A stretch of 64,000 nt of DNA from Oscillospiraceae bacterium (GTDB lineage: Bacteria > Bacillota > Clostridia > Oscillospirales > Oscillospiraceae): positions 62,001 through 126,000 of the forward strand of contig SVLS01000001.1 of assembly GCA_015067835.1 (NCBI GenBank), given 5' to 3'. How positions within the stretch are numbered: the first letter of the stretch is position 1; the number at the start of each line of letters is the position of its first letter. Made by a program: the position numbers and the translations under genes. The notes under the pieces are model-generated. The model did no database searches. It was given only the letters and a program-made list of their open reading frames with translations, and was not told the DNA's origin. Shown piece after piece: positions 1 through 64,000 of this stretch.

Positions 1-231
1 AACACCGGTGGTCTTGCCGTCCTTTACAATTTTATCCAGAACCTCCAGATTCTTTCCAATGTTTGTGCCGCCGGCGCCGTATGTACAGGAAATGTAGTCA
101 GGGTTCAAGGTGTACAGCTGTTCCAGCACACCGCCTTCACCGCACAGCTTTTCCATTCCCACATCCGTCTTGGGGGGAAATATCTCAAAAGAGAACGCAC
201 TGCGCTCATCAAAGATATCCATTACGCTCAT
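1..231 (-). CDS. metF: methylenetetrahydrofolate reductase, N-terminal part (runs off the window)
   Basis: Only the first 77 residues are inside the window. They carry two conserved MetF signatures: FSFEIFPPKT close to the N-terminus and ISCTYGAGGT around residues 47-56. MetF reduces 5,10-methylene-THF to 5-methyl-THF, the methyl donor for methionine synthesis. The start at 231 is chosen because an AGGAGG (rc of 241-246) lies 10 bases upstream; the next Met, three codons in, would sit too far from it. The family usually has about 290 residues, so roughly a quarter is visible. The gene has its own promoter with palindromes, described separately. Confidence 0.88.
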   Translation of the reverse strand, partial: MSVMDIFDERSAFSFEIFPPKTDVGMEKLCGEGGVLEQLYTLNPDYISCTYGAGGTNIGKNLEVLDKIVKDGKTTGV

Positions 232-279
232 TTTGTCTTTTCCTCCTGATTGCAATTCTTTGCAAAATTAACATTACAA

Positions 280-342
280 TATGGGCGCACTACGCCCATA
301 TCGATACGACTATATCGTATCATAGATTTGCTCAAAATTCAA
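280..342 (-). promoter_or_regulatory. metF promoter with two adjacent palindromes (putative operators)
   Basis: On the minus strand TTGAAT (337-342) and TACGAT (314-319) are separated by 17 bases. The -10 lies inside an inverted repeat, GATACGA-CTATA-TCGTATC (303-321). A second inverted repeat, ATGGGCG-CACTA-CGCCCAT (281-299), follows just downstream in the early transcribed region. Two different perfect 7-bp-arm palindromes over and after a -10 fit operator sites for repressors; the second could also fold as RNA. No SAM riboswitch or T-box core is seen here. The regulator is unknown. Confidence 0.55.
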
Positions 343-408
343 CCCAAATTTTAGACATTTTTGTGTGTAAAGTTTATCTATTTTGACATTTTTATCTATT
401 ATTCTGTA

Positions 409-735
409 TCAGCTCATTAACGCCCACAAAAGATGGCATACCATCTCCTCTTTTGACATGCTTCTCCCTGTCTCTGTGGAAGGATGCTGCAGGCTCTCCT
501 CCAGCATCCGGTGCAGTGCTGCCACATCCTGAACAGAATCCGGCCGCCCGGATACCAGATAGTCCACAGAGACCTCAAACACTTTAGACAAAGCAACCAG
601 GGTGGTAACGGCCGGCTCTCTTCTTCCCTGCTCATACATCCCCACTGCGCTGGGGCTGATGTGCAGCAGCCTGGCCAGCTCCGCCTGACTCATTCCATAG
701 CTTTGGCGTAAAGACGCAATCCGTTTTCCCAACAT
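409..735 (-). CDS. XRE-family (Cro/CI-type helix-turn-helix) transcriptional regulator
   Basis: A 108-residue protein whose residues 4-60 form a typical HTH_3 domain (RIASLRQSYGMSQAELARLL, then a recognition helix around ISPSAVGMYEQGRREP). The remaining 45 residues look helical and contain no recognised effector domain. Such small DNA-binding proteins usually repress nearby promoters. It lies between metF and the DUF1858 gene, both divergent or upstream of it, but no target can be assigned from sequence. The match to the domain is strong; the role is inferred. Confidence 0.85.
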   Translation of the reverse strand: MLGKRIASLRQSYGMSQAELARLLHISPSAVGMYEQGRREPAVTTLVALSKVFEVSVDYLVSGRPDSVQDVAALHRMLEESLQHPSTETGRSMSKEEMVCHLLWALMS

Positions 736-874
736 AATACTCTCCCGCTTTCTGTCGTTTTTTCGCTATCTTAGCATAGAAATACTGCGAAAGGTGGTGA
801 AAGCCGTCGAGAACAATTTCTTTTCAGCGAAAAATCCGTTTTTCTGACAGTCTGAAAAAACCTTGTGTTCCCTC

Positions 875-903
875 TTGTTTTTTTCAGTATATGGGGTTAT
901 AAT
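875..903 (+). promoter_or_regulatory. promoter of the DUF1858 gene
   Basis: TTGTTT (875-880) and TATAAT (898-903) are spaced by 17 bases, 30 bases ahead of the ATG at 933. Confidence 0.55.
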
Positions 904-932
904 AGGCGAAGAAATGTAAAGGAGGTCGTATT

Positions 933-1166
933 ATGGCTGTAAAAATTGAAAAAGATACCATTATTGGTGACATTCTGGATATCGCACCCCAGGCTGCACC
1001 TTTGTTTTTTGCCATTGGCATGCACTGTCTGGGCTGTCCCTCTGCACGGGGCGAAACCGTAGAGGAAGCCTGTATGGTTCACGGAATCGAATGTGAGCCC
1101 TTCCTGGCGCAGCTCAATCATTTCCTGGAAGCCTACGAAGCAGACCAGGCTGAGAAGAATCAGTAA
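933..1166 (+). CDS. DUF1858 domain protein (redox-disulfide type, hybrid-cluster-associated)
   Basis: A 77-residue protein matching the DUF1858/TIGR03980 family, which sits next to or is fused to hybrid cluster proteins and other anaerobic redox enzymes. The hallmark is the segment GMHCLGCPSARGETVEEAC, with a CxxC pair (HCLGCP) and a third Cys in the helix that follows. The N-terminal part (IEKDTIIGDILDIAPQAAPL) is the usual lead-in. AAAGGAGG lies 7 bases ahead of the start. A terminator follows directly, so it is probably transcribed alone. Biochemical role is not established for the family. Confidence 0.85.
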   Translation: MAVKIEKDTIIGDILDIAPQAAPLFFAIGMHCLGCPSARGETVEEACMVHGIECEPFLAQLNHFLEAYEADQAEKNQ

Positions 1167-1175
1167 CACCGGCTT

Positions 1176-1209
1176 TGCCATCCCGGATTCAGCCGGGATG
1201 GCATTTTTT
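1176..1209 (+). terminator. intrinsic terminator after the DUF1858 gene
   Basis: A GC-rich stem, GCCATCCCGG pairing with CCGGGATGGC around a short loop, is followed by ATTTTTT. It ends only about 13 bases before the trmK start. Confidence 0.8.
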
Positions 1210-1221
1210 GGAGGAACCGCT

Positions 1222-1890
1222 ATGCACCTGCCCATTTCCAGCCGTCTTTTGGCCTGTGCTGCCTTGGTCGCTCCCGGCGACCGGATTGCAGACATCGGCT
1301 GTGACCACGGATATTTGAGCATCTATCTTCTGCAAAAGGGTATCGCCTGCTCTGCCATTGCCGCTGATATCAACGAAGGTCCGCTTCAATCTGCCCGGCG
1401 CAACGGCGAAAAATACGGCGTAGCCCACAAAATGAGTTTTCATCTGTCCGATGGGGTCTGCAATGTCCCCCGGGATTTTGACACGCTTATCTGTGCCGGT
1501 ATGGGCGCGGATACAATGATTTCCATTCTCAGCAATGCCCCCTGGCTCCAAAATCAGCAGTACCGTCTGATTTTGCAATGCCAGAGCAAAACGCCGTCGC
1601 TGCGGCAATATCTTTCCCAGCAGGGCTGGCAGATTGTCAGAGAAGCCATTTTGCGGGACGGCCGATTCCTGTACACCATTATGGAGGTGCTGTGGCAGCC
1701 GGATGCGCCACGGCTGACGCCCCAGCAATGGTATTTCCCCCCAGTGCTTTTGAATAATCCCAAGCCGGAGCTGGAAGAGTATCATCAGCGTCTGGTAAAC
1801 CGGCTTCGCATCTCCGTCACCGGTCACGCCGAGCAGGCAGATTCAGCGGAAGTGGAAGCCCTGAAATACTTGGAATCCATCGTTTTTTAA
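1222..1890 (+). CDS. trmK: tRNA (adenine-22-N1)-methyltransferase
   Basis: A 222-residue class I SAM-dependent methyltransferase of the TrmK/YqfN family, which methylates N1 of A22 in bacterial tRNAs. Motif I is IADIGCDHGYLSIYL near residue 25, and the family motif AGMGADTMISIL lies near residue 95. The ATG at 1222 is chosen because GGAGG (1210-1214) lies 7 bases ahead; the frame is open further upstream but with no suitable RBS. It is followed after 12 bases by a Nif3-family gene, the same neighbour as in Bacillus (yqfN-yqfO), which supports the call. Confidence 0.9.
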   Translation: MHLPISSRLLACAALVAPGDRIADIGCDHGYLSIYLLQKGIACSAIAADINEGPLQSARRNGEKYGVAHKMSFHLSDGVCNVPRDFDTLICAGMGADTMISILSNAPWLQNQQYRLILQCQSKTPSLRQYLSQQGWQIVREAILRDGRFLYTIMEVLWQPDAPRLTPQQWYFPPVLLNNPKPELEEYHQRLVNRLRISVTGHAEQADSAEVEALKYLESIVF

Positions 1891-1902
1891 GGAGAATTTA
1901 CA

Positions 1903-2691
1903 ATGACCACCGTACAGAATATTTTGGATTTTATGGAGACCGTCGCTCCCAGCTATATGAAGTATAACTGGGATCACATTGGTCTGAATTGCGGCCATTC
2001 TGACGCTCCCGTTACGAAAATTCTCATTGCACTTGACCCCTTTGCAGAGGCTGTTGCCGAAGCCAAAGAGCTGGGTGCACAGCTGCTTGTCACCCACCAC
2101 GCACTGATTTGGGAAGGCGGCTTTGTCAATGACAAAACCCCCTGGGGAAAATGCACCTTGGAGCTGATTGAAAGCGGAATCGCTCACATCAATGCCCATA
2201 CCAATCTGGATTGCGCCCCCGGCGGCATCAACGATGTATTGGCAGAAACATTGGGCTTGTCCGACATTTCCGTAGTCAACCCCATGGGAACGGATGCGCA
2301 AGGCGCACCCTACGGACTTTTGCGCATCGGCAAGGTTGCTCCGCAAGGTATGGATGCCTTTCTGGCAACCGTTAAGGAAAAGCTGCATTGCCAAGGCCTG
2401 CGTTATGTAAACTCCACCAACACCGTACACCGCGTGGCTGTGGGCGGTGGATCCTGCGCGTCGGATATGATGGACGCCTACCAGGCCGGCTGCGATACCT
2501 TCGTGACCGCGGATATCAAATACAATCAGTTCCGGGCGGCCTATGACCTGGGAATAAACCTCATTGATGCCGGTCACTTCCACACCGAGAATCCCACAAT
2601 GCCTGTACTGGCTGAGAAAATTCGGAAGGCTTTTCCGGAAATTCAGGTTGTTTTATCGGAAAAACACGGGGATTGTATGAAATTCTATTGA
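1903..2691 (+). CDS. Nif3-like dinuclear metal centre protein (YqfO family, short form)
   Basis: A 262-residue Nif3/DUF34 protein. The conserved metal ligands are visible: THHALIW near residue 66, HINAHTNLD near residue 97, and the C-terminal GHFHTENP near residue 225. Members form toroidal hexamers with two metals per subunit; the substrate is not settled. Bacillus YqfO has about 370 residues because of an inserted PII-like domain; this copy lacks that insert. RBS TAAGGAG precedes the ATG, and the gene is co-transcribed with trmK. Confidence 0.9.
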   Translation: MTTVQNILDFMETVAPSYMKYNWDHIGLNCGHSDAPVTKILIALDPFAEAVAEAKELGAQLLVTHHALIWEGGFVNDKTPWGKCTLELIESGIAHINAHTNLDCAPGGINDVLAETLGLSDISVVNPMGTDAQGAPYGLLRIGKVAPQGMDAFLATVKEKLHCQGLRYVNSTNTVHRVAVGGGSCASDMMDAYQAGCDTFVTADIKYNQFRAAYDLGINLIDAGHFHTENPTMPVLAEKIRKAFPEIQVVLSEKHGDCMKFY

Positions 2692-2716
2692 TTTTCTCCG
2701 GTCAATCTGCTAGAAT
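2688..2716 (+). promoter_or_regulatory. promoter of yebC
   Basis: TTGATT (2688-2693), 17-base spacer, TAGAAT (2711-2716). The -35 overlaps the stop codon of the preceding nif3-like gene. Confidence 0.5.
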
Positions 2717-2756
2717 AGGTTAGAAATTTCAGAAGACAACAGGAAGGAAGATACTT

Positions 2757-3497
2757 ATGTCCGGACATTCCAAATGGCATAACATTCAAAAAACCAAGGG
2801 CGCACAGGACGCCAAGCGTGCTGCAGCCTTTACCAAAATCGCAAAAGAGCTGATTGTGGCTGTGAAGGAAGGCGGCGGCATTATTGACCCTGCCAACAAC
2901 TCCCGTCTGGCCACCGTCATCACCAAGGCCAAGGCCGCCAATATGCCCAACGACAACATCAAGCGTTGTCTGGAAAAGGCTGCCGGTGCCGGCGGCGGTG
3001 ACAACTACGAAACCATCACCTATGAGGGCTACGGTCCCGGCGGCGTTGCCGTGATTGTAGAAACCATGACCGATAACCGCAACCGCACCGCCGGTTCGAT
3101 GCGTCATCACTTTGACAAGTTTGGCGGCAATCTGGGTGCATCCGGCTGCGTCAGCTGGTCCTTTGACAAGAAGGGCGTGCTGGTTATCGACAATGAAGAC
3201 GGTGACTATGACGAGGACACCGTTATGATGGATGCAATGGACTGCGGCGCAGACGACTTCGAGGCTGACGGCGATGTATTCACCGTTTACACCACTCCCG
3301 ATGATTTCAACGCCGTTGCAGAAGCAATGGGCGAGAAAAAGTATAACTTCGTTTCCGCTCAGATTGAGATGGTTCCCCAGAACTATCAAAAGCTGGAGGA
3401 CGAGGAGCAGATCAAGCTGATGGAAAAGCTCATCGACATTATGGAAGAGGATGACGATGTGCAGAACGTCTGGCACAACTGGGATCAGGATTGCTAA
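2757..3497 (+). CDS. yebC: YebC/PmpR-family DNA-binding or translation-associated protein
   Basis: A 246-residue protein beginning with the family signature MSGHSKWHNIQKTKGAQDAK. The full three-domain architecture is present, including NMPNDNIKRCLEKAAG and YEGYGPGGVAVIVE. Family members have been described as transcription regulators and, more recently, as factors that relieve ribosome stalling at proline-rich stretches. RBS AGGAAGGA precedes the ATG. It ends at a strong terminator and is monocistronic. Confidence 0.95.
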   Translation: MSGHSKWHNIQKTKGAQDAKRAAAFTKIAKELIVAVKEGGGIIDPANNSRLATVITKAKAANMPNDNIKRCLEKAAGAGGGDNYETITYEGYGPGGVAVIVETMTDNRNRTAGSMRHHFDKFGGNLGASGCVSWSFDKKGVLVIDNEDGDYDEDTVMMDAMDCGADDFEADGDVFTVYTTPDDFNAVAEAMGEKKYNFVSAQIEMVPQNYQKLEDEEQIKLMEKLIDIMEEDDDVQNVWHNWDQDC

Positions 3498-3525
3498 AAA
3501 GGCCACCCCGTGGGGTGGCCTTTTG
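3497..3525 (+). terminator. intrinsic terminator after yebC
   Basis: GGCCACCC-CGTG-GGGTGGCC (3501-3520) followed by TTTTG. The stop codon of yebC abuts the stem. Confidence 0.85.
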
Positions 3526-3528
3526 TTT

Positions 3529-3602
3529 TGGAGCAGGGTACGGGAGTCGAACCCGCCCAGTCTGCTTGGGAAGCAGAAATTCTACCGATAAACTAACCCT
3601 GC
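3529..3602 (-). tRNA. tRNA-Gly, anticodon CCC
   Basis: Read on the minus strand, acceptor arms GCAGGGT (3596-3602) and ACCCTGC (3533-3539) pair fully. The anticodon arm is TCTGC-TTCCCAA-GCAGA, giving anticodon CCC. The T-arm loop contains GGTTCGAC. The 3' CCA is encoded (TCCA, 3529-3532). The gene is isolated between the convergent yebC terminator and the phosphoribosyltransferase terminator. Confidence 0.95.
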
Positions 3603-3676
3603 ATTGGATATGGCTGTATTATAACAAAAACAAATTGAGATTTCAACTACAATTTCTCGTCTCATTTTGGCAAAAA

Positions 3677-3709
3677 ATACCCTGCGGAAAGTTCCGCAGG
3701 GTATCGTTT
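3677..3709 (-). terminator. terminator of the phosphoribosyltransferase gene
   Basis: A 13-bp stem (ATACCCTGCGGAA, 3677-3689, with its complement 3692-3704) is followed on the minus strand by TTTTTTG. It begins right after the stop codon at 3710. Confidence 0.8.
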
Positions 3710-4264
3710 TTACTCCATAACCGTTCCGTCAGGATGGAACAGCGGCAGCTTCTCCAGATAAATCAAATCGTCTCTTTCCTGCGCATCGCCCTCAGCAAGA
3801 ATCGCCATTCGTCCGCACACGATACCGCCGGCCTTTTCAACCAGTGCTTCCAACGCCGACAGGCTCTCCCCGGTAGAGATGACATCATCCACAATCAGGA
3901 TTCTCTTGCCCTTCATCATTTCCGCATCCGCACCGTCCAGATACAAATGCTGCTCCTTGGCTGTGGTGATGGAATTCACCGTCACCTCAAACAGGTCTCT
4001 CATATACAGCTTCGCACCCTTCCGGGCCAGCACATACTTCTTATCCCCTGCCTGACGGGCCATTTCGTGAATCAGGGGAATACCCTTGGCCTCGGCCGTA
4101 ATCAGGTAGTCATATTCCGGTGCTTTTTTCAGCAATTCACCGGCGCAGGCCACCGTCAATTCCGGGTCACCGAAAATCACGAAGCCGGCAATGTACAAAT
4201 CATCGGTCACCTTGCAAATCGGAAGCTGGCGCTCCAATCCGGCAATGGTCATTGTATAAAACAT
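3710..4264 (-). CDS. phosphoribosyltransferase of the adenine/xanthine PRT type
   Basis: A 184-residue type I phosphoribosyltransferase. The PRPP loop is ILIVDDVISTGES, about residues 120-132. The hood region has YLITAEAKGIPLIHEMA near residue 55. These enzymes transfer phosphoribose from PRPP to a purine base. The fold and the AEAKG segment resemble adenine phosphoribosyltransferases, but base specificity cannot be read from the sequence. Start at 4264 with AAGGAG upstream. A TTGACA/TATAAT promoter and a terminator make it a single-gene unit. Confidence 0.75.
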   Translation of the reverse strand: MFYTMTIAGLERQLPICKVTDDLYIAGFVIFGDPELTVACAGELLKKAPEYDYLITAEAKGIPLIHEMARQAGDKKYVLARKGAKLYMRDLFEVTVNSITTAKEQHLYLDGADAEMMKGKRILIVDDVISTGESLSALEALVEKAGGIVCGRMAILAEGDAQERDDLIYLEKLPLFHPDGTVME

Positions 4265-4303
4265 AGGAAATCCGCTCCTTATAGCACAAATCTTTCCGAT
4301 GCT

Positions 4304-4331
4304 ATTATACTACAACGGCAAAAAATGTCAA
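4304..4331 (-). promoter_or_regulatory. promoter of the phosphoribosyltransferase gene
   Basis: Minus strand TTGACA (4326-4331), 16-base spacer, TATAAT (4304-4309), 40 bases ahead of the start codon. Both hexamers are perfect consensus. Confidence 0.8.
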
Positions 4332-4364
4332 GGTCTATCCCTCTCCCTCCTCGCGGTCTTTACA

Positions 4365-4398
4365 TAGAAAAAGTCCGCTGCTTTTCGGCAGCGGACTT
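4365..4398 (-). terminator. terminator-like hairpin, minus strand
   Basis: AAGTCCGCTGC pairs with GCAGCGGACTT around TTTTCG, followed on the minus strand by TTTTTC. It lies 155 bases beyond the terminator of the preceding lipoprotein gene, so it is either a second terminator or the end of an unrecognised short transcript from 4400-4550. I see no convincing promoter or coding sequence in that stretch. Confidence 0.55.
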
Positions 4399-4552
4399 TC
4401 CCATTAAGGGGTTTGGAAAGAAGAGAGGTAGAAAAGAGTTTTCTACACTGTAAAGCAGCGGCTCACGGCATCCGCATCTTTACGGTATCATCGTAAAAGA
4501 TAATTTTGAATAAGCCATCACGAAATTGAAAACAAAATGAAAGCAAATTATG

Positions 4553-4582
4553 AACAAAAGGGCCGCACCCGGGGGTGCGGCC
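4553..4582 (-). terminator. terminator of the ABC-importer/lipoprotein run
   Basis: GGCCGCACCC (4561-4570) pairs with GGGTGCGGCC (4573-4582), followed on the minus strand by CTTTTG. It lies 20 bases after the stop of the last gene in the run. Confidence 0.75.
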
Positions 4583-4601
4583 CATATAAGTAGGAAAGGA
4601 A

Positions 4602-6482
4602 TTATTTTGCAGTGTAAACGTCGATGCTGTTAATACGAGTCTGAGAAGCCAGCTCTGCAGACTGGAATACATTGGTAGCGCTTGCAAAGGTGATGGTGAT
4701 AACAGTATTGTCGCGGGTAATGGTTGCGCCAGCAACCTCCATACCGTCAAAACCAGCCATATAGGTCTTACCACCGCTGCTGTGATCATCCAGGTGAAGG
4801 ACAATAGCAACCATACCGGTGTACTCAATCTTAACCGTAGAACTCTTATATGCTCTTGCAGAATACTGAGTCTGAGCAGAGTAGTTCGCTGTTGTGCTGG
4901 AAGCCTTGTCGTTGGTGTACTTAATGCCGTTTGCACTGTGTACAGTCTGGGTGTCGGTGCAGCTGGTCAGGGTGGTAGTGCCCTTCAGGTCAATGCTTGC
5001 TGCCAGCTTGCCGTTGACAGTGGCGCTGCCGGTGTTGCCGGTATTACCGGAGTTGCCGGTGTTACCGGAGTTGCCGGAGTTGCCGCTGGAGCTGCTGCCG
5101 CTGTTGCTGCCATCCTGGCCGCTGATGGTGCCGTTGGCACCGCTGGCGGCATCCAGCTTGAAGGTGTAGATGGAAGTATCAGTGCCCATGCCATAGCAGG
5201 TCAGGTAACCGCTGTAAACTTCCAGGTACTGTGCCTTGCCCTGATAGTTGGCAACAGCACACTTGATGTAGTAACCGCCATTGGCAGTTTCCAGAACGAA
5301 CTTGGTGTTGTCGCTCTGGCTGGTGACGAACTTAACGTCAGTGCCATCGCAGAACAGATACTGGCCGCCAGCCTTGAAGGTAACAGTGTTGTCGCTGTTC
5401 TTGATCATTTCCAGAGCCAGAGCCTCAGCCTTGCTCTCAGACAGAACCAATTCCATCTTTGTCTTGCCGCTGGAGCTGGTGTAGGAATAGTGCTTACCGG
5501 TAACAAACTTGTTATCCTTGGGGAAGGACATCACAACGCTGCCGGAAGGAACGGTAGTACTGCCGGAGTTGCCGGAGTTGCCGGTATTGCCAGAGTTACC
5601 GGTATTGCCGGTGTTGCCGGTGTTGCCGGTATTGCCGGTGTTGCCGGTGTCGGGAGCAGGAGCTGCGCCGTCAGCGGTTACAGCAATGATGTCCACCAGA
5701 GAAGCGTGGTCATCGGTCAGCTCGGGATAGCAGCCCCAAGAGGAGTAAGAAGCGCTGTAAGCCAGGGTCTTCTTGTTCAGGTTGTTCTGAATCAGGTACT
5801 TGCCTTCCTTAACCAGGATGGAGAAGATATGACCCTCAGCAGGAGCAGCTGCGTCCACATTGAAGCTGTTGTAGGTGCCCTTCAGGTAGAAGTAGCGACC
5901 GGAAGCATCCTGAATGGTGAAGCCGCCGTCAACATTCTTAATGGTCAGAACGTCAGCAGCCACATAACCGGAAACCTTGCCATCAGCAACGGTAACTTCG
6001 GTCGCATAGGGATAGCCGTAGCTCTTGTCAGCAGCCAGGGCGCTCATCGTCAGGTTGCCGGCGAGGATCACATAAGTGCCGTCAGCAATCGTAGCGGGCA
6101 GGCCGTCAGCCTTAGGAATGAAGTGCTCAAAGGAAACGGAAGCGGTTGCACCGTCAGCGTCCTTCAAGGTTGCAGTCAGCTTATAGGTGACGTCCTCGGT
6201 GCTGGGGGTCAGCTTAACGGTAACCATACCGTTCTCACCGGCAACGATCTGAACATTGTCAGCCTTGTCAGTGGTCCAGGTGATGGGATAGGTCACGTCG
6301 TCAATACGAACCTGACCGACCACAGTGTAGTCAACAGCAGTCTTTGCTTCTGCATCCTTGTACATTGCGTACAGGTAGTCCTTTGCCTGAGTCAGAGCGT
6401 TGTCCTCAGCAGCAGGTGTGCAGCCTGCGAAGATGGAAACGCACAAAACCAGCAGCAGAATATAAGAAATAATTTTTTTCAT
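4602..6482 (-). CDS. large secreted lipoprotein with Asn-Thr-Gly repeat linkers
   Basis: A 626-residue lipoprotein: residues 1-20 form a type II signal peptide with lipobox FAGC and Cys21. An Ig-like segment (about 25-130) is followed by two related beta-rich modules (about 135-275 and 320-455) and a C-terminal domain (about 500-626). The modules are separated by two linkers of repeated N-T/S-G triplets, encoded by near-identical 9-base units at about 5562-5650 and 5025-5100. Start 6482 is preferred over an in-frame ATG at 6500 because AAGGAG lies between them. It is last in a run behind a sugar ABC importer and a nuclease, so a surface binding role is inferred. No enzyme motif is recognised. 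Confidence 0.7.
   Translation of the reverse strand: MKKIISYILLLVLCVSIFAGCTPAAEDNALTQAKDYLYAMYKDAEAKTAVDYTVVGQVRIDDVTYPITWTTDKADNVQIVAGENGMVTVKLTPSTEDVTYKLTATLKDADGATASVSFEHFIPKADGLPATIADGTYVILAGNLTMSALAADKSYGYPYATEVTVADGKVSGYVAADVLTIKNVDGGFTIQDASGRYFYLKGTYNSFNVDAAAPAEGHIFSILVKEGKYLIQNNLNKKTLAYSASYSSWGCYPELTDDHASLVDIIAVTADGAAPAPDTGNTGNTGNTGNTGNTGNSGNTGNSGNSGSTTVPSGSVVMSFPKDNKFVTGKHYSYTSSSGKTKMELVLSESKAEALALEMIKNSDNTVTFKAGGQYLFCDGTDVKFVTSQSDNTKFVLETANGGYYIKCAVANYQGKAQYLEVYSGYLTCYGMGTDTSIYTFKLDAASGANGTISGQDGSNSGSSSSGNSGNSGNTGNSGNTGNTGSATVNGKLAASIDLKGTTTLTSCTDTQTVHSANGIKYTNDKASSTTANYSAQTQYSARAYKSSTVKIEYTGMVAIVLHLDDHSSGGKTYMAGFDGMEVAGATITRDNTVITITFASATNVFQSAELASQTRINSIDVYTAK
5025..5100 (-). repeat. 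tandem 9-base repeat coding for N-T/S-G triplets, second block
   Basis: The plus strand reads a run of TTGCCGG/ATTACCGG-like units in 6- and 9-base register, coding in reverse for Gly-Asn-Ser/Thr triplets plus a serine-rich stretch. Units in multiples of 3 can expand or contract without a frameshift. Confidence 0.75.
5562..5650 (-). repeat. tandem 9-base repeat coding for N-T/S-G triplets, first block
   Basis: About ten units of the type GTTGCCGGT/ATTGCCGGT, coding for Asn-Thr-Gly or Asn-Ser-Gly. Units differ only at one or two third positions, consistent with recent slippage. Confidence 0.85.
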
Positions 6483-6503
6483 AATTAACTCCTTATTCAT
6501 TCT

Positions 6504-7853
6504 TTAGTTGTGAACCGTAATATGATCATCTGTAAAGACTTTGATTTGATAACCGCCATCGAAATAATCCACAGCGCCCTTGACATCAATGGTCTTGCCC
6601 AGGTATGCGCTGGCGGTAATCAAATTGCCGTCATCATCTTTCAGTACGACAGTACGGACGGAAATTCTCTGTCCGTCCACCTCGCAGGTCAAGGTCATCG
6701 CACCCTTGGAGGAGCTGTCCTCCTTACTGGTGGTGTAGATGTCCTTTACCACCAGATTCTTCATCTCGATGGTGGAATTCATTGCCAGCTGCGCATAGGG
6801 GAAGCTCTGCTTGCCGTCTTCCATGTCCACTTCCACTGTGCTGTTAAAGGTGGCAGCAGTGGTCGTGACGAAGGCCGGGCTATGCCCGTCGCTCAGCTTC
6901 TGGATGTTGTTGGGATTCTTGGTGTCCATCAAATCGTACTTCAGGTCTGCAACCTGCCAGGTTCCGCCAGTCTCATAGTACTGCAGAGAACCTACAATCC
7001 GCACCTCGTTGCCGGGCTTTACCACGGACAAGCCGGTGCCGGTGAGGTTGAAGCCATAGTATACATACATGCCGTAGTACAGGCCGGACTCCTCATCCAA
7101 GGACTCCACATAAACGCCCTGACCGTTATTCAGGGTAACGATTCCGTTAAAGGCAACCTTCTGACCGCCGTATGCTTCGGTGTTGGTCCGCAATTCCTTC
7201 AGGGTGATTTCGTGCGCCTCACCGTAGTAGAAATCGGGGTCCTTCTCACCGGAGAACACATTCAGCTTGTGTGCCTTTGCCTGATTCAATGCATTCATGC
7301 AGATGGTTCCGTAACGGTTCTGTGCCGTATTGGAAGCAATGGCCAGGCCATTCTGCAGCAGCTCCAGATTCAGGTTGCGGTAATCGCTCATTTCTGCGGT
7401 CTTGTACCAGACCCAGACCAAATAGCGGTCGCCGGTGGAGTCAGCATTCCAGGTTTCGTTATCGGATTCGATGATGATGGAGGTGGCTTTTTCCAGCTTT
7501 TGCCGGGTAAAGGCAGAAGCCTTCTTGCCGTATTCCTCAATCTTGCCGGTGGATTCCGGGGTGTTGATGGCCAAATATCTTGCCTTCAGCACGCCGTGCT
7601 CCATCACAGAGGAAGGAACATAAAAGTGGGTGGTGTCACCGTCAACAAAGGTCTTGACCGTGACTTCCTGCTTCACAGTAGAAGTGCTCTTATCCAGCTT
7701 GGTGGTAGCCGCGTAATCCACAAACGGACCCACATCCGGGCCGGAGGGAGCAGTGGTTCCAGGTTGGTCTGAGGTCTGGCAGCCGGCAAAACAGCCGACT
7801 GTCAGGCACACCAGTACCAACAAGGATACAATTTTAATCCATGTTTTTTTCAT
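6504..7853 (-). CDS. lipoprotein nuclease, staphylococcal-nuclease domain plus OB-type domains (YhcR-like)
   Basis: A 449-residue secreted lipoprotein (lipobox Cys21 or Cys25). A staphylococcal-nuclease-like domain spans about residues 65-205. VKTFVDGDTTHF and KARYLAINTPE give the conserved Asp, Arg and Glu, and GDRYLVWVW supplies the later Arg region. The C-terminal half (about 215-449) has two OB-fold-like segments. The order resembles part of Bacillus YhcR, an extracellular nuclease. ATG 7853 is preferred over GTG 7859 because it gives a standard MKK signal start. It lies 14 bases behind the sugar-binding protein gene, which suggests scavenging of nucleic acids or nucleosides; that link is inference. 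Confidence 0.78.
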   Translation of the reverse strand: MKKTWIKIVSLLVLVCLTVGCFAGCQTSDQPGTTAPSGPDVGPFVDYAATTKLDKSTSTVKQEVTVKTFVDGDTTHFYVPSSVMEHGVLKARYLAINTPESTGKIEEYGKKASAFTRQKLEKATSIIIESDNETWNADSTGDRYLVWVWYKTAEMSDYRNLNLELLQNGLAIASNTAQNRYGTICMNALNQAKAHKLNVFSGEKDPDFYYGEAHEITLKELRTNTEAYGGQKVAFNGIVTLNNGQGVYVESLDEESGLYYGMYVYYGFNLTGTGLSVVKPGNEVRIVGSLQYYETGGTWQVADLKYDLMDTKNPNNIQKLSDGHSPAFVTTTAATFNSTVEVDMEDGKQSFPYAQLAMNSTIEMKNLVVKDIYTTSKEDSSSKGAMTLTCEVDGQRISVRTVVLKDDDGNLITASAYLGKTIDVKGAVDYFDGGYQIKVFTDDHITVHN

Positions 7854-7867
7854 TGGCACACGCTCAA

Positions 7868-9289
7868 TTATCCGTTGTATTCACACTCGTCGATGGCTGC
7901 TTTAAACAGTCCGTCAATCAGGGCGTTCACATCGCCGTTGTCCGCATTGGCCAGTGCAGCGGTCATCAGAGCGCCAACCTCATCACGGGCAGTGGAAGAG
8001 CCAACGAAAGCGGGAGATACATAGTAAGCATCCTTCTGCTCCAGAGCTACCTTGGTGCTCAATGCGGTGATGTTGTCGCCGCCGTTGGCATTTGCCAGGA
8101 AGTCAGCATAAGCAGGGATGGTATCAACAGACTTCAGAACAGGAGCGTAGCCGGAGGTCATGGAGAACTCAGCCTGGAATTCCACGGTGGTGGTCAGGTA
8201 CTTGACAAACAGCCAGGAAGCAACAACCTTCTGGGGATTTGCAGCGTTCTTGAAGAGAACCAGGCTGGGGCCCTGAGAAATAACCTTGGGCTTGGAAGCA
8301 TCTACCTGGGGAATCTGTGCGATGCCAACATCGAACAGGTACTCACCGGAGGTGTCCTTGCCGGGACGCTGGTGGTTTGCACCACCGGTAGAACCGATGG
8401 ACATATAGCTCTTGCTGCCTTCGGTTGCAGTGAACAGACCGGAGGTATAAGCGCCGTACAGCTCCTGGGTGGTCAGGTAGCCCTTCTGGTACCACTCACG
8501 GAACATCTTGACAAATTCCTTGTTCTTGTCGTTGTTGAACAGATAGTGGTCGCCGGTTGCGCTGGTGTAGGGAGAGCCGTACTGCTCACACATGGTGATG
8601 AACCAGTTTGCCTCGGAGTCATAGCCCAGAGGGATGCTGTCGGGGTCAATTTCCTTAATCTTTGCGCAGGTCTCTTCCAATTCCTTCCAAGTCTTGGGAA
8701 CGGTCAGACCGTGCTTGTCAAAGAAGGTCTTGTTGTAGTACAGAACCTCGGTGGACTTACTCATGGGCATGGTGTACATCAGACCGTCGCCATAGCTCTT
8801 GCCTTCGTTGTAGTAGCCTTCAATGAAGTCAGCCTTCTGCTCAGCAGTCAGACCCAAAATGGTCTCGTTGCCCTTGGCGTCTTTCACCTTAATCTGGCTG
8901 TCAATCAGACCGTCCAGAGTTGCAACTGCACGAGCCTTGTTGTACAGTGCCACGTGGTCGGGATAGCAGTAAGCGATGTCGGGCTGGCTGCCAACGGTAA
9001 TCTCGGTCTTGATCTGGTCGCGGACATCATCATAGCCGCCCACCTGGGAGTGCTTAATGGTGATGTTGGGATACATCTCGTTGAACTTTAAAATGTACTT
9101 ATCCAGCACATCCCGCAGAGCTGCACCCATGGTGTGGTAGAAGGTAATTTCTACCGCGCTGCCGTCATAGCCTTCTTCGGGAACCACAAATTCCCCGGCA
9201 TTTCTGTTGTTACTGCCGCTGCAGCCGGCCATCATGCCCATGCTCAGCACAATGGTAACTGCCAAAAGCAATGCCAAAATCTTTTTCAT
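7868..9289 (-). CDS. extracellular solute-binding lipoprotein (family 1) of a sugar-type ABC importer
   Basis: A 473-residue binding protein with a lipoprotein signal (MAGCSG, Cys23) and the family-1 fold: YDGSAVEITFYHTMGAALRD near the N-terminus, the segment KTWKELEETCAKIKEIDPD in the middle, and WLFVKYLTTTVEFQAEFSM near residue 355. It delivers a substrate to the two permeases encoded directly upstream. Substrate cannot be read reliably: family 1 covers oligosaccharides and glycerol-3-phosphate derivatives, and the UgpB-like start of the mature part is only suggestive. Confidence 0.85.
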   Translation of the reverse strand: MKKILALLLAVTIVLSMGMMAGCSGSNNRNAGEFVVPEEGYDGSAVEITFYHTMGAALRDVLDKYILKFNEMYPNITIKHSQVGGYDDVRDQIKTEITVGSQPDIAYCYPDHVALYNKARAVATLDGLIDSQIKVKDAKGNETILGLTAEQKADFIEGYYNEGKSYGDGLMYTMPMSKSTEVLYYNKTFFDKHGLTVPKTWKELEETCAKIKEIDPDSIPLGYDSEANWFITMCEQYGSPYTSATGDHYLFNNDKNKEFVKMFREWYQKGYLTTQELYGAYTSGLFTATEGSKSYMSIGSTGGANHQRPGKDTSGEYLFDVGIAQIPQVDASKPKVISQGPSLVLFKNAANPQKVVASWLFVKYLTTTVEFQAEFSMTSGYAPVLKSVDTIPAYADFLANANGGDNITALSTKVALEQKDAYYVSPAFVGSSTARDEVGALMTAALANADNGDVNALIDGLFKAAIDECEYNG

Positions 9290-9347
9290 CGTTTTCGTTC
9301 CTTTCCTTCGTTTAAATATATTTTGTTATCAGGCAATGTATTGCCTA

Positions 9348-10268
9348 TTAACCCTTGATGCCGCTGCGGCTGACGCCTGCCATGATGTATTTCCGCAGGA
9401 AAATAAACACCATAAACAGCGGAGCAGATACGATGGCAACAGCTGCCATCTGCAGCGGATAGTTCACATCGCCGGTGGTGGCAGTGAACGCGTTGCGAAG
9501 GCCGTTGGTTATCAACTGATAGGCTTCATCGTTGGCAACCAGGCGGGGCCAAATATAGGAGTTCCATGCGCCCATCATCTTCAAAATGGTGATGGAGATG
9601 AGGGTGGGCTTTGCCAAAGGAATCATAACCTTCCACAGATACTTCAAATCGCCGCAGCCGTCAACCTTGGCGGCCAGATAAAGCTCATTGGGAATCTGCA
9701 GGAAGTTCTGGCGCAGCAGGTAAATGTAGAACACGCTGACCAGGAACGGCACAATCAAAACACCGAAGGTGTTGGTGCCCATCCAGCTCAACGCCGGAAT
9801 CTTTGTAAACTCGCTGACCGTTGCATAGTTGGTGATGGTGAACAGCTCGCCGGGAATCATCATGGTTGCCAGCAATGCGCCGAACATCAGCTCTCTGCCC
9901 TTGAACTCCAGCCGTGCGAAGGCAAAAGCGGACAGCACGGTGATAATCAGGCTCAGAACGGTGGATACAACACCAACAAACACCGTATTCATGAACAGCC
10001 GTCCCAGATTTGCCGTGTTAAATGCTTCTACATAGTTGTACCACATAATCTTCTGAGGGAAGAAGGTGGGTACATTCATTCGGTATTCATCGAGAGACTT
10101 CAGAGAGGAAATAATCATCCAATAGAAGGGGAACAGCACAATCAGTGCCATAATAATCAAAAAGGTGTAGGTTCCGATTTTTGCAAATACGCCGCCTACC
10201 CGGGCAGAGGAAGTTACCTTCCGCAGATCTCTGTCCCGCATAACATTCATATTATCGTTATTAGCCAT
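9348..10268 (-). CDS. ABC sugar-type permease, MalG/UgpE-like
   Basis: A 306-residue inner membrane permease with six predicted helices after a cytoplasmic N-terminus. The EAA loop that contacts the ATPase reads ELYLAAKVDGCGDLKYLWKV, near residue 205. It pairs with the upstream MalF/UgpA-like permease in the same operon, 11 bases away. RBS AGAGGTGG precedes the ATG. Confidence 0.88.
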   Translation of the reverse strand: MANNDNMNVMRDRDLRKVTSSARVGGVFAKIGTYTFLIIMALIVLFPFYWMIISSLKSLDEYRMNVPTFFPQKIMWYNYVEAFNTANLGRLFMNTVFVGVVSTVLSLIITVLSAFAFARLEFKGRELMFGALLATMMIPGELFTITNYATVSEFTKIPALSWMGTNTFGVLIVPFLVSVFYIYLLRQNFLQIPNELYLAAKVDGCGDLKYLWKVMIPLAKPTLISITILKMMGAWNSYIWPRLVANDEAYQLITNGLRNAFTATTGDVNYPLQMAAVAIVSAPLFMVFIFLRKYIMAGVSRSGIKG

Positions 10269-10279
10269 AGTGCCACCTC

Positions 10280-11221
10280 TTAATAATGAACGCGCTTCTT
10301 GCTGACCTGAAGGTTAATCATGGTCACCACAAGAATGATGCCGAACAGAATCAATGCTGCCGCACTGGCGCGGCCTTCCTGATTGCCGATATTGTCGTAA
10401 ATATAACCGACCATGGTATTCAGGCTTCCGTGTGCGCCGGCAGGACCCATTTTTTCGCCGAAAATACCCACGATGCTGGAGTATTCCTTAAAGCCGCCCA
10501 TAAAGCCGGTAATGACAACATAGGCAAGCATGGGGGACAGCAGCGGAACGGTGATCTTGGTCAGAACGCGGCGGCGGGGTGTGCCGTCCACTCTTGCAGC
10601 ATCGTAATACTGCTTGTTGATGCTCTGCAGACCGCCCAGCAGAATCAAAATCTTAAAGGGAAGGGCGTTCCACACAATGTAGATAACCATAACCGCCATA
10701 TTTGCCCAATAGTCGGAGCCCTGGTTAATCCAGTTCACCGGCTGACCGCCGAAGAATGTAATGACGTTGTTGATGATACCCCAGGTATCTGCCATCATCG
10801 TTCCTGCAGCAGGACGCAGACCGATGATGTTGAACATTGCCGCAAACACCATGCCGATGGCGATGGAGTTGGTAACATAGGGCAGGAAGAAGATGGTCTG
10901 CAGGGTTCTTTGCAGAGGTCTGATGGAATTCAGGGCAACTGCAATCAGCAGTGCCAAAATAGTGGAAAGCGGAACGGTCAGAACACACAAAAGCACAGTG
11001 TTCTGCAGGCAGGTCAAAAATCTTTGATACTGCACCACATCCACGAAGTTTTGGAATCCGAAATTGAAAACATCGCCGCCTGAGGCACCCATGCTGTTAT
11101 ATCCCTCTAACAGAGAGATACGGACCGTATTGATAATGGGCCATACGGTAAACACCAACAGCAATACGATAGCAGGTGACAGGTAAAGCCATGCTTTCCA
11201 TTGTTGCTTACTATCTACCAT
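10280..11221 (-). CDS. ABC sugar-type permease, MalF/UgpA-like
   Basis: A 313-residue permease. The first helix (WLYLSPAIVLLLVFTVWPII) and the EAA loop (QYYDAARVDGTPRRRVLTKI, near residue 215) are typical of the first permease in carbohydrate importers. It follows the ATPase gene by a single base, so the two are translationally coupled. Confidence 0.88.
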   Translation of the reverse strand: MVDSKQQWKAWLYLSPAIVLLLVFTVWPIINTVRISLLEGYNSMGASGGDVFNFGFQNFVDVVQYQRFLTCLQNTVLLCVLTVPLSTILALLIAVALNSIRPLQRTLQTIFFLPYVTNSIAIGMVFAAMFNIIGLRPAAGTMMADTWGIINNVITFFGGQPVNWINQGSDYWANMAVMVIYIVWNALPFKILILLGGLQSINKQYYDAARVDGTPRRRVLTKITVPLLSPMLAYVVITGFMGGFKEYSSIVGIFGEKMGPAGAHGSLNTMVGYIYDNIGNQEGRASAAALILFGIILVVTMINLQVSKKRVHY

Positions 11222-11222
11222 A

Positions 11223-12326
11223 TTACTTCACCTCAAAATAGATGCGCTCTTCTGTTTCCTTGTTAAAGAGGAATACCTTATGGGGTTTCAGGCTGAACTG
11301 AACATTCTCACGGCTGTAGTCAATCTTATTGTCAGCATTGATGATGGAGCGGACGACGGGATTTGCGGATGCTGCATTCTCAGAAACGATGCTTACATCG
11401 CGACCCATCACTTCCACGCTGCTCAACTTGCAGCTCATCGGGCCATTGTCATCCAGCACAAAGCCTTCGGGACGGATGCCAACGAAAACCTCCTGGTCTT
11501 CCACGCCGGCAACATCCAAAACAGCTTCTTCGCCAATGTACAGCTTGCCGCCTGCGACCTTGCCGTCGAACACGTTGATGGGAGGTGTGCCCAGGAACTT
11601 TGCAACGAACAGGTTCAGAGGATTGTCATAAACCTCCTGCGGTGCGCCGATCTGCTGAACCACGCCCAGCTTCATAACCACGATCATATCGGAAATGGAC
11701 ATTGCCTCTTCCTGGTCGTGGGTAACGAAAATGGTGGTGATGCCGGTTTCGCGCTGAATGCGGCGGATTTCCTCACGGGTCTGCAGACGCAGACGGGCAT
11801 CCAGGTTGGACAGGGGCTCGTCCAGCAGCAGAACACGGGGCATCTTAACCAGCGCACGGGCAATGGCCACACGCTGCTGCTGACCGCCGGACATTTCGCC
11901 GGGCTTACGGTCCATCAGGTCCTCAATCTGCACCAGTCTTGCTGCATAATAGGCACGCTCCAGCATTTCGTCCTTGGACATCTTGTCAGCGCCCTTCAGG
12001 TTCTGCAAGGGGAAAAGGATGTTCTGCTTTACGGTCATGTGGGGATACAGTGCGTAGTTCTGGAACACCAGACCGACACCGCGGTTTTCTGTGGGCAAAT
12101 CCGTTACATCGTCATCACCGAAGAAAATCTGGCCGCCAGTGGGCTTCTGCAGGCCGCTGATCATGTAAAGGGTGGTGGACTTACCGCAACCGGAGGGTCC
12201 CAACAAACCAATCAGCTTGCCATCAGGGATGGTAAATGTGAAATCGTTAACAGCAACGACTTCCTCGTTTACTTTCTTGTTCCGACTGGGGAAAACCTTC
12301 GTCAGATTTTGCAAAACAACTTTCAT
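11223..12326 (-). CDS. ABC importer ATPase, MalK/UgpC/MsmK type
   Basis: A 367-residue nucleotide-binding subunit. Walker A is GPSGCGKSTT near residue 43, the signature is MSGGQQQRVAIARAL near residue 144, and Walker B is VLLLDEPLSNLD with the H-loop VTHDQEEA. The C-terminal third (from about 240) is the OB-type regulatory domain of the MalK class. Such ATPases often serve several importers; here it is first in its own operon with both permeases, the binding protein and two further lipoproteins. Confidence 0.92.
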   Translation of the reverse strand: MKVVLQNLTKVFPSRNKKVNEEVVAVNDFTFTIPDGKLIGLLGPSGCGKSTTLYMISGLQKPTGGQIFFGDDDVTDLPTENRGVGLVFQNYALYPHMTVKQNILFPLQNLKGADKMSKDEMLERAYYAARLVQIEDLMDRKPGEMSGGQQQRVAIARALVKMPRVLLLDEPLSNLDARLRLQTREEIRRIQRETGITTIFVTHDQEEAMSISDMIVVMKLGVVQQIGAPQEVYDNPLNLFVAKFLGTPPINVFDGKVAGGKLYIGEEAVLDVAGVEDQEVFVGIRPEGFVLDDNGPMSCKLSSVEVMGRDVSIVSENAASANPVVRSIINADNKIDYSRENVQFSLKPHKVFLFNKETEERIYFEVK

Positions 12327-12373
12327 ATAATTCCCTTCCTATATAAAAATTTTCATTTTTTCTTGGCTGAACG

Positions 12374-13132
12374 TTAATCTGCTCTGGATTCGAAGTCCTC
12401 ACGCAGCCGCTCCTCATATTCGTGAAGAGCTTCCGGTGTGTCAAAAATCATCTGGCTGGAGTAGTCAACCACCACTGTGCAGGCCAGCAAATCGTGAATC
12501 ACCGAATTGTTGCGTGTTTTGACCAAAATAACAATCTGCAGAAGCAGAATAAGCCCGATAATAATGAGACCCAAAGTGCCTACAGTACCAAACAACAGCA
12601 TTACCAGAATCGCCACCGGTACCATCGTCTCCAATGTATATTTACCGATAATGGCACGGACGAAAAGCATAAAGGTGGAAACCTTTATGCCGTCGGTGCG
12701 CATCAGCGCCAGGCTGAACACCTTTTTGCCCACCGTCTGCCCGTTCTTCAGCAGCAGCGGAACGCCAAATTCCAAAATCAGATAGGTCACAAGGAAGCTA
12801 AGGGTCACCATTGCCAAAGTCCCATAGAGAAAATCCTCATAAGCCTTCTTTGCCTTGGGATCTTCCGCCAAAGCCTTTTGTGCATCCTCATACACCTGCT
12901 TCTCCGCCTCCGTCAGCTTTTCATACGCCTCCGGAGAAATGGTAAAGTCAATCTTGTATGTTTCCTGATAGGTTTCGTAAATCTGATGCATTTCCAGTGC
13001 GCGGTTATCCAGCTTAAACAGCGCGCTGAAGCCGGTAAATGCGCCTACGAGAAGGGTGAAAAACAGAATTGCGTCCAGAACCCACGCAGCAATTCGCTTC
13101 ATCATTCCCGCCCGTTGTATATCGTATCTCAT
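12374..13132 (-). CDS. RDD-family membrane protein
   Basis: A 252-residue protein. The RDD hallmark is the N-terminal RAGMMKRIAAWVLDAILFF (Arg near residue 13, paired Asp in helix 1). Four predicted helices follow, with a charged extracytoplasmic loop of about 85 residues between helices 1 and 2. RDD proteins include proposed ion or solute exchangers. ATG 13132 is chosen because GGAGG lies 10 bases ahead. It precedes the ABC importer genes by 47 bases on the same strand and could be co-transcribed. Confidence 0.75.
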   Translation of the reverse strand: MRYDIQRAGMMKRIAAWVLDAILFFTLLVGAFTGFSALFKLDNRALEMHQIYETYQETYKIDFTISPEAYEKLTEAEKQVYEDAQKALAEDPKAKKAYEDFLYGTLAMVTLSFLVTYLILEFGVPLLLKNGQTVGKKVFSLALMRTDGIKVSTFMLFVRAIIGKYTLETMVPVAILVMLLFGTVGTLGLIIIGLILLLQIVILVKTRNNSVIHDLLACTVVVDYSSQMIFDTPEALHEYEERLREDFESRAD

Positions 13133-13232
13133 ATTTTTTGTGCCTCCACGGTCTATGCGCAATGGGCGCAGCGACAGATTCTATAATATCGTCCTTATTA
13201 TAGCACACCTTTCCGCAAAAATCCACACTAAC

Positions 13233-14102
13233 TTACAGAACTTTCCAACTTTTTTTATATTTTTTCGCCCGTTCACCCAGGGCTGTCATTAGTCTACAGG
13301 GTATCGCCAAATCCCCCTGTCCCACGCCCATTTGGATATGAGGCTTGTTCTTTCCGTGGTAATCACTGCCGCCGCTGTGCAGCAGCCCAAAGTCATCTGC
13401 TACCTGTTTTGCCAGTGCCGTCGTCTCCTGTGAATAGGTGGAATACAGAACCTCCATCCCATCCAGCCCACACGCTACCGCTTCCTTTAAAAATCTGCAC
13501 AGGGGCTCCTCCTGCAAATTCAGGAACGGATGTGCCAGCACCGCCACCGCACCCAGGGATTTGATGAAGCGGATGATTTCAAAAGGCGAAAACCGCTGCG
13601 GCGGTACATAATAACCGCATTTCGGGCTGAGCAGCTGCTTAAACGCATCCTGAATGGACTCTGTGTAGCTCAGCCGTGTCAGCTCCGCACCAATCAGCGC
13701 CCGGTTCACCTGTCCTTCCGGTGTACTATCCTTAATATGTTGGTAATCTATCTGATAGCCGGCGCGGCACAGCTTATCCACTAAATCCAGATTGCTTTGC
13801 TCTTTGCGCAGCTTGTAATCCTCCAGCAAAGCGGTAATGGGGGCATAGTCCTCCGGCTTCAAAAACAAACCTAAAATATGAAGTTCTGTTCCCTCATAAT
13901 CCGTAGAAAACTCTGTTCCGGCAATGGCGCAAACGCCGCTTCCCGCTGCCGCTTTCAGAAATTCCGGCAATCCTGCCACGGTATTGTGGTCTGTCAGTGC
14001 GATTGCCTGCAGCTTCTGCGTCTGTGCCAGGGCAATCAGCTGCTTTGGGGTGTCTGTTCCGTCGGAAAAGGTGGAATGAACGTGTAAATCACAAAAAGCC
14101 AT
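13233..14102 (-). CDS. PHP-domain metal-dependent phosphoesterase
   Basis: A 289-residue PHP protein. Metal-binding motifs are DLHVHSTFSDGTDTP at residues 5-19, LTDHNTVAG near residue 36, VLAHPFL near residue 190, and GSDYHGKNKP near residue 250. It resembles the TrpH/YciV group, which hydrolyses 3',5'-nucleoside bisphosphates and trims short RNAs. GGAG lies 9 bases ahead of the ATG. It stands alone between RDD and DUF1846 genes. Confidence 0.85.
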   Translation of the reverse strand: MAFCDLHVHSTFSDGTDTPKQLIALAQTQKLQAIALTDHNTVAGLPEFLKAAAGSGVCAIAGTEFSTDYEGTELHILGLFLKPEDYAPITALLEDYKLRKEQSNLDLVDKLCRAGYQIDYQHIKDSTPEGQVNRALIGAELTRLSYTESIQDAFKQLLSPKCGYYVPPQRFSPFEIIRFIKSLGAVAVLAHPFLNLQEEPLCRFLKEAVACGLDGMEVLYSTYSQETTALAKQVADDFGLLHSGGSDYHGKNKPHIQMGVGQGDLAIPCRLMTALGERAKKYKKSWKVL

Positions 14103-14227
14103 TTGGGCATACTCCTCAATATCTATCTTATACTTTTATTCTAGTGGTTATCCGTTTTTCTGTCAAGAGCAGGAGCGGCAGAATCCTCACCACTGTTTTC
14201 CACTGTAGGAAAATTTTATCTGAGCCC

Positions 14228-14256
14228 TTGCTATTTCACACAGCTTAGGGTAAAAT
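14228..14256 (+). promoter_or_regulatory. promoter of the DUF1846 gene
   Basis: TTGCTA (14228-14233), 17-base spacer, TAAAAT (14251-14256). Confidence 0.55.
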
Positions 14257-14295
14257 GATAAAAGTATATTTCTTAGAAAGAGACGGTGCCCACCC

Positions 14296-15759
14296 ATGGA
14301 AAGACACGGCTTTGACAATGGCAAGTACCTGCAAATGCAATCTGCTCATATCCAGCAGCGGCTGAATTCTTTCGGTGGAAAGCTCTACCTGGAATTCGGC
14401 GGCAAGCTGTATGATGACTACCACGCTGCCCGGGTTCTGCCCGGCTTTGAGCCGGACAGTAAGCTGCAAATGCTCCTGCAGCTGAAGGAGCAGGTGGAGA
14501 TTGTTATCGTCATCAATGCAGGCGACATCGAAAAGAATAAGGTGCGGGGGGATTTGGGCATCACCTACGACCGGGATGTGCTTCGTCTTCTGGAGATTTT
14601 CCGAAGCCTTGGGTTGTTTGTTTCCAGCGTGGTGCTGACCCGTTTCCGGGGTCAGTCCGTCGCCAAAGCCTTTCAGTCCCGACTGGAGGGTCTTGGCTTA
14701 AAGGTTTACCGCCATTATGATATCGAGGGCTACCCTTCCGACACTTCCCGGGTGGTCAACGAGGACGGCTTCGGCAAAAATGATTACATTGAAACCTCCC
14801 GCTCTTTGGTGGTGGTGACCGCTCCCGGCCCCGGAAGCGGCAAATTGGCTGTCTGTCTGAGCCAACTGTATCACGAGCATCGCAGAGGTGTTCAGGCCGG
14901 CTACGCCAAGTTCGAGACCTTCCCTATCTGGAATCTGCCGCTGAATCATCCGGTGAATCTGGCTTATGAAGCCGCCACCGCTGACCTCAACGATGTGAAT
15001 ATGCTGGACCCCTTCCATCTGGAAGCCTACGGCACCACTACTGTCAACTATAATCGGGATGTGGAAGCCTTTCCTGTTCTTGTGGCGATGTTTGAGCAGA
15101 TTTTAGGCGCTTGTCCCTACAAATCTCCTACGGATATGGGCGTTAATATGGTGGGCAGCTGCATCACCGATGATGAGCTGATAAAAGAAGCCTCCCGGCA
15201 GGAAATCATCCGCCGCTACTATACTGCCCTGTGTGACCAGAAAAAGGGCATTGCCTCCGATGAGGTTGTGCGTAAGCTGGAGCTTTTAACCAAAAAAGCC
15301 GGCGTGGAGCTGTCCTCCCGCCGTGTGGTGGCTGCTGCGTTGGAAAAGGAACGGGCTACCGGTTTACCTGCCGTTGCAATGGAGCTGCCGGACGGTCAAA
15401 TCGTCACCGGCAAAACCTCCAACCTGCTGGGTGCTTCTGCTGCGCTTCTGCTGAACGCCCTGAAGGCATTGGGAAGCATCCGGGATCGGCTTCACATCAT
15501 CTCTCCTGTGGTCATAGACCCCATTCAAACCTTGAAAACCGGCTATTTAGGCAATCGCAATCCCCGGCTTCACACCGATGAGATTTTGATTGCACTGTCC
15601 ATCAGTGCCGCCACAAATCCCACTGCTGAGCTGGCAATGGAGCAGCTAAGCAATCTGCGGGGCTGTCAGCTGCACTCCACCGTCATTCTTTCCGAGGTGG
15701 ATGAAATGATTTTCAAGCGTCTGGGTGTCAATGTCACCTGCGAACCCCGTTTCCAATAA
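14296..15759 (+). CDS. DUF1846 (UPF0371) family protein
   Basis: A 487-residue member of a family conserved in Firmicutes, with the invariant opening GFDNGKYLQMQSAHIQQRL and GGKLYLEFGGKLYDDYHA, then LPGFEPDSKLQMLLQL and NAGDIEKNKVRGDLGITYD. Structures of the family show a P-loop-type fold, but no reaction is established. Length matches the family, so the ATG at 14296 is used although the RBS is weak. Confidence 0.88.
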   Translation: MERHGFDNGKYLQMQSAHIQQRLNSFGGKLYLEFGGKLYDDYHAARVLPGFEPDSKLQMLLQLKEQVEIVIVINAGDIEKNKVRGDLGITYDRDVLRLLEIFRSLGLFVSSVVLTRFRGQSVAKAFQSRLEGLGLKVYRHYDIEGYPSDTSRVVNEDGFGKNDYIETSRSLVVVTAPGPGSGKLAVCLSQLYHEHRRGVQAGYAKFETFPIWNLPLNHPVNLAYEAATADLNDVNMLDPFHLEAYGTTTVNYNRDVEAFPVLVAMFEQILGACPYKSPTDMGVNMVGSCITDDELIKEASRQEIIRRYYTALCDQKKGIASDEVVRKLELLTKKAGVELSSRRVVAAALEKERATGLPAVAMELPDGQIVTGKTSNLLGASAALLLNALKALGSIRDRLHIISPVVIDPIQTLKTGYLGNRNPRLHTDEILIALSISAATNPTAELAMEQLSNLRGCQLHSTVILSEVDEMIFKRLGVNVTCEPRFQ

Positions 15760-15762
15760 AAA

Positions 15763-15797
15763 TGTGCCTGCTGCAAGCCGCAGCAGGCACTTTCTTT
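15763..15797. terminator. bidirectional terminator between the DUF1846 gene and lexA
   Basis: GTGCCTGCTGC pairs with GCAGCAGGCAC around AAGCC. It is followed by TTTCTTT on the plus strand and by TTTTTATT on the minus strand, serving both convergent genes. Confidence 0.8.
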
Positions 15798-16374
15798 AAT
15801 ATTCTCTGACAACCGCCTTGACAAGGCCGATCAGCTCCGCCTCCCGACCGTCAATGGGCTCGTAATTGTCATTCTCCGGCATCAGCCAAACCTCACCGTT
15901 TCGCCGGCGCAGACGCTTCACCGTTGCTTCGTCACCGATGCGCGCTACCACAATCTGACCGTCCATCGCCGTCTGCTGGGGGCGTACAACCACCTTATCC
16001 CCATCGAGGATTCCGGCGCCAATCATACTGTCTCCCCGCACACGCAGAGCGAAGCAGTTGGGGTCGCCGTCCCAGGCCATTGTTCCCTCCTGATTTTCAA
16101 AGGCAAGAATCGGAACACCGGCGGTCACCACGCCTACAACAGGTATCTGCCCCGGGCGAATTCCCGTGGACAACGCCCGCTTACGTCCCTTGGCGCCGGG
16201 CTGACTGAGCAAGCCCTTCTCCTGCAGTGCCTGGATGTGATAGCTGACCGATGCCGTGGAGCGCAGCCCCACGGCCGCACCAATTTCCCGCACGGAAGGT
16301 GCATAGCCGTTTTCTTGAATAAAGGCATTCACATATTCTAAAATTCTTTCTGCTTTGTCGCTGGTACGGGGCAT
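15796..16374 (-). CDS. lexA: LexA repressor
   Basis: A 192-residue SOS repressor. Residues 1-65 form the winged HTH (ENGYAPSVREIGAAVGLRST). The self-cleavage Ala-Gly is in GVVTAGVPI near residue 86, the catalytic Ser in RGDSMIGAGI near residue 116, and the catalytic Lys in EATVKRL near residue 153. GGGAGGG lies 8 bases ahead of the ATG. I do not find a clean GAAC-N4-GTTC box in front of it, so autoregulation cannot be claimed from sequence. Confidence 0.93.
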   Translation of the reverse strand: MPRTSDKAERILEYVNAFIQENGYAPSVREIGAAVGLRSTASVSYHIQALQEKGLLSQPGAKGRKRALSTGIRPGQIPVVGVVTAGVPILAFENQEGTMAWDGDPNCFALRVRGDSMIGAGILDGDKVVVRPQQTAMDGQIVVARIGDEATVKRLRRRNGEVWLMPENDNYEPIDGREAELIGLVKAVVREY

Positions 16375-16407
16375 AGCATTCCCTCCCATAGTATAAGTTC
16401 TGTTTTG

Positions 16408-16436
16408 ATTATAGCACAAATGAACGGAAAAAGAAA
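16408..16436 (-). promoter_or_regulatory. weak promoter candidate of lexA
   Basis: A perfect TATAAT (16408-16413, minus strand) lies 34 bases before the start, with only a poor TTTCTT at the -35 distance. Confidence 0.35.
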
Positions 16437-16516
16437 GAGGGTTGTGATAATTTTTTGGAATACCGCCTTTATGCGCCCATATACTTGTAGCGACATTTGC
16501 AATGGGAGGGATTTTT

Positions 16517-16954
16517 ATGGATACACCGGAGCAAATTAAAATCTGGCAGCGCGTACACGCGCAGGCACCGCCGGTGACAGACGGCTTGCCGGGCCTGGCG
16601 GCAAACGCTCTGGCGGCCACCATTCTCTACGGAAATCTTGCACAGCGCTTTCAAGGGCGGGGCAGAAAAATTCTCCTTCAGCTTCAGCAGGAGGAGGGGG
16701 TACACGCCCGATGTCTCAAGGGCATCTATCAGCTTATCGCCGGGGTATCGATGAATGTAGCGGCTGTTCCGCCTGATACAACGCAGCTTATCCCTGCTCT
16801 GCGGAAAAGCTACGCTCATTCCCTTAAGGCATTGGCCGCCTATGAGGCGCGAACACGGGACAGCGAATACGGTGTGGTATTCTCCTTTTTAGCGGAGCAG
16901 CAACGGTCACATTGCTGTCAAATCGCGGAGCTGATCGGGCTGCTGGAGGTGTAA
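16517..16954 (+). CDS. small ferritin-like-fold protein
   Basis: A 145-residue all-helical protein. Two EExxH/ExxxxH-like segments, QQEEGVHARC near residue 62 and LAEQQRSHCCQIAEL near residue 132, resemble the ferritin-like diiron pattern, though the first helices lack an obvious matching Glu. RBS GGGAGGG lies 6 bases ahead of the ATG. Iron or oxygen handling is an inference; it is divergent from lexA and followed by a CmpB-like gene 42 bases later. Confidence 0.55.
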   Translation: MDTPEQIKIWQRVHAQAPPVTDGLPGLAANALAATILYGNLAQRFQGRGRKILLQLQQEEGVHARCLKGIYQLIAGVSMNVAAVPPDTTQLIPALRKSYAHSLKALAAYEARTRDSEYGVVFSFLAEQQRSHCCQIAELIGLLEV

Positions 16955-16996
16955 AATTTCCTTTTTCCGGAGATACTCTTCCCCGGAGGGATGATT

Positions 16997-17410
16997 TTGA
17001 AGCTTTTAAAAACCTGCATCTTGTTTTACATCGGCGGCGCCGGCTATATGATTTTGGAATTTCTGTGGCGGGGACGCAGTCACGGCAGTATGTTTCTGCT
17101 GGGTGGGCTTTGCTTTTTGCTGGTGGGTGGCTGTGTTGCCCGGATTCCCCGGCTTCCCCTTGCTCTGCGATTATTGACAGGGGCAGTTCTGATTACCGCT
17201 TTGGAGCTTCTCACCGGACTGCTTGCCAACCGGGATTACAGTGTCTGGGATTACCGCAATCAGCTATATCATCTGCAGGGGCAAATCTGCCTGCGTTATT
17301 CCCTGCTGTGGATTCCCATCAGTTTCCTTTCTATGTGGCTGTACGATTTTCTGCACAATCCATTGGAGCGACGCCTGCAAAGCAGATTCGCCATTGACCC
17401 GCTCTTCTAA
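16997..17410 (+). CDS. putative ABC-transporter type IV / CmpB-like membrane protein
   Basis: A protein of about 137 residues with four predicted helices. The segment VWDYRNQLYHLQGQICLRYS followed by LLWIPIS is characteristic of the PF06541 family. An ATG at 16991 abuts GGAGGG directly, leaving no spacing, whereas the TTG at 16997 has a 6-base gap; TTG is therefore taken as the start. The family is uncharacterised. Confidence 0.7.
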   Translation: MKLLKTCILFYIGGAGYMILEFLWRGRSHGSMFLLGGLCFLLVGGCVARIPRLPLALRLLTGAVLITALELLTGLLANRDYSVWDYRNQLYHLQGQICLRYSLLWIPISFLSMWLYDFLHNPLERRLQSRFAIDPLF

Positions 17411-17415
17411 AAATG

Positions 17416-17443
17416 CCCCGCGTGCCGGACACGCGGGGTTTTT
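17416..17443 (+). terminator. intrinsic terminator
   Basis: CCCCGCGTG-CCGGA-CACGCGGGG followed by TTTTT, six bases after the CmpB-like stop codon. Confidence 0.88.
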
Positions 17444-17460
17444 CGTCAATTTTACTTCTA

Positions 17461-18384
17461 TCAAAAAATGCATAGCAGATAGCACAGATACAGCAGCCAC
17501 AGCAGGACGCCCTGCACGCGACTGCCTTTCTTCCACAACAGCAAAGGTACTGCCGCAATCAAAAGAATGACCGCAAAGCCCGGAAAGTCCACCAAAAGAT
17601 TTTGCTCGGAAATCGGCAAGCCCTGCCCTGACACCAGCGCAGAAAGGGGCAAAATCAGCGTTATGTCGATAATATTTGCTCCAATAATATTCCCCACAGA
17701 CATCGCCGCTTCTCCTTTTCGCAAGGCGGTCAAGGTGGTTACCAATTCCGGAAGTCCCGTCCCCACCGCCAGCAAGGTCACCGCAATGATTCGCTCCGGC
17801 ACGCCAAAAAAGATTGCTATTCCCTCACCGCCGGAAATCAGCAGCTGCGACCCGGCAATAATTCCGCCGCCACCCAGCAAAAACCGCCATATCCATTTTC
17901 CGGCCTGTGCAGAACGTTCCTCTGTTCGTTCCTTTCGTGCCTGACGGACATTTTCCATAATAAATCCCACGCAAATTACCGCCAGCAGACAACTTCCCCA
18001 GGCAGCTAATCTGCCGCCGGTGCAAGCCGCCCACAAAATACCTGCCGCAGCCAGCAACAGCAGGCAAGGAATCTGCAATCCCCGCTTCAGGGGCATTTTG
18101 GCGGTTGCCACCATTCCCGTTGCCAGAATCAGCCCTGTGTTGGCGGTGACAGATCCAAGTGCATTCCCCACCGCCATCTCCACTTTTCCCTGTGCCGCCG
18201 CCAAAACAGACACCATCATTTCCGGGAGTGTCGTTGCCAGACTGACCACCGTTGCACCAATTAAAAAAGCAGGCAAACCCAAGCCCCTTGCCAAGCCGCT
18301 TGCCGCCTCCACAAAAACATCTCCACCCTTGACCACCAGAAAAATTCCCAGCGCAAAAGCCAACAGGCTTCCCAAAAACTCCAT
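17461..18384 (-). CDS. sodium/calcium antiporter, CaCA superfamily (YrbG-like)
   Basis: A 307-residue membrane protein with the two inverted alpha-repeats of the cation/Ca2+ exchanger superfamily: GATVVSLATTLPEMMVS near residue 40 and AVGTGLPELVTTLTAL near residue 205, each carrying the ion-binding Glu. About ten helices are predicted. ATG 18384 is chosen because GGGGGAG lies 8 bases ahead; an in-frame start 11 codons earlier has no RBS. It exchanges Na+ (or H+) for Ca2+. Confidence 0.88.
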   Translation of the reverse strand: MEFLGSLLAFALGIFLVVKGGDVFVEAASGLARGLGLPAFLIGATVVSLATTLPEMMVSVLAAAQGKVEMAVGNALGSVTANTGLILATGMVATAKMPLKRGLQIPCLLLLAAAGILWAACTGGRLAAWGSCLLAVICVGFIMENVRQARKERTEERSAQAGKWIWRFLLGGGGIIAGSQLLISGGEGIAIFFGVPERIIAVTLLAVGTGLPELVTTLTALRKGEAAMSVGNIIGANIIDITLILPLSALVSGQGLPISEQNLLVDFPGFAVILLIAAVPLLLWKKGSRVQGVLLWLLYLCYLLCIF

Positions 18385-18447
18385 TCTCGCTTCTCCCCCA
18401 TCCTGCCCTTCGGACAACCTCTGTCCCTATAAAATATGCGCTGCGGA

Positions 18448-18476
18448 TTGATTCTTTCCTGCAATCGAGGTATAAT
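18448..18476 (+). promoter_or_regulatory. promoter of the amidohydrolase gene
   Basis: TTGATT (18448-18453), 17-base spacer, TATAAT (18471-18476), 24 bases before the ATG. Confidence 0.7.
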
Positions 18477-18499
18477 AAAAAAGGAAGGGGGGATTTTTT

Positions 18500-19357
18500 A
18501 TGAAAGCGGACTGCCATATTCACTTTGTGCTGGATGGAATCAACTGGAAAGCTGCCATTGACCGCCACAAAATCGCTCCCGCCCTTCCCTTTCTGCATCA
18601 GGCACTTGCAAAATACCGGGAGCAGGGTTACACCTATCTGCGTGATGGCGGTGACCGCTGGGGCGTGGGTGCAGCCGCCAGAGAATTGGCTCCGGAATAC
18701 GGCATTTCCTATGCCACGCCCCTTGCACCATTGTGCAAAAAAGGACACTACGGCAGTTTTATCGGTGAGACTTATGAAAATCTCCGGGAATATGCCGCAC
18801 TGGTAGAAAAAAATCGCCGCAGCGGCGGCGACTTTATCAAAATTATGATTTCCGGGCTGATGGACTTCAACAGAGCCGGGGTCTTGACAGAGGAGGGGCT
18901 CCCTCCCGGAGAAATTGCCCAGCTGATTCATATTGCCCACGAGGAGGGCTTTGCAGTAATGGCCCATTGCAACGGCTCTGCAGCCATTGCTGCGGCAGCA
19001 GCTGCCGGTGTGGATTCCATTGAACACGGTGCTTATGCCAACGACGATGCGCTGCAAACAATGGCGGCGCAAAAAACTGTCTGGGTTCCCACGCTGTCCA
19101 CCGTTGCCAATCTCCGGGGCACCGGGCGCTTTGATGAGGATGCGGTGGCCGCCATCTTTGAAAACGCTTCTCAAAATGTCAAAAAATTTGCTGCCATGGG
19201 CGGTCTGCTCGCTCCCGGCTCCGATGCCGGTGCCTGGGCTGTTCCCCACGGATGTGATACTGAGTATTCTCTTTTCCACAGCATTCTGGGCGATGACGCA
19301 TTGAAAATTTTATCGGCAGGTGTCAGCGCCGTGAAAGAAAAATTTCATCACCCCTGA
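18500..19357 (+). CDS. amidohydrolase-superfamily protein
   Basis: A 285-residue metal-dependent hydrolase. The DCHIHF motif (residues 4-9) gives the first metal ligands, FIKIMISGLM near residue 115 the position of the bridging Lys, VMAHCNGS near residue 153 and SIEHGAY near residue 174 two His, and LAPGSDAGAWAVPHG near residue 235 the Asp. It is shorter than most family members because it lacks the N-terminal beta-domain. Substrate is not evident. Confidence 0.8.
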   Translation: MKADCHIHFVLDGINWKAAIDRHKIAPALPFLHQALAKYREQGYTYLRDGGDRWGVGAAARELAPEYGISYATPLAPLCKKGHYGSFIGETYENLREYAALVEKNRRSGGDFIKIMISGLMDFNRAGVLTEEGLPPGEIAQLIHIAHEEGFAVMAHCNGSAAIAAAAAAGVDSIEHGAYANDDALQTMAAQKTVWVPTLSTVANLRGTGRFDEDAVAAIFENASQNVKKFAAMGGLLAPGSDAGAWAVPHGCDTEYSLFHSILGDDALKILSAGVSAVKEKFHHP

Positions 19358-19360
19358 AAA

Positions 19361-19395
19361 TAGCAAAATCCGCAGGTCGTCTGCGGATTTTGCTA
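19361..19395 (+). terminator. terminator-like perfect hairpin
   Basis: A 15-bp perfect stem, TAGCAAAATCCGCAG pairing with CTGCGGATTTTGCTA around GTCGT, directly after the amidohydrolase gene. The T-rich part lies within the distal arm. Confidence 0.65.
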
Positions 19396-19553
19396 CAAGA
19401 AAAAGAGGAGATGAAAAATGAAAAAGAGGAGTAGTTGAATCGTTTGATATCATCATACCCTCAATTTGTGAAGAAAAAAAGTGAATAATTATTAAAAATG
19501 TTTGAAGTTACGGTTTCATTTCTTAAATCTACCTTATTTCTGCCGGTTTTCAC

Positions 19554-19582
19554 TTTACAGTCACATTTTTTTGCGTTAAAAT
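19554..19582 (+). promoter_or_regulatory. promoter of the acidic membrane protein / gluQRS pair
   Basis: TTTACA (19554-19559), 17-base spacer, TAAAAT (19577-19582), 27 bases before the GTG start. Confidence 0.6.
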
Positions 19583-19608
19583 AAGTAACATTGAAGGAGG
19601 CGTTTTTC

Positions 19609-19971
19609 GTGAACGAGGACGAGAAAAAAGAATGGGAGCTTCTTGAAAAGGAGCTTTTGAAATATGATTTGCCTGATGACGAGACTTTGCTGGCGGACAT
19701 TTCCGCCCTTTTGCAGGACGACCGCCTGACGGAAGATACAGAAGTCGAGGTTCCGGCAGACGACCCGGTTCTTCCGGAGCTGGAGCAGGAATTAGCAGAA
19801 GAAAAGGAAGATTCCCTTCTGGCGCGCCGGGCAGAACGGAGAAAAAAGGATACCGCTGCCAAAGAACGGGATGACAAATGGGTGATCGGTTTGCTGATTA
19901 CCGCCTGTTTTCTCTGTGTCGGCATCATCGGTGTGCTGATTTATTGGCTGGAGAACTTTTTAAAGTTTTAA
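19609..19971 (+). CDS. small acidic protein with one C-terminal membrane helix
   Basis: A 120-residue protein with GTG start; AAGGAGG lies 8 bases ahead. Residues 1-75 are strongly acidic (many Glu and Asp), followed by a basic patch (RRAERRKKD near residue 80) and a single hydrophobic helix (about 97-117). This makes a tail-anchored protein with its acidic domain in the cytoplasm. No family is recognised. It is probably co-transcribed with the gluQRS gene, which starts four bases later. Confidence 0.65.
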   Translation: MNEDEKKEWELLEKELLKYDLPDDETLLADISALLQDDRLTEDTEVEVPADDPVLPELEQELAEEKEDSLLARRAERRKKDTAAKERDDKWVIGLLITACFLCVGIIGVLIYWLENFLKF

Positions 19972-19975
19972 CGAG

Positions 19976-20896
19976 ATGGAAGCTTGTAAAACTCCTGTCG
20001 GTCGTTTTGCGCCAACGCCTTCCGGGCGAATGCACCTTGGAAATGTTTTTGCCGCTTTGATTGCCTGGCTTTCTGTCAAATCCCGCAACGGCAGCTTTGT
20101 GCTGCGGATGGAGGATTTGGATGTCCAGCGAACCAGTGAGGAATTCGCCAGCCAGCTGCGGGATGATTTGCGCTGGCTGGGACTTTCCTGGGATTTGGAA
20201 ACTCCTGCGCAAAGCACCCGAAGTGCTGTTTATCAGCGCTATTGGGAGCAGTTGCGGGATGCTGACCTGCTGTATCCCTGCTACTGCACCCGCAGTCAGC
20301 TGCACAGTGTCAATGCGCCCCATCTTTCCGACGGTACTTATGTCTATCCCGGCACCTGCCGGAATCTGTCCGATGCGCAAAAAAGCGCTTTTCAAAGAGC
20401 GCCCGCCTGGCGTGTCAAGGTTCCAGATAAGGACTACTGCCTGACCGACCTGTGTCAGGGAGTTTTTTCCCAAAATCTTTCCCGTGACTGCGGAGATTTT
20501 GTGGTGCAGCGGGCAGACGGCGTTTTTGTTTATCAGTTGGCTGTAACCGTGGACGACGGAGAAGCCGGTGTCACCGAAGTGGTGCGGGGCGTTGACCTTT
20601 TGGGCTCTGCACCCCGGCAGATGTATTTGCAGGAGCTGTTTGGTTTTCCTCACCCTCAGTACGGGCACATTCCCCTCCTGGTTGCGCCGGACGGCCGCCG
20701 TCTCAGCAAACGGGACAAGGATTTGGATTTAGGCACGCTGCGCCTGCACAAAAAGCCGGAGGAAATCATCGGCTGTCTGGCTCATAGCTGTGGACTGCTG
20801 GAAGCCTATCAGCCCATTTCCGCTGCAGAGCTGGCTGGTGATTTTTCTTGGAAAAAGTTGAAAATGGATAATATCAAGTTGCAAATCCAAGGGTAA
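19976..20896 (+). CDS. gluQ: glutamyl-Q tRNA(Asp) synthetase (truncated GluRS paralogue)
   Basis: A 306-residue class I synthetase-like enzyme that attaches glutamate to queuosine-34 of tRNA-Asp. The HIGH-like motif is HLGN within FAPTPSGRMHLGNVFAAL (residues 11-27), and the KMSKS-like motif is LSKRDKD near residue 243. A CYC...YPGTC cluster near residues 100-125 fits the zinc site. The anticodon-binding domain of full GluRS is absent, as expected for this family. The start is 4 bases after the preceding stop. Confidence 0.88.
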   Translation: MEACKTPVGRFAPTPSGRMHLGNVFAALIAWLSVKSRNGSFVLRMEDLDVQRTSEEFASQLRDDLRWLGLSWDLETPAQSTRSAVYQRYWEQLRDADLLYPCYCTRSQLHSVNAPHLSDGTYVYPGTCRNLSDAQKSAFQRAPAWRVKVPDKDYCLTDLCQGVFSQNLSRDCGDFVVQRADGVFVYQLAVTVDDGEAGVTEVVRGVDLLGSAPRQMYLQELFGFPHPQYGHIPLLVAPDGRRLSKRDKDLDLGTLRLHKKPEEIIGCLAHSCGLLEAYQPISAAELAGDFSWKKLKMDNIKLQIQG

Positions 20897-20901
20897 GCCT
20901 C

Positions 20902-20929
20902 TTGAAATTATCCTGATAAATGGTATGAT
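20902..20929 (+). promoter_or_regulatory. promoter of the nucleotidyltransferase gene
   Basis: TTGAAA (20902-20907), 16-base spacer, TATGAT (20924-20929). Confidence 0.5.
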
Positions 20930-20961
20930 ATAGCTACAAAAAAACATAAGGAGACCATATT

Positions 20962-21888
20962 ATGGCAAAGAAACCTGTTTTAGTTGTAATGGCCGCCGGT
21001 ATGGGCAGCCGTTATGGCGGTTTGAAGCAAATTGACCCCGTTGGCAGTCAGGGAGAAGCTATTTTGGACTATTCCCTGTTCGACGCCCACGAAGCCGGCT
21101 TTGAAACAGCTGTCATCATTATTAAGGAAGCCATTCGCGAGGATTTTATGGCAACCGTTGGCAAGCGGCTGGAAAAGTGTCCAATGGAAATTCGCTATGC
21201 TTATCAGGAGCTGGACAAGCTGCCTGCCGGCTACTCCGTTCCTGCCGGACGGGTAAAGCCCTGGGGCACCTGCCACGCTGTTCTGTGCGCCAAGGATGAA
21301 ATCGGCGATGCACCCTTTGCGGTCATCAATGCCGACGATTACTATGGAAAATCCGCTTATAAGGTGATTTACAATGCCCTGTGCCAGGCGCAGGATGCTC
21401 AGAAGTATGATTACTGTATGGTAGGCTATCAGCTGGGCAACACCGTGACCGACAACGGAAGCGTCGCCCGCGGCATCTGCCAGGCAGATGAAAACGGCTA
21501 CCTGACCCAGGTAGTGGAGCGGACACGGATTGAGAAGTACGCCGGTGGAATCCATTTCACCGAGGATGGTGAAACTTGGGTTGATGTGTCGGCAGACACC
21601 ATCGTTTCCATGAATATGTGGGGCTATACACCCAGCTTCCTGAAGGAGCTGGAAGCTCGCTTCCCTCAATTCCTGGACACGCTGGCTGTTCAAAATCCGG
21701 AGAAAGCAGAGTTCTTCCTGCCCTTTGCCGTAGAGAATCTTTTGAGCGAAGGCAAGGCAACGGTAAAGGTTCTCCAGTCTCCTGACAAGTGGTACGGCGT
21801 CACCTACGCGGCAGACAAGCCGCAGGTGGTTGCGGCTCTGAAGCAGAAGACCGAGGAAGGCCTGTATCCCGACGGTCTGTGGAAATAA
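20962..21888 (+). CDS. sugar-1-phosphate nucleotidyltransferase family protein
   Basis: A 308-residue NTP_transferase-fold protein. The nucleotide loop is MAAGMGSRYGGLKQ (residues 10-23) and the metal-binding region is FAVINADDYYG near residue 116. Family members couple NTP to sugar phosphates. The specific sugar is not evident; the C-terminal region (residues 255-308) does not match GalU or RmlA length well. It is monocistronic, with its own promoter and terminator. Confidence 0.8.
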   Translation: MAKKPVLVVMAAGMGSRYGGLKQIDPVGSQGEAILDYSLFDAHEAGFETAVIIIKEAIREDFMATVGKRLEKCPMEIRYAYQELDKLPAGYSVPAGRVKPWGTCHAVLCAKDEIGDAPFAVINADDYYGKSAYKVIYNALCQAQDAQKYDYCMVGYQLGNTVTDNGSVARGICQADENGYLTQVVERTRIEKYAGGIHFTEDGETWVDVSADTIVSMNMWGYTPSFLKELEARFPQFLDTLAVQNPEKAEFFLPFAVENLLSEGKATVKVLQSPDKWYGVTYAADKPQVVAALKQKTEEGLYPDGLWK

Positions 21889-21901
21889 CATAATATTGAA
21901 C

Positions 21902-21931
21902 GACCCGGTGCATTTTGCACCGGGTCATTTT
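21902..21931. terminator. bidirectional terminator, stem GACCCGGTGCA
   Basis: GACCCGGTGCA-TTT-TGCACCGGGTC followed by ATTTT; it lies between two convergent genes. The same 11-bp stem recurs at 22490-22513. Confidence 0.85.
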
Positions 21932-21961
21932 GCGGACGTGCAATGCACGCCCGTTATTATT

Positions 21962-22183
21962 TTAGCAAAGCTTTGCGCCGATCATTTCCAATTCTTCATC
22001 GATTGCCGTCAATTGTCTTTGCAGGCGTTCAATTGCGCTCACCAGCATCTTTCTCCGTACTTTTAGCTCATCTTCACTGGATAAATACCAGCGCATACCG
22101 GCATCTTCACAATTGTAACATTCTTGCTCTGTGCAATCTACACAAGCTTCCGGCAAAGGATTTGCTTCCAGCCATTCCAACAA
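21962..22183 (-). CDS. small cysteine-cluster protein, unknown function
   Basis: A protein of about 73 residues. A CVDCTEQECYNC cluster (four Cys in 12 residues, near residues 16-27) suggests a metal-binding knuckle, followed by a basic helical region (KVRRKMLVSAIERLQRQL). A TTG start at 22183 or 22180 is preferred: AGGAGG lies 5 or 8 bases ahead, while the upstream GTG overlaps the RBS. No characterised homologue is known to me. Confidence 0.6.
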   Translation of the reverse strand: MLEWLEANPLPEACVDCTEQECYNCEDAGMRWYLSSEDELKVRRKMLVSAIERLQRQLTAIDEELEMIGAKLC

Positions 22184-22200
22184 TACCACCTCCTGCCGAT

Positions 22201-22229
22201 ATTATAGGCAAATTTTTGCTAATATTCAA
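22201..22229 (-). promoter_or_regulatory. promoter of the small cysteine-cluster gene
   Basis: Minus strand TTGAAT (22224-22229), 17-base spacer, TATAAT (22201-22206). Confidence 0.65.
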
Positions 22230-22283
22230 GCAGTATTTTTCAGTAGATAATATAGGTATCTATTGAAAAGGTGGTGCAAACCT

Positions 22284-22484
22284 ATGATCAGTTACGAGCC
22301 TCTGTGGAAAACAATGAGAGAAAAGGGTGTTACAACCTACACGCTGATTTACAAAATGGGTTTCAGCGCATATACCATCACTAATTTGAAGCGCAATAAG
22401 AGCATCACAATGAATACGATGGAAAAGCTCTGCAATGTGCTGCAATGTACACCCAACGATATTGTTGCTTTTACCCAAGATTAA
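22284..22484 (+). CDS. minimal XRE-family helix-turn-helix regulator
   Basis: A 66-residue protein consisting only of an HTH_26/Cro-type domain (AYTITNLKRNKSITMNTMEKL, residues about 30-50; CNVLQCTPNDIV at the end). ATG 22284 is used because AAAAGGTGG lies 8 bases ahead. Small regulators of this type (YozG-like) are common in Firmicutes. Its target is unknown. Confidence 0.8.
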   Translation: MISYEPLWKTMREKGVTTYTLIYKMGFSAYTITNLKRNKSITMNTMEKLCNVLQCTPNDIVAFTQD

Positions 22485-22489
22485 CAAGC

Positions 22490-22520
22490 GACCCGGTGCA
22501 AATGCACCGGGTCGTTTTTT
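22490..22520. terminator. bidirectional terminator, stem GACCCGGTGCA (second copy)
   Basis: GACCCGGTGCA-AA-TGCACCGGGTC followed by GTTTTTT. The stem is identical to that at 21902-21926. Confidence 0.88.
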
Positions 22521-22528
22521 ACATTATC

Positions 22529-23890
22529 CTAGAGCGTTGCGTGTTGGGCACGCAGTTTTTTGATTGCGGGGAAGTACCAGCAAAGCTCAGTTGCCAGACT
22601 CAGAATCCATCCAATGGGCCAAATCAGGTACAAAAATGTCAAATTTCCCGGCACTAACGGGTAGATGAACCATACCCAAGGCAGCCGCAGCAAGCACATA
22701 AAGATCAATGTAGAAGCAGTCGGAACCGTGGGTTTTCCCAATCCCCGCAGGGATGCTCCCAAAATTTCATTGATGCCACAGATAAAATAGGTACTGGAAA
22801 CCAGAACCATTTTTTGCTGAGCGTACATAATCACCGCAGGGTTATCCGTCATAATGGACGCCAGAGGTCCGGAGAATATGGCGGACAGCGCGCCCAGAGT
22901 TCCACCCATACAGACGGTAAGAAGCATACCGCTGCGGACAGATTTCTGCGCTCTGCCAATATTGCCCGCACCCACATTCTGGCTGACATAGGACATCACC
23001 GCCAGAGAAGGTGCCACCGAGACCTGGTACATCAAATTGTCATAGTTGTTGGCAATGGACATTCCGGTCGAGGCGTCCGGTCCGGAAGCATTAACCGCAG
23101 TAACAATCAGCACATTGGCAATGGAATACAGCGCTTGCTGCAAGCCCGCCGGAATGCCCACATGCAGCACCTGCTTCATTTCCATTTTATGGAAGCGCAC
23201 TTTCCGGAAAGACAGGCGTACAACGGTATCCGTATGGGTCAGCTTCCACAAAGCCAGTGTAGCAGACAGAAGCCAGGAAGCAATGGTAGCCATTGCTACA
23301 CCCACTACACCTGCTTTAAAGAAAGCCGTAAAGGCAAAGGTCAGCACAACCTTGACGACGCCACCGGAAATCGAATACATCATCGGCCGGCGGGTATCTC
23401 CGGAGGCGCGCAAAATCGCAGCAGAGAAATTATAAACAGCAGCAATGGGAACACCGGCAAAATACAGCCGGAAATACAAAGCTGCCTGGGGCAGCAGCTC
23501 CTTGGGGCAATTCATCCAGGTCAGAAATAATTCTGCGCCCAGGATGCCAATCACCATCACGATCACTCCGCCCACTGCAGCGAAAGCAATGGAGGTATGA
23601 ACCGCCCGTTCCACCGCTTCCGGATCTTTTCGTCCGATGTGCTTGGCAATCGCCACATTCGCACCGGCAGATACACCGATAACCAGGCAAGTAATCAAGG
23701 TGATCAGTACACCGCAAACACCAACCGCACCGATGGCCGTTCCTCCATCGTTACCAAACATTTTCAAGACGGTTGAGTCAATAATGTTGAACATGGACTG
23801 CAGGACGTTCATCAGCATAATGGGAACTGTCAGCCCCAAAATACCCTTTACAACCGAACCTTCCAGCATATTTACATTCTTGCTATGCAT
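22529..23890 (-). CDS. MATE-family multidrug/metabolite efflux transporter
   Basis: A 453-residue protein with twelve predicted helices in two six-helix halves, starting MHSKNVNMLEGSVVKGIL. The N-terminal half has NIIDSTVLKMFG and VGVSAGANVAIAKHIG, typical of the DinF/NorM-like branch in Clostridia. ATG 23890 is preferred because GAGGG lies 6 bases ahead. It exports cationic compounds by Na+ or H+ antiport; the substrate is not evident. Confidence 0.88.
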   Translation of the reverse strand: MHSKNVNMLEGSVVKGILGLTVPIMLMNVLQSMFNIIDSTVLKMFGNDGGTAIGAVGVCGVLITLITCLVIGVSAGANVAIAKHIGRKDPEAVERAVHTSIAFAAVGGVIVMVIGILGAELFLTWMNCPKELLPQAALYFRLYFAGVPIAAVYNFSAAILRASGDTRRPMMYSISGGVVKVVLTFAFTAFFKAGVVGVAMATIASWLLSATLALWKLTHTDTVVRLSFRKVRFHKMEMKQVLHVGIPAGLQQALYSIANVLIVTAVNASGPDASTGMSIANNYDNLMYQVSVAPSLAVMSYVSQNVGAGNIGRAQKSVRSGMLLTVCMGGTLGALSAIFSGPLASIMTDNPAVIMYAQQKMVLVSSTYFICGINEILGASLRGLGKPTVPTASTLIFMCLLRLPWVWFIYPLVPGNLTFLYLIWPIGWILSLATELCWYFPAIKKLRAQHATL

Positions 23891-23994
23891 ACGCATCCCT
23901 CTTTTCTGATTGAATGCCCGGCATTCATTCATCTTTTCAATAACGACTTATGCAAGCGCCTTAAGCATACACCTCTCCACCCGGTTTGTCAATC

Positions 23995-24029
23995 TAAAAT
24001 CCCCGGAAAACTTTTGTTTTCCGGGGATT
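23995..24029 (-). terminator. terminator of metG
   Basis: ATCCCCGGAAAAC (23999-24011) pairs with GTTTTCCGGGGAT (24016-24028), followed on the minus strand by TTTTAG. Confidence 0.8.
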
Positions 24030-24032
24030 GTT

Positions 24033-25994
24033 TCAGCACAGCTTTGCGCCGGCAGGGATGGCGTCATCCAGCATAATCAGATTCAGTTTCTCCTCACCCT
24101 TTTCCGTGTGAACGGCGCTGAGAAGCATACCGCAGGAATCCCGACCCATCATCTTCCGGGGCGGCAGATTGGTGATGGCTACCAGGGTTTTTCCAACCAG
24201 CTCTTCCGGCTTGTAGAACTTGGCAATACCGGAGAGAATCTGCCGGTCTGTACCGGTACCGTCATCCAAAGTGAACTGAAGCAGCTTGTCAGATTTCTTC
24301 ACCGGCTCGCAGGCCTTGACCTTCACTGCCCGGAAATCGCTCTTGCAGAAGGTGTCGAAATCCACAGTTTCCTCTGCGTAGGGCTCAATCTCAATGGGAG
24401 GCAGGGCTGCCTTCGCCTTTTCGGCATTGAATGCGTCAATTTCAGCCAGCTTTTTCTCCATATCCAGTCTTGCGAACAGGATTTCGCCGGCACCGACATT
24501 GCCGCCGGCAGGCAGAACACCAAAGCTTTCCAGGCTCTCCAAACCACCGTTTTCACAGTTGATTTGCGCCAGAATCCGCTTGGAGGTATCCGGCAGGAAG
24601 GGCTCCAGCGCCACCGCCGCAAAGCGGATGGCTTCCAGAAGATTATACAGCACCGTTCCCAGACGGGCGTGGTTGCTTTCGTCCTTCGCCAGCGCCCAGG
24701 GAGCCGTCTCGTCAATATACTTATTGGCACGGCGAAGCAGAACGAAAATCTCATCAATGGCATCCGCCACCTTCAGCTCGTCCATTTTTGCCTTCACCTT
24801 GCCGGGCATTGCCAATGCCACTTCCTTCAGCTCCTCATCCAGAGCATTGGGCATATTCGGCTGACAAATCTTGCCGCCGAAGTATTTATTGCTCATGGCA
24901 ACAGTACGGTTGACCAGGTTGCCCAAAATGTTGGCCAGCTCGCTGTTGATACGCTCAATGATCAGCTCATAGGTCATAATGCCGTCAGCAGCAAAGGGCA
25001 TTTCGTGCAGCACAAAATACCGCACGGCATCCACACCGAACATCTCCACCAAATCGTCGGCATAAATCACATTGCCCAGGCTCTTGGACATTTTATCGCC
25101 CTTCACCAGCAGCCAGGGATGGCCAAACACCTGCTTGGGCAGGGGTTCACCCAATGCCATCAGGAAAATCGGCCAGTAAATGGTGTGGAATCTGACGATG
25201 TCCTTGCCGATGAGGTGCAAATCCGCAGGCCAGAACTTCTTGTAATGAGGTTCGTGGTTGCCGTCGGGATCATAGCCGCAGAAGGTGATATAGTTGGACA
25301 GGGCATCCAGCCACACATAAACAACATGCTTGGGGTCAAAGTCCACCTGCACGCCCCAGGTGAAGCTGGTACGGGAAACGCAAAGATCCTGCAGACCGGG
25401 CTTCAGGAAGTTGTTAATCATTTCGTTTTTCCGGCTCTCCGGCTGAATAAATTCCGGATGTGCCTCAATATGAGCCATCAGCCGGTCCGCATACTTGCTC
25501 ATTTTGAAGAAGTAGGCCTCTTCCTCTGCATCCACACATTCCCGTCCGCAGTCAGGGCACTTGCCGTCCTTCAGCTGGCTTTCTGTCCAGAAGGATTCAC
25601 AGGGCGTGCAGTATTTGCCGGTGTATTTTCCCTTGTAAATATCGCCCTGCTCGTAAAGGCGCTTGAAAATCTTTTGGATTTTGGTTTTGTGCGCCGGGTC
25701 AGAGGTGCGGACAAACCGGTCATAGGTGGTGTTCATCAAGTCCCAAATGTCCTTGATCTGCCCTGCCACATGGTCCACATGCTCCTGCGGCGTAATGCCG
25801 GCAGCTTCTGCCTTTTGCTGGATTTTCTGACCGTGCTCGTCTGTGCCGGTCTGGAAATACACATCATAGCCCTCCTGCCGCTTATACCGGGCAATGGCAT
25901 CTGCCAGCACGATTTCATAGGTATTGCCGATATGGGGCTTTGCGGAAGTATAGGCAATGGCCGTAGAAATATAATAAGGTTTCTTTTCGCTCAT
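24033..25994 (-). CDS. metG: methionyl-tRNA synthetase
   Basis: A 653-residue class I synthetase that charges tRNA-Met. The HIGH motif is PHIGN at residues 20-24 and KMSKS is KMSKSLGN near residue 298. A zinc knuckle, CTPCESFW...CPDCGREC, lies near residues 127-150. The C-terminal 110 residues (KSDFRAVKVKACEPVKKSDK to the end) form a Trbp111-type tRNA-binding domain that supports dimerisation. The true start is 25994, with AGGAGG 6 bases ahead; the open frame continues upstream into the leader. Expression is controlled by a T-box leader. Confidence 0.96.
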   Translation of the reverse strand: MSEKKPYYISTAIAYTSAKPHIGNTYEIVLADAIARYKRQEGYDVYFQTGTDEHGQKIQQKAEAAGITPQEHVDHVAGQIKDIWDLMNTTYDRFVRTSDPAHKTKIQKIFKRLYEQGDIYKGKYTGKYCTPCESFWTESQLKDGKCPDCGRECVDAEEEAYFFKMSKYADRLMAHIEAHPEFIQPESRKNEMINNFLKPGLQDLCVSRTSFTWGVQVDFDPKHVVYVWLDALSNYITFCGYDPDGNHEPHYKKFWPADLHLIGKDIVRFHTIYWPIFLMALGEPLPKQVFGHPWLLVKGDKMSKSLGNVIYADDLVEMFGVDAVRYFVLHEMPFAADGIMTYELIIERINSELANILGNLVNRTVAMSNKYFGGKICQPNMPNALDEELKEVALAMPGKVKAKMDELKVADAIDEIFVLLRRANKYIDETAPWALAKDESNHARLGTVLYNLLEAIRFAAVALEPFLPDTSKRILAQINCENGGLESLESFGVLPAGGNVGAGEILFARLDMEKKLAEIDAFNAEKAKAALPPIEIEPYAEETVDFDTFCKSDFRAVKVKACEPVKKSDKLLQFTLDDGTGTDRQILSGIAKFYKPEELVGKTLVAITNLPPRKMMGRDSCGMLLSAVHTEKGEEKLNLIMLDDAIPAGAKLC

Positions 25995-26008
25995 ATTGTT
26001 CCTCCTTA

Positions 26009-26315
26009 TAAAATAGAAAGTCGCCCTTGAAAGCTCAAGGGCGACAAAAATCGACGCGGTACCACCTTGTTTTGCAACGCACGTCATTGCGAGGAACTCC
26101 GAAGGGGTGACGTGGCAATCCCCATAGGTTTCCTAATTCGCAATGACAGCAATCTGCCTCTTTTGCTGTAACGGGCGTACCCGGAAAGGCCTACCTATCG
26201 ACCCCTCAGCTCCCAGACCATCTTCTGCCGCTTTCCTCGTGTCCCCTCACACCTTGCAGGACTCGCTGAACGCCTCCGGCGGCGTACTCTTCTGTTCAAC
26301 GCTTTTTCACTTTAT
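26009..26315 (-). promoter_or_regulatory. T-box riboswitch leader of metG
   Basis: On the minus strand the T-box core reads AGGTGGTACCGCG (26055-26067), whose TGGT pairs with the acceptor end of uncharged tRNA. A candidate specifier codon ATG (Met) lies at 26219-26221 within GAAGATGGTC, after a stem I with AGAAGAGTA. The antiterminator competes with a terminator: GTCGCCCTTGA pairing with TCAAGGGCGAC (26021-26045), then TTTCTATTTT. When Met-tRNA is scarce, uncharged tRNA stabilises the antiterminator and metG is transcribed. An inverted-repeat element sits inside the leader (26083-26147). Confidence 0.88.
26083..26147. mobile_element. miniature inverted-repeat element inside the metG T-box leader (short copy)
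   Basis: A 65-bp unit bounded by GTCATTGCGA and its inverted complement TCGCAATGAC. The inner sequence GAGGAACTCCGAAGGGGTGA then CGTGGCAATC is nearly the same as in the longer copy at 45702-45815. It lies between stem III and the antiterminator of the T-box. It has no coding capacity and would need a transposase in trans. Confidence 0.75.
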
Positions 26316-26321
26316 TGCCGT

Positions 26322-26350
26322 ATTATACCCGGATTGGCTGATTTTGTCAA
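26322..26350 (-). promoter_or_regulatory. promoter of the metG T-box transcript
   Basis: Minus strand TTGACA (26345-26350), 17-base spacer, TATAAT (26322-26327): a perfect consensus promoter, as expected for an attenuation-controlled gene. Confidence 0.9.
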
Positions 26351-26374
26351 TACTTTCCCCGGGCTGCACGCTGC

Positions 26375-27367
26375 TTATTCCGCAGATTCTTCCGCTTCCT
26401 CCGGCACGCTTTCCGCCAGTTCCTCCTGAAGCGCTTCCTCCTGAGGTGCTTCCTGCTCGGCAGCTCTGGCCGCCAGCTGATTGACAAAAAGCTTCTGAGG
26501 ATCCTGGGGCTTGCGTATCATGATGAACAGAATCACTGCCGCCGCAATACAGGTAACAGCCGCCAAAATCTGGCTGACACGAAGAGAACCCAAATACAGG
26601 CTGTCCATCCGCAGACCTTCGATAATGGTTCTGCCCAAGCCGTACCACAGGGCATAGCCCAGCGCAATCTGGCCGTCATACTGCCGCTTTTTCGACAGGA
26701 AATGCAGCAGCACAAAGCCGGCACCGTTCCACAAGGCTTCATACAGGAAGGTGGGATGCACCTGAATATATCCGGCATAGCCTCCCTCCACTGCCTGTGT
26801 TCTCAAAAATTCCACCTGCTCCAAGAACTGCTCAGAGGCATCCGCCGGAATCTGCAGGTTATCCATTGGAATCCGCATAGCCAGGAAATTATCACAATAG
26901 GCGCCAAAGGCTTCCCGGTTAAAGAAGTTGCCCCAGCGACCAATGGACTGACCAATCAAAAAGCCCAGCAGCACCAGATCCAGCAATGCCGCCAGCTTGA
27001 TTTTCTTGAAGTGGCAGTAAACCGCCATTCCGATAATTGCACCGATGACACCGCCATAAATGGCCAGACCGCCTTCCCAAATGTAGAGAATGGACAGCGG
27101 ATCGCTTCCATAGACATCCCATTTGAAAATGCAGTAATACAGCCGGGCGCAAATAATGGCAACCGGCACGATATACAGCACACCGTCGGTAATATCATTC
27201 TGCTTAATGCCAAATTGCTGGCACCGCTTCCAGCCGTATACCACCGCCAGAATCAGACCCAAGCCAATCAGCAGACCGTAAAAATGAATATACAGCGGTC
27301 CGATGCTGATTCCCTGAGCCGGGTCAATTTCAATGCCAAGATAGGGGAAGGATATGGGATTGCTCAT
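26375..27367 (-). CDS. lgt: prolipoprotein diacylglyceryl transferase
   Basis: A 330-residue membrane enzyme that transfers diacylglycerol from phosphatidylglycerol to the lipobox Cys of prolipoproteins. Family hallmarks are HFYGLLIGLG near residue 28, the Lgt signature GRWGNFFNREAFG near residue 140, and YGLGRTIIEGLRMDSL near residue 250. The last 40 residues are an acidic Ala/Glu-rich tail (QEEALQEELAESVPEEAEE), longer than usual. The start overlaps the stop of the upstream M16 gene as ATGA. Confidence 0.95.
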   Translation of the reverse strand: MSNPISFPYLGIEIDPAQGISIGPLYIHFYGLLIGLGLILAVVYGWKRCQQFGIKQNDITDGVLYIVPVAIICARLYYCIFKWDVYGSDPLSILYIWEGGLAIYGGVIGAIIGMAVYCHFKKIKLAALLDLVLLGFLIGQSIGRWGNFFNREAFGAYCDNFLAMRIPMDNLQIPADASEQFLEQVEFLRTQAVEGGYAGYIQVHPTFLYEALWNGAGFVLLHFLSKKRQYDGQIALGYALWYGLGRTIIEGLRMDSLYLGSLRVSQILAAVTCIAAAVILFIMIRKPQDPQKLFVNQLAARAAEQEAPQEEALQEELAESVPEEAEESAE

Positions 27368-28647
27368 TTTTCTTTTTCCTCCTTCGGTTCGATGACGGAC
27401 AGAGCACAGCGCTCCTTTGTCACGACTTGTTTCAAATATTCTTGTACTTGCTCCTGCGTCACTTCTGCATAAGCTGCAGGAAAATCGAAATACTCAAAAT
27501 CGCTGAAATGATAAGCGCAAATACGGAAGCAGGTGGAATCAAAGCTGTCCAAATCCCGGATTCTGCGACCCATTGCGCTTCGCTTCATCCGCAAAAAATC
27601 CGCCTCAGAGATACCTTCCTGTGCCAATTCTGCGCCACGGCTTAAGATGGCGCTGCATACCGCCTGACCATCCTCGCTGTCACCGCCGCAGGTCAGCATT
27701 GCGCAGCCGTCCACGGTTTCAAAGCCGCCGCCGAAGGAAGCATCAATTAGCCCTTTTTCATACAGTTCCAGATAAAGGGGTGAGGATTCTCCGAACAGCG
27801 CCTCTGCCGCCAAATCGCCAATCACTTCCGCTTTCATCGCTTCCATTCCTGTTCCAACTGGCTCTGACTTGAAGGCCATCTGGAACATCGGCATTGCCAC
27901 TTCCATTTTTCCTGTACATTGCGGTGCTTCCACCTGCATTTTCTCCTGCCAGGGGCGCAGCTTTTTGCCTGCCGGTCTTTCTTCTGTTCCCAAAACCGTC
28001 TCCGCCAGCTCTGCCACCTTCTCCGGCTCCACATCGCCCACCACGCACAAAATCATATTGGACGGCGTGTAAAATGCCCGGTGGCAGCTTTCCAGCAGGG
28101 ACGGTGTGATTTGCCGCAGGCTCTCCCGGCTCCCCAAAATCGGTACACGCACAGGATGATTATTGTACACAATCTTCATCAAATCCTCAAACACCCGGGT
28201 ATCCGGTGTGTCCTCGTGCATCCCGATTTCCTGGTCGATGATGCCCATTTCCCGCTGCACACTTTCCTCCGGAAAATAGGGTGTGGAGACAAATTCCAGC
28301 AAAAGCTTCAGATTCTCCCAAAAATTCTCCACGCAGGAGAAATAGTATGCGGTCATATCATAGCTGGTAAAGGCGTTCACATTTGCGCCACGGGCTGCAA
28401 ATTCCGCCGTTACATCCCGACCGGGCAGTTCGAACATCTTATGCTCCAAAAAATGGGCAATGCCCGCCGGTACATGGTATTCCTGTCCGTCCAGCTGAAA
28501 ATCTGTGTGAACAGAGCCGAAATCCGTTACAAAATATGCCATTTTCCGGGTAAAGCCCGGCTGCGGCACCACCTTAACCGTCAAGCCGCAGGAGGTACGG
28601 CAGGTAAAAACCTCTGCCGCCAAACTGGGGTAATATTTCCGTGTCAT
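27364..28647 (-). CDS. M16-family zinc peptidase (YmfH-like), active subunit
   Basis: A 427-residue insulinase-type peptidase. The inverted zinc motif HFLEHKMFE (HxxEH, near residue 65) is intact, and the distal Glu lies in the following helix (EIGMHEDTPD region). It overlaps both neighbours by ATGA: the upstream M16 homologue and lgt downstream. In Bacillus the YmfF-YmfH pair forms a similar two-gene unit, and Clostridia often encode them together. Confidence 0.88.
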   Translation of the reverse strand: MTRKYYPSLAAEVFTCRTSCGLTVKVVPQPGFTRKMAYFVTDFGSVHTDFQLDGQEYHVPAGIAHFLEHKMFELPGRDVTAEFAARGANVNAFTSYDMTAYYFSCVENFWENLKLLLEFVSTPYFPEESVQREMGIIDQEIGMHEDTPDTRVFEDLMKIVYNNHPVRVPILGSRESLRQITPSLLESCHRAFYTPSNMILCVVGDVEPEKVAELAETVLGTEERPAGKKLRPWQEKMQVEAPQCTGKMEVAMPMFQMAFKSEPVGTGMEAMKAEVIGDLAAEALFGESSPLYLELYEKGLIDASFGGGFETVDGCAMLTCGGDSEDGQAVCSAILSRGAELAQEGISEADFLRMKRSAMGRRIRDLDSFDSTCFRICAYHFSDFEYFDFPAAYAEVTQEQVQEYLKQVVTKERCALSVIEPKEEKEK

Positions 28648-29909
28648 TGGCTCCCTCCTTTCAGGAAAAAGCTGGAATGATACCGGACTTTTTGGGCGGC
28701 TGCCGCCACATCCGCCACCGTCACAGCCGCCACACCGGCAGCATAGGCATCCGGCTGGAAGGCAATTCCGCTCAACGCTGCTGTTGCATAATAGCTTTCA
28801 ATAGCGCTGGGCGAATCGTGAATGGTAGCAAGTGATGCCAGCAGCGCCTCCTTGGCCGCTGTCAGCTCCTCTTCGGAAATATCTCCTGCCCGGCACGCCT
28901 CCAGCTGCGCCAAAATTTCCGCACGGGTCTGCTCCTCCTTGGCTTCGTCAATGCCGGCAGAAACTGTCATAATTCCCTTGACGCCGTAATAGCCGGAATA
29001 GATGGAATAGCAAAGGGACATCCGTTCCCGTACATTTTCAAACAGCTTGCTGGTCATCCCACCGCCAAACACCGTATTCAGCACCTGCATAGCCGGAAAA
29101 TCCGGGTCGCGGTTGGTAATCGGTGTGACAAAGCCCATACACAGCTTTGCCTGGGCAATGTCCATTTTCTCCGTCTCGTGACTGCCCTCCTGACCGGAGA
29201 AAGCCGTCTGGGGCTGAAGCGGCTGTACCTGACGGCACAGCTTCTGAAGCTCCTGTTTCAAAAGATTTCCCACCACGTCCGCATCTGCACTTCCCACATA
29301 GAAAAGCTCCACAGGGCTTTCCCGGAGGATTTTTTCATAGTGGCTGTAAAGCGCTTGGGCGGTGATCCTCTCCACATCCTCTGTCTCGCCCAGTCGGGGC
29401 AGACCGAAGGAATCTCCCTGGCACATATTTTTCAACAGCTTCCCGGAGGCATAGACCCGCTTGTCATTGATTTCCGATTCAATGGTGGAGACCAAATTCT
29501 TCTTTTCGCTTTCCACATAATCTACAGGGAATGCGCCATCTGTTATCAGCGGACAAAAAATCATCTGACCCAGAAATTCCAGCATTGGCTTGAGAATTTC
29601 ATCGCCGGCCATAGCAAACTTATCTTCAATAAAGGTGGTATAAAGCCCGGTGGTCTGGTAATCTCCGATGCGGCGCACCAAAGCGCTGACAGATGCACCG
29701 TACAAATCATCCAGCCGCAGCGTAATCGCCCGCAGATCAGGATAATCCCGGGTGCCCCGGAGCAAAACCGCCGGCAGCAGCGCATTGAGTGCCGCTTCTT
29801 CCTTTGCCATCGGGCGGACAAATTGAATGCTCAGCGCACCGTGCTTAAACCGGGTGTCACGAAAGCTGTGCAGCCGTACACCGGGCATAAGCTCCTTCGT
29901 CTCAATCAT
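28644..29909 (-). CDS. M16-family peptidase-like protein (YmfF-like), zinc motif missing
   Basis: A 421-residue M16-fold protein. At the position of HxxEH it reads EEAALNALLPAVLL, so it should be catalytically inactive and act as the non-catalytic half of a heterodimer with the protein encoded next. The R/Y-type C-terminal signature region (TVFGGGMTSKLFENVRERMSL) is present. ATG 29909 is chosen because AGGAG lies 7 bases ahead. Confidence 0.85.
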   Translation of the reverse strand: MIETKELMPGVRLHSFRDTRFKHGALSIQFVRPMAKEEAALNALLPAVLLRGTRDYPDLRAITLRLDDLYGASVSALVRRIGDYQTTGLYTTFIEDKFAMAGDEILKPMLEFLGQMIFCPLITDGAFPVDYVESEKKNLVSTIESEINDKRVYASGKLLKNMCQGDSFGLPRLGETEDVERITAQALYSHYEKILRESPVELFYVGSADADVVGNLLKQELQKLCRQVQPLQPQTAFSGQEGSHETEKMDIAQAKLCMGFVTPITNRDPDFPAMQVLNTVFGGGMTSKLFENVRERMSLCYSIYSGYYGVKGIMTVSAGIDEAKEEQTRAEILAQLEACRAGDISEEELTAAKEALLASLATIHDSPSAIESYYATAALSGIAFQPDAYAAGVAAVTVADVAAAAQKVRYHSSFFLKGGSQ

Positions 29910-29998
29910 AAAGGGTCTCCTTTTTCGTTTCATTGCTCTATTATATAACAGTTTTTCCAAAATAGGAAGTCCCTATAGAAAAATTCACATCTTTCCGG

Positions 29999-30027
29999 TT
30001 GCGATTTTTTCCGGGATGGAGTACAAT
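29999..30027 (+). promoter_or_regulatory. promoter of prmA
   Basis: TTGCGA (29999-30004), 17-base spacer, TACAAT (30022-30027), 35 bases before the ATG. Confidence 0.6.
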
Positions 30028-30061
30028 AAGAAAAATGTAACTGATGAAGGAGGGTTTTCCT

Positions 30062-31000
30062 ATGGCCTGGCTTGAAATCACCGTTCATACCACCGCGGCA
30101 TCCATTGACGAAACTGCGGCAATGCTCACTGCTGCCGGATTTCAGGAGCTGGTGCTGGAGGATCAGAATCAATTTGAAGATTTTCTGGAGGAAAACCGCG
30201 CCTACTGGGACTATATTGATGAACAGCTCCAGCAGCAGCTTCAGGGACTTTCCCACATCAAGCTGTACCTGGAGGAAGCAGATGCAGATGCCCTTGCCCG
30301 TCTGACTGCCTTGCTGGAGGAGCAAAAGCTCTCCTTTGCCGTCACCGCTTTGCCGGAAACAGATTGGGAAAACAGCTGGCAGGAGCATTATCCACCGGTG
30401 GAAATTGGGGAAAAGCTGGTGGTTCTCCCCTACTGGCTGGCGCAGTCCGATGAAAGCAGTCGGCTGCCCGTCATTCTCGACCCGGGACTGACCTTTGGCA
30501 CCGGCGCACACCCCTCCACCCAGATGGTTATGGAAGCAATGGAACAGCGTTTGACTCCCGGCGCCCATTGCCTGGACTTAGGCAGCGGAAGCGGCATCCT
30601 GTCCATTACCGCCCTGCGGTTAGGCGCAAAAGAAGCCGTGGGCGTGGACATTGACCCGAAGGCAGAGGACATCGCCCGTACCAACGCCGCCTATAACGGT
30701 TTTGAAGCACCTGCTTTCTGTGCCTTCACCGGAGATGTCACCGCCGACAAATCGCTGATGAAGCGGCTGTCCGGTGCAGAATATGATTTTGTGTTCGTCA
30801 ATATTGTTGCGGATGTGATTATCCATCTTGCACCGGTATTGCCCCACTTTTTGCAAAGCCACAGCACGCTGATTTGCTCCGGCATTCTGGATATCCGCCT
30901 TTCGGATGTGACAGCTGCTTTGGAAGCCGCCGGACTTTGTGTTACGGAGATAAAATCCAAGGAGGATTGGCGATGCGTAATCGCCAAAGCAAAGCTATGA
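30062..31000 (+). CDS. prmA: ribosomal protein L11 methyltransferase
   Basis: A 312-residue SAM-dependent methyltransferase. The N-terminal substrate-binding domain (MAWLEITVHTTAASIDETAA) is followed by the GTGAHPSTQMVMEAME segment and motif I LDLGSGSGILSI near residue 165; the family motif VNIVADVIIHLAP lies near residue 250. It trimethylates residues of L11. ATG 30062 has AAGGAGGG 7 bases ahead. Its last 28 bases overlap the next gene. Confidence 0.92.
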   Translation: MAWLEITVHTTAASIDETAAMLTAAGFQELVLEDQNQFEDFLEENRAYWDYIDEQLQQQLQGLSHIKLYLEEADADALARLTALLEEQKLSFAVTALPETDWENSWQEHYPPVEIGEKLVVLPYWLAQSDESSRLPVILDPGLTFGTGAHPSTQMVMEAMEQRLTPGAHCLDLGSGSGILSITALRLGAKEAVGVDIDPKAEDIARTNAAYNGFEAPAFCAFTGDVTADKSLMKRLSGAEYDFVFVNIVADVIIHLAPVLPHFLQSHSTLICSGILDIRLSDVTAALEAAGLCVTEIKSKEDWRCVIAKAKL

Positions 31001-32040
31001 TGACGATCCCTTATCGCTACCGCCGTGGGCTGAAGCGCTTCCTCATCACTCTGGCGGTGCTGACACTTGTTCTGGTTGCGGCAATTCTGTCCTGGATGCT
31101 GTGGCTGAGCCGCTATGTTATATACACAGACGAGGGCGCAAAAATCGACTTTAACCTCCCCTTTGACTATTCTCAGGGCGAGCTGGCGCAATTTTCCACT
31201 ACTGCTCCCTCCGTTCCTATCGTCTACGGCAATACGGATGACCTTTTGAATCCTTCCACCACGCAGCTGACGCAGCTGAGCGGCTATGTGGTCACCACCG
31301 AAATGCTGGAAACGAAATTGCCGGCAGTTCAGGAAGCACTGGAACAGCTTCCTGGGGAAGCAACGGTCTTGCTGGATGTAAAGAATCTGCAAGGCGAATT
31401 TGCCTACCCCTCTTCCCTGGGACGCGGCAACGAAAAAATTGATACCCAGGCTGTCAGCAATCTTATCACTTCTTTGAAAGAAAAAAACTGTTATTTAATA
31501 GCCAGGTTCTCCGCTTTTCGGGACTACTGGTATTTTCTGGAGGATGAGGCAACCCGTGTTCCCTACGGTCTGCCGAAGAAAAACGGTAACGGCTCTCTCT
31601 GGCCGGACACCAGCGTCGCGGGCAATCTGCATTATTGGTTCAATCCCGCCGCTGTGGGCACACAAAACTATCTTGTACAGGTGATTACTGAGCTTCGTAC
31701 TCTTGGTTTTGACGAGGTGGTATTCAACGATTTCCGCTTCCCCGCTACGGATGATATTCGCTTTGAAGGGGACTGGGAAGAAACCCTCCGGGACACCGCA
31801 AAAACGCTGGTACAGGCTTGCGGCACAGAGAGCTTCGCCCTTTCCTTTGTGGGAGGAATTACGACTCTTCCCGAGGGGCGGTGCCGGGTATATCTGGAAA
31901 ATGTAGCGGCTGCGGACATTTCGCAGGCTGTTTCCAAGTGGGAATTGGAAAACCCCACCGCACAGCTGGTATTCCTGACGGATTTGAACGATACCCGTTA
32001 TGATGCATACGGCGTTTTGCGCCCCCTGCCGATTTCCTGA
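30973..32040 (+). CDS. putative glycoside hydrolase, DUF4015-like, membrane-anchored
   Basis: A 355-residue protein with an N-terminal membrane anchor (residues about 20-42) and an extracytoplasmic TIM-barrel-like domain. The segments TVLLDVKNLQGEF, KEKNCYLIARFSAFRDYW and LGFDEVVFNDFRFPA resemble the DUF4015 family of predicted glycoside hydrolases. ATG 30973 has AAGGAGG 7 bases ahead and lies inside prmA, so the two are coupled. The substrate is unknown. Confidence 0.65.
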   Translation: MRNRQSKAMMTIPYRYRRGLKRFLITLAVLTLVLVAAILSWMLWLSRYVIYTDEGAKIDFNLPFDYSQGELAQFSTTAPSVPIVYGNTDDLLNPSTTQLTQLSGYVVTTEMLETKLPAVQEALEQLPGEATVLLDVKNLQGEFAYPSSLGRGNEKIDTQAVSNLITSLKEKNCYLIARFSAFRDYWYFLEDEATRVPYGLPKKNGNGSLWPDTSVAGNLHYWFNPAAVGTQNYLVQVITELRTLGFDEVVFNDFRFPATDDIRFEGDWEETLRDTAKTLVQACGTESFALSFVGGITTLPEGRCRVYLENVAAADISQAVSKWELENPTAQLVFLTDLNDTRYDAYGVLRPLPIS

Positions 32041-32056
32041 AATTACAATTTGCGAA

Positions 32057-32084
32057 ATATGGGCGGCTGTTGGCCGCCCATATT
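32057..32084. terminator. hairpin between convergent genes
   Basis: ATATGGGCGGC pairs with GCCGCCCATAT around TGTTG. It sits between the DUF4015-like gene (plus) and the short gene at 32091 (minus). T-tracts are short, so termination is likely but not certain. Confidence 0.6.
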
Positions 32085-32090
32085 ACACAT

Positions 32091-32210
32091 TTACTTCAGC
32101 CTGTATTCCCTGTGCTGCTCCATTCTCCCGGATTGAATCACCGGCGGCTTGGGGTCCGTCATCTCCCAGGGCACCGGCTTCTGCTCCTGCTGTTTTTCTT
32201 CTTTTTTCAC
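32091..32210 (-). CDS. 39-residue hydrophilic small protein
   Basis: A GTG-started reading frame with GGGGTGAG upstream encodes a Lys/Glu/Gln-rich N-terminus (MKKEEKQQEQKPVPWEM) followed by DPKPPVIQSGRMEQHREYR and a Lys-stop end. It lies between the terminator of the transglutaminase gene and a hairpin placed right after its stop. No homologue is recognised. The RBS, the bounded context and the absence of another gene on this 200-base stretch support it. Confidence 0.45.
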   Translation of the reverse strand: MKKEEKQQEQKPVPWEMTDPKPPVIQSGRMEQHREYRLK

Positions 32211-32243
32211 AATCTCACCCCGGCATTATTTTTCGCCGGCGGC

Positions 32244-32285
32244 TAAAAAATATGTACCCGGAGGAAAATCCTCCGGGTACTTTTT
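32244..32285 (-). terminator. terminator of the MoxR-DUF58-transglutaminase operon
   Basis: GTACCCGGAGGA pairs with TCCTCCGGGTAC around AAA, followed on the minus strand by ATATTTTTTA. Confidence 0.85.
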
Positions 32286-34353
32286 ACTCTATGGCAAAAA
32301 CAAGACACAGAAGTGTATGCACCGGCCACGGTTTTTCTTTTAATTTACCGGAAAGCAAACGCATTTCCCGCCGGAATTCTTCCAATTCCTCTTCCGTTAA
32401 GGTGTGCTGGCTGAATTTCGCTTTTTCTGCCAATTCCTTCAGGTGGGGGGATGGATTCTCTTTCAAAAGCCGGTATCTGCGGTTCAATATTCGCCAGTGC
32501 CGCAGTGCCTGTGTATTCGACTCACCGCGGCGCAGATGCCGTTTCAAAAGCAAGCACCGCAGGCGGTATTGTCCCCCAATTGCGCCGATGGCCAAAAGGC
32601 ACCACAAAATCCACAGGAAACCTTCCCCGCGAACCTGCGCTCCCTGAGGGGCAGCTTCTCCTCCGGTGGCAGTTGTGGTCCCCTGACTGTCCTGGGTGGA
32701 GGGTTGGGTCGTCTGCTCCGTCGGTGCCGTGGTAGGCTCAGTCGCCTCTGTGGTAGGCTCAGTCGCTTCTGTGGTAGGCTGGGTGGATTGAGTGGGCGCG
32801 GTTGATGCTCCCACTGTGCCGTAGCCCGGCGTGGGATCCAGAATGATCCATCCCTTGCCGTCGACAAAATATTCCACCCAGGCGTGGGCATGACTGTAAG
32901 GCACTTGCTGTGCTTTTCCGGCCTGCACATCGGCAGTATACCCGGTGACATATCGCGCAGGCACACCCAACGCTCGCAGCAAAACAGTTGCCGTTGTGGC
33001 AAAATGGGCGCAATAGCCACTTTCAGCCTTTGTCAAAAACCACAGTGTAAAATCGTTCTCTCCTGCCGGCGTCTTTTCCGGCGACAGGCTGTACCTTGCC
33101 GATTGACGCACCAATTTGCCCACATCCTGCGCCAACTGCTCTGTATTGCCGGAGGATTCGCTTCTCCAGTTCCTTTCCTGAAGGTATTTCTGCACCTGCA
33201 CTGCCGTATATATCGGCAAAGACCGGCATTGCTCCCTCACCTGCATATTGATGAATCCGCCGGACGACTCATCCATCCAGCGATAGCTGTATACTTTTTT
33301 GTGCTCCTTGTTGGGAAGCGCACCATTTTCAAAATCGAAATTCTGGGCTCCCTGCAGTGGGCTGGGAAGAAGATAGAAATCAAGAGGCTCTTCCGTCTCA
33401 ATGCGTACCATACCCATGGTTCCCCTGGGAAATCCCCAGCCATAGTCAACGCCGGTGCTGCACGCTGAGGTTGTCCATTGCCAGCCGTCATAGCTGTCAT
33501 AGCATTTCCCCCGCAGGTACAGTCTGCCATCCTTCGTAGCGGTAACCGTCAGTGCTGTGCGTGTATCATTGAATTTGTTCCCCAGCCGGTTCAACTCCAC
33601 CGTGTCTGCGTACACCGCATTGCCGGAATCGTCCTGCTGTAACCATCCATCAAAGAACGGGAAATAAGAATGCGGCTGATACCCCTCCTGAGGTATCACC
33701 CTGAACAGCAGGCAGGTCATCAACATCACCGGCACCAGCAGCCACGCAATCAGGCGGTTGCTCTGCCGCTCATCGCGGCGGCGCAAGGGCGTTGTCATCA
33801 TCATAAGCACCAGCGCAGCCAGCAAAATAATCAGGTACATACTGTGAGGAACGGTATCAATCAGAACCAGACACACCGCCAGTGGCAACACGCTCACCGG
33901 TACCGCCAGCAGAGTGGACTTGCGGCAGCAGACCGTCCCAACCACCACAAAGCTCACAATCAGCGCCACAGCTGCCAGCGCGAAATCCGGACTGGTATTC
34001 GGCAAAATCTCACTCCATTGCACCACACCCCAGCCATAGCCGATGTTATATTTGTACGAAATCTGGTGAATGAGAACCTCAAAGGACAACCGCAGCTGCA
34101 TCAGCAGCCAGCCTCCGGACATCCAGTCTCCAATCACCATCGTTCCAATGCCCAGCCATCCCACCATTGCGCCGAAACGAAATTGGAAAGCGATGCTCCA
34201 CAGCAGGCTGACAATCATACAGAACAAAAGAAGCCCGACGATATTCCCATTTTCAAAGGAGAAGCCCGTCAGCAAACAGCCGACGCCGCCAAAGGAAATG
34301 GCCGCCGCCAGCAGCCAGGCAGAAATGCCGGTAAAAATACTGTTTTTATTCAC
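32284..34353 (-). CDS. transglutaminase-like membrane protein (TgpA/DUF3488-DUF4129 type)
   Basis: A 689-residue protein. About six N-terminal helices (residues 1-215) are followed by an extracytoplasmic transglutaminase core with the Cys-His-Asp triad in GYCAHFATTATVLLR (near 445), SHAHAWVEYF (near 487) and ILDPTPGYG (near 503). A Thr/Pro/Glu linker of PTTEATE units, a further helix and a C-terminal DUF4129-like cytoplasmic tail follow. GTG 34353 fits GGAGGGG at 6 bases and overlaps the upstream stop. It forms an operon with MoxR and DUF58 genes, a common trio, probably acting at the cell envelope. Confidence 0.85.
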   Translation of the reverse strand: MNKNSIFTGISAWLLAAAISFGGVGCLLTGFSFENGNIVGLLLFCMIVSLLWSIAFQFRFGAMVGWLGIGTMVIGDWMSGGWLLMQLRLSFEVLIHQISYKYNIGYGWGVVQWSEILPNTSPDFALAAVALIVSFVVVGTVCCRKSTLLAVPVSVLPLAVCLVLIDTVPHSMYLIILLAALVLMMMTTPLRRRDERQSNRLIAWLLVPVMLMTCLLFRVIPQEGYQPHSYFPFFDGWLQQDDSGNAVYADTVELNRLGNKFNDTRTALTVTATKDGRLYLRGKCYDSYDGWQWTTSACSTGVDYGWGFPRGTMGMVRIETEEPLDFYLLPSPLQGAQNFDFENGALPNKEHKKVYSYRWMDESSGGFINMQVREQCRSLPIYTAVQVQKYLQERNWRSESSGNTEQLAQDVGKLVRQSARYSLSPEKTPAGENDFTLWFLTKAESGYCAHFATTATVLLRALGVPARYVTGYTADVQAGKAQQVPYSHAHAWVEYFVDGKGWIILDPTPGYGTVGASTAPTQSTQPTTEATEPTTEATEPTTAPTEQTTQPSTQDSQGTTTATGGEAAPQGAQVRGEGFLWILWCLLAIGAIGGQYRLRCLLLKRHLRRGESNTQALRHWRILNRRYRLLKENPSPHLKELAEKAKFSQHTLTEEELEEFRREMRLLSGKLKEKPWPVHTLLCLVFAIE

Positions 34354-35263
34354 CCGCATCCCCTCCAATCCGGTACACCCAGACTCCGGGCAAAGATATG
34401 CCTTGTTCCTCGTTCGCTCCGCCTGCACCCAACAGCTCTTCCACTGCTTCTGACAAATCCTGAGGCTTTTCTACAGGAAAGGTTTGCAGCCCCTCGGCGG
34501 TCAGGGCATAAATGTCGTGGGGAATATTTAACAGCAGCAGCCGGTTGCATATCCCCAGCAATCGACCGAATTTGACATCCAGTTCTTCTGCCGTTCCGGT
34601 AATACACATTGTCACCGCCGCTTTTCTTCCCACAGGGACCATCGGCTCACGAATCATCAGCTTGTTGGTCTTGGCCGTCAGCTTCCAATGAATCTGGGTC
34701 AAATGGTCTCCAGGGCGGTAGAGTCGAATTTCGTGGTTTTCTCCGAAGCCGCCACCGGGCTTTGGCTTCCAAGCCTGCGCAATGCCGCGCCGCCTGGGCG
34801 GCAAAGCCGCCATTGGAATTTCCTGCGGCAGCACAGTCATACGACAGGGCGCAATTTTCCGCATCCGAAAGCGAAACAGTCCCAAATAGTCATAAGCCCA
34901 GCACTTTTTGATGCTGCACTGTAAAATGCCGCAATGCTCAGTAGGCAGAGGGTCGTTCAGCCGCAGAAGAAACCGCTCCGCTGTGATTGTCCTTGTCACC
35001 TCTGCGCGGCAATCGTATACCGGAATTGGGAAAAAGCAACGCGGTTTGATTTTCAGGCACTCTGCCTCGCCTTTTTTCAGTCTTTTGGGGCAATTTATCT
35101 CCAATTTTAATGTAAACAGTGCCGGCAGACTCAGCAAAAGGGACAGTATCGGCAGGCATAGCACCGCCACCAGCAACAGCCATCCCAACCATTGCCGGTA
35201 TGCCAGATAAAATATAACGACACCGACCAGACAGGCCAGGTAGCAAATCCGATTCTTAACCAT
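34346..35263 (-). CDS. DUF58-domain protein
   Basis: A 305-residue protein with two N-terminal helices (LACLVGVVIFYLAY, then LLLVAVLCLPILSLLL) and the DUF58 hallmark YRPGDHLTQIHWKLTAKTNKL near residue 198. DUF58 proteins accompany MoxR ATPases and are thought to be assembly or chaperone partners. It follows moxR by three bases and overlaps the transglutaminase gene. Confidence 0.9.
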   Translation of the reverse strand: MVKNRICYLACLVGVVIFYLAYRQWLGWLLLVAVLCLPILSLLLSLPALFTLKLEINCPKRLKKGEAECLKIKPRCFFPIPVYDCRAEVTRTITAERFLLRLNDPLPTEHCGILQCSIKKCWAYDYLGLFRFRMRKIAPCRMTVLPQEIPMAALPPRRRGIAQAWKPKPGGGFGENHEIRLYRPGDHLTQIHWKLTAKTNKLMIREPMVPVGRKAAVTMCITGTAEELDVKFGRLLGICNRLLLLNIPHDIYALTAEGLQTFPVEKPQDLSEAVEELLGAGGANEEQGISLPGVWVYRIGGDAGE

Positions 35264-35266
35264 AAT

Positions 35267-36220
35267 TTACCCAATGACAGGTGCTTTCACCTGCTGTATA
35301 ATGTTGCTGAGTATCTGCTGTGCTGTGATGCCTCTTCCCTCTGCCTGAGGGGACAGTATCAGCCGGTGCGCAACCGTTTGAGGAAATGCATCCTGCACAT
35401 CCTGCGGAATCACATAGTCCCGACCGCGAAGCTGCGCCAAGGCTTTGGCCATACTGACCAGCATCAGCGTTGCCCGGGGACTGGCACCTTGCTGAATGCA
35501 ATCCAGCTTTCTGGTAAGGTGGATTAAATCCACAGCATACTGCACCACAGCCTCTCCAATATAGGTGCTTGCCACTTCCTCCTGCATCCTTCCAAGCTGC
35601 TCCTTAGTCACCAGAGGGGTCAATTCCTTGAGAGGATTGCTTTTCTGGCGGTTCATCACCATCGTCAGCTCTTCCTTTGCCGCCGGATATCCCAGACTCA
35701 GCCGCACCGCAAACCGGTCCATCTGACTGTCCGGCAGCATTTGCGTTCCTGCTGCGCCGGTGGGATTTTGGGTGGCAATCACCACAAAGGGCTGGGGAAT
35801 AATGTGGGTAACACCGTCAACCGTAACCTGCCCTTCCTCCATTGCCTCCAGCAATGCAGATTGGGTACGGGAGGTTGCACGGTTCAATTCATCCGCCAAA
35901 AACAGGTTGCACAGCACTGCGCCGGGCTGATAGCGCATCTGTCCGGTGGCAGAATCCAGCACGGAGTAGCCTGTCACATCGGAAGGAAGCACATCCGGGG
36001 TAAACTGAACCCGGTTATAGGACAAATCCAGCACCTTGGAAAAAGCCACTGCCATGGTGGTTTTTCCCACACCGGGAATGTCTTCCAGCAGAAGATGTCC
36101 CTTGGCCAAAATCGCGGCCAGCACCCACATCAATGTCTCGTCCTTTCCCACGATAACCTTGCGCATTTGGGCAAGAATTTCCAGAGCGGTTTCCTGCAAT
36201 TTTGTTTGCTGCTCCTGCAT
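35267..36220 (-). CDS. MoxR-family AAA+ ATPase
   Basis: A 317-residue AAA+ protein. Walker A is LLEDIPGVGKTTMA near residue 46, Walker B NLFLADELNRA near residue 107, sensor I VIATQNPTG near residue 150, and sensor II near the C-terminus in SPRATLMLVSMAKALA. MoxR ATPases act as chaperones for metal-dependent or envelope complexes. It is first in its operon with a perfect promoter. ATG 36220 has GGAGG 10 bases ahead; a closer ATG is out of frame. Confidence 0.92.
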   Translation of the reverse strand: MQEQQTKLQETALEILAQMRKVIVGKDETLMWVLAAILAKGHLLLEDIPGVGKTTMAVAFSKVLDLSYNRVQFTPDVLPSDVTGYSVLDSATGQMRYQPGAVLCNLFLADELNRATSRTQSALLEAMEEGQVTVDGVTHIIPQPFVVIATQNPTGAAGTQMLPDSQMDRFAVRLSLGYPAAKEELTMVMNRQKSNPLKELTPLVTKEQLGRMQEEVASTYIGEAVVQYAVDLIHLTRKLDCIQQGASPRATLMLVSMAKALAQLRGRDYVIPQDVQDAFPQTVAHRLILSPQAEGRGITAQQILSNIIQQVKAPVIG

Positions 36221-36259
36221 TTTTCATACGCCTCCTGTATCCCTTTTTCCTGTATTTTT

Positions 36260-36288
36260 ATTATAAAAATTCCACAAATTAAAGTCAA
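36260..36288 (-). promoter_or_regulatory. promoter of the MoxR operon
   Basis: Minus strand TTGACT (36283-36288), 17-base spacer, TATAAT (36260-36265), 40 bases before the start. Confidence 0.85.
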
Positions 36289-36377
36289 GTGTTTTTAGTA
36301 AAAGCACATTTTTATCTGAAGTGTGTTTGTTTGCTCTTCTCCTTCCTGCTTTTTATTCTTTTCTCCTATCTTAACAG

Positions 36378-36406
36378 TTGCAAAATGGCGCAAAAAGGGG
36401 TATGAT
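36378..36406 (+). promoter_or_regulatory. promoter of the BMP-dap run
   Basis: TTGCAA (36378-36383), 17-base spacer, TATGAT (36401-36406), 41 bases before the ATG at 36447. No terminator is seen until 42089, so it may drive six genes. Confidence 0.65.
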
Positions 36407-36446
36407 AGGAATGGATAAGTATCTGATGAACAAAGAGGGAAGCTTT

Positions 36447-38390
36447 ATGGATTTGCAACAGGCGCAGGAAGAATACGCACAAGCGCTACGCTTGGGTCAA
36501 AAAGAATATCGCACATTGACTGCTGCCGGAAAGAATCCCTATCCGGAGGTGCTGGATACCCTTTTGAAGGGTCGTTCCGGCGACTCTGTGGTGGATTTGG
36601 GAATCATTGAGGTTCCCACAGAGCAGATCGTCGGCACCAAGGAAGCCGGCCGTACCCGGGCTTTTTCTGCCGGTTTTATGCCCCTTTTGGGCACAAATAC
36701 GGAGTTTGCCTCCAAGTGGGTTCACCTGTGTGACGCCCATCTGTCCGAGGGTATCCGTGAACCGATTTTGTGCTATGAATTTTTAGGTAAGCTGTATGTG
36801 CAGGAGGGTAACAAACGGGTCAGCGTGCTGAAGCATCTGGGCGCACCCCGCATTCCCAGCATTGTCAAGCGAATTCTGCCGTCTCCTGACGGAACGCCTC
36901 GCATTCAGGCTTACTATGAGTTTGTGGAATTCTACCGCGCCAGCGGTGTATACAACATTCAGTTCCGCCATCCCGGAGACTATGCCAAGCTCCTTTCCTT
37001 CCTGGGAAAAGAGCCGAAGGAAGCCTGGGCAGAGCGGGAACAGCGCACCTTCTGCGCCTATTATCAATACTTCCGGGAGGCATTTTATTGCCTGGAAACC
37101 GAAAAATTAGAAATTTTACCGGAGGAGGCGCTTCTGCTTTGGCTGGAAGTACATCCTTTCCGGGATTTGGGACGCTTGCCTGCCAAGGAGCTGAAAAAAT
37201 CCCTCAGCGAGCTTTGGGATGATATGGTGGTGCTTTCTCAGCCGGATTCCTCTGTGGTCAGCACCGAGCCGGAAGCAAAGGCAGGTCTGCTCAGCTGGAT
37301 TACCGCTCCCTCCCATCTTCAGGTTGCCTTTGTGCATCCTCTGGATGCAGAATCCAGCACCTGGATTAAGGCGCACGACGAAGGTCGGCGGCATCTGGAA
37401 AATACCTTCAGGGAACATATTACCGTAAAGAGCTATTTCCACGCAGATAATCCGCTTCTGGCGGAGCAGCTTCTGGAGCGAGCGGTGGAGGACGGCGCAG
37501 ATGTTGTATTTACCTCCACGCCTCAGCTGCGGCGCAGTACCCTTCGCGTTGCAATAAAATATCCCAAGGTGCGATTCTTTAATTGCTCGGTGGACACCCG
37601 CTATTCCAGCGTCCCGTCCTACTACGGACGCATCTTTGAAGCAAAATTCATCACCGGTGCATTGGCCGGTGCTATGGCGCAAAACGACCGCATCGGCTAT
37701 ATTGCCTCCTCTCCCACCTTTGGCGTGCCTGCTTCCATCAATGCCTTTGCGCTGGGTGCTCAGATGACCAATCCCCGGGCGCAAATTCTGCTGCGCTGGT
37801 CCTGCCAGCGAGGGGCCCATCAACAGGATTTCCTGGAAAAAGGCATCCGCGTCATCTCCAATCGGGATGCACCTACGGAAAATCCGGCCTACCTGAACTT
37901 CGGCAATTACGGCACTTACTGTATGGACGATTCTGGTCAGTGGGAAGCCATTGGCTCACCGATATGGCTCTGGGGCAATTTCTATGAGAATATCGTTTCT
38001 TCCATGCTGGCCGGTACCTGGGGTCAGGAGGAGCATCCCCACAAGGCTGTTGATTATTGGTGGGGTATGGACAGCGGTGTCATTGATGTACAGCTGTCCC
38101 AGCAGCTGCCCACCGGGCTGAAGGTTCTGGCAGACTGTCTGCGCGACGGACTCAAATCCGGCCGCCTTGATCCCTTCTGCCGAAAAATCATCGACCAGCA
38201 AGGCAATGTACGAAATGACGGCAAGAAAAGCTTCTCGCCGGAGGAGCTGCTCAATATCGACTGGCTGTGTGAAAATGTCGTCGGTCAAATACCCGAATAC
38301 GACGATGTAGAGGACTATGCCAAGCCGATTTTGCGGGAGCTGGGCATTCATCGCGATACCATTCCCCCGGAAAAGGAGGGTTCGCTTTGA
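36447..38390 (+). CDS. cytoplasmic BMP/PnrA-like protein with N-terminal ParB/Srx-like region
   Basis: A 647-residue protein with two parts. Residues about 40-150 include EVPTEQIVGTKEAGRTRAFS and YVQEGNKRVSVLKHLGAP, a pattern like ParB/sulfiredoxin-type nucleotide-binding domains. Residues about 300-560 resemble the basic-membrane-protein/PnrA ligand-binding fold (DGADVVFTSTPQ, FITGALAGAMAQNDRIGYIA, WWGMDSGVID). There is no signal peptide or lipobox, unusual for a BMP protein, so it should sense a ligand inside the cell. RBS GAGGGAAGC precedes the ATG. It overlaps the next gene by four bases. Confidence 0.7.
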   Translation: MDLQQAQEEYAQALRLGQKEYRTLTAAGKNPYPEVLDTLLKGRSGDSVVDLGIIEVPTEQIVGTKEAGRTRAFSAGFMPLLGTNTEFASKWVHLCDAHLSEGIREPILCYEFLGKLYVQEGNKRVSVLKHLGAPRIPSIVKRILPSPDGTPRIQAYYEFVEFYRASGVYNIQFRHPGDYAKLLSFLGKEPKEAWAEREQRTFCAYYQYFREAFYCLETEKLEILPEEALLLWLEVHPFRDLGRLPAKELKKSLSELWDDMVVLSQPDSSVVSTEPEAKAGLLSWITAPSHLQVAFVHPLDAESSTWIKAHDEGRRHLENTFREHITVKSYFHADNPLLAEQLLERAVEDGADVVFTSTPQLRRSTLRVAIKYPKVRFFNCSVDTRYSSVPSYYGRIFEAKFITGALAGAMAQNDRIGYIASSPTFGVPASINAFALGAQMTNPRAQILLRWSCQRGAHQQDFLEKGIRVISNRDAPTENPAYLNFGNYGTYCMDDSGQWEAIGSPIWLWGNFYENIVSSMLAGTWGQEEHPHKAVDYWWGMDSGVIDVQLSQQLPTGLKVLADCLRDGLKSGRLDPFCRKIIDQQGNVRNDGKKSFSPEELLNIDWLCENVVGQIPEYDDVEDYAKPILRELGIHRDTIPPEKEGSL

Positions 38391-39043
38391 AGATTCTCAC
38401 AATTTCCGACGAAGAATCCCCCGCCCTGTGGGAGCATTATGTTCCCGGCAGGCTGAAAGATTTTGACCTCATCCTCTCCAGCGGAGATTTGAAGTCAGAG
38501 TATCTGTCCTTTTTGGTGACCATGGCACGCTGCCCGCTGCTGTATGTCCACGGCAATCACGATGGGCATTATGCCAACCGGCCGCCGGAGGGCTGTGATT
38601 GCATTGAGGACAAGCTGGTCACTTATAACGGTCTGCGCATTTTAGGTCTTGGCGGCTGCCGGAAGTACCATCCCGGTCCGCACCAATACACGGAAAGTCA
38701 AATGCAGCGGCGAATTCAGCGACTGCGGTATCAAATTCGGCGTGCAGGCGGTGTGGATTTGGTACTGACCCACGCACCGGCACAGGGTCTGGGTGACGGT
38801 GAAGATCCCGCCCATCAGGGCTTCGCCGCCTTGCGGGATTTTCTGGATACATATCACCCTGCCTATTTGGTGCACGGTCATGTCCATCTGAATTATCAGC
38901 AGGAGCTTCCCCGTCTTTCTGCTTATGAAAGCACCACCATCGTCAACGCCTGCGGCCGCTATGTCCTGGACATTCCGGATTTTCCTCATCGGCCGGAAAA
39001 TCACAATGTCCTGCTCTGGAAAAGCCGCAAAGAAAGAGGTTAA
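38387..39043 (+). CDS. calcineurin-like metallophosphoesterase
   Basis: A 218-residue phosphoesterase. Metal-binding motifs are SSGDLKSEYL near residue 30, YVHGNHDGHY near residue 52, LTHAPAQG near residue 128 and HGHVHLNY near residue 164. It starts with TTG, with AGGAGGG 6 bases ahead, and overlaps the stop of the preceding gene, so translation is coupled. The substrate is unknown; the first motif DEESP is atypical (usual DxH). Confidence 0.85.
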   Translation: MKILTISDEESPALWEHYVPGRLKDFDLILSSGDLKSEYLSFLVTMARCPLLYVHGNHDGHYANRPPEGCDCIEDKLVTYNGLRILGLGGCRKYHPGPHQYTESQMQRRIQRLRYQIRRAGGVDLVLTHAPAQGLGDGEDPAHQGFAALRDFLDTYHPAYLVHGHVHLNYQQELPRLSAYESTTIVNACGRYVLDIPDFPHRPENHNVLLWKSRKERG

Positions 39044-39045
39044 CT

Positions 39046-39690
39046 ATGGCATTTGAAGGCTACAGCCCCGAAACTGTGGATTTTCTCTGGGGCATTCGTA
39101 TGAACAACAACCGGGAGTGGTTTCTCTCCCATAAACAGCAATATGTGAACACCCTGTATGAGCCCACCAAGGCATTGGGCGCGTATGTATTCCAGCCTTT
39201 CCTGGATAAATCCGGCACCATCATCAAGGTCAGCCGCATTTACCGGGATGCCCGAATGCACCACCCCCTACCCTATAAGGAAAGCCTGTGGATTTGTATC
39301 CGTCAGGATGTGCAGTGGTGGGCAGAGAATCCCTGTCTGTTTTTTGAAATCAATCCCGACGGCGTGGAATACGGCTTCTGCTTCTGGCAGCCAAAGCCGG
39401 CCGTGATGAAGGCCTTTCGCCGGCGCATTGCCGAAAAGCCGGAGGAATTTCTGCGCATCATCAACAAAGTTAAAAAGGATACCGGGATGAATATGACCGC
39501 CGCCTGCTATAAGCGGCCGGAGGCCTGTCCCAATCCCAAGCTTGCCGAATTCTTTCAATGGAAGGCAAACCTTGCCATCATTCAGCACGAGGATTTCAGC
39601 CCCGACACCTTTGGTCCTGCTCTGGGCGAGCGTGTGCGGGAGCTGCTGCAAAAGCTCACCCCTCTATACGACTATTTCTATCAGTTTTAA
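39046..39690 (+). CDS. DUF2461-family protein
   Basis: A 214-residue member of DUF2461/TIGR02453: MNNNREWFLSHKQQY near residue 18, SRIYRDARMHHPLPYKESLW near residue 62 and EYGFCFWQPKP near residue 108. No activity is known for the family. It starts two bases after the metallophosphoesterase stop and precedes dapA by 12 bases. Confidence 0.85.
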   Translation: MAFEGYSPETVDFLWGIRMNNNREWFLSHKQQYVNTLYEPTKALGAYVFQPFLDKSGTIIKVSRIYRDARMHHPLPYKESLWICIRQDVQWWAENPCLFFEINPDGVEYGFCFWQPKPAVMKAFRRRIAEKPEEFLRIINKVKKDTGMNMTAACYKRPEACPNPKLAEFFQWKANLAIIQHEDFSPDTFGPALGERVRELLQKLTPLYDYFYQF

Positions 39691-39702
39691 GGAGGAATCA
39701 CT

Positions 39703-40590
39703 ATGAAGAAAACAATTTTTACAGGTATGGCCACTGCTTTGATAACCCCGATGACTCCGGACGGCATCGATTATGAAACCCTGGGTCGCTTCATTGATTT
39801 CCAGATTGACAACGGCATCAATGCTCTGGTTGCCATGGGTACCACCGGAGAAAATGCCACCATCGAGCCGGAAGACCAGTATGAGGTCATCCGCTTTACG
39901 GTGCAGCATACTGCCGGTCGCGTGCCGGTAATTGCCGGTACCGGCACCAATAATACTGCCCACGTGCTGGAAAATACCAAGCGTGCCTGTGAAGCAGGTG
40001 CGGATGCCGTGCTGGTGGTTACACCCTACTACAACAAGGCAACACAAAACGGTTTGATTGCCCATTTCACCGCTGTCGCGGATGTTTCCACCGTACCGGT
40101 GATTGTTTACAACGTCCCCGGTCGCACCGGCTGCAACATTCAGCCGAAAACACTGTCCGTCCTTGCAGACCATCCCAATATCGTGGCCATCAAGGAGGCC
40201 AGTGGCAATATGGCGCAGTTTATGGAAATGATGCGCCTGTGCGGCGACCGCATCGCCATCTACTCCGGTGAGGACGCCCTCACCGCACCGATGATGTCCA
40301 TGGGCTGTAAGGGCGCCATCAGCGTACTGAGCAATGTAGTTCCTGCCAAGGCCTCTGCCATGGCCGCCGCAGCACTTGCCGGCGATTATCAGGAAGCAGC
40401 CCGGCTGCAGCTTCAGATGCTTCCTCTGGTGGATGCGCTGTTCAGTCAGGTCAATCCCATCCCGGCCAAGGCTGCCGTATCGGCAATGGGCTTCGGTCAG
40501 GATTATCTGCGGATGCCTCTGACACCTATGGAAGAGCCTTTCCGCTCCAAGCTGTTTGAAGAAATGAAAAAATTGGGGGTTTCTCTATGA
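39703..40590 (+). CDS. dapA: 4-hydroxy-tetrahydrodipicolinate synthase
   Basis: A 295-residue class I aldolase that condenses pyruvate with aspartate semialdehyde, the first committed step to diaminopimelate and lysine. The catalytic Lys is in VAIKEASGN near residue 163; the Tyr and substrate region is YNVPGRTGCN near residue 135; GTTGENATI near residue 46 binds pyruvate. It overlaps dapB by four bases. RBS AAGGAGG. Confidence 0.95.
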   Translation: MKKTIFTGMATALITPMTPDGIDYETLGRFIDFQIDNGINALVAMGTTGENATIEPEDQYEVIRFTVQHTAGRVPVIAGTGTNNTAHVLENTKRACEAGADAVLVVTPYYNKATQNGLIAHFTAVADVSTVPVIVYNVPGRTGCNIQPKTLSVLADHPNIVAIKEASGNMAQFMEMMRLCGDRIAIYSGEDALTAPMMSMGCKGAISVLSNVVPAKASAMAAAALAGDYQEAARLQLQMLPLVDALFSQVNPIPAKAAVSAMGFGQDYLRMPLTPMEEPFRSKLFEEMKKLGVSL

Positions 40591-41309
40591 GAGCCATTTT
40601 ATGCGGCGCCAACGGCGCAATGGGAAAGCTGATTGACGCTCTTCTTGGCGATAAAATCGTCGGTCGTGTCAGTCTGGACGGAGAAAACGGTGTTCCCAGA
40701 ACCTTTGAAGAGCTGGGGTCCGTCTGCGGCGACACCGTGATTGATTTTTCTCATCACAGCGCCATTGCCGATGTGCTTGCCTATGCCCAAGCTCATAACT
40801 GTGCCGTAGTAGTGGGCACCACCGGTCATACGCCGGAGGAAAAAGAGCTGATTTATAAGGCTTCTCAGACCTTGCCGGTATTTTATTCCGGCAATATGAG
40901 TCTGGGTATTGCGGTGCTGTGCCGTTTGGCAAAGCAGGCCGCCGCTCTGTTCCCGGATGCCGATATTGAAATTCTGGAAATCCATCACAACCGCAAGGTG
41001 GATGCTCCCAGCGGAACGGCACGGATGCTGTTTAACGCCATCCGTCAGGTTCGTCCCGGTGCAGTGGAAGCCTGCGGTCGTGCCGGCGAGGGCAAGCGGA
41101 AGAAAGAGGAAGTTGGCATTGCCTCTCTGCGGATGGGTAATGTGGTGGGTGTCCACGAGGTTCACATTTCCACAGAAAGCCAAAGCCTGACCCTGCGTCA
41201 CGAGGCCAACGACCGGAAAATGCTTGCCGAGGGTGCAGTCAATGCTGCAGCGTTTATTGTTGGAAAGCCGGCAGGTCTTTACACCATGGAGGAGCTGTTG
41301 GAGGCATAA
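40587..41309 (+). CDS. dapB: 4-hydroxy-tetrahydrodipicolinate reductase
   Basis: A 240-residue NAD(P)H-dependent reductase, second in the pathway. The N-terminal nucleotide loop is CGANGAMGKLI (residues 6-16), GTTGHTPEE lies near residue 76, and the substrate motif EIHHNRKVDAPSGTA near residue 130 carries the catalytic His and Lys. It overlaps dapA and is followed after one base by dapF. Confidence 0.95.
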   Translation: MRAILCGANGAMGKLIDALLGDKIVGRVSLDGENGVPRTFEELGSVCGDTVIDFSHHSAIADVLAYAQAHNCAVVVGTTGHTPEEKELIYKASQTLPVFYSGNMSLGIAVLCRLAKQAAALFPDADIEILEIHHNRKVDAPSGTARMLFNAIRQVRPGAVEACGRAGEGKRKKEEVGIASLRMGNVVGVHEVHISTESQSLTLRHEANDRKMLAEGAVNAAAFIVGKPAGLYTMEELLEA

Positions 41310-41310
41310 A

Positions 41311-42087
41311 ATGAAAGTACACTATATGAACGGCGCAGGCAACGACTTTATGGTACTGGATGCCCGGGGGCGGAATTTGAATTTTCCCCAGCTGGCAAAT
41401 GAGTTATGTAAACTTACCGACGCGGACGGGTTTATGGCTCTTGACCATTCTGACACGGCGGATTTTCGTCTGCATTTTTATAATTCCGACGGCAGTCGGG
41501 GGGAAATGTGCGGAAATGGCGCCCGCTGCATTTGCCGTTATGCCTACGAGCTGGGTCTTGTGGGTGAGAAAATGGTGATTCAGACCGATGCCGGGCTTGT
41601 TCCCGGCACGCGCATCAGTCAGGACATCTACCGGGTTCAGCTGAATGTGCCCAGTATTCTGGATCTGCATCGAACATCGGATGCCGCTTATGTGGAATTG
41701 GGCAATCCGGGCGTTCCTCACTCCGTTACCGAAATTCCCGGCCTTTGCTGGGAGCAGCGGGAGCAGCTGCGAAGCTTCGCCAAAGAAATGCGCTTCCATT
41801 CCGCCTTCCCAAAGGGCGCAAACGCGAATTTCTACACCTGGCTTTCCGACGATTCCATCCGCATTCTAACCTACGAACGGGGCGTGGAGGACTACACCCT
41901 GGCTTGCGGTACCGGCTCCGGTGCAACCGCCGCCGCCCTCTGGGCCGCCGGAAAAGTCCCCAGCGGTGTGCTATTGGTAAAAAATCCGGGCGGTGACCTG
42001 AAAATAACCGTGGAAGGGCACGGCGAAGCCATCACAGCCCTGTTTTTGGAAGGGCCTACCGAAATCGTAAATGTATATGAAATTTAA
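41311..42087 (+). CDS. dapF: diaminopimelate epimerase
   Basis: A 258-residue cofactor-independent racemase converting LL- to meso-diaminopimelate. Two catalytic Cys are visible, in EMCGNGARCICRYA near residue 66 and TLACGTGSGATAAAL near residue 203; MNGAGNDF marks the N-terminus. ATG 41311 follows GGAGG in the end of dapB. The open frame extends upstream, but that part overlaps dapB and is not used. Confidence 0.95.
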   Translation: MKVHYMNGAGNDFMVLDARGRNLNFPQLANELCKLTDADGFMALDHSDTADFRLHFYNSDGSRGEMCGNGARCICRYAYELGLVGEKMVIQTDAGLVPGTRISQDIYRVQLNVPSILDLHRTSDAAYVELGNPGVPHSVTEIPGLCWEQREQLRSFAKEMRFHSAFPKGANANFYTWLSDDSIRILTYERGVEDYTLACGTGSGATAAALWAAGKVPSGVLLVKNPGGDLKITVEGHGEAITALFLEGPTEIVNVYEI

Positions 42088-42088
42088 G

Positions 42089-42118
42089 GAAGCGGTCTGC
42101 ACAAGACCGCTTCTTTAA
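42089..42118 (+). terminator. terminator after dapF
   Basis: GAAGCGGTCT-GCACA-AGACCGCTTC followed by TTTAAAA. Confidence 0.75.
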
Positions 42119-42150
42119 AAAGATTTAAGGTTTTCTTTACATTTCCAGCC

Positions 42151-42179
42151 TTGCGATTTTTGGGAAAATAAGGTATAAT
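42151..42179 (+). promoter_or_regulatory. promoter of the glycosyltransferase gene, with structured leader
   Basis: TTGCGA (42151-42156), 17-base spacer, TATAAT (42174-42179). The leader of about 100 bases holds two hairpins, CAGCATC-GGAAA-GGATGCTG and GCGCAGC-AGCCG-GCTGCGC. No known riboswitch class is recognised. Confidence 0.7.
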
Positions 42180-42282
42180 GCGTATCGACAGCATCGGAAA
42201 GGATGCTGCTTCTTGTATGATTACCTGTGCGCAGCAGCCGGCTGCGCTGTCTGTATAAAGGATGTTTTCAGGAGGTCCCTCT

Positions 42283-43380
42283 ATGAATGTTCTGATATTA
42301 AGCTGTAATACCGGTCAGGGTCATAACTCTGTTGCAGATGCCATTGCCGAGGTAGTGGAAGACCGCGGTCACCAGTGCGAGGTTGTGGATGCACTTCGGT
42401 TTATCTCTGACCGAACCTCTAAAATTATGTCTTGGGGGCACAGCTTCATCTACTGCCATTGTCCCAAGGTTTTCACCGTCGGCTACAGCGTTGCGGAAAA
42501 GCATCCAAAGTCTTTGGACGAAGGCTCTCCTGCCTACTGGCTGTTTGCCCGGGGCTCAGAGGACCTGTATGCATACTGTAAAGAGCAGAATTATGACGCC
42601 ATTATCTGCGCTCACGTTTTTTCCGCGCTGATGCTGACAGATGTGCGCAACAACTATGATTACAACGTTCCCGGCTACTTCGTGGCAACGGATTACACCA
42701 GCTATCCCGGTGTGCAGTGGAGCGTTCTGGATTCCTACTTCATCCCGGACGAAAATCTTTCCGGTGATTACGAAGGAAAATCAACCGTTGTTACCGGCAT
42801 TCCCGTTCAGCAGCGCTTCTTCAAGGAGATGGACCGTGCTGCCATCCGCCAGTCTCTGGGCATCCCGGAAGATAAGCAGTATGTTCTGATGATGTGCGGC
42901 AGTATGGGCTGCGGTCCGATGACCGATGTGACCAAGCGGATTGTGTCCGGCATGGATGAGAATACGGTTTTGTCCATTGTCTGCGGCACCAATCAGCGGC
43001 TGTACAACCGGCTGTCAAGCGCATACGAAGATAATCCCCAGGTAATCGTTCACGGCTATGTGCAGAATATTCCCCAAATGATGGCCGCTGCTGATATTTG
43101 CGTAACGAAACCCGGCGGTATCAGCACCTCAGAGGCAATGACCATGGGACTTCCGATGGTTCTTGTGGATGCGGTGGCCGGCTGTGAGGATTACAATATG
43201 CACTACTTCCAGGATTTGGACGGCGCAGTCGCTGCAAAGAATCCCAAGGAAATCGCTGAGCTTTGTCTGGAGCTTTTGGCAGACAAGGACCGGCTGGCTA
43301 AAATGCGCAGGAATCTTCTGGCACACCGGAAAAACGGTGCCGCGATTATCTGCGATTATTTGCTGGAACAAATGAAATAA
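42283..43380 (+). CDS. MGDG-synthase/UgtP-type glycosyltransferase
   Basis: A 365-residue GT28-type enzyme. The N-terminal motif ILSCNTGQGHNSVADAI (residues 4-20) is that of monogalactosyl- and glucosyl-diacylglycerol synthases, and the C-terminal UDP-sugar site is CVTKPGGISTSEAMTMGLP near residue 272. It probably adds a hexose to diacylglycerol for glycolipids or lipoteichoic acid anchors. ATG 42283 has AGGAGG 7 bases ahead. Confidence 0.85.
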   Translation: MNVLILSCNTGQGHNSVADAIAEVVEDRGHQCEVVDALRFISDRTSKIMSWGHSFIYCHCPKVFTVGYSVAEKHPKSLDEGSPAYWLFARGSEDLYAYCKEQNYDAIICAHVFSALMLTDVRNNYDYNVPGYFVATDYTSYPGVQWSVLDSYFIPDENLSGDYEGKSTVVTGIPVQQRFFKEMDRAAIRQSLGIPEDKQYVLMMCGSMGCGPMTDVTKRIVSGMDENTVLSIVCGTNQRLYNRLSSAYEDNPQVIVHGYVQNIPQMMAAADICVTKPGGISTSEAMTMGLPMVLVDAVAGCEDYNMHYFQDLDGAVAAKNPKEIAELCLELLADKDRLAKMRRNLLAHRKNGAAIICDYLLEQMK

Positions 43381-43441
43381 CAGACATATTTTGATTTGCC
43401 CATACGTATCCTGTACCAAAACTCTGACTGGAGGGATATGT

Positions 43442-43726
43442 ATGGGCATTCGCGTTACGGACCTGCATTGCAAAGAGGTTATCTGCGTTTCTGACGGCCG
43501 GCGGCTGGGTTTTGTGTCGGATGTGGAAATTGAAGTCCCGGAAGGAAGGGTGCTGGCCATAATGGTTCCGGGACCCTGCCGTTTTCTGGGAGTGATTGGC
43601 CGGCAGGATGACTACGTGATCCCCTGGAAATTCATCAAACGCATCGGTCCGGACATTATTTTAGTGGATATACGGCCGGAAGAATGCTGTCGTCCCCGCC
43701 CAAAACCTCTTTGGCTTCCCTTCTAA
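43442..43726 (+). CDS. YlmC/YmxH-family sporulation-associated PRC-barrel protein
   Basis: A 94-residue PRC-barrel protein with the family pattern LHCKEVICVSDGRRLGFVSD then EVPEGRVLAIMVPGP. YlmC/YmxH proteins occur in endospore formers and are induced in sporulation; the molecular role is not known. ATG 43442 has GGAGGG upstream. Its stop codon lies within the terminator hairpin that follows. Confidence 0.88.
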   Translation: MGIRVTDLHCKEVICVSDGRRLGFVSDVEIEVPEGRVLAIMVPGPCRFLGVIGRQDDYVIPWKFIKRIGPDIILVDIRPEECCRPRPKPLWLPF

Positions 43727-43738
43727 GGGAAGCTTTTT
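43714..43738 (+). terminator. terminator overlapping the ylmC stop codon
   Basis: GCTTCCCTT pairs with AAGGGAAGC and is followed by TTTTT. The TAA stop (43724-43726) is in the loop and right arm, so translating ribosomes could interfere with termination. Confidence 0.7.
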
Positions 43739-43778
43739 CAAAAAATGGAATATTTTCTTATTTTTTTGGAAAAAATAC

Positions 43779-43807
43779 TTGCAAATTCGCCGCGAATGGG
43801 GTATAAT
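43779..43807 (+). promoter_or_regulatory. promoter of rpsB-tsf
   Basis: TTGCAA (43779-43784), 17-base spacer, TATAAT (43802-43807). The following leader of about 120 bases includes a GC-rich hairpin, CCCGT and GTCCG-ATT-CGGAC with GGG (about 43870-43890), a candidate autoregulatory structure for S2. Confidence 0.75.
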
Positions 43808-43937
43808 ACCTCGGCATAGGATTTTTCCTGTGACATTATTAACACCACACACCCGGGGACCTGTCGCTCCCGTGTCCGATTCGGACGGGCGGCCGGGATG
43901 ATCGGGGTGGAGGACAAAACAAAAGGAGAAAATAAAA

Positions 43938-44684
43938 ATGGCTGTCGTATCTATGAAACAACTGTTGGAGGCCGGCGTACACTTCGGTCACCAAACCCGT
44001 CGCTGGAACCCCAAAATGGCTCCCTACATCTACACCGAGCGTAACGGTATCTACATCATCGACCTGCAGAAGACTGCAAAGAAGCTGGACGAAGCTTATA
44101 ACTTCATCCGCGAGACCTCTGCTAACGGTGGTAACATCCTGTTCGTCGGTACCAAGAAGCAGGCTCAGGACGCTATTAAGGAAGAGGCTGCCCGTTGCGG
44201 CGGTTACTATGTCAACGCCCGTTGGCTGGGCGGTATGATGACCAACTTCCGCACCATGCGTACCCGTATTGACCGTCTGGCTCAGCTGCGTAAGATGGAA
44301 GCTGACGGCACCTTCGCTATGCTTCCCAAGAAGGAAGTCATTCAGCTGCAGGGCGAGATTGAAAAGCTGGAGAAGTATCTGGGCGGCGTGAAGGAAATGA
44401 AGAAGCTGCCTGCTGCTCTGTTCATCGTTGACCCCCGCAAGGAGCGCAACGCAATTGCTGAAGCTCACAAGCTGAACATTCCCATCGTGGCTATCGTTGA
44501 TACCAACTGTGACCCCGACGAGATCGACTACGTTATCCCCGGCAACGACGACGCTATCCGCGCCATTCGTCTGATTGCTGCTGCTATGGCTAACGGCGTT
44601 ATCGAAGGTCGTCAGGGCGAGGACGCTGTTGCAGAAATCGCAGTTGCTCCCGAAGCTGAAGTTGAGGCCACTGAGGCTGAATAA
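43938..44684 (+). CDS. rpsB: 30S ribosomal protein S2
   Basis: A 248-residue ribosomal protein with [20 protein letters not shown] at the N-terminus and [20 protein letters not shown] near residue 190, typical of S2. RBS AAGGAG. It is followed by tsf after 32 bases, the conserved arrangement. The C-terminus has an acidic Glu/Ala tail. Confidence 0.97.
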
Positions 44685-44716
44685 TTCACAGACAGATTTT
44701 TAGGAGGAAATAACAA

Positions 44717-45646
44717 ATGGCTTTTACCGCATTGGATGTTAAAAAGCTCCGTGAAATGACCAACGTTGGTATGATGGACTGCAAGGCAGCCCTGACCGCT
44801 ACCGACGGTGATATGGACAAGGCTGTGGACTGGCTCCGTGAAAAGGGCTTGGCCAAGGCCGCTAAGAAGGCTGACCGTATTGCTGCAGAAGGCGTTGCTT
44901 ACGCAACCGTCGTTAACGGCATCGGTGTTGTCATCGAAGTTAACTCCGAAACCGACTTCGCTGCAAAGACGGATTCCTTCATCGACCTGGTGAAGAACCT
45001 GGCCGAGGTTGTTGCAACACAGAACCCCGCTGATGTGGAAGCTCTGAAGGCTTGCACCTACCCCAACTCCAACCTGACTGTTACCGAAATTATGCAGGAG
45101 AAGGTTATGTCCATCGGCGAGAATATGCAGATTCGCCGTTTCTCCCGTTTCGGTGAGAACACCTCTGTTGCTTACGTTCACGCAGGCGGCTCCCACGGCG
45201 TTCTGGTTAACCTGGCTGTGGAAGGCGGCATTGATGCTACCGAAATCGGCAAGAACGTTGCAATGCAGATCGCTGCTATGGGCGCAAAGTACTGGGACAA
45301 GAGCATGGTTCCCCAGGCTGATGTTGACCACGAGATGGCCGTTCAGGTCGCTGCAATGGACAACGATCCCAAGATGGCTTCCAAGCCCGCTCAGGTCAAG
45401 GAAAAGATTGCACAGGGCAAGATCGCTGCATTCTTCAAGGAATGCTGCCTGCTGCAGCAGGACTTTGTCCGTTCCGACATCTTCCAGGGCGATGTGGCCG
45501 GCTATATTGCTGACGCTGCCAAGAAGCTGGGCGGCAAGGTTACCTTCATTGATGCCATTCACTACATTAAGGGCGAAGGCATTGAGAAGAAGGAAGAGAA
45601 CTTTGCTGACGAAGTCGCTGCTCAGATTGCAAGCGCAAAGAAGTAA
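44717..45646 (+). CDS. tsf: elongation factor Ts
   Basis: A 309-residue guanine-nucleotide exchange factor for EF-Tu. The TDVGF-like motif reads TNVGMMDCKAALTATDGDMD (residues 15-34), and the catalytic region is VEVNSETDFAAKTD-like (VIEVNSETDFAAKTDSF near residue 75). Full length with coiled-coil region. Ends at a strong terminator. Confidence 0.97.
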   Translation: MAFTALDVKKLREMTNVGMMDCKAALTATDGDMDKAVDWLREKGLAKAAKKADRIAAEGVAYATVVNGIGVVIEVNSETDFAAKTDSFIDLVKNLAEVVATQNPADVEALKACTYPNSNLTVTEIMQEKVMSIGENMQIRRFSRFGENTSVAYVHAGGSHGVLVNLAVEGGIDATEIGKNVAMQIAAMGAKYWDKSMVPQADVDHEMAVQVAAMDNDPKMASKPAQVKEKIAQGKIAAFFKECCLLQQDFVRSDIFQGDVAGYIADAAKKLGGKVTFIDAIHYIKGEGIEKKEENFADEVAAQIASAKK

Positions 45647-45660
45647 TCGTTCCTATTCAA

Positions 45661-45691
45661 ACTCCCCAACCTGCCGGTTGGGGAGTTTTTT
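45661..45691 (+). terminator. terminator after tsf
   Basis: ACTCCCCAACC-TGCC-GGTTGGGGAGT followed by TTTTT. Confidence 0.88.
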
Positions 45692-45701
45692 CCTTTTTGT
45701 G

Positions 45702-45815
45702 TGTCATTGCGAGGAACCCCGTAAGGGGTGACGTGGCAATCTCCCGGCAGTACCTACCGAAGCTCAAAATTGTACCAGGAGATCGCCACGGTCGCTTTGC
45801 TCCCTCGCGATGACA
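45702..45815. mobile_element. miniature inverted-repeat element (long copy)
   Basis: A 114-bp imperfect palindrome with ends TGTCATTGCGAGG and CCTCGCGATGACA (one mismatch) and inner arms GTGGCAATCTCC and GGAGATCGCCAC. Its first half matches the element at 26083-26147. It has no coding capacity and lies in the spacer between tsf and the ABC exporter genes. The rest of this spacer (45816-45980) holds only the weak promoter. Confidence 0.8.
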
Positions 45816-45915
45816 TAAAACGCTACAAGCTTTTCCCTGCCCCGTGCCTTTGCTTCCATCCTGGGCAGATACTCACTTAAAAACTTGACAAAATTGTAAA
45901 TTTTTTCCGGTTTTC

Positions 45916-45945
45916 TTGCATTAACCCAATAAAATGTGTTAGGAT
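45916..45945 (+). promoter_or_regulatory. weak promoter candidate of the ABC exporter operon
   Basis: TTGCAT (45916-45921), 18-base spacer, TAGGAT (45940-45945). Confidence 0.4.
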
Positions 45946-45980
45946 ATGAAAAGATAGTTTTTTGCGGAGGTAATGTACAG

Positions 45981-47726
45981 ATGTTAAAACGGTTGGCCCG
46001 ATGTATTCGGGAATACAAATGGCCGGCAATTCTCAGCCCCATTTGTATGATTGGCGAGGTGGCAATGGAGGTTACCATTCCCCTGGTGATGAAGGTGCTG
46101 ATTGACGAAGGCACCAGCAAGCAGAATATGCAGATTGTTGTCCAGCAGTCTCTGCTGTTGGTGTTGTGCGCCCTTTGCTCGCTGGTTTTCGGCGTAGCCT
46201 CTGCCTTTTTTGCCTCCAAGGCAGCTACTGGCTTTGCGAAGAATTTGCGTCACGATATGTTCCACCGGGTTCAGGCCTTCAGCTTTTCCAACATTGACCG
46301 GCTCTCCTCCTCTTCCATCGTCACCCGACTGACCTCTGATGTTGCAAATCTGCAGATGTCCTTCCAAATGATGATTCGGATAGCTGTGCGCAGCCCTATG
46401 ATGCTGACGCTGGCCTTGATTTCCGCAATGAATATCAATATGAAGCTGAGTCTTGTTTTCTGTGTGGCTCTGCCGATTTTGGTTCTGGCACTGGTGCTTC
46501 TGGTGCCGGCGGTGTTTAAGATTTTCGACCGGGTTTTCAAAACCTATGACAAGCTGAACAATGTGGTGCAGGAAAATGTCCACGGCGTGCGCGTGGTGAA
46601 AAGCTTTGTCCGGGAGGATGAAGAGGTTCAGAAATTCACCGGCATTTCCGGTTCAATCTTTAAGGACTTCTGCAAGGCAGAGCGCATTATGGCGCTGAAC
46701 AATCCCATTATGCAGCTGTGTATTTACGGCTGTATGCTGGCGATTTCCTGGATTGGCGCTCACATGGTGATTGCCTCCGGAAATAATGAGGCACTGGGAC
46801 TGGGTATCGGCGGTCTGAACTCCATGTTCATCTATACCACCCAAATTCTCAGCAGTCTGATGATGACCTCTATGGTCTTTGTAATGCTGACTATGTCCCG
46901 GGCACCTCTGAAGCGGTGCTATGAGGTTCTGACAGAAGAACCGGATCTGACTTCTCCTGCCGAAAACGCCGTTATCACTGTGGATGACGGTTCTATTGAC
47001 TTTGAAAATGTTTCCTTCCGGTACAGCGCAACCGCACAGCACCGAGCCTTGCGGGATATCAATCTCCATATTCCCTCCGGCGCGACCGTGGGAATTATCG
47101 GCGGTACCGGCTCCAGTAAAACCACGCTGGTGCAGCTCATTCCCCGGCTTTACGATGTAACCGAGGGCTGCCTGAAGGTGGGCGGCGTGGATGTACGCAG
47201 CTACGATTTGCAGGTGCTGCGTGATAATGTGGCGATGGTTCTGCAGAAAAACGAGCTGTTTTCCGGCACAATCAAAGAAAACCTTCGCTGGGGCAACAAA
47301 AACGCCACCGACGAAGAAATGATTCACGCCTGTCAGCTGGCCTGCGCCCATGAGTTCATTGAAAGCTTCCCTGACAAATATGATACCCACATTGAGCAAG
47401 GCGGCACCAATGTCTCCGGTGGACAGAAACAGCGCCTTTGCATTGCCCGCGCCCTGCTGAAAAATCCCAAAATTCTGATTCTGGACGACTCCACCTCCGC
47501 GGTGGACACCCACACCGACGCCTCCATCCGTAAAGCCTTCCGGGAGGAAATCCCCGGCATTACCAAGCTAATTATTGCACAGCGCATCAGCTCTGTGCAG
47601 GATGCAGATATGATTGTGGTGATGGAAAACGGGCAGATTGAGGCCGTGGGCAACCACGAACAGCTCCTTTCTTCCTGCTCCATTTATCAGGAAGTTTACG
47701 AATCACAGAAGAAAGGAGAGGAATGA
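45981..47726 (+). CDS. ABC exporter half-transporter with degenerate ATP site
   Basis: A 581-residue fused permease-ATPase (type I exporter fold; six helices in residues 1-320). Walker A is GGTGSSKTT, with Ser where the last conserved Gly usually stands; the signature VSGGQKQR is normal; after Walker B the catalytic Glu is replaced by Asp (ILILDDSTSAVD). Such changes mark the degenerate half of heterodimeric exporters such as BmrC or TM287. It is coupled to the next gene, which has canonical motifs. Substrate unknown. Confidence 0.9.
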   Translation: MLKRLARCIREYKWPAILSPICMIGEVAMEVTIPLVMKVLIDEGTSKQNMQIVVQQSLLLVLCALCSLVFGVASAFFASKAATGFAKNLRHDMFHRVQAFSFSNIDRLSSSSIVTRLTSDVANLQMSFQMMIRIAVRSPMMLTLALISAMNINMKLSLVFCVALPILVLALVLLVPAVFKIFDRVFKTYDKLNNVVQENVHGVRVVKSFVREDEEVQKFTGISGSIFKDFCKAERIMALNNPIMQLCIYGCMLAISWIGAHMVIASGNNEALGLGIGGLNSMFIYTTQILSSLMMTSMVFVMLTMSRAPLKRCYEVLTEEPDLTSPAENAVITVDDGSIDFENVSFRYSATAQHRALRDINLHIPSGATVGIIGGTGSSKTTLVQLIPRLYDVTEGCLKVGGVDVRSYDLQVLRDNVAMVLQKNELFSGTIKENLRWGNKNATDEEMIHACQLACAHEFIESFPDKYDTHIEQGGTNVSGGQKQRLCIARALLKNPKILILDDSTSAVDTHTDASIRKAFREEIPGITKLIIAQRISSVQDADMIVVMENGQIEAVGNHEQLLSSCSIYQEVYESQKKGEE

Positions 47727-47727
47727 T

Positions 47728-49623
47728 ATGCCCCCTGTAAGAATGCGTGGTGATGGCCGAAAGGCCAAGAACCCCAAGAAAACCCTCTCCCGTCTGCTGG
47801 GATATATGAAGCGGCATACTGCCATCTTGATTATTTGCTGTGTCTGCATCGTTATCTCCGCCTACGCCAGCACCACAGGCAGCGAAAACATCGGTAATCT
47901 TGTAGACGACTTCATCACGCCCATGGTGGAATCCGGCTCTACGGACTTTACGCCCCTGCTGCAATATCTGATTCGCATCGGCGCCATCTTCGCTGTAGGT
48001 ATCGTGGCAAATTTCCTGGTGCAGTTTTTCATGGTTACGGTCAGCCAGGGAACGCAAAAGCAGATTCGGGACGAAATGTTCTCCAAAATGCAGCGGCTGC
48101 CTCTTCGCTATTTTGACTCCAATACCGCCGGCAACATTATGTCCCGGTACACCAGCGATATTGACACCCTGCGGCAGATGATTTCTCAATCCATCCCCCA
48201 AACCGTTTCGTCCATCGTGACGGTGGTGGTGATTTTCATTGCCATGCTCCGCTCCTCCTGGATTTTGACCATTGTGATGCTGTTTACCGTCACCGGCATT
48301 ATGCTTGTCACCGTGAAGGTGGTCAGCAAGGCAGGAAAATATTTTGTCGGGCAGCAGAAATCCTTGGGTGCGCTGAACGGCTATGTGGAAGAAATGATTC
48401 ACGGGCAAAAGGTGGTTAAGGTCTTTAATCACGAGGACGCCTGTAAGGAAGAATTTGACAAGCTGAACGATGAGCTGTGCAAAAACGCCTACACCGCCGG
48501 AAAGCTGACCAATATGATGGGCCCTGTAAACAACAATCTGGGCTATATCCAGTATTCCATTTTGGCCATTGTGGGCGGTTTGCTCGTGGTGATGAGCGAG
48601 GGCAAGCTCCTTTCTCTGGGTAATTTGCTCACCTTCCTGCTCCTCAGCCGGAACTTCAATATGCCCATTTCCCAAATCAGCAACCAAATCAATGCCATTG
48701 TTATGGCCTTGGCCGGTGCGGAACGGATATTTGAATTGATGGACGAAGAGCCGGAGGTTGATAACGGCTATGTCACCCTGGTTAATGCCGAAATCGACAG
48801 CGATGGCAACATCACCGAATGTCCCCAACACACCGGACATTGGGCCTGGCGGCACCCCCATAATGACGGCTCGCTGACCTACACGGAGCTGAAGGGCGAA
48901 ATCACCATGAATCAGGTGGACTTCGGCTATGTCCCGGAGAAAACGGTGCTGCACGATATTACGCTGTACGCCCATCCCGGGCAGAAGATTGCGTTTGTAG
49001 GCGCGACCGGTGCCGGCAAAACCACCATTACCAACCTGATCAATCGCTTTTATGATATTGATGACGGAAAAATCCGCTACGACGGTATCAATATCAACAA
49101 AATCAAGAAATCGGATCTGCGGCGTTCTCTGGGCGTAGTGCTTCAGGAAACCAATCTGTTCACCGGCACAGTAATGGAGAATATCCGCTACGGCAATCTG
49201 GATGCCAGCGACGAGGACTGCATCCGTGCGGCAAAGCTGGCCAACGCCCATGATTTCATCATCCGCCTGCCCAAGGGCTACGATACCGAGCTGACCTCCA
49301 ACGGTACCCAGCTCTCTCAGGGTCAGCGTCAGCTGATTGCCATTGCCCGGGCAGCCGTCGCCGACCCGCCGGTAATGATTCTGGACGAGGCAACTTCCTC
49401 CATCGATACCCGTACTGAAGCTTTGGTACAAAAGGGTATGGATGCCTTGATGCAAGGGCGAACCACCTTTGTCATTGCCCATCGGCTGTCCACAGTTATG
49501 AATTCCGACTGTATTATGGTTTTGGACCACGGACGCATTATTGAGCGTGGCACCCACGCAGATTTGATAGCGGAAAAAGGCACTTACTATCAACTGTACA
49601 CCGGTGCCTTTGAGCTGGAATAA
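47728..49623 (+). CDS. ABC exporter half-transporter with canonical ATP site
   Basis: A 631-residue fused permease-ATPase, partner of the preceding protein. Walker A GATGAGKTT, signature LSQGQRQL, Walker B VMILDEATSSIDT with the catalytic Glu. It has a basic N-terminal extension of about 35 residues and an inserted acidic/His segment between the membrane and ATPase parts (TECPQHTGHWAWRHPHNDG, near residue 370). It starts one base after the upstream stop; AAGGAG precedes it. Confidence 0.9.
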   Translation: MPPVRMRGDGRKAKNPKKTLSRLLGYMKRHTAILIICCVCIVISAYASTTGSENIGNLVDDFITPMVESGSTDFTPLLQYLIRIGAIFAVGIVANFLVQFFMVTVSQGTQKQIRDEMFSKMQRLPLRYFDSNTAGNIMSRYTSDIDTLRQMISQSIPQTVSSIVTVVVIFIAMLRSSWILTIVMLFTVTGIMLVTVKVVSKAGKYFVGQQKSLGALNGYVEEMIHGQKVVKVFNHEDACKEEFDKLNDELCKNAYTAGKLTNMMGPVNNNLGYIQYSILAIVGGLLVVMSEGKLLSLGNLLTFLLLSRNFNMPISQISNQINAIVMALAGAERIFELMDEEPEVDNGYVTLVNAEIDSDGNITECPQHTGHWAWRHPHNDGSLTYTELKGEITMNQVDFGYVPEKTVLHDITLYAHPGQKIAFVGATGAGKTTITNLINRFYDIDDGKIRYDGININKIKKSDLRRSLGVVLQETNLFTGTVMENIRYGNLDASDEDCIRAAKLANAHDFIIRLPKGYDTELTSNGTQLSQGQRQLIAIARAAVADPPVMILDEATSSIDTRTEALVQKGMDALMQGRTTFVIAHRLSTVMNSDCIMVLDHGRIIERGTHADLIAEKGTYYQLYTGAFELE

Positions 49624-49624
49624 G

Positions 49625-49655
49625 AAAAAGAGCTTCCTTTCGGAAGCTCTTTTTT
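49625..49655. terminator. bidirectional terminator, ABC exporter / alaX
   Basis: AAAGAGCTTCC-TTTC-GGAAGCTCTTT with T-runs on both strands, between convergent genes. Confidence 0.88.
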
Positions 49656-50796
49656 ATGCAAAAAATTTGAGAATTTCATCCTTGGTGGCGCGCACCGTTC
49701 CCTGCTGGAAATGGGGTTTTCCTCCTCCCCGTCCGTTCAGCGTTTCACACATAGTCTTGTTCAGCTGCCGCAGGTCTCCCTCACGCTGGGCAAGGCAGTA
49801 GGCGTAATTTCCCTCTGTGCCGGAGAAAACCGCCACCCGTCCATTGCAAACCCGGGCAATCTTATCCGTCACATAGCGCAGCGCATTGCCATCCAGTTCC
49901 GGCTCAAAATGAAGCACCTCTGCGCAGTTTACATAACTTTCTGCAACACCATCCAAAATCCGGTTCTGCAGACCGATTGCGCGGCTTTTTTCTGCTGCCA
50001 GGGCCTCATTCATCTTCTGTGCCGCTTCTCCCGTGTTGTTCATCGGTGCAGAAAACGCCTGAGAAACACGGCGGTTTTCTTCAAAAACTGTCACAATATG
50101 GCGGTAAGCACGCTTGCCGCACACCAACTCCATCCGGATGCCGCCGCGCAGCGATACACAGGAGAGAATCTTAATCAGCCCCACTTCACCGGTGTGCTTG
50201 ACATGGACACCGCAGCAGGCGCAGCTGTCATACCCGGGAACCTGAACAATCCGAACCGGCCAGGGCAAGGCTCGCTTGGTGCGGTAAAAGACTCCCGGCA
50301 GCTCTTCCGGGGTGGGTATCCAGCATTGAAGGGGAATATTCGCCCAAACGGCTTCGTTGGCCTTTCTCTCGATTTCAGCCAAATCCTCCGACGAAACCGG
50401 TCCGTCGAAATCCACTTCCATCGCATCCGCTCCCACATGGAAGCCGGTGTTCATATATCCGAATTTATCGTGAATAAGTCCGGAGATGATATGCTCGCCT
50501 GTGTGCTGCTGCATCAGATCAAAGCGCCGCTCCCAATCGATTTCTCCCGTCACGGTTTCACCAACCGGTAAGGGACTGTCGCACAGATGGAGGATTTCCC
50601 CCTCTTTTTCCTGCACATCCAGCACCTTTGCGCCTGCCAGAACACCCAAATCCGGTGCTTCGCCGCCGCCCTCGGGATAGAAAGCTGTGGCATCCAGAAC
50701 CACTTGATAACCGCCCTCCACCGGAGTGCACCGCAGCACCTTCGCTGAAAAACAGCGCAGGTGACTGTCCTCATAATATAGCTTCCGTGTTTCCAT
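49654..50796 (-). CDS. alaX: alanyl-tRNA editing protein, AlaX-L type
   Basis: A 380-residue free-standing editing enzyme related to the C-terminal half of AlaRS; it hydrolyses Ser- or Gly-tRNA(Ala). The zinc/editing motifs are QQHTGEHIIS near residue 95 (HxxxH) and SCACCGVHV near residue 193 (CxxxH). The last 130 residues are DHHA1-like, ending in the glycine-rich motif NGRGGGKPHFQQG. Same strand as DUF2284 and phosphatase genes. Confidence 0.88.
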   Translation of the reverse strand: METRKLYYEDSHLRCFSAKVLRCTPVEGGYQVVLDATAFYPEGGGEAPDLGVLAGAKVLDVQEKEGEILHLCDSPLPVGETVTGEIDWERRFDLMQQHTGEHIISGLIHDKFGYMNTGFHVGADAMEVDFDGPVSSEDLAEIERKANEAVWANIPLQCWIPTPEELPGVFYRTKRALPWPVRIVQVPGYDSCACCGVHVKHTGEVGLIKILSCVSLRGGIRMELVCGKRAYRHIVTVFEENRRVSQAFSAPMNNTGEAAQKMNEALAAEKSRAIGLQNRILDGVAESYVNCAEVLHFEPELDGNALRYVTDKIARVCNGRVAVFSGTEGNYAYCLAQREGDLRQLNKTMCETLNGRGGGKPHFQQGTVRATKDEILKFFA

Positions 50797-50799
50797 CGC

Positions 50800-51342
50800 T
50801 TACTCCTTAAAAAACAGCAGAGAGAACCAGGTTACCACATTTTCTCCGTACTGAAATTCCAGTCCCAGTTTTTCCAGCAGGGGCAGGATATTGATGCCGT
50901 GGCTTTCCACGCAGGGATGCATTTTTTCCGGGAAGCGGCAGGGCTGTCCATCCAGAAAAGAACATCGTTCGCACAGGGTACAGGCTTCTGTAGACAAAAC
51001 ATAGGGCTCTACCCCACGCAGAAGCATCTGCCGCTGCACCTGATTGGTTACTGCCTCGTGAGCCGGGCGTGTTGCCAGCGTTTCATCAATATTGGTAATA
51101 TCCGAAACCTCTGTGATGGTTGCAATCATCAAACAGCTGTCAAATTTGGCACAACGGCTGGCACATTCCGACACCGTTCCTACCGCCGGAGGGCAAGCCC
51201 AGCTTTTGCCGTACATCGGGCATTCCTGGGTGCAAATCCAGCGGATTCTCTCGGAAAATTCCAGCTCAGCGGGGTCGATGAAATCATAAAAATACAGAGG
51301 CAGCTCCTGCAAGCTTTCCAGCAATTCAGCTCTGTCCATCAT
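50800..51342 (-). CDS. DUF2284 metal-binding protein
   Basis: A 180-residue Cys-rich protein of the DUF2284 family: CTQECPMYGKSWACPPAVGT near residue 38 and CTLCERCSFLDGQPCRFPEK near residue 120 carry nine or more Cys, probably an iron-sulfur or zinc cluster. Function unknown. Two adjacent ATG codons can serve as start; the first overlaps the stop of the phosphatase gene. Confidence 0.85.
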   Translation of the reverse strand: MMDRAELLESLQELPLYFYDFIDPAELEFSERIRWICTQECPMYGKSWACPPAVGTVSECASRCAKFDSCLMIATITEVSDITNIDETLATRPAHEAVTNQVQRQMLLRGVEPYVLSTEACTLCERCSFLDGQPCRFPEKMHPCVESHGINILPLLEKLGLEFQYGENVVTWFSLLFFKE

Positions 51343-51770
51343 CCCAACTCCTTCAAAATCCGCTGACAGCCTTCTAAAATATCAGCGTAGCTCTCATCAA
51401 AATTTCCACAGTACCAGGGGTCTGCCACATCTCTGTTTAATAAGGGGCGGCATTTACCTGCACCGTCGCCAAACATTCTGCGCAGATACCGGGCATTGGA
51501 GGCATCCATATAGTAAATATGTTCAAAATGTGCCAAATCTGCAGCCGTTATCTGCCGGGCTCGCCGGCTTTCGTAAGGGACGCCGTGGCGCTCCAGCTCC
51601 CGTCGGGCGGGGGGATAGATGGCGTTCCCCTCCTCCTCCCGGCTCACCGCCACGGAGGCAATTTCAAATTCCCCGGATTTCCCCGCCTTTGCCACCAAAT
51701 CCTTTAATACGAATTCCGCCATAGGACTGCGGCAAATATTGCCGTGGCAGACGAAAAGTACCTTGATCAT
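51339..51770 (-). CDS. low-molecular-weight protein-tyrosine phosphatase
   Basis: A 143-residue LMW-PTP. The P-loop CHGNICRS (Cys8, Arg14) opens the protein, and the catalytic Asp is in NRDVADPWY near residue 115. It hydrolyses phosphotyrosine or phosphoarginine. A degenerate second copy of its 5' end lies at 52809-52847. It has its own promoter and is coupled to the DUF2284 gene. Confidence 0.92.
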   Translation of the reverse strand: MIKVLFVCHGNICRSPMAEFVLKDLVAKAGKSGEFEIASVAVSREEEGNAIYPPARRELERHGVPYESRRARQITAADLAHFEHIYYMDASNARYLRRMFGDGAGKCRPLLNRDVADPWYCGNFDESYADILEGCQRILKELG

Positions 51771-51796
51771 GCTATTTCCTCACTTTCGTTGGGGGT

Positions 51797-51825
51797 ATTA
51801 TAGCACGGCAGCAGCAAAAAAGCAA
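51797..51825 (-). promoter_or_regulatory. promoter of the phosphatase-DUF2284-alaX run
   Basis: Minus strand TTGCTT (51820-51825), 17-base spacer, TATAAT (51797-51802). Confidence 0.6.
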
Positions 51826-51966
51826 TAAAGGCTTCCCTTGGGGGAAGGCTTTTTGGGTGCGGAACAAATACCCGACAGCATAGGTATAAAAATTCCGCTA
51901 CCTGTATCATAGTCGAATTTACGGCTATGGGCGGGCAGCGATAATTTATGGGGGAATCAGAAAATC

Positions 51967-51995
51967 TTGATTTCTGTGTGCTATCGGAGTATAAT
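51967..51995 (+). promoter_or_regulatory. promoter of the histidine phosphatase gene
   Basis: TTGATT (51967-51972), 17-base spacer, TATAAT (51990-51995). Confidence 0.7.
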
Positions 51996-52028
51996 TTTGG
52001 AGGATAACTAAATTGGGAGGTGGTTATA

Positions 52029-52634
52029 GTGAAGCTGATTTTTGTTAGGCACGGCAAAGACGATGATAGATATCGTGGTGGATGGAGCAAGTTGGACTTG
52101 ATTCCAGAGGGTGTAGAGCAAGCCAAACAACTGGCAAAACACCTTAAAGAAAACAACGGTGAATATAAAATTGGGCGTATCATTTCAAGTGATTTACCCA
52201 GAACTATGACTACAGCCAAATTTATATCCGCAGAATTAGGAATAGCTATCCAAGAGGAATCTCGGATAAGAGAAACCAACAACGGGGATTTGGCAGGTAT
52301 GTTGAATGATACTGCACTTGAACAATATCCAGGGTTATTCTTTAATTCATTAAGAATGGATGAGGCATACCCAAATGGAGAGAGTCCGCAAGATTTCTAT
52401 TTGCGAATCAAACAGTGGTTTTGGGCGTTCTGCTCCGAATACCAAAATACGGACGATAATATTTTGATTGTCACACACGGTGGAGTCATCAATGTTATTT
52501 ACCATCTGGTAGCGGGTATCGAATGGAGCAATAAAAGCCATGCGTTCAAAGCAGCTAATTGCAGCGTTCATATCTTGGATGTGGATGCTATGGAATTTGA
52601 AGTAGAGAACAGAACGGATTTCTTAATTGTATAA
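52029..52634 (+). CDS. histidine phosphatase superfamily protein
   Basis: A 201-residue phosphoglycerate-mutase-like phosphatase. The RHG motif is FVRHGKDDD at residues 5-13 with the catalytic His8; a second His is in IVTHGGVINV near residue 152; the acid is in RIRETNNGDLAG near residue 83. GTG 52029 is used, with GGGAGG 8 bases ahead. The gene is clearly more AT-rich in codon choice than its neighbours to the left, a sign of acquisition. It lies between the intact and the broken phosphatase 5' ends. Confidence 0.88.
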   Translation: MKLIFVRHGKDDDRYRGGWSKLDLIPEGVEQAKQLAKHLKENNGEYKIGRIISSDLPRTMTTAKFISAELGIAIQEESRIRETNNGDLAGMLNDTALEQYPGLFFNSLRMDEAYPNGESPQDFYLRIKQWFWAFCSEYQNTDDNILIVTHGGVINVIYHLVAGIEWSNKSHAFKAANCSVHILDVDAMEFEVENRTDFLIV

Positions 52635-52652
52635 TTGCCGAGAGAAAATAAA

Positions 52653-52690
52653 GCAGCCGCCGACCTGATGGTCGGCGGCTGTGCTTTTTC
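52653..52690 (+). terminator. terminator after the histidine phosphatase gene
   Basis: AGCCGCCGACC-TGAT-GGTCGGCGGCT with TGCTTTTT. Confidence 0.85.
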
Positions 52691-52808
52691 GTGTCATGTT
52701 GGGGCAAAATGTGGTTATTTTGAAAAGTAGTATGCCAGTAGTACAAATGGGGCAAACCCGTTGCAAAGGGTGGTATAGCATTGCATAGCTTGGTATGCCG
52801 CTGCTGGG

Positions 52809-52847
52809 TCAAATCTTGCCATGGCAAACAAATAAGATTTTTACCAT
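52809..52847 (-). pseudogene. 5' remnant of a second LMW protein-tyrosine phosphatase gene
   Basis: Behind an RBS (AAGGAG, 9 bases ahead) the frame reads MVKILFVCHGKI and then a stop. This matches the first 12 residues of the intact enzyme at 51339-51770 (MIKVLFVCHGNI) up to the P-loop, after which similarity fades. Such a fragment, ending in the most conserved codons of the gene and next to integrase sequences, looks like an attachment-site relic. Between 52691 and 52808 I see no gene. Confidence 0.65.
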
Positions 52848-52993
52848 CTTATGAATCTCCTTAAAAGCACCGGATTTCTTCTTAAATCCTTGTATTTGCG
52901 CCCCTTCCACTGCCTAAATGTTAGGGACGCTTTTCGTATCTTCTCAAATCTTCTCGTTTCTTTTCATGCTTTCACGGACAACTTTGGTAAAAA

Positions 52994-53022
52994 CGTTGGT
53001 AAAAATAAAGAGTTTACCAACG
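52994..53022. repeat. inverted repeat between integrase remnant and phosphatase remnant
   Basis: CGTTGGTAAA (52994-53003) and TTTACCAACG (53013-53022) around a 9-base loop, directly after the stop of the integrase remnant. TTGGTAAAAA recurs just to the left. It may be the transcription end or part of an attachment site. Confidence 0.5.
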
Positions 53023-53024
53023 GT

Positions 53025-53103
53025 CTATCTGCCGGCTACCCGCAGGAGTTCCTGCTTCGCATCATCGAATTGAACGTGCGTGTAGGTGTTCAGCGTGGTG
53101 AAT
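53025..53103 (-). pseudogene. C-terminal remnant of a tyrosine recombinase (integrase)
   Basis: About 25 codons in one frame read FTTLNTYTHVQFDDAKQELL and then RVAGR-stop. This is the typical extreme C-terminus of Tn916/phage-type integrases; the Tyr in NTYTH is the position of the catalytic nucleophile. The rest of the gene is missing: the frame closes at the stop codon of the serine recombinase gene, which lies immediately upstream. It is evidence for an older element, interrupted or replaced here. Confidence 0.7.
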
Positions 53104-53104
53104 A

Positions 53105-54787
53105 TCAACAATCCTCACATGATGGTGTACTGAGATACTTTTTCTCAGGTGGTGGGGTTTTGTCGATCAGTTTGTAGTAGATGTGGATTTCTCGTGGTTC
53201 CTTGCTGTATTTGCCGGGGCATTTGTCTACCGTTACGAACTCGATCAGCTCCATACACATCTCACGAGTAAGTGTGGGAATGGTCAGATAGGTTTTCAGC
53301 CGAGAAATAAATTCGTCAACGTTTGCCCTTTCCTTCGTGATGTCAGCCTGTCTTTTTTCGATCTCGGAGCGTTCATTTTGCAGTTTCAGCTTCTCTGCCT
53401 GATAGTTCTCTAAAAGACCGACACAAATATCCTCGGGAATCTTGCCGCTGACCTTATCCTCATAAACAGACGAGATCAGTTTGTCAAGTTCTGCCGCTCT
53501 GCGAAGGATCTGACTTATTCGCTTTCTGTCCCACATGGCTTCCTCGGCCGAAACAAGATCGCACCGTTTCAGAAATGCCACCCTCACTTCCGATTCGTCA
53601 GTTTCTACAAGCTGTATCTTGGAACGAATGTCCTCCAATACGATCTGTTCCAGCGTTGCCATCTTGATGTAATGACTGCAACAGGAACGCCCTTGGAACT
53701 TTGTGTAGCTACCGCAGTTGAAATGGTTGCGGTGGTAGGTGCGCGGATCGGTTCGCTTATGTCGGGTGTTGTTCCAGCCCGAGTGCATTTTTGCTCCGCA
53801 GTCCGCACAGTAGGCAAGTCCCGAAAGAGGCAGTACTACGCCCGTGCGGTTCTTCTTACCTTGGCTTACCGAGGCTTCCATCTCACGGCACTTGTCCCAC
53901 AGTTCTTGGCTTACAATGGCTTCGTGGGTGTTATACACCCATACCATATCCTCCGGATCACGTTTCACGGTTTTCTTGTTCTTATAGGACAGAGTAGTCG
54001 TCCGCATCTGCACAAGATGTCCGAGATAGGTGGGATTGGTGAGAATCTGCTTGACCGTTGCACAAGACCAAAGATGATGGGATTTTCTCGTGTTGGGGAT
54101 CCCAAACTTTTCTTCCTTGTAATCGGCAGGCGTTTTGATACCTTCTTCGTTCAAGGCATCCGCGATCTTGTTTGGGCTGATACCCTTTGCACGCATTTCA
54201 AACATCCGAAGCACGTAGCTCGCCGCCGGCTCGTCACGCACGGGAAGCTTGTTTTCGTCGTTTCCCTTAACGTATCCGTAAGGCGCGGCATTTGCCCGAT
54301 ACTTTCCCGATTTAGCGTTGGTTTCGATGACGGCGCGGATCTTCTTACTGGTGCTTGCCGTGTGCCATTCATTAAACACGTTCATAATCGGCATCATATC
54401 CATACCGGCATTTTCGGTATTTGCCGAATCCACGTTATCACCGAGAGCGATAAAACGGATGTTGTGCATGGGGAAAATATAATCGGTGTACTGTCCCACC
54501 TCAATATAGTTTCTTCCAAAGCGGCTGAGATCCTTGACGATAATAACGTTAATCCTGCCGGTCTTGGCATCCTCAAGCAGCCGCTTTACCTCCGGTCTGT
54601 TGAAGTTGGTGCCGCTCCATCCGTCGTCGATATACTCGTCGATCACGGTAAAGCCCTGTTCGGCAGCGAACTTACGAAGCATCAGCTTTTGGTTCTCGAT
54701 GGACAAGGACTCACCGGCACGCTCATCGTCTTTGGACAATCGGTAATATAGCCCTGCGTTTTTATTCTGTTGTTGCTTTGACTTCAT
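53105..54787 (-). CDS. large serine recombinase (TnpX/TndX type)
   Basis: A 560-residue site-specific recombinase. The resolvase domain has the catalytic Ser18 in YYRLSKDDERAGES and the conserved IVKDLSRFGRNYIEVGQY near residue 85. The recombinase domain spans about 160-290 (PYGYVKGNDENKL, ATVKQILTNPTYLG). A zinc ribbon (YCADCGAKMHSG to GRSCCSHY) near 325-375 and a coiled coil near 425-505 follow. Start 54787 is used because AAGGAGG lies 6 bases ahead and the -10 overlaps the earlier ATG at 54832. Such enzymes excise and insert mobilisable elements of the Tn4451 type. Confidence 0.92.
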   Translation of the reverse strand: MKSKQQQNKNAGLYYRLSKDDERAGESLSIENQKLMLRKFAAEQGFTVIDEYIDDGWSGTNFNRPEVKRLLEDAKTGRINVIIVKDLSRFGRNYIEVGQYTDYIFPMHNIRFIALGDNVDSANTENAGMDMMPIMNVFNEWHTASTSKKIRAVIETNAKSGKYRANAAPYGYVKGNDENKLPVRDEPAASYVLRMFEMRAKGISPNKIADALNEEGIKTPADYKEEKFGIPNTRKSHHLWSCATVKQILTNPTYLGHLVQMRTTTLSYKNKKTVKRDPEDMVWVYNTHEAIVSQELWDKCREMEASVSQGKKNRTGVVLPLSGLAYCADCGAKMHSGWNNTRHKRTDPRTYHRNHFNCGSYTKFQGRSCCSHYIKMATLEQIVLEDIRSKIQLVETDESEVRVAFLKRCDLVSAEEAMWDRKRISQILRRAAELDKLISSVYEDKVSGKIPEDICVGLLENYQAEKLKLQNERSEIEKRQADITKERANVDEFISRLKTYLTIPTLTREMCMELIEFVTVDKCPGKYSKEPREIHIYYKLIDKTPPPEKKYLSTPSCEDC

Positions 54788-54830
54788 TCTTTCCTCCTTG
54801 TCAGTCAAAGCCACTAGATTTTGTTCTTTC

Positions 54831-54859
54831 ATTATACAATATTTTCACGGCTAAATCAA
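54831..54859 (-). promoter_or_regulatory. promoter of the serine recombinase gene
   Basis: Minus strand TTGATT (54854-54859), 17-base spacer, TATAAT (54831-54836). The -10 runs into an ATG at 54830-54832, which therefore cannot be the main start. Confidence 0.75.
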
Positions 54860-54893
54860 GAAGCCGACCGTGTTTTCTGTCGTTTGTTCGAAA

Positions 54894-55094
54894 TTAGTTT
54901 GGTTTTTCGGATACTGTTATTGCCTCATAAGCCTGTTGTGTCGCCAATTTTCTTATCACTGCATCAATATCCTTTTCACCGGCATAATGGCTCACAACGG
55001 TGTAGGCAATGCCTTCGATGGTATAAACGCTTGCCTTTGACGGTTTATCCGCAAAGCGTTCCCGAAGCTCCTGCAACGTTGTATTTTGTTTCAA
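54894..55094 (-). CDS. TnpW-like small transposon protein
   Basis: A 66-residue protein (TLQELRERFADKPSKASVYT, then GIAYTVVSHYAGEKDIDAVI) with a TTG start and AGGAGG 8 bases ahead. It resembles the short TnpW-family proteins found next to recombinase genes in clostridial mobile elements. Function is unknown. It precedes the serine recombinase gene on the same strand, which supports the assignment. Confidence 0.6.
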   Translation of the reverse strand: MKQNTTLQELRERFADKPSKASVYTIEGIAYTVVSHYAGEKDIDAVIRKLATQQAYEAITVSEKPN

Positions 55095-55308
55095 TAGACA
55101 ATCCTCCTTCCTGAATTCTGGTACAGAGAAAGACTAAAAGGCAGCCTTCCGAATTCAAGTAAGAAGATAGCCGAAATAAAAAAAGAATCAAGAAAACTTA
55201 TTGCAAAGCAAGATTTCTCGAAGAAAATAGCAATATGACACGCAATGTCCTACAACAAATTGTGCGTTCATTCTCGTGACGAAAAAGAATGTTCTGACCA
55301 AAATAGCT

Positions 55309-55441
55309 GTCCCATTGACGTATCCCATTTAACTTTCCGAATGGGATGCTGCCGCTTCATTTGAATGGGATAAGACGAAAGTTGCAAATGGGATATCCCA
55401 TATAAACCGAACCAATGCACCCCCAATGGGATATCCCATTG
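55309..55441. repeat. iteron block A: ATCCCATT / AATGGGAT half-sites
   Basis: Eight half-sites in about 130 bases: TCCCATT at 55310, ATCCCATT at 55323, AATGGGAT at 55340 and 55364, the near-palindrome AAATGGGATATCCCAT at 55386, and the perfect 18-bp palindrome CAATGGGATATCCCATTG at 55424-55441. Single further copies lie near 55721, 55814 and 57384. Looks like a binding array for a dimeric DNA-binding protein. Confidence 0.8.
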
Positions 55442-55886
55442 AGAAAGAAAGGACAGACTCCGAAAGAGCGAAAAATACAGTTGGGAACGTTTTTGAAACA
55501 CAGAGTCCCCCTTATAGATTACATATCGATTATCCTACCTTTCCGTATAAAAAGCGTTCAAAATCCACGGATTAGTGTATTGAAAGCAGTAGCAGGTTCG
55601 CTGTAAATCCTTCTCAGGGGGGATAATCTGTTCTAATATGATTTCAATAATATCTTCTTTAAAAATCGTCTGTCCGATTGAAATGATAAAAGATTGAGAG
55701 TTTTTGGGCGTGGATTTGCTGTCCCATTGAAAGTATTTTCGGTGCCCAAAATGAACGGTCATTTTGCTTATGAGTTTACCCTTCAAAATTACACAAGTGA
55801 CCTTCAAATTCTCCTATCCCAATGACAAGAAAAATGATACTCAAATTGAGAGATAACAGAGGGTAAAATATCCCCTTTCCATCCCC

Positions 55887-56152
55887 TCATATCAATACGA
55901 GGTCGTAGTCATTTCGATAGGAGAGTTTTCATCGAAAATTGTATTAATAAGAGAGTGTCTGAAAAAAATCAAGTTCAAATCAATTAAAAAATCCATTAGG
56001 ATCATCATATCAATACGAGAGTGGTTGCAATCATATCCATATGAAAGTGTCCGGAAATAATCCAAGATGAATCCAAATGATGATTGTCATATCGATAGGA
56101 AAGGTGGGCGAAGTCACTTTTGATATGAGAGTAGTCATATCCATAGGAAGGG
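55887..56152. repeat. iteron block B: TCATATCNATANGARAG units
   Basis: Eight degenerate copies at about 55887, 55908, 55941, 56005, 56031, 56087, 56116 and 56134, for example TCATATCAATACGAGAGTG and TCATATCCATAGGAAGGG. All point the same way, with spacing from 17 to 60 bases. The repeats are not identical and the spacing is irregular, so this is not a CRISPR array. Confidence 0.75.
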
Positions 56153-56423
56153 CAAATTTGGCATAGAGAAGGGAAAAGCATATATAACTTTGGTGTGCGG
56201 TGAAATAGAAAATCATGCCAATGGGACGGCGCACATATTCCCGCAAAAGGCAAGGGCAAACCCCGACCAAGTGAATCACAATGTTTGCTCAATGAACTGA
56301 TGATTTCGGCTACGCTACCGCACAGACGGGAGGGCAACCCTCAACAGAGAGGACGGCTGACCAATTCAAGCAAGACAATCCCGAACCGCAACCCCTCTGG
56401 CTGCCCGTGCGAAAGTGAGGGCG

Positions 56424-56916
56424 ATTTTAGTCAAGAGAATAGGGACTGTGCGCCGTACGATCAGATACCGTCCCGCAGAATCGCCTCCAAGCCCTCGTAA
56501 CGAAAAATCTACTTTGGTCACGAAATCAAAATCAGGGATGACAGATAAATCAGATAAGGAAGGAACCCTGCCACGACCTCTTGACAAAAAATATATTTTC
56601 GTCAAGAAAGGCACTACATCCGAGCAAACGCTGCCACTTCAGACGACTGGGCAGCGAGCAGACTGCCGTGAGCGGGTTTTCACTTTTCGTCAAGAGCTTT
56701 TCCGAAGGGCGACAGTTTTTCCGATCCGCTGCTCGTCGCAGCGAGCTTCACCCATCTTGAATTTTCGTACAGAACAAATCCGTTAAGGCGAATCCGCCTC
56801 TCCTGCCGCCTGAACGCCGGTGCGAAATTCGGGCGAAATTTTCGTCAAGAAATGAGAAAGCCCGTGACATTGGGGTCGTCACAGGCAAAAAAAGCGATTC
56901 TCTTGACGAAAATCGC
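56424..56916. repeat. repeat block C: TTTTCGTCAAGA in both orientations
   Basis: Copies: TTTTAGTCAAGA (56425), a pair in inverted orientation TCTTGAC (56579) and GTCAAGA (56601), CTTTTCGTCAAGAGC (56683), AAATTTTCGTCAAGA (56836), and TCTTGACGAAAA (56899). The last sits inside a hairpin with AGCGATT/AATCGCT arms (56892-56916). Confidence 0.7.
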
Positions 56917-57036
56917 TCCGTTGTTTATTAACGTCGCAGATCTGCCACGGGTCTGCGTGCGGTGCAGTATGGATACTGTCTGCGAGTTATGCGGCTTGGC
57001 TTGCGGCCCATTCTCTTTAATGGGAATGAATGACCG

Positions 57037-57103
57037 TCATTTGAAAAAGCCTTGTAGATTTATTTTTGATTTATGACGGATTTATCCGTTCATTTTCAAA
57101 TGA
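57037..57103. repeat. 11-bp inverted repeat
   Basis: TCATTTGAAAA (57037-57047) and TTTTCAAATGA (57093-57103) are perfect complements 45 bases apart, in a gene-free stretch. Confidence 0.6.
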
Positions 57104-57268
57104 TGCCGGAACCTCGTTTTAGGTATGGCGGGTTAACCTTCCTTTCGGAATGACAGGGATAGCATTCCTCTATGATTGTCCCACTTCCTCATTTCGGAAG
57201 TAGGGGGATTTACCTCTTATCATAACGAAAAAGAGTATCATCTTTTTTAACATTCTAAAGGGGGAAAT

Positions 57269-57302
57269 AATGGGGGAATTGAGAAATTCCAATTCCCCCA
57301 TT
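57269..57302. repeat. 12-bp-arm perfect inverted repeat
   Basis: AATGGGGGAATT (57269-57280) and AATTCCCCCATT (57291-57302) around a 10-base loop, without a T-run on either side. Possibly an RNA structure or protein-binding site; it ends the iteron region. Confidence 0.65.
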
Positions 57303-57341
57303 GTTTTCGGGCTGTCAGAGGTGTCGTATCTGCTGTCGTAC

Positions 57342-57374
57342 CGCGAAAAATTGACCGCCGATAGCTCGGCGGTC
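57342..57374 (-). terminator. terminator of the AP2/zinc-ribbon gene pair
   Basis: GACCGCCGA pairs with TCGGCGGTC around TAGC, followed on the minus strand by AATTTTTC. It lies 30 bases after the stop at 57405. Confidence 0.75.
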
Positions 57375-57404
57375 GGGAAAGTACTGTCAATGGGATCGCA
57401 GTTT

Positions 57405-58370
57405 TTAGACTATCAACGGTAAAAATACAACTGACAGCTCGCTTGTGCTTTTCTTTGATACGATGATTTCCACCGGATTATTCGCTGCCCTTTCGGGATC
57501 GGCATCAGCTTTTATCTTCCATCGCTCATAATGTGCTGTAGCTCCGTCAAAGAGCAGTTCCTCGGCTTCTTTCCGAGCTTCGGCCGCTTCCTCAATATTG
57601 TCATATACGCCGAGATAGTATGCTTTTTTCTGAAACACGATCTTTGCCACATACTTGCCCTTAATAAGGTACACGCCACGATAGCCGGTGGTATTATCAT
57701 TGGGGACTTTTTTGCTGCGAATCATATCCAGTGATGTGCCGTTTACGTGGGTTAAGTAAGTCGATAGGCTTTGTTCATGCTCACGTCGCTGACAACCGCA
57801 GCTCTGCATCCTGCTATACATCAGCCAGTTATATGGGATGTCCACCTCGTTTCCGCACTCGCACTTGCAATGCCAAACGACACCACCCTTGCGATCACGG
57901 TCTTTAAGAGGATATTTTGCTGTTAACCGTCCGAACTGTCGGTCGGTAATATCTGCAGAGTAATACTGAGGGTCTGCCTTGCAGCCACAATGCGTTTTTC
58001 TGCCGGTCACAAGCAGTGAGGCAAGCACATCTATCTCATTCCCGCAGGAGCATCTGCAATGCCACCATACACCGCCACGAGCATCCTTTGGATGATCCTT
58101 GGCTATATTCAGCACTTCAAGCTCACCGAAGGTCTTGCCGTGCAGATCGTATGCATTGGCTTTAGCACTGTTTATCCGTGTCAAGCATCCGCAGCTCTTG
58201 GTTCCACCGTGAAGCAAGCTGCGCTCCAATATGTATTTCTCTGTACCGCAATCACAGAGACACAACCACTTGCGTTCCTGACGGTTGCGGGTATTCCTTA
58301 TCGTGATATAATCTCCGATCACAGTCAACTGTCCGAAATGTTGATTTTTCAGATCTTTAACCTTATTCAT
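57405..58370 (-). CDS. three tandem zinc-ribbon-like modules plus C-terminal AP2 domain
   Basis: A 321-residue protein. Three repeats of about 65 residues each follow the scheme G-x-L-x-V...W-x-C-x-C-x-CG...CGC: WLCLCDCG...SCGC (near 35-58), WHCRCSCG...HCGC (near 102-125), WHCKCECG...SCGC (near 165-188). An AP2-type DNA-binding domain follows (GYRGVYLIKGKYVAKI, YYLGVYDNIEEAAEARKEAE, near 228-275). ATG 58370 has GGAG 6 bases ahead and overlaps the stop of the paralogue upstream. No nuclease motif is seen. Likely a sequence-specific DNA-binding protein of the mobile element. Confidence 0.75.
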   Translation of the reverse strand: MNKVKDLKNQHFGQLTVIGDYITIRNTRNRQERKWLCLCDCGTEKYILERSLLHGGTKSCGCLTRINSAKANAYDLHGKTFGELEVLNIAKDHPKDARGGVWWHCRCSCGNEIDVLASLLVTGRKTHCGCKADPQYYSADITDRQFGRLTAKYPLKDRDRKGGVVWHCKCECGNEVDIPYNWLMYSRMQSCGCQRREHEQSLSTYLTHVNGTSLDMIRSKKVPNDNTTGYRGVYLIKGKYVAKIVFQKKAYYLGVYDNIEEAAEARKEAEELLFDGATAHYERWKIKADADPERAANNPVEIIVSKKSTSELSVVFLPLIV

Positions 58371-59010
58371 TCGCGGCTCCGACCTTTTCAAGGAACGCTC
58401 CATACAGATCTTCCTCCGCACGTTGTCGTGCTTTAATGGCATCCTCAATATTCTTATACGTTCCCAAATAATATCTCTTTCTTTGGAAGATGATTTGCGC
58501 TCGGTATCGGTCGAACTTGGATTCATAATAGATTCCACGGTATCCGCTTGTATTGGCAGCACTGGGAGTCATATCCCTGATCTTGGAGAGCTGCGTTCCC
58601 TCTACGAAGCCTGCGGACTTCCGTGCGATTTCTGCTGCAAATTTGCCTTGGCAATCCCGGCACATACTTTCGTCGGGATTGGTAAGAGTATCCGTTGCTT
58701 TATAAGTGATATTGCCGCATTCGCAACGACACTCCCACATGGGCGTTGTTCGAGCACCACGAGGGTTTCTTTTATCGGAGCGTCCAAGTACTGTGAGCTT
58801 GCCGAATACTTTCCCCGTTAGGTCGGGAGACTTCTTGCATCCGCAGTTCGTTGATCTACCGCTGTTAAGATTTCCGCTTGTGGCGATATGCTCACCGCCG
58901 CAGTCGCACTTGCAAAGCCATCTGCGCTGGCCACGTGCGGTAGATGGTAGTTGTGCTACAACCGTTAGTTTTCCAAATCGTTTCCCAATAAGTGATGGAA
59001 ATTCTCTCAT
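58363..59010 (-). CDS. two tandem zinc-ribbon-like modules plus C-terminal AP2 domain
   Basis: A 215-residue paralogue of the next gene. Two modules (WLCKCDCGG...NCGC near 32-58; WECRCECGN...CRDC near 90-122, the last altered) precede an AP2 domain (GYRGIYYESKFDRYRAQI, YYLGTYKNIEDAIKARQRAE, near 158-205). Start 59010 is chosen for AAGGA at 9 bases. The pair is co-transcribed and probably arose by duplication with gain or loss of one module. Confidence 0.75.
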   Translation of the reverse strand: MREFPSLIGKRFGKLTVVAQLPSTARGQRRWLCKCDCGGEHIATSGNLNSGRSTNCGCKKSPDLTGKVFGKLTVLGRSDKRNPRGARTTPMWECRCECGNITYKATDTLTNPDESMCRDCQGKFAAEIARKSAGFVEGTQLSKIRDMTPSAANTSGYRGIYYESKFDRYRAQIIFQRKRYYLGTYKNIEDAIKARQRAEEDLYGAFLEKVGAANE

Positions 59011-59024
59011 TTTCATCCGTCCTT

Positions 59025-59068
59025 TATAAAAAGCCATTCCGACACATACGGCGACGGAATGGCTTTTT
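59025..59068 (-). terminator. hairpin in front of the AP2 pair (terminator or attenuator)
   Basis: AAAAGCCATTCCG (59029-59041) pairs with CGGAATGGCTTTT (59055-59067), with a T-rich end on the minus strand directly before the RBS of the AP2 gene. Termination for the preceding gene is likely; attenuation of the AP2 pair is possible. Confidence 0.6.
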
Positions 59069-59091
59069 CGATCACCGATTGACGGTATCGT

Positions 59092-59427
59092 CTATTTCTT
59101 ATTGCTTTCTTTACGGCTGAGTTCTACGGCACGGAGAATTTTGGCATGGGATAGAGTTTCCCGTTCCGTTGCCTCACGTTGTTTCTTGGCACACTCAGCA
59201 CAGACCTGGCCAAGCCCGACCTCATAATTTTCACGCCAATCTATCGGCATGGAAACGGGAATGCAGGTCACTTGACCGCACAAGATACACCTTTCGTATT
59301 CTTCTTTTATGGGAGCTTCGCTCACGCTGCCGACCTCCTTTTTAGAAGGCTGACAGGGTGTACCCCCTCCCCCGAAAAATTGGGATATTCTGGTAAATAT
59401 GCCGTTTTGCTTATCTTTTTTTGCCAT
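59092..59427 (-). CDS. small double-CxxC protein of unknown function
   Basis: A 111-residue protein. A basic, glycine-containing N-terminus is followed by RCILCGQVTC near residue 46 and VCAECAKKQ near residue 75, a four-Cys zinc knuckle with 25 residues between the pairs, then a charged helix (REATERETLSHAKILRAVEL). RBS is weak. It lies between the surface operon and the AP2 pair. No homologue is recognised. Confidence 0.6.
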   Translation of the reverse strand: MAKKDKQNGIFTRISQFFGGGGTPCQPSKKEVGSVSEAPIKEEYERCILCGQVTCIPVSMPIDWRENYEVGLGQVCAECAKKQREATERETLSHAKILRAVELSRKESNKK

Positions 59428-59501
59428 ATATGTTCGCTACTTTCTGATTTTGCTGTTTTGTGAATGACAGCCCACCCAACAGGGGATGGGCTGTCTTGAC
59501 G

Positions 59502-60941
59502 TTATATTCTGCTGCGTTTTCTGTCGTAAACCGTAAGGGCTACAAGTGCAGATCCACTGACGATCATCACAATGAACCACAGCGTGAGGTTGGAGTTATC
59601 TCCGGTTGGAGGTGATACAGGTGTGTCTGCATCGTAGGTGTTCTCAAACGTTGCATTCAAAGCATTTACGCTCTTGCCGTCCATCGTGAGAGCTGCGACC
59701 AGCTCATTGTTTTCGTTCAGAGATACAGTGATGGTGATCTCGTGAACGTCCGCATCGTAGGTCATTCCCGCAAAGCCCTGATTTGTTTCGGAGAGCTTAT
59801 AGGTATAGGTCTTGCCGATATCTGCCTTTGTAAAGGTCAAAGAGAAGGAAGATTTACCGTCATCTGCAGAAGTTACTCCCAAGCCTTCGGAGGTTTCGGT
59901 GTTCTTCAGCACAAATTGGAAACCGCCTTTTCCGTGGGTAGCTTCGCCGACATTGTTGACGATCTTATCAACGCCGATCTGCACAGTAATGGGATCGGGA
60001 TCGGGGACAACGGGAGGAACGAAGGTATTGTTGAACGTCACGGAAACTACGTAGCCATCGTTTGTTTTGGTCACGGCTGCATTCTCGGTGCTTGTAACGG
60101 TATTGATCTCCAGCTTGCCGTCCATGTCCACGTCGGTCACCTTAACGGTAAAGTGGTTGACGGTCTTGTCGTAGTCAACGTTCTCCAGTGTTCCGACAAC
60201 CTCGCTCATGCGGAAGGAGTATGTACCGACCTCGTCAAAGGTCAAAGCCTTAAATACATCGCTGAAATCAAACTTACTGAAATCGGCGTTTTCTGCATCG
60301 TAGGTTACGGTCTGTTCACCGAGCTTGGTCCAGCTCTCTCCGTCCTTCTGTTCCAGTACGAAGGAGAAGCTGTCGCCGACCTGCCACTGGCGGCCTTCCA
60401 AGACCTTGACACCGCTGACGGTGACGTTGCTCGGCTTCACGGCATCGGGAGTGTAGGTGTTTATGAAGCTGATGCTTGCCGTGCCGTCTGCTCCGACGGT
60501 TACCGTCTTGGTTGCGTCGCCCTTCACAGCAAAGCCGTCGAGGGTGGTCATTTTCTCGGTTACCTTTACAACCGTTTCTTCTTCAAGACCTTCAATGCCA
60601 AAGGTTGCACCGGGCTTGATGGTAACACTCAACGTGCCGCTTGCGTCGGCGGTCATTTCTCCGGCGGTAGTATTCAGTTTTGTGCCTGCATAATAGGCAC
60701 CAAGCTCGACGTTGAAGTCGAAGCTGATATTGTCGGGGATGGCATAATCATCACCCAGGGGATGCTCCACCGTCTTGTTGATCGCCAGACCGCTTACGCC
60801 TGCCGTGCCGGGAACGAATACGTTGGTGATCGGGTCTGTTTTCGTCACGATATAGCAGTATGTGGTGCCGATCGTCGAGGTGATCAGCATCACAAGCGAC
60901 AGCAGCATCGCTATTCTTCTTATTATTTTGCCTGTTCTCAA
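59502..60941 (-). CDS. pilin-like surface protein with isopeptide-type repeats and sortase tail
   Basis: A 479-residue secreted protein. The signal/anchor helix spans residues 8-30. Three repeats of the FctA/Spy0128-like type follow (about 45-165, 168-315, 320-440), each ending in a SFxNTY/TFxNTF-like motif (ISFINTYTP, VTFNNTFVP, ATFENTYDA), with Lys residues near the start of repeats (AINKTVEH, VSGVKVLEG, GVDKIVNN) suitable for isopeptide bonds. The C-terminus is a cell-wall sorting signal: PPTGD (444-448), a hydrophobic stretch and DRKRSRI. TTG start with AGGAGG 9 bases ahead. Last gene of the surface operon. Confidence 0.82.
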   Translation of the reverse strand: MRTGKIIRRIAMLLSLVMLITSTIGTTYCYIVTKTDPITNVFVPGTAGVSGLAINKTVEHPLGDDYAIPDNISFDFNVELGAYYAGTKLNTTAGEMTADASGTLSVTIKPGATFGIEGLEEETVVKVTEKMTTLDGFAVKGDATKTVTVGADGTASISFINTYTPDAVKPSNVTVSGVKVLEGRQWQVGDSFSFVLEQKDGESWTKLGEQTVTYDAENADFSKFDFSDVFKALTFDEVGTYSFRMSEVVGTLENVDYDKTVNHFTVKVTDVDMDGKLEINTVTSTENAAVTKTNDGYVVSVTFNNTFVPPVVPDPDPITVQIGVDKIVNNVGEATHGKGGFQFVLKNTETSEGLGVTSADDGKSSFSLTFTKADIGKTYTYKLSETNQGFAGMTYDADVHEITITVSLNENNELVAALTMDGKSVNALNATFENTYDADTPVSPPTGDNSNLTLWFIVMIVSGSALVALTVYDRKRSRI

Positions 60942-60989
60942 ATTTATCTGCCTCCTGTGTTAAGGAACTATCTATTAATCATCCGTTGT

Positions 60990-61059
60990 CGGTAATCAAA
61001 AGATACAAACCGATTTTGTATCCTTTGATTGCCGCCTATCCCTCACAGAGAGGGATAGG
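60990..61059 (-). other. two-hairpin intergenic structure, copy 2
   Basis: On the minus strand, after the stop at 61074, hairpin B (CCTATCCCTC/GAGGGATAGG, 61036-61059) is followed by a long hairpin A: CGGCAATCAAAGG... paired with ...CTTTTGATTACCG (60990-61034), about 20 bp with one mismatch. Same order and similar hairpin A sequence as at 63058-63120. Confidence 0.65.
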
Positions 61060-61073
61060 ACGGACTTTATTTT

Positions 61074-62963
61074 TTAATTGTTAGGATAAACAACGGTTAC
61101 TCCGTCATAGGTCTTGAGACCGGAAACACCCTGTCCACCGCCAAACAACTGATCGAACACGATAAGTACATTATGCGACTCGTCAGCATCGTGGTTGCAG
61201 GTGGAGAGATCAATGCCGTCCGTGCCGGTACCTGCTTCAACACGAGCGTACTTATATTCGCCGGGGCCATTATAGCTGCCGGCACCAAGGCTCTCAAATT
61301 CACAATAATGGTAGTTTACCCAATCACCATAGATAACCTTTACGTTTTCACAAGTAACGTATCCGGAGGGATCAGCAACTCCATTCACACCGTCAACATG
61401 ACCGATCAGCATACCGCTGTAGCGGTAGAGCCAATACTGGTAGTTCGCTGCAACGTCATTGATTGCATCAAGCTGGCAAGCAACAGTAATGTCCTTGAAA
61501 GTTACGTTGTTTCCGGCTTGAACCATACCTACCACACCGCCAAGACGGACATCGTAGGTGCCCCAAAGGGGTCCGATAACGGTATCTTTATCAACCGTAA
61601 TATTGGTGAAAGAGCAATTACCATAGCATTCAGCTGCTACACCACCTGCAGAGTTGTTATACGCGATCAAAGTGGTATTGGAAATTGTGATATCAGAGAA
61701 TGTAGTATTAACTGCATTACCGACAACGCCCGCCGCTTCATTTCTGCCGCTGGAGATGTATGCATCAGCAATTGTTACATTCTTAATGGTAGCACCGTTG
61801 GTATAAGCGAAAAGACCGTAGTATTCGCCCTCATACTGCCATGCGGAAAGGTCACTCTGTTCGTACATATTTGAAATTGTGTGTCCCTGACCGTCAAAAG
61901 TGCCGTTAAAGGACTTGCCGTTGCTGGAATGACCGATGGGGTTAAAAGGCAATCCGGCAAGGTCTAAATCTTTGCCAAGTTTTACAGTCTTGCCTGCAAA
62001 ATTGTTACCACCATCAACCAGTTCTGCCAAACCTGCAAGCTGTTCAGCCGTGGTCAGGGTGAACTCGGTATCGGTGTCGTTGTACCAGGTGGTATCAACA
62101 CTACCGTCCCATAAATCGGGAACGTGCTTTGCCCATACGCCGTTAAACCACTCAGCAGCCTTTTCAGAGGACTTACCAAAAGCAGTATCGAGAGCAGTCT
62201 TAGCATCTGCAAAGCCGGCAGCCTGAACAGCCTGAGAAAGAACGAGGATATCGAGGGTGCCGTTGCCGTTACCGTCGAGCTTTACCATGTCCTCGTTGGT
62301 AGCTGCAGCGGAGATATAAACCTGAGACAGGTTGGGGTAAGAGGTATCGCCTGCAGGCAGGATGCCGTACTGATGTCTCCAAGTGCCATCGGTCAGCTCA
62401 CCACCTTCGTAAGCATACTCGATCAATACGTATGTATTGCCATCGATGGTAATCTCACCGATTTCGGTTTGGTTCCAAGTGCTGTGATAAGAGGTTCCGA
62501 TCAGAGAACCGTCTGCAGAACCAATCTCAATGGCAACGAGAGTACGGATATAAGCGTCGGTCTTGCCGGTGTTCTCGACAGTAACAAACTTATCCTGTGC
62601 ATTAGAAGCGGCCTTGAAGACATTCATTCCGCCGTAAGAGTCAACCTGAGTCATACGGACAATAGTGGAATCCCAACCCCAACCGGAACCGTTGGTAACA
62701 AGCGCGGAAGGCAGCAGGGGCTTGCCCTGAGTGAAGTCCTTCAGCACGTAGCTGGTTACACCGTCGATCTCTTTGGTTTCGTAAGAGCCATCGGTGTTGG
62801 TCGCACGCTCATACTCGTGCTGATCAATGGACACGTTGCCGAGGGTCATTACGTTTACGTCGCTATCGGTATCCTGTAAGTATGCAATGGTGCCGCCGAT
62901 AGCAAGCGCGGCAACAAGCACGTATGCGGTACACATTAAGAGTACCTTTTTCATTTTTGACAT
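61074..62963 (-). CDS. SipW-type signal protein with GLUG-like repeats
   Basis: A 629-residue exported protein. The N-terminus (LVAALAIGGTIAYLQDTDSD, then NVMTLGNVSI) is the SipW-dependent, TasA/CalY-like signal type. Residues about 60-275 form a domain shared with the next upstream gene (FVTVENTGKTDAYIRTLVAI; LDGNGNGTLDILVLSQAV). Residues about 320-560 carry beta-solenoid, GLUG-like repeats (FDGQGHTISNMY, GLFAYTNGATIKNVTIADAY, AAGVVGNAVNTTFSDITI). No sortase motif is present. ATG 62963 has AAGGAGG 9 bases ahead. Probably part of a surface fibre or adhesin. Confidence 0.8.
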   Translation of the reverse strand: MSKMKKVLLMCTAYVLVAALAIGGTIAYLQDTDSDVNVMTLGNVSIDQHEYERATNTDGSYETKEIDGVTSYVLKDFTQGKPLLPSALVTNGSGWGWDSTIVRMTQVDSYGGMNVFKAASNAQDKFVTVENTGKTDAYIRTLVAIEIGSADGSLIGTSYHSTWNQTEIGEITIDGNTYVLIEYAYEGGELTDGTWRHQYGILPAGDTSYPNLSQVYISAAATNEDMVKLDGNGNGTLDILVLSQAVQAAGFADAKTALDTAFGKSSEKAAEWFNGVWAKHVPDLWDGSVDTTWYNDTDTEFTLTTAEQLAGLAELVDGGNNFAGKTVKLGKDLDLAGLPFNPIGHSSNGKSFNGTFDGQGHTISNMYEQSDLSAWQYEGEYYGLFAYTNGATIKNVTIADAYISSGRNEAAGVVGNAVNTTFSDITISNTTLIAYNNSAGGVAAECYGNCSFTNITVDKDTVIGPLWGTYDVRLGGVVGMVQAGNNVTFKDITVACQLDAINDVAANYQYWLYRYSGMLIGHVDGVNGVADPSGYVTCENVKVIYGDWVNYHYCEFESLGAGSYNGPGEYKYARVEAGTGTDGIDLSTCNHDADESHNVLIVFDQLFGGGQGVSGLKTYDGVTVVYPNN

Positions 62964-63057
62964 ATATGTATGCCTCCTTTTGATATTTGCCTGCATTTAA
63001 GTCTTAACTTTCCTTCGATAATGCAGGCTTTATATCGAAGAAAGCGTTTTGCCTTTC

Positions 63058-63120
63058 GGCAATCAAAAGGTACAAGACTCGCTTATGCCCTTTGATTACC
63101 GCCCATCGAAAGCCGATGGG
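63058..63120 (-). other. two-hairpin intergenic structure, copy 1
   Basis: On the minus strand after the stop at 63130: hairpin B (CCCATCG/CGATGGG, 63102-63120), then hairpin A (CGGTAATCAAAGG... paired with ...CCTTTTGATTGCCG, 63058-63101). A further stem (CTTCGATA/TATCGAAG, about 63013-63040) follows before the RBS of the next gene. No terminator T-run. Confidence 0.65.
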
Positions 63121-63129
63121 TGGCTGTTG

Positions 63130-63840
63130 TCATTCCATATTCCACGGTTTGCTTACCTGACTCCACGCACCGTCATCGCTGACTACCTGGCTGTAGGCGC
63201 GAACCTCGTACTTGCCGTCGTGGTTTCCGTCAAGTCTGTTGGCGGTGTCATTTGCCACATCGCTCTTGAGTAGAATTTGCAGAAGGTTGGGAGACGTGGT
63301 CGCTCCACCGTCAAGTGCAGTGTTGTATTTGGCGCATACCACTGCATAACGCACACCGCCGATCTGTACACCGTAGGTGAATTCGCCCCAAGTCCACTGG
63401 GCGGAATTTTGATTGAGAAGCACCGATGCCTTGAATTCGTCCTCGGTGAGATTGCCCATCTCGAAAGCGAACCAGGTGCGGACGTAACCGATGTGATTGC
63501 CGGCATTGGTGATCACCACGATGTGATCCAGCACGTTCTCGACGGTGTACAGATCCGCATTAACCGAAAGATTCACATTAACCGTATGATTCTTTTTATC
63601 CGTCACTATGAACTGATCCGTAAGCTGCACGGCTTGCTTTTTCAGTTCCACATCGGTTACGGGTAACAACTTCCGATCATCGGCAACCTCTGTCAGACCG
63701 GAGCCGCTTCGATCCAACTCCGACTGCACGATACATAAGTGTTTTCCGTCGGAGCTTTGGTCACCGAGAGAGCCGTTAATAGCAACTACAGTCAGCATTG
63801 CCAAAAGCACTGTAATGCCGATCCATTTAAGGGTTTTCAA
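63130..63840 (-). CDS. small exported protein sharing a domain with the SipW-type protein
   Basis: A 236-residue protein with an N-terminal signal/anchor helix (WIGITVLLAMLTVVAINGSLG). Residues about 90-225 parallel the domain in the downstream protein: DHIVVITNAGNHIGYVRTWF, FEMG, SPNLLQILL, and RLDGNHDGKYEVRAYSQVV. TTG 63840 is preferred because GGAG lies 8 bases ahead; upstream ATG/GTG codons fit the RBS less well. Likely a minor subunit of the same surface structure. Confidence 0.65.
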   Translation of the reverse strand: MKTLKWIGITVLLAMLTVVAINGSLGDQSSDGKHLCIVQSELDRSGSGLTEVADDRKLLPVTDVELKKQAVQLTDQFIVTDKKNHTVNVNLSVNADLYTVENVLDHIVVITNAGNHIGYVRTWFAFEMGNLTEDEFKASVLLNQNSAQWTWGEFTYGVQIGGVRYAVVCAKYNTALDGGATTSPNLLQILLKSDVANDTANRLDGNHDGKYEVRAYSQVVSDDGAWSQVSKPWNME

Positions 63841-63854
63841 CACTTCATCTCCAT

Positions 63855-64000
63855 TCATCCATCGTTTCGGTATCGGACAAACGGTATGATGGAGAGCCAC
63901 AAGCGCCGTTTTTGCCGTTTCCAATAGCGCTGCTCGCTGCCGTCTGTTCTGCCGATCTCACTGTTCAAGTATTTCAGTTCGCCACTAAAGTCATTCAGCC
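63855..64000 (-). CDS. C-terminal part of an upstream operon gene (runs off the window)
   Basis: The last 47 residues are visible (ELKYLNSEIGRTDGSEQRYW, KRQKRRLWLSIIPFVRYRND). The stop lies 14 bases before the next start, so it belongs to the surface operon. Its position in front of SipW-type substrates makes a dedicated signal peptidase plausible, but no catalytic motif lies inside the window, so the identity is open. Confidence 0.5.
   Translation of the reverse strand, partial: LNDFSGELKYLNSEIGRTDGSEQRYWKRQKRRLWLSIIPFVRYRNDG

Follow-up and report, generated by a model that had tools for sequence, protein, structure and literature searches.

The locus considered here raises the question of what a gene-free stretch of DNA carrying three families of short repeats does for the mobile element in which it is found. 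The window, i.e., the whole stretch of DNA analyzed, comprises 64,000 nt of an Oscillospiraceae bacterium (GCA_015067835.1, contig SVLS01000001.1, positions 62,001–126,000 of the forward strand). The initial annotation described the repeats as three unrelated arrays (blocks A, B, and C) in separate adjacent segments beside a serine recombinase gene, and it proposed a replication origin, a centromere-like site, a transfer origin, or target arrays of the neighboring AP2 proteins as their function.

The Array Region Lies Within a Serine-Recombinase Element

The arrays indeed adjoin a serine recombinase gene on the minus strand (CDS 53105–54832; entry 53094..54832), the product of which showed Pfam matches to Resolvase, Recombinase, Zn_ribbon_recom (zinc ribbon), and DUF4368. 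Tn4451/TnpX-type elements are serine-recombinase elements, and this set of domains at one end of the element is that of the Tn4451/TnpX type. The domain architecture, including DUF4368, is likewise shared with the DUF4368 recombinases described as multi-targeting (PMC10083194). The named relatives of the recombinase are Clostridia, e.g., Oscillospiraceae and Ruminococcus, and, unlike the Tn4451/TnpX type, many members of its clade sit within tyrosine-integrase genes.

The left end of the element was placed at ~53074–53095, where blastn homology ends in seven of the eight near relatives; in the eighth, L019, it ends at 53158. The flanks beyond this end differ among the relatives and often encode the C-terminal part of tyrosine integrases. 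The other half of the integrase targeted by the window element, a Tn916-type protein, was located ~17 kb away (L009:8254–9495), which places the array region inside a serine-recombinase element of ~17 kb that extends ~6.3 kb past the window. Besides the AP2-like ORFs, the cargo of this element includes genes for a TetR regulator, a second tyrosine integrase, an FctA-domain protein, and other proteins of the surface type. At 59092..64000 (minus strand), it consists of a small cysteine-motif ORF, the FctA-domain protein (Pfam), and signal-peptidase- and camelysin-like genes that are presumably SipW/TasA-like surface-protein genes, the Pfam matches to signal peptidase and camelysin both being under cut-off. 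Pfam scans of 15 proteins of the window element detected no family of replication initiators, relaxases, or partition proteins.

Between the recombinase gene and the arrays lies an ORF of 66 aa (54894..55094, minus strand), which resembles by eye the small ORF ahead of the recombinase in L019 and L021 and which we take to be TnpW-like; it matched no Pfam or NCBIfam profile, and TnpW was not recognized by profile. The gene-free stretch runs from this ORF to a terminator-like hairpin (57353–57374, minus strand) located 3′ of the AP2-like genes. The region is single-copy in its own genome, a second short match being a hairpin within the region itself. Alignment with the nearest relative, L106, in which the repeats are conserved, showed 131, 116, and 125 mismatches over the three codon positions, and 12 of the 17 gaps were not multiples of 3. 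Owing to this lack of codon periodicity and these gap lengths, the array region is non-coding, in agreement with the initial annotation.

Several minor features were recognized within this stretch. Its proximal piece (55190..55290), which aligns with L106, carries a promoter-like motif, CAAGAAAACTTA, identified by eye, and a C-type site at 55271–55285. Another terminator-like hairpin (56891..56919, minus strand; fold z −3.2) has a C site spanning its stem and loop; with four terminator-like sites counted in the stretch and 2.6 in shuffles, the terminator scan is weak by itself. A piece at 57029..57264 (plus strand) shares 72% identity with the DNA that precedes a different serine recombinase gene in genome G158, and it contains B-like sites as well. 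Past the right end lie the two ORFs that had been called AP2 genes. One of them (58363..59037, minus strand) gave a Pfam AP2 match at E 9e-5, the score of 23.1 bits being under the curated cut-off of 33.3, whereas the other (57405..58562, minus strand), which contains repeated CxCG zinc-ribbon-like motifs, gave no significant Pfam match.

Palindromes, an AT-Rich Core, and Directional Iterons Form One Module

The three repeat motifs are real: in 100 dinucleotide-preserving shuffles of the 64 kb window, the observed count was never reached for any of them. Motif A, AATGGGAT, occurs 10 times in the window against 2.9 expected, with 7 of the 10 copies in 55322–57396. Block A (55309..55441) contains half-sites and palindromes centered on GGGATATCCC, the latter lying at 55388 and 55426 with a spacing of 38 bp. 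The perfect 18-bp palindrome reported initially, CAATGGGATATCCCATTG, was found at 55424–55441, and the second palindrome, of 14 bp, occupies 55388–55401; A-like half-sites (CAATGGGAY, ≤1 mismatch) are also present at 55309, 55721, 55816, 56219, and 57388. While GGGATATCCC is common to the sites, the outer arms vary between sites and are complementary within a site, the complementarity at flank positions 3–4 being 0.69 within sites vs. 0.31 between them (16 sites; 0 of 5000 permutations). Such covariation of the arms fits dimer sites, hairpins, or template-switch correction of palindromes. Block A of the window and that of L106 share only ~50% identity, yet both are palindromic.

A conserved AT-rich core (55459..55902; CGTTTTTGAAACAC..TCCCCC.., TTGAAATGATA, and AACAGAGGG..ATC) was delineated by a six-element alignment and nhmmer. 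The part between A and B retains invariant stretches across the six aligned elements. The GC content of the core is 0.37 in the window, against 0.48 in the neighboring genes, and 0.31–0.38 vs. 0.41–0.49 in nearby genes in all seven modules measured; each of the seven thus has beside its iterons an AT-rich stretch of the kind that serves as the unwinding region in an iteron origin.

Block B (55887..56151, plus strand) is made up of directional iterons with the consensus TCATWTCRAAANGA followed by a weaker AGTCA. The window contains 15 matches at ≤3 mismatches against 2.0 expected. The eight same-direction copies claimed initially could not be reproduced, as six were counted at ≤2 mismatches (55887, 55909, 56005, 56031, 56087, and 56135) and seven at ≤3 (55939 added); weaker B-like sites with 3–4 mismatches lie within the core at ~55639, 55673, and 55812. 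The spacing is irregular in the window (22, 96, 26, 56, and 48) and mostly near 24–25 bp in several relatives. Arrays of up to 11 iterons across 0.3–0.5 kb were counted. A collection of 134 B sites from 10 loci at ≤4 mismatches, some of them surely due to chance, showed no covariation between the halves within a site. A directional consensus devoid of arm covariation is what would be expected of a protein-bound iteron. Between the window and L106, the B sites share 92% identity and the remainder of block B 68% (p 0.03). As in an iteron origin, the B arrays are direct-repeat arrays (reversed control 0), and they are accompanied by the A arrays.

Block C (56425..56912) carries TTTTCGTCAAGA-type sites, successive plus-strand copies of which are 77–88 bp apart, along with one minus-strand copy. 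Its occurrence in both orientations is borne out by four exact copies at 56596–56912, three on the plus and one on the minus strand. At ≤2 mismatches, 28 matches were found in the window against 5.8 expected, 11 of them in the region. The C sites are 95% identical to those of L106 vs. 86% for the rest of the block (p 0.05). With palindromic sites counted on both strands, C-type sites are enriched in the non-coding DNA of the window (7 vs. 0.20 expected) and in a 1.95 kb stretch of L105 (12200–14150; 16 vs. 0.07 expected), and they are rare in three chromosomal stretches (0–2 vs. 0.2–0.5 expected) and absent from the integrase segments of L106 and L145. Besides the proximal one, a site was located at L009:8206, toward the right end of the element, and C-type sites are scarce elsewhere in it, with one in 57405–64000 and two entries, corresponding to one palindrome, in L009 1–8250. 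In one relative, L145, C-type sites lie within genes, where they are enriched (7 vs. 0.13 expected).

Blocks A, B, and C are thus all present, but the picture of separate adjacent segments holds in part, since A half-sites, B-like sites, and C-type sites also occur outside their own segments. Nor are the arrays unrelated throughout: A and B bracket the core and form one module, while the C-type sites are more dispersed.

The covarying arms of the A palindromes, a stem (TTTTTGGGC/GCCCAAAA) that still pairs through changes in some elements, and the 57000–57140 piece, which folds better than shuffles (z −3.0), would be in keeping with a large structured non-coding RNA. However, the RNAalifold energies were −10.2 and −11.5 kcal/mol (490 columns), the covariation term was positive (unfavorable) on either strand, the fold z values against shuffles were 0.2 and 0.0 for the B array and −0.4 for the core piece, and Rfam yielded no match at E up to 1 in 50000–64000. 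As the B array and the core fold no better than shuffles and the covariation term is unfavorable, a function at the level of DNA is preferred, and an RNA appears hardly credible.

The Module Recurs Sporadically in Other Elements of the Order

A DNA search of 199 relatives identified pieces of the region in G158, G118, and G096 besides its own genome; matches in G054 (an unrelated coding region) and G181 (no support) were discarded. A pattern of two GGGATATCCC palindromes matched 5 of 397 genomes, its own included, against 1 of 397 in the backward-read control. In one of the five, G380, three AATGGGATATCCCATT-type sites showed exactly the 38-bp spacing of the window and the same palindrome. The match in G340 looks like one long hairpin and was set aside.

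The closest copy, L106 (in G337, also among the five genomes), has the A–core–B–C order of the window and is 77.8% identical to it over 1675 aligned bases; the window has an additional stretch of ~170 bases that L106 lacks, and L106 has one of comparable size that the window lacks. The left end of the L106 element lies at 7347–7361, and on the right, the contig stops in the neighboring gene. When the L106 module was used as the query, apparent matches were obtained in 36 of 394 genomes. Twenty-eight of these were dropped, as their matches were confined to the final ~310 bases of the query. When translated and inspected by eye, this part resembles the 3′ end of a NAD synthetase gene that adjoins the L106 element. 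Of the other eight, four are G337 itself, the window's own genome, G380, and G363, and the weak matches in G383, G370, G385, and G379 (L146–L149) lacked A, B, and C clusters and were rejected. In G374, compared in looking for an empty site of the L106 element, another neighbor adjoins the left flank.

A core profile built from six elements including that of the window (reversed-sequence control 0) found two elements outside the profile by nhmmer, L164 (E 6e-26) and L010 (E 1e-9), and matched a piece of L021 in part (E 4e-5). The core is therefore found in eight distinct elements, with L021 as a partial case; the seven besides that of the window belong to genomes of the same bacterial order. 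No match to the core profile was obtained in L107, L108, and L019, which carry B arrays only. In two families, the core pattern was found in the known copy alone (1 of 20 and 1 of 63 members); the A–core–B module is sporadic in its distribution. A description of the A–core–B–C module was not found in the literature searched; one of the motif strings occurs in 25 papers, and judged by their titles, the 15 of these that were listed appear unrelated.

Plasmid, phage, and viral-contig collections gave no match for the module DNA or the core strings, so no known replicon supports the reading of the module as an origin. Viral contig L139 matched the B pattern but contained no B cluster and was set aside; in a cluster scan of five viral block-A matches, L140 and L142 showed A-like groups.

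The Core Is Conserved Whichever Gene Adjoins the Module

The gene beside block A is a serine recombinase in the window, in L010, and, as a fragment recognized by eye, in L164; a tyrosine integrase with an excisionase in L106 and L145; an XRE-DUF3990 gene in L011 (Pfam) and L014 (by eye); and, in L105, an ORF encoding a zinc finger of the CHC2 primase type. A 70-aa ORF by the L106 module matches the Tn916 excisionase (Xis) profile. The far side of the module is occupied by cargo, by chromosome, or, in L145 and L164, by an operon for three proteins, two of which are related to each other. As it is found by a serine recombinase and by the tyrosine integrase of L106, the module travels between elements with different recombinases. 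Conserved blocks in relatives, for which the initial annotation proposed a search, do exist, but a special link to a TnpX-type recombinase or to AP2 genes is not supported: a tyrosine integrase adjoins the closest copy, and of the 57 relatives of the recombinase, only 2 had a B cluster upstream. The array module thus accompanies a minority of these relatives, in which respect the setting differs from Tn4451/TnpX-type elements.

The AP2-like genes adjoin the arrays in the window, and a different repeated zinc-finger protein (DUF4379) is encoded near the L105 module, as might be expected if A–C were target arrays of the neighboring AP2-like proteins. On inspection by eye, however, the ORF lists of L106, L145, L011, L014, L010, and L164 showed no AP2-like gene close to the module, and this proposal, which has only adjacency in its favor, is regarded as very improbable.

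Among ten chosen proteins, defense genes were verified in the vicinity of two of the eight elements with the core, i.e., L010 (type I restriction methylase, Mrr, and SEFIR) and L011 (PDC-S72 and type I restriction). They were likewise verified in each of the three loci that carry B arrays but no core match, namely, an MmeI-like IIG enzyme (L107), a cytosine methylase with PDC-S46 (L108), and Cas9 (L019).

The arrays could instead be operators, i.e., a large regulatory region for the flanking operons (the recombinase on one side and cargo or defense genes on the other). The L145 module lies between divergent operons that by eye start with inverted copies of one promoter-like sequence, A sites are found upstream of recombinase or XRE-DUF3990 genes, and palindromes suit dimeric regulators. 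In the window, however, the neighboring operons run in the same direction, and a terminator-like hairpin closes the upstream one; operators extending over 2 kb would therefore exceed the need of one promoter. In addition, the A sites of L011 and L014 lie by eye ~35–135 bp upstream of the likely −35, and the core remains conserved whatever gene adjoins. An operator function is hence considered unlikely.

The module-adjacent proteins of L145 and L164 belong to a family of 119 homologues with no Pfam domain listed. For P0001, which is 96% identical to the L145 protein, structure prediction gave two beta-alpha-alpha units (mean pLDDT 75.7), and the family is predicted to be of the tandem ribbon-helix-helix type; a profile search of solved structures returned nothing useful. 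The L164 copy of the gene has an internal stop. The search for this predicted protein found it in 1 of 394 genomes of the order, in 2 of 127 in the family of G363, and in no confirmed viral contig. Five homologues of the product of the gene that follows were scanned, of which P0120 showed a sub-threshold Replic_Relax match (14.1 bits, cut-off 25.3, E 0.05) and the other four showed none. Ribbon-helix-helix proteins have roles in transfer and partition besides copy control. Jointly, the predicted family and the Replic_Relax match point to replication, transfer, or partition alike.

A partition site of the centromere-like kind, to which ribbon-helix-helix proteins or other adaptors would bind, could accommodate the predicted ribbon-helix-helix genes adjoining two modules, the iteron arrays, and the dispersed C sites, which recall global partition/regulatory sites such as KorB sites. 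Against this, no ParA- or ParM-like ATPase was found in the proteins scanned, the predicted ribbon-helix-helix genes lie beside two of the eight elements only, and an integrated element requires partition only once excised, which makes such a site improbable.

The module may also be an oriT, or an oriT mimic, of a helper-mobilized element in which A–C are relaxosome binding sites. The palindromes of block A are inverted repeats as expected of an oriT; together with the predicted ribbon-helix-helix genes of L145 and L164, such repeats recall the relaxosome accessory factors described in one report (PMC8136818), and another (PMC5704250) documents relaxase-less IMEs/MGIs with an integrase, an RDF, and a helper-related oriT. 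The L106 element, too, seems to hold an integrase, an excisionase, and the module alone. Conversely, no relaxase family was found in the proteins scanned (15 of the window element and a few of other elements), neither a relaxase in cis nor a known helper was found, and no nic-type motif was identified in a search that was not systematic. Typical oriT sites are, moreover, smaller than arrays of up to 11 iterons over 0.3–0.5 kb. A transfer origin is likewise considered unlikely.

A Possible Origin-Type Control Module and Its Known Counterparts

As a class, the origin, centromere, and transfer-origin readings of the initial annotation are favored: a conserved mobile-element DNA module with the layout of an iteron origin was found, although initiator, relaxase, and partition families are absent from the proteins scanned. 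The region is a DNA control module that is conserved among integrated mobile elements and moves horizontally, and within this class its most likely role, at a little less than an even chance, is that of a replication/maintenance origin. The module is composed of the palindromes of block A, the AT-rich core, the directional iterons of block B, and the C sites, which are more dispersed. Proteins would bind the A and B sites, the AT-rich core between them would be opened or processed, and the excised element would be copied and maintained, with the C sites possibly serving as accessory or partition sites. The 15 scanned proteins of the window element include no Rep, Par, or relaxase family, which suggests that this element is helper-dependent, its binding proteins being supplied by a helper element or the host. 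We infer, in short, an origin-type site, its binding by proteins, and dependence on a helper. Against an origin, matches to the DnaA box (TTWTNCACA) are absent from four of seven modules and single in the other three, none having more than one, and no cognate initiator was found by Pfam among the 15 proteins. The irregular B spacing of the window, the scarcity of C-type sites in other parts of the elements, the occurrence of the predicted ribbon-helix-helix family beside two of the eight elements only, and the four P0120 homologues lacking a Replic_Relax match likewise speak against it.

Iteron-type plasmid or SaPI origins contain an AT-rich stretch flanked by repeat arrays. By analogy, two repeat arrays around an AT-rich core make up an iteron-origin layout, and the module has its AT-rich stretch between repeat arrays in the same manner. 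It differs from such origins in that no Rep protein was found, DnaA boxes are few, and its replication is putative.

The closest known design appears, by analogy, to be the multi-repeat non-coding origin region of the phage satellite PLE (PMC7145576). There, the origin lies in a non-coding region (NCR) with repeats 1–4, RepA, an initiator of the RepA_N type, uses repeat 3 as an iteron, replication occurs upon phage infection, and a midiPLE consists of att sites, integrase, and NCR (PMC7145576). The two systems share a gene-free region with several distinct repeat families and semi-palindromic direct repeats, a minimal element of integrase and non-coding region (cf. L106), and an origin region separable from the initiator. 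Both the window and L106 have several repeat families in one non-coding region near an integrase. Unlike PLE, the module has been found with no initiator (RepA_N was absent from the Pfam matches of the scanned proteins), in Clostridia hosts, beside differing recombinase types, and in none of the viral collections searched.

The relaxase-less mobilizable islands and oriT-mimic plasmids, as portrayed in two reports (PMC5704250, PMC8136818), likewise combine an integrase, an excisionase, and a non-coding recognition site, with ribbon-helix-helix accessory proteins that are here predicted. The arrays of the module are larger than theirs, and no helper or nic site has been assigned to it.

Implications for Integrated Elements of Clostridia

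It is conceivable, though unlikely, that the module marks an undescribed class of satellite-like elements in Clostridia, replicated or mobilized in trans by helpers encoding tandem ribbon-helix-helix proteins. With similarly low confidence, the content of such elements would be limited to a recombinase that can be replaced, an origin with multiple iteron families, and cargo, sometimes including anti-phage genes. If this were true, L106, with integrase, excisionase, and module only, would be the natural minimal form of the class.

If the module is an origin or a mobilization site, it would provide a sequence tag for integrated elements of gut Clostridia that carry surface-protein or defense cargo and, as far as scanned, no recognizable replication or transfer genes. 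It would also predict the existence of helper elements and represent a recognition module swapped between serine- and tyrosine-recombinase elements.

Tyrosine-integrase genes as sites of DUF4368 serine recombinase relatives

The scan of downstream flanks showed that tyrosine-integrase genes of other mobile elements harbour many of the DUF4368 serine recombinase's relatives. The scan took in 66 of the 81 available downstream flanks, and a loose integrase-tail expression, '..Y(T/A/S/G)H..', was matched past the element end in 17 of them, the window included (53074-53095, with the other half of its target integrase at L009:8254-9495). The relatives listed for this observation were L016, L017, L018, L020-L024, L028-L030, L032, L034, L037, L041, and L053, and the matches lay mainly in the closest relatives. 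The recombinase of L017 is 97% identical to that of the window, and the disrupted integrase at L017:1620-1820 matches the integrase end of L106, the element carrying the closest copy of the module, at about 91% identity across 194 bases. On the basis of this likeness, L017 is evidently a case of one mobile element nested within the integrase of another.

In L019 (5300-10006), the related recombinase was found at a CRISPR-like repeat (GTTTGAGTCCCC..ACTCTCAAAC), adjoining a Cas9 gene.

Surroundings of the module

The module-bearing elements L145 and L164 carry an operon (L145:6-1804; L164:2222-3691) encoding two related, predicted tandem ribbon-helix-helix-like proteins and a third protein of the P0120 family. 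These operon proteins have numerous metagenome homologues and matched no significant Pfam family. By eye, a promoter-like sequence of ∼90 bp flanks the L145 module in inverted copies (1853-1945 and 3035-3130), which stand at the start of two divergent operons. In L105, another module-bearing element, C-type sites similar to TTTTCGTNANNAAA recur every 60-90 bp or so (by eye) across 1.3 kb of non-coding DNA (12736-14075).

The window gap contains a second stretch with B-like sites (57029-57264). It shares 72% identity with the DNA that precedes another serine recombinase, in genome G158, and this suggests a second partial module within the same gap.
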